IMG/VR virus record: IMGVR_UViG_3300023109_000078
Span: 1-31,540 of that record
Source of the DNA: a virus
DNA: 31,540 nt
Reading direction: 5' to 3' (one strand)
The notes beneath the pieces are model-generated. The model was not told the DNA's origin. It saw only the letters and a list, made by a program, of their open reading frames with translations, and searched no databases. A program made the position numbers and the translations under genes. Positions 1-31,540 of this stretch are shown here, one piece after another (the first letter of the stretch is position 1; each line of letters begins with the position of its first letter).

Positions 1-1
1 G

Positions 2-634
2 AACCAACAGGTCGCTACCACTCTTTTCTATGGCGATGAGAGTGTTAACGCTGAACGGTTCACCGGGTTTGCGCCACGTTTTAACTCTCTTTCCGCAAGT
101 AATGGTGAAAACATCATTAATGGCGGGGGGAGCGGTTCAGACAACGCGTCTATCTGGCTGGTGTGCTGGTCACCACAGACGTGCCACGGGATTATTCCTA
201 AAGGCTCTTCTGCAGGTATCTCACAACGCGACCTTGGCGAAGTCACTATCGAAAACGTTGATGGTAACAACGGGCGTATGCAAGCGTATCGTTCACACTA
301 TCGCTGGGATGTGGGCTTGTCTGTCCGCGATTGGCGTTATGTTGTGCGTATCGCAAACATTGACCGTTCTGCATTGACCTACAACGCAGCAACTGGGGCG
401 CGTCTTAACGACCTCATGCACCAAGCCGTAACGCAGTTACCTGCGTCTATGGGACGGTGTGTATGGTACATGGACCGTTCTATTCTATCCATGCTGCAAC
501 GTCAGACATCATCCGCTGTCAGTTCTTCTACACTGACCATGGATAATGTGGGCGGCACAATGCAGACTTCATGGGGCGGCTACCCAATTCGTCGGGTTGA
601 TGCTCTTAAAGTCAACGAAGCAACCATCAGCTAA
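2..634 (+). CDS. Major capsid protein, C-terminal part (5' end outside window)
   Basis: The frame is open from the first bases of the window to the stop at 634, so this is the last 210 residues of a longer protein. It builds the icosahedral head (HK97-type fold expected). Recognisable stretches are FYGDESVNAERFTGF near the start, SIWLVCWSPQTCHGIIPKGS, and YRSHYRWDVGLSVRDWRYVVRIANID. This set is characteristic, from my knowledge of the family, of the BPP-1 Bbp17-like major capsid proteins of podoviruses. An internal ATG at 161 is not the start, because homologous sequence continues upstream of it. The cement-protein gene follows after 17 bases with its own strong ribosome-binding site. No oddity is seen in the visible part. 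Confidence 0.88.
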   Translation, partial: NQQVATTLFYGDESVNAERFTGFAPRFNSLSASNGENIINGGGSGSDNASIWLVCWSPQTCHGIIPKGSSAGISQRDLGEVTIENVDGNNGRMQAYRSHYRWDVGLSVRDWRYVVRIANIDRSALTYNAATGARLNDLMHQAVTQLPASMGRCVWYMDRSILSMLQRQTSSAVSSSTLTMDNVGGTMQTSWGGYPIRRVDALKVNEATIS

Positions 635-651
635 TCGAAAGGAGCAACCAG

Positions 652-1095
652 ATGATTATTGATGAAAGACTAGAGTTTTGCGATGCTACAACGCTGACCA
701 CAGGCACTGGCACAAGTTTGCAGGGTGATGTGATCGACATTGACAGTGAACGCAATATTGGTATGGGCCAGCCGTTATATCTGATTATTCAGATGACCAC
801 GGCAGTCACCAGCAGTGGCTCTGCCACTGTAGATTTCCACCTCGTTTCTGATAGCGTGGCGGCAATCGCAACCGATGGAACTGAAACTAAACACATGTCT
901 ACTGGCCCCGTGGCCAAGGCTGATTTAGTTGCTGGCAAGAGGTTTGTAATGCCTATCCCAATGGGTAAGGCTTACGAACAGTTTGTAGGCGTTCAGATCA
1001 CCACAGCTGCAGCGGCACTAACCGCTGGCGCTATGGATGCTTTCCTGACGTATGACCCAGCTGGTTGGACCGCGTATCCTGACGCGACTAACTAG
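652..1095 (+). CDS. Bbp16-like capsid cement/decoration protein
   Basis: The 147-residue product begins MIIDERLEFCDATTLT and contains the glycine/alanine-rich beta pattern of the Bbp16 family: a GMGQPLYLIIQMTTAV strand, SGSATVDFHLVSDS, then ALTAGAMDAFLTYD before a short tail. In BPP-1-like heads this protein binds the outside of the capsid lattice as a cement protein. The start ATG is preceded by AAAGGAG at ideal spacing. It sits directly behind the major capsid gene, as in related phages, and directly before a strong terminator, which fits a highly transcribed capsid-cement pair. The family assignment rests on sequence pattern and position, not on an alignment. Confidence 0.82.
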   Translation: MIIDERLEFCDATTLTTGTGTSLQGDVIDIDSERNIGMGQPLYLIIQMTTAVTSSGSATVDFHLVSDSVAAIATDGTETKHMSTGPVAKADLVAGKRFVMPIPMGKAYEQFVGVQITTAAAALTAGAMDAFLTYDPAGWTAYPDATN

Positions 1096-1102
1096 TAAAC
1101 TA

Positions 1103-1142
1103 GGGGTGAAGGTTACTGCTCACCTTCACCCCACCCTTTTTT
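1103..1142 (+). terminator. Rho-independent terminator after the cement gene
   Basis: A perfect 11-bp stem (GGGGTGAAGGT at 1103-1113 pairing with 1122-1132) with an 8-base loop is followed by a run of six T (1137-1142). It lies between the cement gene and the next start codon at 1156 and should stop or attenuate transcription coming from the capsid genes. Confidence 0.88.
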
Positions 1143-1155
1143 GCGGGAGTGAGAA

Positions 1156-1464
1156 ATGAAAGTAAAATTTAAACAGGGGTTCTTTGCAGCCAACGGGGTT
1201 TTGTACCTGCCTGATGACACGCATGAACTGCCTGACACCTACCTAGACGCTGGTATGTTGCCGTCTGACGCTATTATTATTGAGGGCGTTGCTGAAAGCG
1301 CACCAGAACCAGACCCGGAAACCATGGCTACAATGATCCACAAGGGTCACGGGCGCTATGACGTTTTCAATATGGGCGATCTGGTAGGGGATAATTTAAA
1401 GAAAGCTGAAGCCAAGAAGTTGGTGGATGAGTTAAACGAACCAGAAGAACTAGAACTGGAGTAG
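1156..1464 (+). CDS. Small unknown virion-region protein
   Basis: The product is an acidic protein of 102 residues that starts MKVKFKQGFFAANGVLYLP and ends in a Glu-rich tail (NEPEELELE). The ATG has a GGGAGTGAG site upstream and is the first start after the terminator. The N-terminal half looks like a small beta domain; the middle contains ELPDTYLDAGMLPSDAIII, a pattern I associate with short conserved phage proteins next to the head-tail adaptor. It ends 3 bases before the following start, so the two are co-translated. Function is not known; a head-completion or adaptor role is a guess from position only. Confidence 0.65.
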   Translation: MKVKFKQGFFAANGVLYLPDDTHELPDTYLDAGMLPSDAIIIEGVAESAPEPDPETMATMIHKGHGRYDVFNMGDLVGDNLKKAEAKKLVDELNEPEELELE

Positions 1465-1467
1465 CAT

Positions 1468-2091
1468 ATGGCATCTGACATTCAAATTGCGCGTATGGCG
1501 TTAGCGCATGTTGGGGATAGGTTTGACATTTCTGCATTGAACGAAGCCAGTGCAGAGGCCGAACAAGTAAACCTGATGTTTACGCATGTCAGAGATAAGA
1601 TGCTGCGTTCTCATCCATGGAATTTTGCTAAAAAATACGTCAGTCCTGCAGCCCTGTCTGGAACAGTACCGGGGCTGTGGACATACATGTACCTGTACCC
1701 TACAGACGCACTGCGCATTTTAGGTATTACCAACCCGGCTGGCCGGGACGCACCACCTATAAAATACGAAACTGGGCGCAACGCGTCTGATCAGTATTGT
1801 ATTTTTACTGACGCTGAAGACGCAGAACTAGTTTACGTCAGCCGGGTATCTAACCCGGATGAATTTGATACTGAATTTACAATGGCGTTTACTTATGCGT
1901 TGGCGTCTGCCGTGTCTATGGCGCTGACCGGGGACGCGAACCTCGCAGCTAAATTAGAACAGCAAGCGCAGTTAACACTGAACAGCGCCCTAGAAGGGGA
2001 CAGTAGTGAGGGCATAGAGCCATCCTTTCCAGAAGCTAGCTGGATCACTGCACGGGTAGGGACGCACGTTAAAACCGTTTTTAATTCATAA
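1468..2091 (+). CDS. Tail tubular protein A-like adaptor (gp11-like)
   Basis: The 207-residue product opens with MASDIQIARMALAHVGD and continues with a helical segment and the stretch MLRSHPWNFAKKYV (about residues 47-60). The arrangement AL-x2-hG, Asp/Glu-rich helix, vRD-x-mLr-x-hPWNFA is typical of the T7 gp11-like tail-tube/gatekeeper family of podoviruses. Such proteins form a ring between the portal and the nozzle. A GGAG site overlaps the end of the preceding gene (ACTGGAGTAGCATATG). The nozzle gene follows after 9 bases, matching the gp11-gp12 order of T7. I assign the family from these motifs and gene order. Confidence 0.72.
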   Translation: MASDIQIARMALAHVGDRFDISALNEASAEAEQVNLMFTHVRDKMLRSHPWNFAKKYVSPAALSGTVPGLWTYMYLYPTDALRILGITNPAGRDAPPIKYETGRNASDQYCIFTDAEDAELVYVSRVSNPDEFDTEFTMAFTYALASAVSMALTGDANLAAKLEQQAQLTLNSALEGDSSEGIEPSFPEASWITARVGTHVKTVFNS

Positions 2092-2100
2092 GGGGCCGCA

Positions 2101-4908
2101 ATGCCAAAGCTGATACAGACAAGCCTGAGTGGCGGCGAGATATCCCCGGCGGTTGCAGCGCGTGTTGATATATCAAAATACAAAAGCAGCGTGGCGCAGG
2201 CAACTAACATGCTTGTGCGCGTTCACGGTGGCATGTCTAACCGCACTGGTTTTAAGTACGTTGCGCAAGTTAAAGACAGCACCAAAGATGTACGCCTGAT
2301 CCCGTTTGCGTTTAATACAGAGCAAACATATGTGTTGGAGTTTGGCGATTACTATGTGCGCGTAATAAAAGACGGCGGTCAGGTTTTAGAAAGCACCGGA
2401 ATTGACACTGTTAGTGGGGCAACTAAAGCAGACCCGTGCGTAATCACTACAAGCGGCGCACACGGCTTGGCTAGTGGCGATCAAGTGTACATGGCAGGCG
2501 TAGGCGGCATGACCCAATTAAACGGGCGCACGTTTAACATCACTGTGTTAAGCACCACTACGTTTAGCTTGCAGACATTAGATGGCACGGCAGGGACAGA
2601 CATTGACAGTACTAACTATACCACGTTTACCAGCGGTGGCACTGCTAGCAGAATATTTGAGTTAACTACGCCATACTCTGCTAGTGCATTGCGTGACCTT
2701 AAATATGTGCAGTCCGCTGACGTTATGACGTTATGCCACCCAGATTACCCGCCCCAAGAACTCACCCGGACTGACCATGACGCGTGGTCTATAGGGCCGA
2801 TTGTGTTTTACCCAACGCAACCCTTTCCAACTGATCTTGCGGTGACAGTCACTACCACTGGGTCACAGACAACTAAGTACGCGGTCACGGCTGTCAACGC
2901 TGACAGCGATGAAGAAAGCCTGCGCGGCACTAGCGCAACGTTTACAATGACATTTGCTTCGCAAGCCTCTGTTTGCGTGGTCACTACATCTAGCGCACAC
3001 AGTTTAGTTATTGGTGATGAAATAAACATTACTGGCGTGTTAGGCATGACTGAACTAAACGACAGACGTTATCGCGTTGGCACAGTCCCCACTAGTACGA
3101 CGATAACTCTAAACGACACCAGCATGGTCCCGGTTAATAGTTCTGGCTACACACCCTACGACAGCGGCGGCACACTAGGTGTTGCGTTTATTAAAATTAC
3201 TAACGGCGCGTCTGACCAAGACAACATTGTTAGTTGGACCGCTGCAGACGGCGTCAGCCTGTACCATGTGTACCGTGACGATAACGGGCAATTTGGGTTT
3301 ATTGGGTCAACTGAGGTGACCACGTTTACAGATAAAAAGATAGACGCAGAACTCACAGACACCCCGCCCCGTGTGCGTAATCCTTTTCTGCAAGTTAACT
3401 ACTACCCATCCACTGTTGCGTTCTACAATCAGCGCCGGGTGTTTGCTAATTCTAACACCTACCCGCAACGCATCTGGATGACACAGACAGCCAACATTTC
3501 TAACATGGCCACATCTAGCCCGGTGAAAGATGACGATGCCATTATTTTAACAATTGCTAGTATGCAAGTTAATGAAATACGCCACATGATCCCGCTAGCT
3601 GAACTAATCGTTTTGACTAGCGGCGGTGAGTGGGAACTAGCAGGCGCTGGGGGCGCTGCCCTTACCCCGTCTTCTGTCGAGGTTATACCTCAAACGTATT
3701 ACGGTTCTACTGAAGTGCAGCCGCTGGTGTCTGGGGCTAACGTTCTGTTCATTGAGCCGGGGCAAGTTATCCGCGACCTTGGCTACCGATATGAGACAGA
3801 CAGCTACACGGGCAATGACATTTCTATTCTAGCCCGGCATTTGTTTGAGGGCTTTACCATAACCGATTGGGCGTTTGCGCAGGCTCCAGACAGCACCGCG
3901 CACTGTGTGCGCAATGATGGCAGGCTACTGCACCTGACGTATTTAAAAGAACAAGAGATTTTTGGTTGGTCTACTAGCGAAACACGCGGCAACTTCTCAT
4001 CTTGCGCTACTGTTGAAGAAAACAACCAGCACGTTTTGTACGTTATTGTTGAGCGGATCATTGATGGCGCGACAGTAAAATACATAGAACGCCAACAAGA
4101 ACGCACATACACACAGCTAGAAGACGCGTTTTATGTGGACGCTGGGCTGACCTATGACGTTCCTGTCGCAATTAGCGGGTACAGCAAAACAAACCCTGTA
4201 GTAATTACTGCGACTAGTCACGGGCTATCAAATGGTGATACAGTAGATTTATCTGAAATATTGAAGGTGGACACCTCAGTGACCAAAGGCGCGGCTCTAC
4301 AGGACGATTTGAACCTTAACGGGTTTACTGTAGCAAACGTTACGGCCAACACTTTTGAACTGCAAAACAATGGCACTGATGTAAACGGCACTGCTTTTGC
4401 TGCGTACAGTAGCGGCGGCAAAGCTAGAAAAGCGGTCACTACTATTAGTGGCTTGTGGCACTTAGAAGGTCAGCAAGTAACAGGCGCGGCTAACGGGGAC
4501 GTGTTAGACCCGCTTACTGTTTCTAACGGGTCTATAACATTACCTGCTAAAGCTAGCCGCATCCACTTAGGACTGCCCTACACAGCCACAATGAAGACGC
4601 TGCGTCTTAACGTTCCTTCCGGGGACGGTACAACTATACAAGCCAGAGACAAAAAGATATCGCGTTTAACTGTCCGCACTGAAAAGACAATGGGCATGAA
4701 GGTTGGCCCTGATGAAGCCACATTGCGCGAAGTTAAATTTGGCGTGGCAGGCAGGTTTGGCCAGCCCCGCGTTTTATTTAGTGGAGACAAAGACACAACA
4801 TTAAAGCCTGCGTGGGCAAAAGACGGAGAGTTTTTTGTCGTGCAGGATGATCCTATGCCGCTGACCATTTTAAGCGTTATCCCTGACGCAATTGTTGGGG
4901 GGAATTAA
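2101..4908 (+). CDS. Tail nozzle protein (gp12-like) with three E1_FCCH-like modules
   Basis: The 935-residue protein starts MPKLIQTSLSGGEISPAVAARVD and has the typical nozzle opening, including NMLVRVHGGMSNRTGFKYVA (residues 36-55) and a beta-rich segment to residue 90. The later part (VNEIRHMIPLAELIVLTSGGEWEL) also fits podovirus tail nozzle/stabilisation proteins. Three inserted copies of a module of about 70 residues are visible: residues 111-180, 290-357 and 698-773. Each has a VITT-S-AHGL-x-GD core (weaker in the second), an LN/N-x-R/F-x-V middle and ends with a Y/F-x-SGG motif. I recognise them as similar to the E1_FCCH domain that recurs in phage tail proteins. At more than 900 residues it is larger than T7 gp12 (about 800), which the insertions explain. 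The stop overlaps the next start (TAATG). Confidence 0.85.
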   Translation: MPKLIQTSLSGGEISPAVAARVDISKYKSSVAQATNMLVRVHGGMSNRTGFKYVAQVKDSTKDVRLIPFAFNTEQTYVLEFGDYYVRVIKDGGQVLESTGIDTVSGATKADPCVITTSGAHGLASGDQVYMAGVGGMTQLNGRTFNITVLSTTTFSLQTLDGTAGTDIDSTNYTTFTSGGTASRIFELTTPYSASALRDLKYVQSADVMTLCHPDYPPQELTRTDHDAWSIGPIVFYPTQPFPTDLAVTVTTTGSQTTKYAVTAVNADSDEESLRGTSATFTMTFASQASVCVVTTSSAHSLVIGDEINITGVLGMTELNDRRYRVGTVPTSTTITLNDTSMVPVNSSGYTPYDSGGTLGVAFIKITNGASDQDNIVSWTAADGVSLYHVYRDDNGQFGFIGSTEVTTFTDKKIDAELTDTPPRVRNPFLQVNYYPSTVAFYNQRRVFANSNTYPQRIWMTQTANISNMATSSPVKDDDAIILTIASMQVNEIRHMIPLAELIVLTSGGEWELAGAGGAALTPSSVEVIPQTYYGSTEVQPLVSGANVLFIEPGQVIRDLGYRYETDSYTGNDISILARHLFEGFTITDWAFAQAPDSTAHCVRNDGRLLHLTYLKEQEIFGWSTSETRGNFSSCATVEENNQHVLYVIVERIIDGATVKYIERQQERTYTQLEDAFYVDAGLTYDVPVAISGYSKTNPVVITATSHGLSNGDTVDLSEILKVDTSVTKGAALQDDLNLNGFTVANVTANTFELQNNGTDVNGTAFAAYSSGGKARKAVTTISGLWHLEGQQVTGAANGDVLDPLTVSNGSITLPAKASRIHLGLPYTATMKTLRLNVPSGDGTTIQARDKKISRLTVRTEKTMGMKVGPDEATLREVKFGVAGRFGQPRVLFSGDKDTTLKPAWAKDGEFFVVQDDPMPLTILSVIPDAIVGGN

Positions 4909-5369
4909 TGGTGCGCGAAATACGAGACATGCGTGAAGAGGATATCCCGGACATATTGCTTTTACTTGAAGCGATGACAAACGAAGGCGTTTACTACAAT
5001 TATGAATTAAATCATGGGCGCTCTCAGTATGTAATCGAAGCAATACTGGGGCAGGACGGGGTCTTTACACAATGTTTTGTAGTAGACGGCGTTGTCAGAG
5101 GCTTTTTTGCAGGTCAGGTTGTTACACACGAATTTGTGCAATGCCATGTGGCATCTGATCTTGGCTTTTACATTGACCCAGAATACCGCAAAGGTACATG
5201 GGGGATACGCTTAATTAAAAACTTTGAAGCATGGTGTATGTCAGAAGACGTTGAGTGCGACATGATCAGGCTGTCAGTTTTTGCAGGCGTTGCTAATGCG
5301 CGGACAGGCGCTCTGCTATCCACACTACGATACGCAGACGCAGGTACGCTGCATGTGAAGGAGATATAG
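4908..5369 (+). CDS. GNAT-family acetyltransferase-like protein
   Basis: The 153-residue product begins MVREIRDMREEDIPDILLLL, the usual beta1-alpha1 of GNAT enzymes, and has a motif-A-like stretch LGFYIDPEYRKGTWGIRLIKNF (about residues 84-105) where the acetyl-CoA pyrophosphate loop (R-K-G-x-x-G) is expected. GNAT enzymes move an acetyl group from acetyl-CoA to an amine; the substrate here is unknown. Its start overlaps the nozzle-gene stop by one base and it is placed inside the structural block, so it will be made late together with virion proteins. It might modify a virion protein or a host target; that is inference. Confidence 0.72.
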   Translation: MVREIRDMREEDIPDILLLLEAMTNEGVYYNYELNHGRSQYVIEAILGQDGVFTQCFVVDGVVRGFFAGQVVTHEFVQCHVASDLGFYIDPEYRKGTWGIRLIKNFEAWCMSEDVECDMIRLSVFAGVANARTGALLSTLRYADAGTLHVKEI

Positions 5370-5370
5370 C

Positions 5371-5889
5371 ATGTGCATGACCGCACTAGTAATAATGGCC
5401 GCAAGCACAGCAATGTCCGCTTACGGTGCGTATCAACAAAGTAAAGCGCAACAAGCCTCTCTAGATTACCAAGCGCAAGTTAATGCAAACAACGCGACTG
5501 CAGCACGGCAGAACGCGCAGGCGATTAGGGACAGGGCAGATGTTGCGGAAGATGAACACCGCACAAAGATAGCCCGGCAGAAAGGCACAGCTGTTGCTGT
5601 GACCGCATCCCGTGGCGTTTTAGTAGATGACGTGGACAGTTCTATTGATTTTATTTTGCAGGATGCTGCGCAGTACGGCGAGTATGACATAGCAAAAATA
5701 CACGATGACGCGGCGCTACGCGCCCGGCAGGCAGAAATTGAAGGCACAAACTTTGACGCTAAAAGTGCGCTTGCCTCGTTTGAAAGTTCAACAATTAACC
5801 CAACGTTTAACGCGGCCTCTACGCTGTTATCAGGCGCATCTAGTATGGTCGGCCCGGCAACGCAAATGGGTTATATTAAGACGATTTAG
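5371..5889 (+). CDS. Internal virion protein, T7 gp14-like
   Basis: The 172-residue protein starts with a hydrophobic Ala/Met-rich segment (MCMTALVIMAASTAMSAYGAY) followed by a long Gln/Ala/Arg-rich helix with DYQAQVNANNATAARQNAQ, then SRGVLVDDVDSSIDFI. This is the pattern of T7 gp14-like core proteins, which leave the head during DNA ejection and form the outer-membrane part of the channel. AAGGAGATATAGC precedes the ATG at good spacing. It is followed by two much larger proteins, the same order as T7 genes 14, 15 and 16. Confidence 0.82.
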   Translation: MCMTALVIMAASTAMSAYGAYQQSKAQQASLDYQAQVNANNATAARQNAQAIRDRADVAEDEHRTKIARQKGTAVAVTASRGVLVDDVDSSIDFILQDAAQYGEYDIAKIHDDAALRARQAEIEGTNFDAKSALASFESSTINPTFNAASTLLSGASSMVGPATQMGYIKTI

Positions 5890-5898
5890 GAGCGCACT

Positions 5899-8559
5899 AT
5901 GGCAAGAGGACAAGTACCTGCATTTGGTCCGCAAGGCCCGATAGGAAACATACAGCTGCAGACTAACATTGGCGGCGGTTATCTAAACCCCGGACGGCCC
6001 AACGTTGAAAACGTGGGTAAGGGCTTAATGCAGCTGGCAGACGCCGGGTTTAAGATGGGCAAGGCGCTGTCAGACGCAGACATACGCGCATCTAAATTAC
6101 GCGACAAAGCTGCGTTAATTGACGCAGAAACGCTGTGGTCAGAGTTTTCTTTAATGAAAGAGATGGACTACAAAAACAGTGTTAGAGGCTTTGGCGCTAG
6201 TAAGAACTGGGCGCAAGGCAGCATCAACACAAACAAAGACCAGCTGGCGATGTTTCTTGACGGCAACGTCAATTTAAAAGCGCCGCCGGGTACAGATCAA
6301 GCTGCGTGGACCCAACGGCTCAACGATCTTAACGGAGCGTTAAAAACACTGCGTCCAGAAAGTAAAGTGGCGCTGCAACAATTTATTGGCCAGCAAACGA
6401 CTGCGTGGGGCGCAAACGTCACCCGCTATCAAATATCGCAGGCAGAGGCTGCGCTGCAGCAACAACTAAAAATAAAATCGGATCAGGCGGCATTACGTTT
6501 AAAGATGGCTCCACCGTCAGAATTTGGTTCTGCGATGTGGACTTACTTGGACACCATTAACGCAGTTAATCAGGCAGACGGTGTAGTAGGCAGTGCCAGC
6601 GGCGGCGGCACTATTAAATCTGCAAGTGGCGTAAGCAGTAGCGGCGCTAGTGCGGGAGGTGACGCAAGTACGCGTGGCATTATTACTGACACATCCCCTA
6701 AGAACTTGTTCAGCGCACCCAACATGGTGAAAGTAACCGGGTTGTACATTGAGGAGTTTCAAAACAAAATTAACGCGCTGCTTCACAATAATGATTTTGC
6801 TGGGGCAAGGGAGTTTTTAAACACCTACGGTTCCTACAGCCTGTCTAATTCCCACCCGGAAGAAAGCAAAGTAACGGTTCCGCTGTACATTCAAGAGTTT
6901 GTGGAAGCAAAACTAATCGACGCAGAAAAGGCTGGGTATTTTGAAAGCGTTGCTCAACAACAATTTAGTCAGTTTACTGGCCCTACAGCGGAAGAAGACG
7001 CGTTGGCCAGCGCACAGTTGTCTCTAGGGGACACACTGCTAATAGACGATGGCAACGGAAAATGGGTAGAGCAAACTGTGTCGGCTAGTGGCCGCGCTCC
7101 TACAAGGATGACGCAAGCAGATATTGATAACATTAAGACTAGAATAAAACAGAAATATGCCGCACGAAAACGCGAAGACGCTGCCGTGCAAACAGATGAA
7201 CTAAACAGTCTTCTTGATAACTACGAAAACATTACACGGACACACATGCAAAGCAGCGCAGGCGGTGCAGCGCAATACCCGCGCCCGGAGGCTTACCCCG
7301 CGTATGACAAGCTAGACCAGAACAACCAAATGGTGGCGCAAAAACATTGGCAGATGTTAAACAGCGGTGAGATGGGCGCTAAAGGCCCAACGGTAATGAA
7401 TAGCGCCGCGTTGGCTACAAGTTGGGGAGTGTTACCAATACAAGCAAAATCTGCTGTGTCAGCGGGTACTATGATGGATTTAATTAATAACAACATCCCT
7501 GCCAGTATGCCCAACCAACGCGCCGCCTATTGGCGGCAGTGGGGCGAGGTTCAAGTCACTGCCCCCGCTTTACTTGCAGAGGCGCAGTTAAAAGCAGCGT
7601 TGGGGAAAGAAAAAGTGCAATTAGATATTTTTTCTGAAACAATTTCTAGCGCCAGCGCCCATTTTACAAATAAAAAAGAGGCGGCAGTCGAGGCTATTAG
7701 AAACAGCTACCTTGACGCTATGGGGAGTGGAGAACACGCAACAAAACGCTCTAATATGGCTGTATCGTTGTTTTCCGCTCTAGTAGACAGCGAGTACGCA
7801 GAGCGCGTGGCCAGAGGCCCGTCAGGCAGCTTAACGATGGATAACGCTGACGTTGATGCGCTAATTGCGGCGGCACGGCGTAAGTTCGACACTAGTTTAA
7901 CTGCAGATCAAGGCGGTGTTTTCGGCCTCTTCCAAGATTTTGGTTCTTTGGGAGAGGGGCAATACGGTATATCTCAGCTGGTCGCGCCCATTGATGACCA
8001 AGGTGTTGTATCCATGACCGCTGAAGACAGAAAGACAATTAAGGCTGCGCAGATCACTGCTTTTGGAGATTGGCGGGGACCGGGGTCATACGGTGTGCAG
8101 GCAGTTACTCCACCAAGTTCTTACTTTGAGGTTGCGTCCCTGTACGCACAGACGGCACAAACAACTGGTGTCACTACACAGAAGGCTAGTATTGAAGGCC
8201 TGCAGTTATTTACAAACAACATGCACAGTTGGGTGGAAACTCAGGTGGCAAACAACAGCCCCATTGCCACATACTTTGAACGCGCCCAGCCGGGCAGTTT
8301 TAATAACCAGCCCGACCATGTGAAACGTAAATATATTTACAAGGTTATAAACGCTACTGTCGCGCCTACTAGTGCAGAGCGAACACGGTACGTTGCTCCT
8401 ACAGGGCAGATGCTGTCTGCGAATGTTGTAGGCCAGCAAGCCATGCCTATAAGTACGCTGTCCCGTTATGGGCCGTCTTTACTGGCTCCTACGCAAAGTG
8501 GGGTGCAGTCTGCGCAGCAATACATATTTAACGCAGCAAAAGGGTGGGTTGCGCAATGA
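5899..8559 (+). CDS. Large internal virion protein (gp15-like position)
   Basis: The product has 886 residues and is mostly alpha-helical and Gln/Ala-rich. It starts MARGQVPAFGPQGPIG, then GGGYLNPGRPNVENVGKGLM, the kind of N-terminus seen in podovirus core proteins. A Ser/Gly linker at about residues 233-257 (GSASGGGTIKSASG and neighbours) separates two helical parts. There is no catalytic motif that I recognise. By order (after the gp14-like gene, before the giant gene) it takes the place of T7 gp15, a component of the ejected channel. An AGGAG site lies before the ATG. The stop overlaps the start of the giant gene (ATGA), implying coupled translation. Confidence 0.7.
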   Translation: MARGQVPAFGPQGPIGNIQLQTNIGGGYLNPGRPNVENVGKGLMQLADAGFKMGKALSDADIRASKLRDKAALIDAETLWSEFSLMKEMDYKNSVRGFGASKNWAQGSINTNKDQLAMFLDGNVNLKAPPGTDQAAWTQRLNDLNGALKTLRPESKVALQQFIGQQTTAWGANVTRYQISQAEAALQQQLKIKSDQAALRLKMAPPSEFGSAMWTYLDTINAVNQADGVVGSASGGGTIKSASGVSSSGASAGGDASTRGIITDTSPKNLFSAPNMVKVTGLYIEEFQNKINALLHNNDFAGAREFLNTYGSYSLSNSHPEESKVTVPLYIQEFVEAKLIDAEKAGYFESVAQQQFSQFTGPTAEEDALASAQLSLGDTLLIDDGNGKWVEQTVSASGRAPTRMTQADIDNIKTRIKQKYAARKREDAAVQTDELNSLLDNYENITRTHMQSSAGGAAQYPRPEAYPAYDKLDQNNQMVAQKHWQMLNSGEMGAKGPTVMNSAALATSWGVLPIQAKSAVSAGTMMDLINNNIPASMPNQRAAYWRQWGEVQVTAPALLAEAQLKAALGKEKVQLDIFSETISSASAHFTNKKEAAVEAIRNSYLDAMGSGEHATKRSNMAVSLFSALVDSEYAERVARGPSGSLTMDNADVDALIAAARRKFDTSLTADQGGVFGLFQDFGSLGEGQYGISQLVAPIDDQGVVSMTAEDRKTIKAAQITAFGDWRGPGSYGVQAVTPPSSYFEVASLYAQTAQTTGVTTQKASIEGLQLFTNNMHSWVETQVANNSPIATYFERAQPGSFNNQPDHVKRKYIYKVINATVAPTSAERTRYVAPTGQMLSANVVGQQAMPISTLSRYGPSLLAPTQSGVQSAQQYIFNAAKGWVAQ

Positions 8560-11500
8560 GCGAATTATCTGGTTCACAACTGGCCGCTGGCATTCTTCAA
8601 GACGAAGAAGAAAACGTTGCATCCCCACGCCCCGGTGTGCTGCCGTTTATGCAGCCTGTTGTTAACGGCAACCATGACGCTACTGGCAGGGAACTAGGTG
8701 TCGTACCACCTGTTGCAGACACGGCTATCACGGACATATTAGATGCTGACGAAGGCGATTTAAACACAAAAATTGCGCTTAACTTTGTGAATGCAGAGAT
8801 GGAAACATCTGACATTTCCCCAGAGATTAGAGAGAAATTAACTACTGAGATTTTACAACGTCCCGGCATGGAATTTTTTGCGCGGAACAACGGCGAGGTG
8901 CAGGCGCAGGTTCAAGAGGAATTTGCCCTACGCCTGTTTGAACAGAACAAGAAATGGCTAGATGACAACCCGCGTTTAAAATCATTCTTTGCTGACCCAG
9001 TAAACAACAAGCTGTCTCAGCGAGATTTAGCTGACGGCAGGATGCAGCGGTTTATCAGGAACGTAGAGTTAATTTCTAAAAAGAACAAAGCTACGGGCTG
9101 GTGGGCCAAGAACTTTGAAAACTTCTGGCAAGAGCAAGGCATACTTTTTAAGGAAGCAGGCCGGGGAATTATAGCGGCAGGCGGGAAGCTACTGTACGTA
9201 TCTGGGCAAGCGCAGATGCGCGCTAATGAAGCGCAGCTTCTGGGTACGCAGGCGATGGTTGGTAAAGTCACTGGCGATAGCAGCCGAGAGATTGAAGAGA
9301 CATTAAACGAAACAGCAATTCGCACCCAGCGTCCATGGATTAAATCTATTTTAACTGAGGACGAACTGACAGAGTATGACGCAGCGGACGGTACTACTGT
9401 AGAAGGACAGACCAAGCAAAGTGAACTGTACTTAAAAGCCCTAGAGGCCAGCAAGATACAGGTCTTTGAAGACGTGCAAGAGTTTACCGACGATATGTGG
9501 GGCGGCAGGGAAAACGATAAACGCGATTTGCGTATCCTAAAAGCCCGGTTACCAGACGGTGGTTTTGCGTACTGGGTCCGCACCATAGAAGGTGCAGTTG
9601 TTCAAATGGCTCCTACGGTTGCCGCCGGGCTATTGTCTGGTGGTAGTTTAGCCGCACCTAGCGCGGTGACGTTCCTGCAAGTGTTTGGTCGCACTTACGA
9701 CACAGCGTCCCACAGAGAGGGATGGACGCACGAACAGGCGCTTGGTGAGGCTACTTTTAAAGCGGCTGTTGAAATGGTTAGTGAGCGGCTTTTGCCGCTG
9801 CGCTATTTATTTCCTAAGAAAGCAGGCGGCGCTGTAGCAGACGCGGCGCAGCAAAGTGCAGTGGCTACGTTCTTAAAAGTGGGCGTTGCTGAAGGCGCAC
9901 AAGAGATGTTTGTGGAAGCCGTAGACATTGCATACGCTAACGGGATTTTAGATGAAAACATTGGGTTTGAAGAAGGCGTCCAAAGACTAATTGAAGCTGG
10001 CATTATTGGCTTTGCCGTTGGTGGGCAGATGAAGTTGACCGTGTCTGGCGTAAACATGGTAAAGGACAAAGCGTTTGGTAAGCAATCGCAGGATTACTTA
10101 GACACGCTGCAGGCCGTAAATGAGGCGGCAAACAATCTTGACCTGATGACCACTGCACCAACAGCGGTGCAAGAACTGGTGGATGAAGCGTTAGCTGACC
10201 CAGAAGCGGACGGCACAGTACTAGTAGACGCGCAGAAGCTGCTTGATCTACATCAAGACACTGTGCAGACGCAGGCGTGGCAAGACAGCGTTCCTGTAGA
10301 CGCAATGTCATCTCCCGTGGCAGAGGCGTTAGGCGTTAACTTTGAAGAGATAAAGGCAACCGCATTAGAGGGCGGCGAGGTTGTTATTAAAACATCCAAG
10401 CTAGTCACGTTGTCACCAGAACAATTTAAAACGTTATCGTTAGACATTCGCGAAAGCATTGGTTCGTATACGGTGCGCGAACACGAAGCTGCACTAGTTC
10501 AACAGGCAGACGATGTTGCTGCCGTTACAGCTGCCCTGCAGGAAAACCAAGCCGCTATGGAAAGCGAGGCCGCGCCCGGCGCAGCCATCTATGACCTAGT
10601 CCAACAACAGGCAATTGACAGCGGAGTGTCAGCTATTGAGGCAGACACCAGAGGTCAGCTGATCCAAGAGTTTTACGTTACCCAATCTGCGTTGTTAAAA
10701 AACCCAGACGGTAGCATGGTTAGCCCGGAGCAATTGTTTGCTGAACAGAACGTTACCCTGCAAGCGCCGGGTGGTCCGACTGTTTCATCAACTGACCTTG
10801 CTCCCCCGGCAACAGAGGCGCTGGCGTCTGTAGACACGGACGCACCTTCACCGCCAGAGGCTTTGGTACTGTCACCAGACATGCTAGTGCCGCCACCTGT
10901 AATTGCTGTACCAGACGCAGCTGCGCCGTCAGCTGACCCAGAAATTAACACGCAGATATCGGCCAACGCTGTAGCGCCTGACGTGGGTACACTCCCAGAA
11001 GTGGGGACAGCCCCGGCGCTTCCTGTAACACCTGACCCGTTAGAAGCGGCCCCGACAGTAGAGACAGCCGCTGTAGCCCCAGAGGCGGTCACAGAGGCCG
11101 CTACAGAAGCTACTGCAGTTGACCCCGCTGCAGACGTTGCTGCGCCTGTAGCACCTGTTGCAGAGCGGCCTGCAGGAGAACTGCCGTCTATTAACGATTT
11201 GACTGACAAAATTAAGGCAGGGTTTTTAGAACAGAGCGCACCACAGCCGCCACTGACTACAGAACAGACGCTGGAACTGGAGCAATCGCAAGCAGTGATT
11301 GAAGGCCAGCAAGGCAGTATGTCTACACAGATTGCCACTACTGCAACCGCATACCCTAAAGTGGTGGCGCGGGTAGAAAGCCAGTTTTTAGAACGCCCGG
11401 TCACTACAATTTTAGATTATGGTTCCGGGCTAGGCTTTGGTACGCAGTTGATGCGCGAAGAAGGCCGGGACGTTGAAAGCTACGAACCCAACCCTGACCG

Positions 11501-14500
11501 CGCCATTGCTGCAGGCAACGTACCTACATATTCAGACAGCACCAAGGTCACTAAAAAATATGATTTAGTGATGAACCTAAACGTGTTGAACGTTCTGGAA
11601 CCCAAGCTGCGTGATGTAGTTCTGGCAGATATTATTTCTAAGATAGATGACGGCGGCGCAGCTGTGATCGGCACACGCGGTTGGACCGGGGACATTGCCA
11701 CTGCAAAGAATGTGGACATGGCTGTTGAAGACAAAGCCGTGTGGGTAAATAAAAAAGACAAGAAGGTTTACCAAAAAGGCTGGGACGGCAACGAACTTTT
11801 AGACTACATCACTGCGCGGTTGCCCATAGGTTACACGGCAGTAAAGATATCTGGTGTCGGCAAACGCGGCGTACTGATCAGAAAGAACGCCCCGGAAGAC
11901 AGCGGCGTCACAATGATGCCACTAAACCAAGACACGATTGATGTTAACGAAACGGTGGAAGAAACGCAGGAGCGCATTGTTTCTCAGGTTACAGGCCGCG
12001 ATGGTAAAGTCATTACCGTAACTGAAACACAAGATTTACAAAACAAATTAGTCGATAGCAAAGTAGTGCCGCGTATTAAATCTTTGCAGGAACTGTTAGA
12101 CAAGACGGGCGAAATTACAATCATCCCAACAATTGCTGACAGGACCGCCGCTGGTACGAATTTCTATGGCGCGGACGGCCAACAGTACATGGGCATCCCT
12201 GCGTTAGGTGGGCCGTTCTTCCCACTGACAATGCAGAACATTGCAGGCGGGTTTATTTGGGCTGACCGGGGCGCTGGCGTTGAGGCTGCAAAACGCGACA
12301 AGACTATGAAGAAAGGCGTGACCCATATGCTGGTCACCCTTGGCACAAACAACATGCACCAATCGAACACTACAGTAACGCAAGTGTACGTCCAAGATTT
12401 GGCCATGAAGTTACAGTCTGACCTAAGACCCGGAACTAATAACCCCAACCCGATCACTAAAGAAAAACTAGCAGAGGTGATGCAGTTTTTTGAGAACATG
12501 GAGTTTAAGGGTAACCCGGACAGTAAAAGCTACGCCAAAACCAAAGTGGTTATGGAAGAAGTTATGTCTTTTGCAAATGTGGGTTTTGACAGTTTGTCTG
12601 ACGGCACTGGTGGAGCCAAGCTAAACCAATGGCTGCAGAACCTGAGTTTTGACGCCCGGAAGATTTGGCTAGACAAAATGGGGTCTAAGGAAATCGCTGG
12701 CAAGCTGGGCATCGACATGCAAAAGATTTTGGACACTACCCGTGAACCTACGTTAAACACGCAAGGTTTAGGCGCGGGTGTGGTCCTACTAGAAATAGAC
12801 ACGGCGTCTTGGGCTAAAGGCTCCCAACCAATACAGCACCCTGATTTTCCCAGCGCCATGATGGGTAAGGTAGTTGGGGTATTTGATACGCCTATATCGT
12901 GGGAGTTGTTGTGGCAAGATCACGTTGCCGCTGAGAAGGCGGCAGAGATTGCTAAGACAGGCGCACCGCGTAAAGGTCCGCAAGAGTACCGGGCGTGGAC
13001 ACTGAAAGCGCCGCCTGTAACGCTGACGCAAGACTTGGTGGACCGCATAGGTGACCACAACGCGCCGGGTATTGATGGTGAAATGCAGGCGCGTATGGTC
13101 ATGTCTATGATCGACACTAGGGCTACCAATAAGCACTGGGGGGATGCCAACGTTGGCAACGGCGGCGTTAAGCCGATTGACTACGCAGACGCTGTAGAGC
13201 GCGTCAGGGCTAGCCAAGAAGGCATGGCGCAAAAGCCGGGGTCGCTAGAAGCTACCCAAGAGACATACACTAAGAAAGACGGCACAGAAGGAACCCGCTC
13301 TATCAAAGGCACTGGTTTTAACGCCAAGTTAAAAATGGGCCGGGAAGGAAAAGTTGGCGGTCTGCTTTTGAGCCAGTTAGGAAAAACGCAAGCGTGGTCC
13401 CTGATCGAAATAACTCCGCGCGGCAAAAAGATTGTCAGCCTGTTTAACCTAGAACAGAACACACAGGGTATTGCAGAGACAGGTTTAATACTAGACGCAC
13501 TTGATCAGGGAGCAACATTATCAGTTGCTGATCCTAGAAATCCAGTGTATAATCTACTTATTGATTTTGGTTTTGCGCCGAACTCATACGGCGAACTAGA
13601 ATTTAACGGAGAGGTACAAGCAAATGGCGAAACCTACACAGAAAGATATTTTAGATACGGCTTTGAAGGCATACAGAATGGAAGAGTTGACCCAGATGTC
13701 GCGGCAATCACTGAACGGATTGTTGACGATAGTGCGCAACCAGCTAGTAGCGAACAGGCAGTTAAGCAATACGGATATGACCCGCTTGCGAAGCCGTTTC
13801 GAGAAGGTACACTCCAATCCCGCGCTAGGGAGATTGCGCTCACCATTGCAAAACTCCCAGACAACGCCCTCCGCAACTTAAAACTACCGCTGCAAGCACG
13901 GGCGTCAGTGTCGAGGATTATATCCAACCCGCTGCCGCTGTATCAAGAAGAAGCACCTAAGATACCCGCGAAAGAAATTGAAGCTAGGCTGACGGCCACT
14001 ACACTGCCGTCTGACGCTGACGTGCTTGGTATGTTGGGCGGGTTTCCAAATTACCTAAACGCTGTGGCTTCGTTCATGGGAACGCAGCGCCAGAAACTAG
14101 TGCAAGGCAAGATGACGCCACGGGATGTGGCCAAGGCATACGCCATCACTGTTGGATCACAAGGCGCAGGCGCAATGAAGGTGTCAACTTTCCTTGCCAA
14201 GACCGGGTTCCAACCGTCACCTGATTTTGTAGAACGCGGCATGATCCGACCAGAAGAAGCTATGGCCATGTGGTTTGGTACGCCTAATGGGCAGGCTGCG
14301 TTAGACGCAGTGTCTAAAGGCAACACTGACCCGGCGCTGTGGCAGGAACTGATTGAATGGCGCAAGGCATGGGGCGATGACCGCCTTGGCAACATGGGGT
14401 TGTTAAGTGACAAAGGTATTGCTTTGCTGCCAGACGTTGTTGCTAATTTAAACGAACTAGGCAAACGCGCTGGCCGGGGCCAGAGCGTTGCTGATGACAT

Positions 14501-17500
14501 AAACACTGAACTGCAGCGGCTGGGCGGTATCGCAGCTGCTAAAGGGCCGTTCATCTCGCATCTGCTAGGCATGGGCGAAACGGTCACTATGGACGCAGTA
14601 GAGATTAATTTTTGGCTGACAGGCAAGGCAGACGTTAGTCGGTTAAAGGCAGAAGAAAAAGCATTGGCGCAGGCAGTAGCCAAAAGTGCAAAAGGTAAAA
14701 TACTATTGCGCGACATGGTGATGGCAAGGTTGGAAAACCTACGCGCCACTGGACAGGTTAAAGTACCACCGGGCATGGACCCCAAAGCGTACATGCATGT
14801 GATGCACCATTGGCTGTGGGATCGTGCCAAAGGCATAGAGACAACCCACACTGGGTTGTACAAGGGCATGACTATGTACCAGCCTGCAGAGGTAAACCTG
14901 TTACCTGAGAACAAGCTGGAAAAAGTAGACAAGCAGTATGGCGTTGGCAAAAAGATGGGCAACGAAACCTACCTGCACAAATCTGCAATGGATGTGCTGC
15001 CAGCGGATGTGCAGGCGCGTATAGCAGAGGCTGAACTGCCGCCGGGACACGAATGGGCAATTGTTAAGTACAACAAGAAAACGGGCCAGATATCGCTGAT
15101 CGAAAGCTACGATTGGGACACCTCGCACGAACCTACTGTGGGTAACAGTTTAATTTTAAAACCTGACGGCACAGTTAAATTACACAAAGCGCCAGTAGAA
15201 GACGCCAACAAAACAATCTACCACCACAAGTGGTTGTTTGTACGTCCCGGCTACACCGGGTTTAATTACGTTGAAAGCAGGCTGCGTTCACGCACATGGC
15301 AGGCATTAGGTAACCTCGACAGTAGACGTTACGGGCGCAAAGGTTTCTGGCAGGAAAACGTTCTGCCCCGGCTAGAGCCAAACTATTTAACCCAGACTGA
15401 CACTGGCCCGGTTGGTCCGCGTGGCAGGTTCTTCCAAGAAAAAGACGTGTACGGCAACGTGTCTAATATTATTGAAATGACCAAAAACGCCGACAAGTCA
15501 ACGTTCCTACATGAGGCCGGGCATTTCTTTTTGTTCCAGCAAAAGCAAATGCTGGAAGACAGCCGTCTTACAGAAGATGGCCGCAAGCAGCTAAACGCGG
15601 ACGCGCAGACCACTACAGAATGGTTCCGCAAAAACGCAGATCAGGTCTGGCAGGAAATGCAGGACATGATGCACAGCACACGCAAAGCGGCTGACGCTGA
15701 CCCATCGAACTTTGCCAAGCAGGAACGCGCTGACCGCATAGAGGCCGCTGTCGTTTACGCAAACGACCACGGTGGTGTGATGTACATGCGCGACATTGCC
15801 GACAACTTTATGAACGGCAAAATGAACTACGGCACAGAATTAGAAATAGGTTTCCACGAACTGTGGGCGCGGGGAACAGAAAAATACTTTTCTAACGGTG
15901 AAGCCCCGACACCTAAACTACGCAAGCTGTTTGAGAACTACAGCGCATGGTTAACTAAGATTTACCGTAACCTGTCCCGCCTTAACGTCAACATCGACCC
16001 AGAAATCACACAAGTGTTTAGCCGACTAGTCGCAATAGATGACGCGCTCACTGACGCAACTGAGAGCGCAACTTACACTGTGCCACCCGAATTGACTGCG
16101 CTGGCGTCAGAGGCCGAGACAGAGGCGCTAAACGATTTAGCAACTGACGCGCAAAACGAAGCGCGGGAGCAAGTAAAAGCAAAGGTACAGAAGGAAATTA
16201 AACGCGAACAGGCAAAGACGCGTAAAGAGGCCGAGGCAAAAATAAAAGAGCGGGTCACGGCAGAGGTGCAGGCCCGTCCTGTTTACGCTGCCATTAATAT
16301 GCTGCGCCGGGGCATACTGCCTGACGGCACAAAATCAGATAAGAATTTAAAATTGAACTACGCCGAATTTAAAAAGCGGTATGGTTTGGAAACCATGCGC
16401 AGAATAACTGCAGCTGCGCCGGGGCTGTTTACAAACAAACGCGCAAAAGACGGCACAGTTCCAGAAGACGTGGCATCTAGTTTAGGGTTTGAAGGTCCAG
16501 ACCAAATGGTAGCCGCACTCGCAGCTGGCAATTATCCTAAACAGGCTGACGCTATCCGGGATGAAACAACAGCGGCAATCAACAATGAACTAGGCGAAAT
16601 ATTAAGTGACGAACAGATCACTGAGATGGCAGACGAAGCTGTCAACAACGACAAGCAGCTAGACGTGCTAGCAGCGCAGGCCAGAATATTGCGCCGGGTA
16701 ATTGCTCAGAACGCCCGTAAACAGACAGACCGTAAAGCTACAGACTACGGCGTGACCAGCACAGCACGGCAAGACATTGCCGCTGCTAAAGCGGCCAAGG
16801 CTACAGAGACAGCTGCCGTGACAGAGGACACTACACAAGCTGACGCAGCGGACGCCACAATAGGCACAGTCACAGCGGAGCAACAGCGGCAGTCTAACGT
16901 AGGGCAGCGCAGGGCGCAGAGAAAAGCGTCTGTCAAATTAAGTGAGATATTGCGCAACGTCAGCCTGCCTGCAATTAAAGCAGCGGCTGTGGATCACATT
17001 AGTAAGCTGCCATTGAACAGGATACACGCCGGGAAGTACCGCACCACGGCAGAGCGCATAACTAAGAAGTACGCAAGGGCGCTAGTTAAACGCGATTATG
17101 TAGAGGCAGAGGGTCTGCTTAATTTAATTATCTTAAACACCGCAATGTCTAAAGAAGCGGCGCGGGTGCAGGGGGTTATTTCAAAAGACGTAAAATCGCT
17201 ACAGGAATTTGGCAACCGCACTGATAAAAAGCTGGCTACTAGCTACGATGTTGATGTTGTAAACGTTATGAGGGCAATGCTGCACACTGTCGGCATTGGC
17301 AAAGCTAACAGCAAAAACATGGCTCCCGGCCAAGCGTTATCTGTGCTGCAGGACACTGATCAAGAACTTGACGAAAATCTGACCGCTGTCGCTGCGCAAG
17401 TCGCAGACATTGAAGTAGCCCTGCGCAACATGCAGCAAGACGGCAATATGCCGACATACAAAGACATGTCTGTTATAGACATTCAATCGCTGCTTGAAAT

Positions 17501-19844
17501 TGCCACAGAACTTAAAAAGATGGCCAGAGAGCGCGTACAGTTAACCGTAGAAGGCCGCGAGGTTAACATTGACGAGGTAGCTGATGAAATTGCATCAGGC
17601 ACAGTAGATTTAGTCCGGGAACGCAAAAAGAAAAAAGGTGTTCCAATTGCCAATCGCGGTACGCAATCTCAGCGGGGACGCCAAACGTTCTGGCAGAGTT
17701 TTCGATCCTCTCTTCTGACCACAGAACTGTGGGCGCGGTTTGCAGATAACAACAACGCAGACGGTCCTATCACTAGCAACATTGTACGCCCGGTGATGAA
17801 GGCGATTACAAACTACAACATCAACCGCGCTGTGCCGCTTAAAAAATTAGTCGATATGCTGCGCGGTCAGGCGTCCCCGTTAAACGTAAAGATAAATGTC
17901 ACGGCGTCAGAGTTTACAGACGCTGAAGGCAACCCGTGGTCATTCCTCACAAAAGGCGAGATTATCCACGCGCTGCTCCACACTGGTAACGCCAGCAACT
18001 TCCGCAAGCTGTTGCTGGGCGGTCAGAAAGCTGATGGCGTTTCATATATGTTTGGCAAGGAAAACCCAGACGGCACACTAGACACCAGCAAGTGGGACGC
18101 GTTTATCATGCGGATGGTAAATGACGGCGTCCTGACGCAAGCAGATTTTCAGCTAGTGCAAGAAATTTGGGATTTGTTTGAACAAACCAAAGGCCCGGCG
18201 CAGGCGGCACACAAAGAACTGTACGGGTACTATTTCCCAGAAGTGCCTGCCGAGCCTGTATCGACCCCGTTTGGCGTCTTACGAGGCGGCTATGTCCCTG
18301 CTATAACTGATAGGTCAATGAACACTGACGCAGCAAAACAAGCTGCGCAAGATGACGTGTCTCAGATGCGCAGCAACACGATGTTCCCGGCTGCAGAAAG
18401 AGGGTTCACTAAACAACGTGTCGAATACAACGAACCGTTAGATTTAGATTTGGCCGGGTTACCCCAGCATCTAGATAAGGTGATGAAGTTTTCGTACATT
18501 AACCCGGCGGTGCAGACGGCGTCACGGTTCTTACGCAATAAAAAGATTAGAGCGGCGCTAAGTCAAATTGAACCGATGGTAATTGAAAACACCATCATTC
18601 CATTTTTAAGCCGTGCCGTCAGACAGGAAACTACCGACCCGCAAGGTAGCGGAAACCTCAAGCCGTTTGACCGGGCGGCAACGTGGCTGAACCAAGCTGT
18701 CGGCATGAACACAATGACATTAAATATTGTCAACACGCTGCAGCAATCAACAGGGTTGGTGACGGCGTCTTTACTGGTTAGCCCACTGAAACTATCCCAC
18801 GCTGCCGTCAGGTTTAGACAGGATGGCCAAGGGTTAAAATCATATGTGGCGTCACGCAGCCCGTTCATGCAAGTGCGTATGCAAGACAGCGTCAACGACA
18901 TGATGCAAGGTATTGAAGAAACATTACGCGCTACCAGCCCCCTCAAAAAGCTGCAGGGTAAGGCTAGCAAGTACGCGTATATCACGCAGCAAATTATGCA
19001 GAACTTTGTCGATCCAATTGTCTGGTCCGCTGCCGAAAGCCAAGCCCGGACAAACGGCATATACGAAAAAGTGTACAACGCGAACCTATCACGGGGCCGT
19101 GACGTGGCGCTAGCTGCAGCTGAAGACGCTGTGGCGCAGTATGCTGACCGTGTGGTGCGCGACACGCAATCCCCTATGGGTGCGCAGGACATATCTAAGT
19201 TTGAAGCTGGCGGCGCTATTATGCGGCTGTTCACTAAGTTCTATCGTTACTTTAACAACATGTACAATCTGAACCGCACAGAGTGGAAACTGAACGCCCG
19301 GCGCATTGGCTGGAAAGGCAAGCCTACCCGTGCATTCTACATCTACATGATCGGCTTTGCGATGCCTGCTATAATTGCAGAGGGTATCGTGATGATGGCT
19401 AAAGGTAGGTTCGATGACGATGAGGAAGAACTAGACACACTGATGTTTGACCTGTTGTTTATGTCACAAGCTAAAATGGCTACAGCGATGGTCCCTGTAC
19501 TAGGATTGCCTGTAACCGCTGGTCTGGGGCTGCTAACAGATCAGACCTACGATGACAAAATGAGCCTGTCCCCAGTGATTAGTATTGCAGAGGGTTACGG
19601 CATGAACTTCTTGAAGTCAGCTGTTGCAAGAGTAACAGGCGAAATTGACACCGATGAAGAAGAAGTACGGGAAGTAAAAGCGTATCTTAAAATGCTGGGC
19701 CTAGTGTTGAAACTGCCGACCAACTGGTTTGCAAAAGGTGTTGAATACCAGATGAAAACTGACCGTGGCATAGTTGCAGGACGTGACACGTCCGACATAA
19801 TATCTGGATATTTGTTTGGCAGAGATAAGACGGAGAACAGATGA
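8556..19844 (+). CDS. Giant polyvalent internal virion protein with methyltransferase-like and zincin-like domains
   Basis: This 3762-residue product takes 36% of the window. I place the start at ATG 8556, which forms an ATGA overlap with the previous stop; an in-frame GTG at 8544 is less likely. Visible regions: helical N-terminus with hydrophobic segments (about 345-490); a Pro/Ala/Thr/Glu-rich linker (about 745-875); a class I SAM methyltransferase-like domain (about 925-1115) with motif I LDYGSGLGFG at 953-962; an uncharacterised middle region; an HEAGH zincin motif at 2319-2323, followed by FHELWARGTEKYF that could give the third ligand; a Lys/Glu/Ala-rich coiled coil (about 2525-2570); and hydrophobic segments near the C-terminus (about 3594-3665). 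Position matches T7 gp16. Enzyme-bearing polyvalent proteins of this type are thought to be injected with the DNA; DarB of P1 is a known example. No transglycosylase motif was found. Confidence 0.85.
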   Translation: MSELSGSQLAAGILQDEEENVASPRPGVLPFMQPVVNGNHDATGRELGVVPPVADTAITDILDADEGDLNTKIALNFVNAEMETSDISPEIREKLTTEILQRPGMEFFARNNGEVQAQVQEEFALRLFEQNKKWLDDNPRLKSFFADPVNNKLSQRDLADGRMQRFIRNVELISKKNKATGWWAKNFENFWQEQGILFKEAGRGIIAAGGKLLYVSGQAQMRANEAQLLGTQAMVGKVTGDSSREIEETLNETAIRTQRPWIKSILTEDELTEYDAADGTTVEGQTKQSELYLKALEASKIQVFEDVQEFTDDMWGGRENDKRDLRILKARLPDGGFAYWVRTIEGAVVQMAPTVAAGLLSGGSLAAPSAVTFLQVFGRTYDTASHREGWTHEQALGEATFKAAVEMVSERLLPLRYLFPKKAGGAVADAAQQSAVATFLKVGVAEGAQEMFVEAVDIAYANGILDENIGFEEGVQRLIEAGIIGFAVGGQMKLTVSGVNMVKDKAFGKQSQDYLDTLQAVNEAANNLDLMTTAPTAVQELVDEALADPEADGTVLVDAQKLLDLHQDTVQTQAWQDSVPVDAMSSPVAEALGVNFEEIKATALEGGEVVIKTSKLVTLSPEQFKTLSLDIRESIGSYTVREHEAALVQQADDVAAVTAALQENQAAMESEAAPGAAIYDLVQQQAIDSGVSAIEADTRGQLIQEFYVTQSALLKNPDGSMVSPEQLFAEQNVTLQAPGGPTVSSTDLAPPATEALASVDTDAPSPPEALVLSPDMLVPPPVIAVPDAAAPSADPEINTQISANAVAPDVGTLPEVGTAPALPVTPDPLEAAPTVETAAVAPEAVTEAATEATAVDPAADVAAPVAPVAERPAGELPSINDLTDKIKAGFLEQSAPQPPLTTEQTLELEQSQAVIEGQQGSMSTQIATTATAYPKVVARVESQFLERPVTTILDYGSGLGFGTQLMREEGRDVESYEPNPDRAIAAGNVPTYSDSTKVTKKYDLVMNLNVLNVLEPKLRDVVLADIISKIDDGGAAVIGTRGWTGDIATAKNVDMAVEDKAVWVNKKDKKVYQKGWDGNELLDYITARLPIGYTAVKISGVGKRGVLIRKNAPEDSGVTMMPLNQDTIDVNETVEETQERIVSQVTGRDGKVITVTETQDLQNKLVDSKVVPRIKSLQELLDKTGEITIIPTIADRTAAGTNFYGADGQQYMGIPALGGPFFPLTMQNIAGGFIWADRGAGVEAAKRDKTMKKGVTHMLVTLGTNNMHQSNTTVTQVYVQDLAMKLQSDLRPGTNNPNPITKEKLAEVMQFFENMEFKGNPDSKSYAKTKVVMEEVMSFANVGFDSLSDGTGGAKLNQWLQNLSFDARKIWLDKMGSKEIAGKLGIDMQKILDTTREPTLNTQGLGAGVVLLEIDTASWAKGSQPIQHPDFPSAMMGKVVGVFDTPISWELLWQDHVAAEKAAEIAKTGAPRKGPQEYRAWTLKAPPVTLTQDLVDRIGDHNAPGIDGEMQARMVMSMIDTRATNKHWGDANVGNGGVKPIDYADAVERVRASQEGMAQKPGSLEATQETYTKKDGTEGTRSIKGTGFNAKLKMGREGKVGGLLLSQLGKTQAWSLIEITPRGKKIVSLFNLEQNTQGIAETGLILDALDQGATLSVADPRNPVYNLLIDFGFAPNSYGELEFNGEVQANGETYTERYFRYGFEGIQNGRVDPDVAAITERIVDDSAQPASSEQAVKQYGYDPLAKPFREGTLQSRAREIALTIAKLPDNALRNLKLPLQARASVSRIISNPLPLYQEEAPKIPAKEIEARLTATTLPSDADVLGMLGGFPNYLNAVASFMGTQRQKLVQGKMTPRDVAKAYAITVGSQGAGAMKVSTFLAKTGFQPSPDFVERGMIRPEEAMAMWFGTPNGQAALDAVSKGNTDPALWQELIEWRKAWGDDRLGNMGLLSDKGIALLPDVVANLNELGKRAGRGQSVADDINTELQRLGGIAAAKGPFISHLLGMGETVTMDAVEINFWLTGKADVSRLKAEEKALAQAVAKSAKGKILLRDMVMARLENLRATGQVKVPPGMDPKAYMHVMHHWLWDRAKGIETTHTGLYKGMTMYQPAEVNLLPENKLEKVDKQYGVGKKMGNETYLHKSAMDVLPADVQARIAEAELPPGHEWAIVKYNKKTGQISLIESYDWDTSHEPTVGNSLILKPDGTVKLHKAPVEDANKTIYHHKWLFVRPGYTGFNYVESRLRSRTWQALGNLDSRRYGRKGFWQENVLPRLEPNYLTQTDTGPVGPRGRFFQEKDVYGNVSNIIEMTKNADKSTFLHEAGHFFLFQQKQMLEDSRLTEDGRKQLNADAQTTTEWFRKNADQVWQEMQDMMHSTRKAADADPSNFAKQERADRIEAAVVYANDHGGVMYMRDIADNFMNGKMNYGTELEIGFHELWARGTEKYFSNGEAPTPKLRKLFENYSAWLTKIYRNLSRLNVNIDPEITQVFSRLVAIDDALTDATESATYTVPPELTALASEAETEALNDLATDAQNEAREQVKAKVQKEIKREQAKTRKEAEAKIKERVTAEVQARPVYAAINMLRRGILPDGTKSDKNLKLNYAEFKKRYGLETMRRITAAAPGLFTNKRAKDGTVPEDVASSLGFEGPDQMVAALAAGNYPKQADAIRDETTAAINNELGEILSDEQITEMADEAVNNDKQLDVLAAQARILRRVIAQNARKQTDRKATDYGVTSTARQDIAAAKAAKATETAAVTEDTTQADAADATIGTVTAEQQRQSNVGQRRAQRKASVKLSEILRNVSLPAIKAAAVDHISKLPLNRIHAGKYRTTAERITKKYARALVKRDYVEAEGLLNLIILNTAMSKEAARVQGVISKDVKSLQEFGNRTDKKLATSYDVDVVNVMRAMLHTVGIGKANSKNMAPGQALSVLQDTDQELDENLTAVAAQVADIEVALRNMQQDGNMPTYKDMSVIDIQSLLEIATELKKMARERVQLTVEGREVNIDEVADEIASGTVDLVRERKKKKGVPIANRGTQSQRGRQTFWQSFRSSLLTTELWARFADNNNADGPITSNIVRPVMKAITNYNINRAVPLKKLVDMLRGQASPLNVKINVTASEFTDAEGNPWSFLTKGEIIHALLHTGNASNFRKLLLGGQKADGVSYMFGKENPDGTLDTSKWDAFIMRMVNDGVLTQADFQLVQEIWDLFEQTKGPAQAAHKELYGYYFPEVPAEPVSTPFGVLRGGYVPAITDRSMNTDAAKQAAQDDVSQMRSNTMFPAAERGFTKQRVEYNEPLDLDLAGLPQHLDKVMKFSYINPAVQTASRFLRNKKIRAALSQIEPMVIENTIIPFLSRAVRQETTDPQGSGNLKPFDRAATWLNQAVGMNTMTLNIVNTLQQSTGLVTASLLVSPLKLSHAAVRFRQDGQGLKSYVASRSPFMQVRMQDSVNDMMQGIEETLRATSPLKKLQGKASKYAYITQQIMQNFVDPIVWSAAESQARTNGIYEKVYNANLSRGRDVALAAAEDAVAQYADRVVRDTQSPMGAQDISKFEAGGAIMRLFTKFYRYFNNMYNLNRTEWKLNARRIGWKGKPTRAFYIYMIGFAMPAIIAEGIVMMAKGRFDDDEEELDTLMFDLLFMSQAKMATAMVPVLGLPVTAGLGLLTDQTYDDKMSLSPVISIAEGYGMNFLKSAVARVTGEIDTDEEEVREVKAYLKMLGLVLKLPTNWFAKGVEYQMKTDRGIVAGRDTSDIISGYLFGRDKTENR

Positions 19845-19875
19845 CTAGACTAAAAACGAAAAACCTTGTACTCTA

Positions 19876-19885
19876 CGACTAGTCG
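19876..19885. repeat. GACTAGTC palindrome in the gap before the fibre gene
   Basis: A perfect 10-base palindrome CGACTAGTCG lies in the 50-base gap between the giant gene and the fibre adaptor, and its right end runs into the GGAG ribosome-binding site (19885-19888). The core octamer GACTAGTC occurs four times in the window. Confidence 0.4.
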
Positions 19886-19894
19886 GAGATAAAT

Positions 19895-20824
19895 ATGACA
19901 GTAAGCACAACGACCAACCAATCCGGGCCGTTTACCTGTAACGGCACAGTCAAAGCGTTTGACTACACTTTTCAAGTGGATCAGACAGCGGACATTGTTG
20001 CCACATTGACCAACAGCACAACCGGGGTGAACACCATTGTTAACCCTTCGTTGTACACTGTTGCAATTGTAGGAACAGGCGGCACGGTAACATTTACAAC
20101 TGCCCCAGTGACAGGGCAGACGTTAACTATTGGGCGTAGCACTACACAGACGCAGCTGATCAATCTAGAAAATCTAGGGACGCTGCAGCCTACGGTGCTG
20201 GAAAGCGGCTACGACAAGCTGACTATGATGGTGCAGGACAGTGGCGCGACTAGTGACCGGGCAATTGTAGTGCCTGCCACAGACGCTGTTACTTTAAGTA
20301 AAGAACTGCCTGTCTCCAGTTTACGCGCCAACAAGCTATTTGGCTTTGATGCGTCTGGACAGCCAGAAGCTACAACAGGAAGAGTGCTGTCTGGCAGCGG
20401 GTCAGGAAGTAGTCTGGCTCCGGGTTCAGCCCCAACTGTAGTGGTGACATTTTCGGCGTCTTCTGGAAACCTTGATATTGCAATTGGTGTGCCTACCGGG
20501 GCAACAGGCGCGACAGGCACTGCAGGACAAAACGGCATATTCAGTGAAATAGCGAGTAAGTCAGAGGCAGAGACAGGCACAGACAATGTGAAGGGCATGT
20601 CTCCGCTGCGTGTAAAAGAAGCTATTACATTTAACGCTAGTAACGTATCTAACGCCGCGTTTTACGGCTTTAAAAAGACCAGCGGCGTCTTGCAAGTGGA
20701 TCAATCCACTGCAGGCGGGTCTGAAGCCTTCACGTTAACTGATTATGACGATAGTCAGTTTGCATCCTTTGGCCTCACGTTTTCATTAACGGCGGCTGGC
20801 CATTTATTGGTCACAACGCCGTAA
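19895..20824 (+). CDS. Tail fibre/adaptor protein, T7 gp17 N-terminal type
   Basis: The 309-residue protein has a beta-rich N-terminal domain (residues 1-130) with the pattern of T7 gp17-like fibre attachment domains: GPFTCNGTVKAFDYTFQV, then VATLTNSTTGV, VTFTTAPVTGQTLTI and LENLGTLQPTVLESGYDKLTMM. This domain docks the fibre to the portal/tail-tube region. A short collagen-like stretch GVPTGATGATGTAGQNG (198-214) follows, then SEAETGTDNVKGMSPLRVKEAI, a motif common in marine phage fibres, and a short beta C-terminus. It has no obvious receptor-binding head; the downstream propeller protein may supply that. The start is supported by CGGAGATAAAT before the ATG. Confidence 0.82.
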   Translation: MTVSTTTNQSGPFTCNGTVKAFDYTFQVDQTADIVATLTNSTTGVNTIVNPSLYTVAIVGTGGTVTFTTAPVTGQTLTIGRSTTQTQLINLENLGTLQPTVLESGYDKLTMMVQDSGATSDRAIVVPATDAVTLSKELPVSSLRANKLFGFDASGQPEATTGRVLSGSGSGSSLAPGSAPTVVVTFSASSGNLDIAIGVPTGATGATGTAGQNGIFSEIASKSEAETGTDNVKGMSPLRVKEAITFNASNVSNAAFYGFKKTSGVLQVDQSTAGGSEAFTLTDYDDSQFASFGLTFSLTAAGHLLVTTP

Positions 20825-20843
20825 GGCAAACAGGAGATAACAC

Positions 20844-22853
20844 ATGGCAACTATTGACGTAGGAAAAATTAAGTTTGTATGGAAAGGCGCATATGACGCC
20901 AGCACGACATACAGCGCGGATGATGTCGTATCATACCAAGGCACGTCTTGGATATATGTGAACGCGACTGCAGCGGCGGGTCAAACCCCGGCGGACAACG
21001 CGTACTGGGATATTATGGCTGACGGCTCTAATCCAATGACTACTGCCGGGGACATGATCTTTGGCGGCTCAAGTGGAACGGCAACCCGGCTTCCAATTGG
21101 AGCATCTGGCTCTGTACTTAAAGCTACCAGCGCCACAGATGTTGGCTGGGGAACAACCAGCGGTCTTGAAGGGTTAAAACCTCTAGGCACTAACATACCG
21201 CTGTTCGCACACACTACAGACACTGACGCGACTGTTAAGTGGCCGTGGCTTGCGCAATACAGCGGCAAGTCTGGTGCTAGCGCAGATTACATTCCTTATG
21301 ACGGTATGCCCAACGGAAGCTGTGGCCCTGTTAAACGAAACAAACGCTACTGCCGAAACGTTACCACCGGGGACGTGTTCTATTTCATTAATCAGAACTA
21401 CGAGATTGTCCACAAAGGTAGTTCATACCAAGGTGGTGTTGGTGGTACGACAGATCAGATTAACGCCTACACTAGTTTGTACGCACCCATCTCAACAGAG
21501 TTTGGCGGCATGGCTACTGGCGAATACTTTGTACGCATTTGGATGCGGTACAAATCGCAATGGGCAATGACTAACAAAGGCAACCTCTGGGTTTGGGGCG
21601 AGAACGCCCAAGGCCAGCTAGGTTTAGGTGATGTTGTTAACAGAAACCAGTGGGTGCGTAATCCTTATCTAGGACCAGACGCGACCAACAACAGCATCAC
21701 TTGTGAGGTGGCTTGCTTTGCCACTTGCGGCAACGAAACCGACAGCAACAGCACTTTAATGCAGAACTACGCCATCCTACATGACGGCAGGGTTTTAGGT
21801 TGGGGCAATAATGCTGAGGGATCGTTAGGTGTAGGTGACGCAACTGTCACAACAATACCTGAGTTGATAACCAGTTTGTCAGGTGTCAATACTATTACCA
21901 TTGAGGGTGGTTACTCAAGTACCTACTTCTTAGATAGCACTGGCGATCTGTGGCATACAGGCGGGGATGACAGCGGCATTGGTAAAGGGTCTGCTAGAAC
22001 AACGCCTGTCGTAATGACCGGGGTAGACAACGTAGTTCAGTTTGCCGCGCATTTTTGTGATACTTACTGCAGCATCATAGCAACGCAAAATGACGGTGAC
22101 AGCTACGCGATTGGTTACAACGGCGTTGGTCAACTTGGTTTAGGTGACCTTGTTAGCCGCGCAGCTTGGACGCAGACAGGCGGGTCGCTTAATTTTAGTG
22201 CCGTATGGTTTGACGGCACAGACAGCACCACATCTGCACACGCGCTGACGGGAGTTCCCGGCGATCTGTTTGACACGACAACTGGAGCGTCTGTCTATGG
22301 GTGTGGGTACAACGTCTATGGTAGTTTAGGCATTAATAATACTACAAGCAGTAGCGCGTGGGTTCAGCCGTCAACTACCGCTTGGGGTACAAGTTATTTT
22401 AAAACGATAACTACAGCCGATGGTGCGACAGCGTCCACTAGCAACATGGTGTTCCCACGAACAGCTATTAAATATCTGTTTCCTACGCCCAGTGCAGAAG
22501 GCACAAACTGCATGACGTATGTGGACATGCAGGGCCGCATGTGGATAACCGGGTACAAGTTGGTGGATTACGGTTACCAAGCCACTGCCACCACTACTAC
22601 AGTAACACTGCCGTATCCTTACCCATCACCATGGATGCACACTTTGTCATCAGGCGAATGGTACAACGGTTCCGCGCAGGTAACGATTGAAGATTACTAC
22701 TTTGATAGTAGTCACAGCACCACTACATATAACAACTTATGGCTCAGAACATCTGACGGCAACATATGGTTTATGGGCGATCAGGTATCCGCTGTGGGCG
22801 GTGGTGGTGGTATCACCGGGCCAAGGGTCCACTGGGTTAGGATGGGAGTATAA
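20844..22853 (+). CDS. RCC1-type beta-propeller protein, probable receptor-binding tail protein
   Basis: The 669-residue product has an N-terminal module (residues 1-60: FVWKGAYDASTTYSADDVVSYQGTSW then ADNAYWDIMADG) resembling the small carbohydrate-binding or chitinase-type modules used in phage tails, and a fibre-like stretch to 235. From about residue 237 on there are RCC1-type repeats: GNLWVWGENAQGQLGLGD (247-263), GRVLGWGNNAEGSLGVGD (315-332), GDLWHTGGDDSGIGKG (367-382), DSYAIGYNGVGQLGLGD (419-435), ASVYGCGYNVYGSLGI (482-497), GRMWITGY (564-571) and DGNIWFMGDQVSAVGGG near the end. Seven such units fit a seven-bladed propeller. The AGGAGATAACAC site sets the ATG. Lying just after the fibre adaptor, it is the best candidate for host recognition; that role is inferred. 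Confidence 0.83.
   Translation: MATIDVGKIKFVWKGAYDASTTYSADDVVSYQGTSWIYVNATAAAGQTPADNAYWDIMADGSNPMTTAGDMIFGGSSGTATRLPIGASGSVLKATSATDVGWGTTSGLEGLKPLGTNIPLFAHTTDTDATVKWPWLAQYSGKSGASADYIPYDGMPNGSCGPVKRNKRYCRNVTTGDVFYFINQNYEIVHKGSSYQGGVGGTTDQINAYTSLYAPISTEFGGMATGEYFVRIWMRYKSQWAMTNKGNLWVWGENAQGQLGLGDVVNRNQWVRNPYLGPDATNNSITCEVACFATCGNETDSNSTLMQNYAILHDGRVLGWGNNAEGSLGVGDATVTTIPELITSLSGVNTITIEGGYSSTYFLDSTGDLWHTGGDDSGIGKGSARTTPVVMTGVDNVVQFAAHFCDTYCSIIATQNDGDSYAIGYNGVGQLGLGDLVSRAAWTQTGGSLNFSAVWFDGTDSTTSAHALTGVPGDLFDTTTGASVYGCGYNVYGSLGINNTTSSSAWVQPSTTAWGTSYFKTITTADGATASTSNMVFPRTAIKYLFPTPSAEGTNCMTYVDMQGRMWITGYKLVDYGYQATATTTTVTLPYPYPSPWMHTLSSGEWYNGSAQVTIEDYYFDSSHSTTTYNNLWLRTSDGNIWFMGDQVSAVGGGGGITGPRVHWVRMGV
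21552..22836 (+). repeat. Degenerate RCC1-type repeat block (about seven units)
   Basis: At the protein level, units of about 45-80 residues recur, each with G-x-h-x-x-W/h-G followed by G-x-L/h-G-h-G. The spacing is irregular, with longer inserts between units 4 and 5 and units 5 and 6. Nucleotide identity between units is low, so this is an old repeat and not a recent duplication. Confidence 0.75.
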
Positions 22854-22855
22854 AC

Positions 22856-23227
22856 ATGGCTATAAAATTATATCAGTGGGACACTAGTGTTGTAGATAGG
22901 CTTGTGTCACCAAATAAGTTCGACGGCGCATACAAAATACAATGGCATCAACATGGTTATGTCAGCATGACGGTAGAGTTTGCTGCATTGTTCAACACGC
23001 TAAACGACAACGTGCTGGTCAAGTCAGACGCAGACGGGGTCACCGCTGTTAAAGCATGGATGAAGCCAAACACGGACAAAGAAAAAGTAACTAACATTCG
23101 CAAGAAATACGATGCTAATGCGGAGTTCTTTGCTCTACGCACTAACGATACTGCAATCAAAAACGACATAGCGTCTATTGTTGCAGCGGTAGAAACAGAG
23201 CGAGATACTTGGCTAGACGTGTCGTAA
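22856..23227 (+). CDS. Unknown small protein behind the fibre genes
   Basis: The product has 123 residues and no motif I recognise. It starts MAIKLYQWDTSVVDRLVSPNKFDG, is beta-like in the first half (YKIQWHQHGYVSMTVEFAALF) and helical with many charged residues in the second half. The ATG lies 3 bases after the propeller stop and uses a GGGAGT site inside that gene's last codons, so it is translationally linked to it. Position directly after the receptor-binding candidate suggests a chaperone or accessory of the fibre, but nothing in the sequence proves it. Confidence 0.6.
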   Translation: MAIKLYQWDTSVVDRLVSPNKFDGAYKIQWHQHGYVSMTVEFAALFNTLNDNVLVKSDADGVTAVKAWMKPNTDKEKVTNIRKKYDANAEFFALRTNDTAIKNDIASIVAAVETERDTWLDVS

Positions 23228-23240
23228 GCAAGGTAGATGC

Positions 23241-23498
23241 GTGGATTGGCTGTCGGAATACTGGCATCAAATTCTTTTCTTTGGTGTCATTATTGTAAAT
23301 GCCGTCAGGGCTAGAGAACAGCTGTCAGAGGCGCAAAAAGATTTAGCAATGTTGCACAAACAAGTTGAGCGGGTGCTGCGTTGGACGCAGGATCAGCAAG
23401 AGGCGTTGGTTAAACTACGGGCTGAAGTAGACGTTGAAAAGGAGCAAAGGCAAATGTTGTGGGAGTTTACGAATAAAATAAGGGATATGCTAAAGTGA
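23241..23498 (+). CDS. Small membrane protein with coiled coil, GTG start (possible inner-membrane spanin)
   Basis: The 85-residue product starts at GTG (AAGG at 23230-23233, spacing 7) and reads MDWLSEYWHQILFFGVIIVNAV. One short N-terminal hydrophobic segment (about residues 9-21) is followed by a long charged helix (24-85) with heptad-like spacing of Leu/Val. One transmembrane segment plus a coiled-coil ectodomain is the plan of inner-membrane spanins such as Rz, and it lies in the lysis region. No partner lipoprotein was recognised next to it, so the spanin call is tentative. An ATG at 23237 is in another frame and opens only 25 codons. Confidence 0.6.
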   Translation: MDWLSEYWHQILFFGVIIVNAVRAREQLSEAQKDLAMLHKQVERVLRWTQDQQEALVKLRAEVDVEKEQRQMLWEFTNKIRDMLK

Positions 23499-23516
23499 TC
23501 CCGGACAGGTGTAAAT

Positions 23517-23993
23517 ATGTTAGCAGAACTGGCCGCGTGTAATGCAGCTTTCCAAGTTATTAGAGCGACTGTCAAGAACGGTGCGGACCTTACAAGGTGC
23601 GCTACGCAGATCGGCGCTTTTATTAACGGCGAGGATGCTTTACGCAAAAACCTTAATAAAAAGAAGAATAGCTTCTGGGGTAAAGTCGGTGGGCAAACGG
23701 GTGACGGCAGTGACCTTGAAGAGTTCTTTGCTCTGGAAGAACTTAAAGAAAAGCGTAAAGAACTAGAACAGTTGATGATATTTTGTGGCCGTCCGGGGCT
23801 GCACGGGGATTGGGTCAGGTTTCAAGTAGAGGCTAGAAAACGCCGCAAGGCAGCGGAAGACGAAAGGATACAAAATCGCGCAGAATTAATTGAAACACTT
23901 ATTCAAGCATCTGTATGGACACTGGGCGCAGTGGCGCTGTTTGGTTCGTTGTTTGGGGTGCTGTGGATATTGAGACTAAAGGGGATAATTTAA
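23517..23993 (+). CDS. C-terminally anchored membrane protein of the lysis region
   Basis: The 158-residue product has a soluble helical N-terminus (AACNAAFQVIRATVKNG), a Lys-rich hinge (NLNKKKNSFWGKVGG), an acidic DLEEFFALEELKEK helix, the stretch FCGRPGLHGDWVRFQVEARKRRK, and one transmembrane segment near the end (about 130-153). Proteins with this same organisation are, to my knowledge, frequent beside lysis genes in marine phages, but their function is not established. The start ATG follows ACAGGTGTAAAT, a weak ribosome-binding site. The stop TAA overlaps the holin start (TAATG). Confidence 0.68.
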   Translation: MLAELAACNAAFQVIRATVKNGADLTRCATQIGAFINGEDALRKNLNKKKNSFWGKVGGQTGDGSDLEEFFALEELKEKRKELEQLMIFCGRPGLHGDWVRFQVEARKRRKAAEDERIQNRAELIETLIQASVWTLGAVALFGSLFGVLWILRLKGII

Positions 23994-24406
23994 TGATAGG
24001 ACTACTGACGGCACTGGTAGGTCCAGTGACAGACATAATATCTAAGACTGTGACCGATAAAGATGAAGCTGCAAAGATGGCGCACCAGATTGCGACACTG
24101 GCAGATCAGCAAGCCCACCAACAGGTGCTGGCGCAATTAAAAGTTAATGAAGCAGAAGCGGCCAGCGGGTCACTATTTAAAGGCGGCTGGCGTCCATGCT
24201 GTGGCTGGGTGTGTAGCCTTGCTCTAGCGTACACCTACATCGTGCAGCCGTTCCTAACGTTTGCGCTGCTAGCGTTTGGTGTGGACCTACCGCCGTTGCC
24301 GACACTGGCCACCTACGAATTGCTACCAATTTTATTGGGCATGTTAGGGCTAGGTTCGATGCGGACGTTTGAACGCTTCCAAGGAAAGATACCAAAAGGA
24401 AAATAA
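23993..24406 (+). CDS. Holin, GTA-type 3TM family
   Basis: The 137-residue product has an amphipathic N-terminus (MIGLLTALVGPVTDII), a charged linker, then the conserved stretch NEAEAASGSLFKGGWRPCCGWVC (52-74) and two or three membrane segments (about 68-95 and 108-123), ending LGMLGLGSMRTFERFQGK. This is the signature of the holin family first described in gene transfer agents (PF11351, GTA_holin_3TM). It would permeabilise the inner membrane to release the muramidase. The frame is open upstream to a TTG at 23915, but the ATG at 23993, overlapping the previous stop, gives the family's usual length. The endolysin gene begins 2 bases after its stop codon. Confidence 0.87.
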   Translation: MIGLLTALVGPVTDIISKTVTDKDEAAKMAHQIATLADQQAHQQVLAQLKVNEAEAASGSLFKGGWRPCCGWVCSLALAYTYIVQPFLTFALLAFGVDLPPLPTLATYELLPILLGMLGLGSMRTFERFQGKIPKGK

Positions 24407-24407
24407 C

Positions 24408-24932
24408 ATGGCGAAGGAAAGCTGGAATAAAATTTTTGACGGCGTCATAAAATCAGAGGGCGGCTATGTAGACCACCCGTCCGACCCCGGCGGTCAGACA
24501 AATTTAGGTGTGACGCAAGCGGTGTATTCACGTTGGATAGGTCGCGAAGCTACTGAAGCAGAGATGCGCGGACTGACAAAAGAGGATGTTAATCCCATTT
24601 ACAAACAGTGGTACTTTGATGCGGTGCGCGGGGATGAACTGCCTGTTGGAGTTGATTACTCAGTCTGTGACATTGCCATCAACAGTGGTCCGGGCCGGGC
24701 AGTTAAGATGCTGCAAAAGGCGGTGGGCGCTACACAAGATGGGCAGCTGGGACCAATGACTTTGGAGGCAATTAAAGAAGCCGACGATATAGACACTGTA
24801 CAAAAGCTGCATTGGGTCCGACAGGATTTTTACGAAGGCTTAAAACATTTTAAGCACTTTGGAAAAGGATGGACGCGGCGCAACGGGGAAGTGGCTGTGA
24901 CGGCCCAGAAAATGATAGAGGGTGATGCATGA
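24408..24932 (+). CDS. Endolysin, GH108 N-acetylmuramidase
   Basis: The 174-residue enzyme contains SEGGYVDHPSDPGGQTNLGVT (residues 16-36), the active-site region of glycoside hydrolase family 108, with the catalytic glutamate at E17. The second half (FYEGL, then FGKGWTRRNGEV) matches the C-terminal peptidoglycan-binding part of the same family. It cuts the glycan strand of the host wall at the end of infection. There is no signal peptide or anchor, so export depends on the holin. The start ATG at 24408 with AAGGA before it gives the family start MAKESWNKIFDGVI; the frame is also open upstream to a TTG at 24369, which I reject. Confidence 0.92.
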   Translation: MAKESWNKIFDGVIKSEGGYVDHPSDPGGQTNLGVTQAVYSRWIGREATEAEMRGLTKEDVNPIYKQWYFDAVRGDELPVGVDYSVCDIAINSGPGRAVKMLQKAVGATQDGQLGPMTLEAIKEADDIDTVQKLHWVRQDFYEGLKHFKHFGKGWTRRNGEVAVTAQKMIEGDA

Positions 24933-25138
24933 CAGATCAGATACCAGACAAAGCGGCGTATCAATCAAACAGGCGCAAAATGTGTTGGGTGTGTTTGACC
25001 ATGTTGTCGTTTATGGTCGCGGCGATCATTGTATCGCCAGAGCGGTACGGCTCACTACCAGCATTTGACATGGCGTTCCTCGCACTGTCAGGGCTGGTAG
25101 CGGCCTATTTTGGCGCAACCGCAATAGCCAAGCGTTAG
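24929..25138 (+). CDS. Small two-TM membrane protein, possible second holin or antiholin
   Basis: The 69-residue product has a charged N-terminus with RRK (residues 15-17), a first membrane segment CWVCLTMLSFMVAAIIVS (about 19-36), a short loop, and a second segment (about 46-66) ending in AKR. Size and two-segment plan suit a small holin or antiholin. Its start overlaps the endolysin stop (ATGA). It is the last gene of the rightward block: its stop codon at 25136-25138 overlaps the stop of the opposing gene. Confidence 0.68.
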   Translation: MTDQIPDKAAYQSNRRKMCWVCLTMLSFMVAAIIVSPERYGSLPAFDMAFLALSGLVAAYFGATAIAKR

Positions 25139-25467
25139 CGGATACGGCACACGATAGAGCGCAGACGCGCACTGTTGTCGCGCATCCATTCGATGGGGCG
25201 CTGCCAGCTGCGTGTGCCGTTGTTACGGGCTACGTCAGCGTCCCGCCACTCTGAACACCGCCGGGCCATCAAAGATGGCAACTTGTTTGCGTAAGCAAAG
25301 TCCCGGTCATAACGGCAGGCCATCATCAGGTCATACAATTCTGCGCCGCGTACAGCGCGGCGATTGTTGTATGTTTTACGGCAGGCAGTGCAGCAAAACC
25401 GCGCTTCGCGTTTTTTGCTAGTAAATTCTTCTGCACACTCATCACATGTTTTTTTAAAAGTAGACAT
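25135..25467 (-). CDS. Small zinc-finger protein of unknown function
   Basis: The product has 110 residues. Its N-terminus has the pattern C8-x2-C11, then FCCTACR with C25/C26 and C29, a treble-clef or zinc-ribbon type site, followed by RKTYNNRRAVRGAELYDLMMACRYDR. The finger followed by R-x-VRGAELYDL is a combination I have seen in short proteins of alphaproteobacteria and their phages. The C-terminal half is basic and helical, with SEWRDADVARNNGTRSWQR. Nucleic-acid binding is plausible. The start uses the shared AACGGAGA leader (25474-25481). Its stop overlaps that of the rightward block. Confidence 0.72.
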   Translation of the reverse strand: MSTFKKTCDECAEEFTSKKREARFCCTACRKTYNNRRAVRGAELYDLMMACRYDRDFAYANKLPSLMARRCSEWRDADVARNNGTRSWQRPIEWMRDNSARLRSIVCRIR

Positions 25468-25492
25468 CAGGTTTCTCCGTTGGCTGTGTTGC

Positions 25493-25500
25493 GACTAGTC
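25493..25500. repeat. GACTAGTC palindrome in the gap before the zinc-finger gene
   Basis: The octamer GACTAGTC lies in the 43-base gap between 25468 and 25510, upstream of the leftward zinc-finger gene. It is the second intergenic copy in the window, the other being at 19877-19884. Confidence 0.35.
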
Positions 25501-25510
25501 ACACTATGGA

Positions 25511-25723
25511 CTAATCAGTGCCTGATGACAACCACTTTTTAAACATTAATGTAAATTCTACAGAACGTTCTTTTGGAACCCAGACACAGCGCCTGTCGCT
25601 GTCTATCTTTTTGCGTTCTGTGTATGCCTTCTGGGACTGTGCGTGGCGTTCATTAAAATTAAGGTCAAGCGTTTGCTGGCCTCTTTCGATGGCGTCTTTT
25701 GATACGCGGAACTTAGGTGTCAT
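25511..25723 (-). CDS. Unknown small basic protein
   Basis: The product has 70 residues, is basic and starts MTPKFRVSKDAIERGQQTLDL. The C-terminal third, RRCVWVPKERSVEFTLMFKKWL, resembles the strand-plus-helix of small ribbon-helix-helix proteins, but this is weak. Its ATG lies inside the end of the DUF6378-like gene (11-base overlap), so the two are coupled. The upstream site is poor (AAAAGAGAAAAG). It is followed by a 43-base gap. Function is unknown. Confidence 0.55.
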   Translation of the reverse strand: MTPKFRVSKDAIERGQQTLDLNFNERHAQSQKAYTERKKIDSDRRCVWVPKERSVEFTLMFKKWLSSGTD

Positions 25724-25985
25724 TGTCTTTTCTCTTTTCTATGACCATCAGCATTGTCCGGGCGTACCCGGCAATATCATTGATGGTATCAATGTGGGTG
25801 GGGTTGTGGATTAACCGTGCCAGTTTCACGCAGATCATTTCCATAGCGTGGCGTAGCACGGGGTCGCTGCACTCTGCCAGAACGGCTTTAAGCGCAGCGG
25901 CACGTCCAAAGTCATCAAGCGGATGGCCATAATCGGCCCCCCGCTCAGTAACAATGTCAGTGATAGTCTGGTCAAAATCAGTCAT
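25713..25985 (-). CDS. DUF6378-like small protein
   Basis: I place the start at ATG 25985 (MTDFDQTITDIV), giving 90 residues and an 8-base overlap with the preceding gene; a longer start at 26051 would overlap it by 74 bases. The core ERGADYGHPLDDFGRAAALKAVL, then MICVKLARLIHNPTHIDTINDIAGYA, matches the pattern ERG-x-YG ... KhaR ... D-x-x-x-DiaGYA of the DUF6378 family found in phages. The helical layout resembles MazG-like all-alpha folds, but catalytic residues are not identified. Function is unknown. Confidence 0.72.
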   Translation of the reverse strand: MTDFDQTITDIVTERGADYGHPLDDFGRAAALKAVLAECSDPVLRHAMEMICVKLARLIHNPTHIDTINDIAGYARTMLMVIEKRKDNDT

Positions 25986-26307
25986 CAAGACGGGGTGTTT
26001 CACGTTGGAGTATTTCGTGCGCCGCTTCAATTGACTTGTATGCTTCATCAACCTGACGTTTGGCCGTCTTTATAATATCTTCTGCTTCATCATACAGATC
26101 GGCCCATTCTTCGCGATTGCGGCTGTGCGCGGTGTCGCGATCTAGTTGCGCTGCCTTGTCGGTGCGCAGTCCCTGCAGTTCTTCCAACAGAGGAATTAGC
26201 CACGCAGGCTGGTTGGGCATCAACTGTATGTTCAACAGATCATTGTCCCGCACGGGAAGATGGTCAGACCGCTCTGACAGATGGTTCAGTTCAATTGGCT
26301 GGTACAT
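25978..26307 (-). CDS. Unknown helical protein
   Basis: The product has 109 residues, starts MYQPIELNHLSERSDHLPVRD and consists mainly of charged helix from residue 38 to the end (EELQGLRTDKAAQLDRD, then EEWADLYDEAEDIIKTAKRQV), likely a coiled coil. The start has GGGAGCC upstream, a leader shared with the gene at 29335-30036 and different from the AACGGAGA leader of its other neighbours. It overlaps the HTH-TM gene by 17 bases and the next gene by 8, so it belongs to the same message. No function is recognised. Confidence 0.6.
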   Translation of the reverse strand: MYQPIELNHLSERSDHLPVRDNDLLNIQLMPNQPAWLIPLLEELQGLRTDKAAQLDRDTAHSRNREEWADLYDEAEDIIKTAKRQVDEAYKSIEAAHEILQRETPRLDD

Positions 26308-26650
26308 TGGAAAGGCTCCCTAGATAATAAGCTACAATTAAAGAAAGAAAGAACCCGGCAAACAATAGGGCGCGGGTAGGGATCAGGAACCCATCAGGCG
26401 CATCCTCTTCGCGAGGTTCAAACGATAGGGGTATAGGTGTGGGCAGATCGAACACCGGGTCAGGGACCGCCACAGAGGGCGCAGGGGCCATCAAGGTAGC
26501 GTCCCGGCGCATAAGGGTCAGCCGAATAGACACGGCTTTAGAGGTGCGTCCCAGCGCGTCTGCTATTGCCACTGGCTTATTACCTGCCAGATACATTTCG
26601 CGCAGCGTGGTTTCATCCGCTACCGTCCACTTTGTTCTTTTAATAGTCAT
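26291..26650 (-). CDS. Predicted membrane-anchored HTH DNA-binding protein
   Basis: From ATG 26650 the product has 119 residues. Residues 1-46 (RTKWTVADETTLREMYL, then KPVAIADALGRTSKAVSIRL) form a helix-turn-helix of the Myb/SANT-like kind, in which W is followed by an acidic helix and LGRTSKAV is the recognition helix. A Pro-rich linker (about 50-90) leads to one clear transmembrane segment, RALLFAGFFLSLIVAYYLGSL (about 92-112), and a short tail. The combination predicts a DNA-binding head on the cytoplasmic face of the membrane. A longer frame reaches 26689, but the AACGGAGA leader at 26657-26664 with 7-base spacing decides the start. Target and role are unknown. Confidence 0.7.
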   Translation of the reverse strand: MTIKRTKWTVADETTLREMYLAGNKPVAIADALGRTSKAVSIRLTLMRRDATLMAPAPSVAVPDPVFDLPTPIPLSFEPREEDAPDGFLIPTRALLFAGFFLSLIVAYYLGSLSNVPAN

Positions 26651-26656
26651 GTGCAA

Positions 26657-26664
26657 TCTCCGTT
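26657..26664 (-). promoter_or_regulatory. AACGGAGA ribosome-binding leader (decides start at 26650)
   Basis: GGAG at 26661-26658 (leftward) lies 7 bases from the ATG. The same octamer stands before four other leftward genes, supporting this start over the longer frame. Confidence 0.7.
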
Positions 26665-26710
26665 GCGGTTGGCACGGTAATTCAAGCAAACTTAAATTAC
26701 CGTGCAGGGT

Positions 26711-27154
26711 TTAGCGTTTCTTACACTCTGGCCCGATGCCGTCAGTCAAGCTGTCGGGATGGGTCAGGGTGCGGTTGCATCTGCAGCAACGACCTTCGTG
26801 CTGTACAGATAATTGGGCAGGCATGGTGTCCTGCGCTAAGTGGCCCAGCGCCCAAGACAACGCTTGGAACGATGGCAATTCGGCACGGCCTTTTTTGCCA
26901 GCGACCAATTTGAGGTCGTTCTCTGGAACAAAACCGATGTACATAAAATGCGTGTAGTCTGTGTTGTCGTTGCCGACCAACACGTTGACAAAATACAGGC
27001 CGTCAAATTCGCCTGTTTCTTTGTTTTTCTTTTGCTGCACTTTGTAAGTGTAGTGTGTGCCGCTAGCCAAAGACTTGAGTGTAAACATTGCGCGACCACC
27101 TTTGATAAAAGTGGTGGCGTCTTGGGCTGTCTCAAAAGGAACTACTGCAGTCAT
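26711..27154 (-). CDS. DUF6011-like protein with C-terminal zinc knuckle
   Basis: The 147-residue product begins MTAVVPFETAQDATTFI and has a beta-rich middle domain (GRAMFTLKSLASGTHYTYKVQ, then LYFVNVLVGNDNTDYTHFMYIGFV). It ends with GRCCRCNRTLTHPDSLTDGIGPEC, where C123, C126 and C144 fit the zinc site of DUF6011 (C-x2-C-x-x-x-L-x-x-P-x-S-x-x-x-GIGP-x-C). The family is common in phages and its role is unknown. The start is the ATG with AACGGAGA upstream; an earlier in-frame start at 27178 would lie upstream of that site. It is the first gene after the promoter at 27205-27232. Confidence 0.75.
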   Translation of the reverse strand: MTAVVPFETAQDATTFIKGGRAMFTLKSLASGTHYTYKVQQKKNKETGEFDGLYFVNVLVGNDNTDYTHFMYIGFVPENDLKLVAGKKGRAELPSFQALSWALGHLAQDTMPAQLSVQHEGRCCRCNRTLTHPDSLTDGIGPECKKR

Positions 27155-27161
27155 GTTAAAA

Positions 27162-27169
27162 TCTCCGTT
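27162..27169 (-). promoter_or_regulatory. AACGGAGA ribosome-binding leader (decides start at 27154)
   Basis: GGAG at 27166-27163 stands 8 bases before the ATG at 27154. It is one of five copies of this leader on the - strand. Confidence 0.68.
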
Positions 27170-27204
27170 GTTGCACACGCGCTCTGCATCTGCTTCTGCT
27201 AATG

Positions 27205-27232
27205 ATTATACAGATATCAGCGCATGACGCAA
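27205..27232 (-). promoter_or_regulatory. Sigma70-type promoter for the leftward accessory genes
   Basis: Read leftward, TTGCGT (27232-27227) is followed after 16 bases by a consensus TATAAT (27210-27205). Transcription would begin near 27198, giving a leader of about 45 bases before the ATG at 27154. It serves the run of small overlapping genes 27154-25135. The region between the boxes overlaps the operator-like repeat described separately. Confidence 0.65.
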
Positions 27233-27292
27233 GCACTGATGTTAATTATTTTGATTTATCTACAGGTTTACATATGCAGTGGATATCAGTGC
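27213..27292. repeat. Operator-like half-sites ATCAGYGC around the promoter
   Basis: GATATCAGCGC at 27213-27223 and GATATCAGTGC at 27282-27292 are direct repeats differing at one base. GCACTGAT at 27233-27240 is the inverted form. The first and inverted copies surround the -35 box at 27227-27232, leaving 9 bases between them, as expected for a dimeric repressor or activator site. Confidence 0.5.
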
Positions 27293-27425
27293 GTTTGGTA
27301 ATGCCCAGCGGCACGGGCGCTTGCGTGTTTAAAGCGTGGGATATGTAGGTGCAGTGGTTCACGTCTGCAAACCGCTGCGATTGATTTATAATTTTGCCGT
27401 CTGCGTAACAGACCAGCAAGAACAC
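27246..27425 (-). CDS. Short unknown protein downstream of DNA polymerase, GTG start
   Basis: A 59-residue frame fills most of the gap behind the polymerase: it starts at a GTG (27425) with VFLLVCYADGKIINQSQRFA and continues DVNHCTYISHALNTQ to the stop at 27246. Evidence for a real gene is its position in an otherwise empty gap, the hydrophobic start followed by a composed domain with three further cysteines (one in NHC, two in CIC), and similarity in style to short secreted or membrane-linked proteins of marine phages. The frame is open upstream into the polymerase end, where GGGGTG before an ATC or ATT could allow a slightly longer form; the start is therefore uncertain. Confidence 0.5.
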   Translation of the reverse strand: MFLLVCYADGKIINQSQRFADVNHCTYISHALNTQAPVPLGITKRTDIHCICKPVDKSK

Positions 27426-27444
27426 AATGACCGCTTCGATGGTG

Positions 27445-29250
27445 TCACCCCAATGCGCTCCAGTTTTGTCCGATGCCCCCCTCTACCAAACCGTCCAGTG
27501 GCGCACCCGGAAACAGGTCTTTGTAGCCTTCCAGCATATCGTCTTCCATTACCTCTAACACTTCCTGACAGTCCCGACTAGACGCCTCTGTTATAATGGC
27601 GTCATGGATCGTGGCCAGCATTCTAGTGAGGCGATGCCTGCCGTCATGGCGCAGGGCGTCCAGCGACTGCTTATGGCGTACAATGGCTCTGGCCATTACT
27701 GACAACGCAGCACGTTGCACGGGGTAGTTTGCACACTTGGGCAGGTCAGGCTTGCGCCCCATGTAGATTGTCCCGCCGTCCACCGTGCGAATGAACCTGC
27801 TTTTCTCTGCTTCCTGCATCATCTTCCATCTGTAATTAAACGCGTCAGGGTATCGTGTAGACCAAAAATCAATGTACGCCTGCGCGGCTTCTTCTGTGGT
27901 TTTCATAGTGCCTGCCAGACCCAACGCCCCGGACCCGTATATAATCCCAAAACTGACGCCCTTTGCTTTGGAGCGCAGCGCCTTGTCAGCGGCTACTGTC
28001 TTGTCGATCTTACGCCCGGCCATCTTTGCCGCTACCTCTGCATGTACGTCCCCATACACCACGTCCTCTAGCAATTGCGCGTCATTGGACAGCAACGCCA
28101 GCACTCGCAGTTCTATGCCGCTGTAATCAAGGCTGACCAGCTTGCGGCCTAGCCCAGCGACAAAGCTGGTGCGGACAGATACAGGTTCGCCCAGTAGTTC
28201 ACGGTCACGCGGCACTTGCTGCAGGTTTGGCCCGGATGAACTGAACCGCCCTGTCTTGGCGTACCCTATGTTGAACCGGGCGCGGATGCGCTTGTCTGGT
28301 GACAACTTGCTAGCGTTAATTAAACTGTCACCAAAGCTGTTGATGTATTTACTAATGGTTTTGTATTCGGCCAAGGTGTCCATAAATATCGCCAACGGTG
28401 TGCCGATACATTTTGTAGACATTGTGCGCAGGCTTTCATTGGTCATGGCCAGCTGCCCAGTGCGCTCTGTCTTAGGCCACGCCTTTGTGAAGTTCTCAGG
28501 CAGGGACCGGGAAAGGTAGTCTGACCACTGTCGGTCACTGTTAATGTTTGACACCTCATCTTCGCCTACCAGCTTGCGTAGGTCAGCTGTGCGCTCTGCC
28601 TTTACCTTGTACCACTTGTCTACCAGACTGATATGGGCCTTGTGGTCTAGCAGCATTCCGCTGTCTTCCATCTCGACCACTGCAGGCCACATGTCGTTAA
28701 GGATACTGAAGCCGCCCCAGCGGCCATCGTCGGCTTGCTCAGACCAATGCTGCCACAGTTTGTACGTCAGGTCTGCGTCAAGGTATGCGTAGTCTAGCTG
28801 TTCCTGCGACAGGTCAGGCGCGGACCAATCGCTGGCCTGTTGTTCCTTTGACATTTCAATATCTAAATCCCACAGCACCAGCTGGGCTAGCCTAAAGCTG
28901 CCGCCGCCTAGTATCGCCCGGCGCATATTGCCCACATCCCACAGCGTGGGGTAAGCATGGCCGTCCATAAACCAGCGGCCTTCAAAGCCGACATTGAAGA
29001 CAACCCACTCGCCGCCTTCAAACAGCCGGGCGTGTTTACGAAAACTGTCCCGGCCAATGGCGTCAAAATCTACCAGCGCCTGCACCCGTTTGTTGCACAA
29101 ACTGACCAGACGCACCCTGCCTTCACGCGGCGCTAATGATGTTGTTTCAAAATCGAGGGCGGTGGGGCCATGTTCTTTGCAGTTCGCTAGCGTCCGCTTT
29201 AGTTCGCTTAACGTTGACACCATCGTGTATTTCTGTATTATTCTGGTCAT
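27445..29250 (-). CDS. Family-A DNA polymerase with 3'-5' exonuclease
   Basis: The 601-residue replicative polymerase has no 5'-3' exonuclease domain. Exonuclease domain (1-200): Exo I LDFET (D33, E35), Exo II FNVGFEGRWF (N86; the usual Asp is E90) and Exo III Y154-x3-D158. Polymerase domain: TGRFSSSGPNLQQVPR (333-348), motif A LDYSGIELR (D375), motif B R426-x3-K430-x3-F434-x3-Y438 and motif C IHDAII (H549, D550, A551 in place of the usual Glu). The residue equal to E. coli Pol I F762 is Phe (F434). No thioredoxin-binding insert of T7 type or DnaJ-like zinc region is seen. The start is ATG 29250, 7 bases from GGAG; a TTG at 29256 lies too close to that site. Confidence 0.95.
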   Translation of the reverse strand: MTRIIQKYTMVSTLSELKRTLANCKEHGPTALDFETTSLAPREGRVRLVSLCNKRVQALVDFDAIGRDSFRKHARLFEGGEWVVFNVGFEGRWFMDGHAYPTLWDVGNMRRAILGGGSFRLAQLVLWDLDIEMSKEQQASDWSAPDLSQEQLDYAYLDADLTYKLWQHWSEQADDGRWGGFSILNDMWPAVVEMEDSGMLLDHKAHISLVDKWYKVKAERTADLRKLVGEDEVSNINSDRQWSDYLSRSLPENFTKAWPKTERTGQLAMTNESLRTMSTKCIGTPLAIFMDTLAEYKTISKYINSFGDSLINASKLSPDKRIRARFNIGYAKTGRFSSSGPNLQQVPRDRELLGEPVSVRTSFVAGLGRKLVSLDYSGIELRVLALLSNDAQLLEDVVYGDVHAEVAAKMAGRKIDKTVAADKALRSKAKGVSFGIIYGSGALGLAGTMKTTEEAAQAYIDFWSTRYPDAFNYRWKMMQEAEKSRFIRTVDGGTIYMGRKPDLPKCANYPVQRAALSVMARAIVRHKQSLDALRHDGRHRLTRMLATIHDAIITEASSRDCQEVLEVMEDDMLEGYKDLFPGAPLDGLVEGGIGQNWSALG

Positions 29251-29256
29251 AGTCAA

Positions 29257-29264
29257 TCTCCGTT
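29257..29264 (-). promoter_or_regulatory. AACGGAGA ribosome-binding leader (decides polymerase start)
   Basis: GGAG at 29261-29258 lies 7 bases from ATG 29250 but overlaps the region needed by a start at TTG 29256. The upstream bases AGCC are shared with the leader at 25474-25481. Confidence 0.7.
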
Positions 29265-29294
29265 GGCTTGCATGATGTAGTACTTACCTTGTTG

Positions 29295-29327
29295 AAAAAC
29301 TAAGGCCCGGTTAATTACCGGGCCTTA
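29295..29327 (-). terminator. Rho-independent terminator between the acidic protein gene and DNA polymerase
   Basis: An 11-bp GC-rich perfect stem (29327-29317 with 29311-29301, TAAGGCCCGGT arm) and a 5-base loop are followed in the leftward direction by a G and five T (29299-29295). It lies 8 bases after the stop of the gene at 29335 and 45 bases before the polymerase start, so it would limit read-through into the polymerase gene. A short T-rich run on the other side is interrupted by A, so the + strand use is weaker. Confidence 0.85.
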
Positions 29328-29334
29328 ATTTTAT

Positions 29335-30036
29335 TTATTTGCCGCGAACACGGCGCTTCTTTTTAGGCAAGCCCTCGACCATTTCATCCTCAGAGATTTC
29401 CCCGGCAAAGAACGCGGTGACCGCTTCACGGGTAACCCAGCTGTCCACTACAAGTTTTGGTTTGTAGTTTGTCTGGTCCTGCGCGGTGAACGTTTCCTTG
29501 TCAAAGAAAACCAGCGGAATGTGGGGTTCTTTAGCGGTCACCCGCTCCACAATTTTGGTTAGCAAATCTTTAACTGCGTTGTTGCCACTCGCAGAGTTTG
29601 TCGTGAATTTGATTTGCTGGCGTCCCTCATCAGATGAGATTTCGCTGACGCCTAGACCAAGGGTTTTCTTCCACCCTTCGCCCATGTTGTCCCGGTACGG
29701 GCCGTGGTCAGTCAGATCGTGCTGACTAACAGCGTCTGTGCTGCGATTGAACACCGCCCACTCGACACGGTCTACAGGTCGCTGTGCCTTCCAGCACGTC
29801 CACCCTTCGACAGTTGCCTTGGGTTCCAAGATAAACAGTTGGCCGGGGTCAACTTCCTCTTTGTCCCTGCCTACTGAATAGCGGCCTGTCTTGCCGCTAA
29901 AAGACATGAAGTCAAAGCCCAGTGGGCCAGTGCCTTCATCGTCTTGTGTAAGCCCCTGCAGTGAGCCTGCGAGGTCTTGATCGGATACATCTGCCAGTTG
30001 GCCAGATTGTAAGTAGCTTGTCAGTTCGTTTGCCAT
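29335..30036 (-). CDS. Unknown protein of the replication block, possible ssDNA-binding protein
   Basis: The 233-residue product starts MANELTSYLQSGQLADVSDQD. The middle is beta-rich (GFDFMSFSGKTGRYSVG, then GQLFILEPKATVEGWTCWKAQRP). A second domain (about 135-215) contains PHIPLVFFDKETFTAQD and LVVDSWVTREAV. The C-terminus changes from acidic (GEISEDEMVEG) to strongly basic (LPKKKRRVRGK). There is no motif that settles a function. Its place between nuclease and polymerase, its own terminator, and a TACAAT at 30072-30067 that might be part of a promoter suggest high expression, as for a single-strand binding protein; this is inference. The start has GGAGCC upstream. Confidence 0.68.
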   Translation of the reverse strand: MANELTSYLQSGQLADVSDQDLAGSLQGLTQDDEGTGPLGFDFMSFSGKTGRYSVGRDKEEVDPGQLFILEPKATVEGWTCWKAQRPVDRVEWAVFNRSTDAVSQHDLTDHGPYRDNMGEGWKKTLGLGVSEISSDEGRQQIKFTTNSASGNNAVKDLLTKIVERVTAKEPHIPLVFFDKETFTAQDQTNYKPKLVVDSWVTREAVTAFFAGEISEDEMVEGLPKKKRRVRGK

Positions 30037-30076
30037 GTTTAAGGCTCCTAAGTTAGTACGTTTTACATTGTACAGT

Positions 30077-31078
30077 TTAAATTTGTTTGACCTCTAAACG
30101 CTCAGAAGATGCGCCTATTGTTTCAAACATCGACAGGTCAATTCCAGCTTGCGCAATTGCTTTGCGATCAAGACTAGATCGACCCTTCACAGCCTTCAGT
30201 GTTACTTGAACACCGCCGACTACTAAGCGATCCGCGTTGCGTGACAACACTTCCTGCTTAATCTCCTCAGTCAACTGCAGCTTGGTTTGCTTCAGTTCAC
30301 CCTCTTGTACCTTAACGTCCAGAAACTGTTGGACAGCGTCATGCAAATTGCTGCCCCGGTTTCCGCGTTTATCACCGCCGCCGCCGCCTTCGACTGCTAC
30401 ACCACAGTCTGCCTTAAATGGACAGCGTGTGCATTCCTTGGTGGTTTTGCCTTCACGGTCAAGGTTATCAACATTCCGGGTGCGCAATATCTTGCTAGCC
30501 CGGCCTGCCATTTTATCTAGAAACGAATGGTCACAGTCCACACGGTATTCGTGGACGATGTTATAGTTGCTGGCGTCCATGTAAATTATGATGCCATGCT
30601 CGATTTTTTTACCTTCAGTGATAGTTTGGTCAAAGTACCGCTGCTTGTTCATCAGGCACATGGCCAGTTTCAGTTGCGTGACGTGGTTGCTGCGCGGCAA
30701 ATTGTTTTTGTTAGTGCGCGGGTCGATGCTTTTAAACTCTATCGCAATTGGGTTTTCACCTTCGTATTCCAGCACCCCGTCAGGTGTTGCGCTGATCTTT
30801 GTGTCCGGGTCAGCAAAGCTGTGCTGCTGATCCCCGGCCAGTGCCAGCGGCATGTTAGCAGCGGCCATACACTTTACAAAGTATTCTTCCATGTGGTTGC
30901 CGCGCCGGGCAAAACCCCAATCTTGCGGCTCACCTTCGATGTCAGGTTGTTTGCTAAACCACTGGCGTCTGATGCAGCTGTCTGCTTCTGACGCGTTCAT
31001 AAATTGTGAGCGGTCCACGTTAAATTTCTTGAGCGCGTCAATAGCGTTTGCGCCAGCTAAAATAGTTTCTTTAATCAT
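30077..31078 (-). CDS. Cas4-like PD-(D/E)XK nuclease with Fe-S cysteines
   Basis: The 333-residue product has the RecB/Cas4 nuclease layout: C35 in DSCIRRQWF, H62 in NHMEE, D100 in ATPDG, E114-x-K116 in AIEFKS, Q135 in TQLKLAM, and a C-terminal cluster C216-x2-C219-x5-C225. The four cysteines are placed as in Cas4 and AddB, where they bind a 4Fe-4S cluster. A Gly-rich linker (229-240) leads to a C-terminal helical region (244-333) not part of the nuclease core. It would trim DNA ends in recombination or replication, or degrade host DNA. The start overlaps the helicase stop (ATGA) and has AACGGAGA at 31092-31085. No CRISPR array or Cas1/Cas2 is present. Confidence 0.87.
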   Translation of the reverse strand: MIKETILAGANAIDALKKFNVDRSQFMNASEADSCIRRQWFSKQPDIEGEPQDWGFARRGNHMEEYFVKCMAAANMPLALAGDQQHSFADPDTKISATPDGVLEYEGENPIAIEFKSIDPRTNKNNLPRSNHVTQLKLAMCLMNKQRYFDQTITEGKKIEHGIIIYMDASNYNIVHEYRVDCDHSFLDKMAGRASKILRTRNVDNLDREGKTTKECTRCPFKADCGVAVEGGGGGDKRGNRGSNLHDAVQQFLDVKVQEGELKQTKLQLTEEIKQEVLSRNADRLVVGGVQVTLKAVKGRSSLDRKAIAQAGIDLSMFETIGASSERLEVKQI

Positions 31079-31539
31079 AGTGTCTCTCCGTTGTTGGCTA
31101 ACACCCGTACATGTTCAGCGCGTTTTGTGCCGCTGATCCGGGCGATGGCTTTGTCTAGTTTAGTATCGCTGACAAAAGTGTCAACGTGTACTGGCTTGGC
31201 TTGGCCCATGCGATGTAGCCGGGCATAGAATTGATCCATCACAGATGGTGACCAATCTTCTTCAATTACAATAATGCGGTTACCACCGCGCTGCAGGTTA
31301 AGGCTGACGCCCATGGCGCTGATCTGGCCAACCAGAACGTCGAGTTTTTTGTCATTAAATTGCTCTTGCAACCAGACCTTTTTGTTAGCCCCGGTGCGAC
31401 CATCCAGTGAATGCGTGACGTACTTCTTGCCTGCCAGCTGCAGTGTCAAAGCGTCGATCACGTCAGTGTGCCATGCCCCCACTAACAGAGGACCGTAGCC
31501 TGCGTCTAGGCGGTCCACGATTTCTGCTACGCTGTGTTT
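31075..31539 (-). CDS. SNF2/DEAD-type helicase, C-terminal part (5' end outside window)
   Basis: The frame is open to the right edge of the window, so only the last 154 residues are seen. They form the second RecA-like domain of a superfamily 2 helicase: HSLDGRTGANKK, then motif V region VGQISAMGVSLNLQ, then motif VI MDQFYARLHRMGQAKPV, in which the Q-x-x-x-R-x-HR-x-GQ pattern is typical of SNF2-like ATPases. The protein uses ATP to move on DNA and is a usual part of replication blocks of podoviruses of marine bacteria. It is co-translated with the nuclease behind it. The GTG at 31518 is internal and not the start. Confidence 0.9.
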   Translation of the reverse strand, partial: KHSVAEIVDRLDAGYGPLLVGAWHTDVIDALTLQLAGKKYVTHSLDGRTGANKKVWLQEQFNDKKLDVLVGQISAMGVSLNLQRGGNRIIVIEEDWSPSVMDQFYARLHRMGQAKPVHVDTFVSDTKLDKAIARISGTKRAEHVRVLANNGETL

Positions 31540-31540
31540 A

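Follow-up and report, generated by a model that had tools for sequence, protein, structure and literature searches.

The window analysed here, a 31,540-base stretch of DNA from a virus record, carries one open reading frame of 3762 amino acids plus stop (8556–19844, plus strand), which runs without internal stop over 35.8% of its length, as an earlier note made from the sequence alone had stated in describing a single 3762-residue gene on 36% of the window. The ATG of this giant gene shares bases with the stop codon of the gene before it (ATGA at 8556–8559). A second contig (L001) contains the whole giant as an intact copy of 3768 aa with 83% identity, and the dN/dS of 0.10 between both copies over the full gene indicates purifying selection. 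We therefore consider the length of the giant to be real and selected.

Upstream of the giant, genes for a major capsid protein (GP7), Bbp16, a tail adaptor and a nozzle with FCCH domains were found, and nozzle and giant are separated by a GNAT acetyltransferase, a T7 gp14-like internal virion protein (5371–5889, plus strand; Pfam PF24072, E 4.2e-7; phrog_418) and a protein of 886 aa (5899–8559, plus strand). Two fibre-type proteins follow downstream. The placement of the giant in the position of T7 gene 16, put forward in the earlier note, is borne out by the gene two places upstream, which matches Pfam T7_gp14. The order of nozzle, gp14-like gene, lysozyme-slot gene, giant and fibre is the same in BPP-1 and other podoviruses, in which annotations as lysozyme, lysis protein or transglycosylase are frequent for the gene preceding the giant. 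The 886-aa protein occupies this slot (that of gp15 or Bbp11). Family searches with it gave the L001 homologue as the sole match, and no transglycosylase, lysozyme or murein hydrolase was detected in it; the phage may have other ways of breaching the wall. The GNAT acetyltransferase gene lies at 4908–5369 of the window; phages AF and Ab9 have a gene annotated as 'internal virion protein' in this slot. One of the fibre-type proteins (20844–22853) displays RCC1-like repeats after a short N-terminal fibre/carbohydrate-module region.

The giant is no singular oddity, as it belongs to a known family with many members. Its assignment to the giant virion proteins resembling Bbp10 of phage BPP-1 is well supported by sequence comparison: BLAST and HMM searches matched Bbp10 (2052 aa) and proteins of DC33, AF, Carin1, Ab9, Jess A, CP2 and others, the C-terminal 960 residues match PHROG 9880 (phrog_9880) with an E-value of 1.4e-218, and a scan with a 13-member alignment confirmed relatives on at least 495 IMG/VR contigs. 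With annotated relatives of 2039–3209 aa and a further one of 3847 aa or more, the window giant is located at the long end of the family. From 93 relatives compared for the HExxH motif and 64 complete ones compared for lengths, a fixed and a variable part could be told apart. The complete relatives have 1210–1451 aa behind HExxH (CV 5%) and 208–2321 aa ahead of it (CV 34%). The family core consequently consists of the HExxH peptidase domain, present in all 93 relatives, and about 900–1000 C-terminal residues. In the window giant, this C-terminal core comprises residues 2801–3762 (16956–19841, plus strand), as delineated by phrog_9880 and the matches to Bbp10-like giants, and accounts for most of residues 2580–3580, which had been left unnamed and are thus resolvable. 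It is preceded by a charged helical or coiled-coil and low-complexity region (residues 2561–2800; 16236–16955, plus strand), apparent from sequence and structure model. The coiled coil and the low-complexity linkers of the earlier note were both recovered, the former as long helices near 2519–2573 and the latter at 741–883, 2491–2580 and 2723–2788. Hydrophobic segments, which had been suggested for both termini, are found within the C-terminal core (3593–3615 and 3641–3661); the N terminus has none that is strongly hydrophobic, with no 19-residue Kyte-Doolittle window reaching 1.6.

The peptidase domain is of the zincin type (residues 2271–2560; 15366–16235, plus strand), and the zincin motif noticed before is HEAGH at residue 2319 (15510–15524). 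In the 13-member alignment, the invariant HExxH is followed by a near-invariant H and an invariant E (residues 2434–2435). Strands of a zincin fold were not seen in the structure model of the giant, so that the assignment rests on this conservation together with the earlier literature, in which a zincin was noted in Bbp10 in 2013 (PMC3650047). Polyvalent proteins have been predicted to be injected and processed by their zincins, with the cutting of host proteins put forward as an alternative (PMC5512222). Following the latter proposal, the zincin of the giant would be an effector with no role in self-processing. We regard this as unlikely, since the domain belongs to the constant core of 93 of 93 relatives, whatever cargo they carry, which is more in keeping with a housekeeping function, for example processing, than with an arms-race effector.

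At the other end of the protein, residues of about 347–751 (9594–10808, plus strand) form a family-conserved N-terminal region, which hhalign aligned to the N-termini of 52 relatives (probability 99, E 4.8e-18). Residues 170–560 additionally match part of a separate open reading frame in another contig (L018), E 1.1e-13, where the gene that includes this N-terminal part (L018:7185–9461) resides directly upstream of a short giant; this split arrangement suggests gene fission or fusion. In the N-terminal halves of relatives, catalogued domains are frequent, with LPD22 in 49 and ART-PolyVal in 22 of 63, and PBECR, GNAT, kinase and transglycosylase (SLT) domains occur as well. LPD22 itself gave no Pfam match in the N-terminus of the window giant, and profile comparison outside the shared region reached a probability of 1.4 only. 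The conserved region is followed by a Pro/Ala-rich low-complexity linker, recognised by its composition (residues 741–883; 10776–11204, plus strand). As sequence comparison shows, the family-wide core, composed of the N-terminal region (~347–751), the zincin (~2271–2560) and the tail of ~1000 residues, flanks or carries exchangeable cargo, which in the window giant consists of four modules in the order MT-X-Y-Z. Between the window and L001, all four display a dN/dS of 0.05–0.08, and their conservation exceeds that of the N-terminal region.

Module MT (residues 882–1112; 11199–11891, plus strand) resembles a class I SAM methyltransferase and contains the motif LDYGSGLG. The methyltransferase-like domain claimed earlier is confirmed by matches to Pfam Methyltransf_23 (946–1040; E 7.6e-4, under the curated cut-off) and to a PHROG methyltransferase (950–1067). 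MT is 95% identical to its counterpart in L001 (dN/dS 0.08) and 46% identical to that in a further contig (L015). Its dS against L001 is 0.37, compared to 1.12 for the whole gene, and this low value fits a recent exchange by recombination. Module Z (residues 2111–2270; 14886–15365, plus strand), identified by profile matches and tblastn, is a domain in common with TIGR04096, the DNA phosphorothioation-associated putative methyltransferase. It matches the last third of this model with E-values of 2.8e-4 and 6.4e-7, at 20–22 bits and thus far under the curated cut-off of 150 bits. By tblastn, Z aligns to plasmid proteins with the same annotation, whose full-length members feature Z, then a methyltransferase domain and sometimes a second Z. 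The two parts of TIGR04096 correspond to Z, in the window as well as in phage relatives, and to MT of phage relatives; one MT of the phage set matches the methyltransferase part. Z is found alone and, often, adjoining MT-like domains, and a second scan for Z gave 17 open reading frames with the order MT-Z and two with Z-MT, some of them near-identical. Since MT and Z both map to parts of TIGR04096 and are paired in bacterial and phage proteins, it is probable that they are partners in the window giant, though X and Y separate them there. The window protein shares with TIGR04096 the Z domain, an MT domain with a similar NLxxxNV(I/L)E motif and the pairing of Z with MT; it differs in its match below cut-off, in the splitting of MT and Z by X and Y and in being a protein of a virion slot. 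A Z-MT protein of 341 aa, annotated as hypothetical (WP_258667853), is encoded on a Vibrio parahaemolyticus plasmid record (L276:4956–5981) and constitutes a compact model for the MT-Z pair.

The earlier note could name no domain in residues of about 1120–2300. This stretch could be resolved into the three mobile modules X, Y and Z, of which X has no recognised fold. Structure prediction with fold searches, the check proposed for it, gave for Y a best meaningful match to MjOgg at an E-value of only 0.43 and for X matches with E > 1 only. Module X (residues 1122–1790; 11919–13925, plus strand) belongs to no recognised family, and its structure model is of medium confidence (pLDDT 69), with no PDB match by Foldseek at E of 1 or below. 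A weak resemblance of its second half to the GNAT fold was noticed, as many of the Foldseek matches were GNAT-type; with E > 1 throughout and a profile test no better than controls, we do not claim this assignment. X was not found in plasmids. Matches in a viral fold library were for the most part to phage proteins that are themselves uncharacterised. Sequence searches of the PDB, performed with the whole giant and with profiles of the core, MT, X, Y and Z, returned nothing convincing.

Module Y (residues 1800–2110; 13953–14885, plus strand) is all-helical in a high-confidence model (pLDDT mostly above 90). Its best meaningful PDB fold match is the MjOgg 8-oxoguanine glycosylase (probability 0.84), and endonuclease III appears further down the list. 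The motif LxGIgxaKxxF...T.DA places a hairpin (LGGIAAAK) and an Asp at HhH-GPD spacing, with an invariant Lys one residue off; the spacing of endonuclease III served as the reference. The Asp, module residue 214 or protein residue 2013, is invariant in 35 of 35 sequences. In hhalign comparisons, Y reached an E-value of 0.0018 against Ogg proteins and 0.0012 against the best single Ogg, with the hairpin in register, while the best of 60 unrelated control open reading frames reached 0.027. We propose that Y is a remote HhH-GPD DNA-glycosylase-like domain, a lead which is of moderate strength only, because the sequence HMMs of HhH-GPD and Ogg (PF00730, PF22175) find nothing, with a single member at E 0.33. 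These blank HMMs, together with the shift of the invariant Lys from the catalytic position, would also be expected if Y were a helical DNA-binding domain with an HhH-like hairpin by chance and no glycosylase activity. We consider this a serious alternative at somewhat less than even odds, as the hhalign values in comparison to the controls, the register of the hairpin, the named fold match and the invariant Asp speak for a glycosylase-like domain.

At least 91 IMG/VR contigs encode Y, which lies close to the N terminus of phage proteins of 770–950 aa, inside other giants or beside the same core; one Y protein has at its end the InPase domain known from polyvalent proteins. In cellular genomes, a search by exact short patterns located Y at one locus, on a 3.5-kb MAG contig. 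The order of the modules is not fixed. L015 carries X (866–1459), then MT (1459–1667) and then ART-PolyVal, the reverse of the MT-X order in the window, and in L115 and others X comes after Y wherever both are seen, likewise the reverse of the window order. Because X, Y, Z and MT recur in other phage proteins and in other orders, they are exchangeable units. X, Y and Z are not matched by the Pfam models of published polyvalent domains.

We propose, at a probability of roughly 70%, that the giant is the third ejection-type protein of a BPP-1-like podovirus, in the slot of T7 gene 16, and that it is polyvalent and carries injected cargo acting on DNA. The family of Bbp10-like giants and the concept of polyvalent proteins are already known; new are the anatomy of the unnamed half and three recurrent modules which are unmatched by Pfam and permuted between proteins, among them Z with its link to DNA-sulfur-associated methyltransferases and Y with its possible glycosylase fold. 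Compared to Bbp10 and its relatives in DC33, AF, Carin1, Jess A and CP2 (PHROG 9880), zincin and C-terminal core are homologous and the giant sits in the same slot after the nozzle, gp14-like and lysozyme-slot genes, whereas the N-terminal cargo differs and the 886-aa neighbour has no detectable transglycosylase. With polyvalent proteins (Iyer et al. 2017, PMC5512222), the giant shares disparate domains and a zincin in one chain among virion genes, and its relatives carry named PolyVal/LPD domains; no catalogued domain of the LPD, ART or PBECR type was matched by Pfam in the window protein itself. The tool-kit delivered with the DNA, as the earlier note envisaged it, is the best reading and agrees with this concept; packaging, ejection and cutting of the giant, and the targets of its cargo, we infer. 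Packing of the giant in the virion and its passage into the cell along with the DNA would be tasks of the core, and cutting of the chain by the zincin, during packaging or after entry, would free the cargo. MT with Z might then modify DNA or another host target, and Y might act on DNA bases as an HhH-GPD-type glycosylase or as a DNA-binding domain. Together, these activities would amount to counter-defence early in infection or to host take-over, in the simplest case protection of the phage genome or disabling of a defence. More specifically, the cargo could be an injected DNA-editing kit, in which MT-Z and the mostly virus-specific, HhH-GPD-type Y are freed by the zincin and work on entering phage DNA or host DNA in the first minutes of infection. 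We put this forward tentatively and hold it to be doubtful; part of this reading is that the modules are traded and reordered among otherwise unrelated giant phage proteins.

It would be conceivable that the giant, like T7 gp16, has a largely structural role in DNA ejection, with its helical body as conduit and the cargo as decaying, inactive passengers. Gene position, the gp14-like neighbour, the long helical regions and the hydrophobic C-terminal segments are all in agreement with such a role. However, the low dN/dS of the cargo modules and motif residues that are invariant across otherwise unrelated proteins are at odds with decay, and beyond the shared gene position downstream of a gp14-like gene neither sequence homology to gp16 nor a transglycosylase was found in the giant. 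We therefore judge this explanation improbable. The comparison gives a nameless giant a testable anatomy, in which exchangeable cargo is joined to a constant core for delivery and peptidase activity. The recurring modules are candidate agents of early counter-defence, and the core, being fixed, offers a handle on how very large proteins traverse a short tail.

Membership in the groups of T7 gp16, P1 DarB or N4 RNA polymerase was considered and had no supporting match, and ART, SNF2 helicase and RNA polymerase were not found in the giant. It resembles DarB of P1 and the DarB-like proteins of Bcep22-like phages as a giant protein with a methyltransferase, but differs from P1 DarB, with its dyad of methylase and SNF2 helicase, in that no helicase family was matched and no homology to the core was detected. 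For a Bbp10-type giant, no virion proteomics was found in the literature searched; in virions, mass spectrometry did detect a different giant podovirus protein, the DarB-like JC1 gp69 (PMC9144972).
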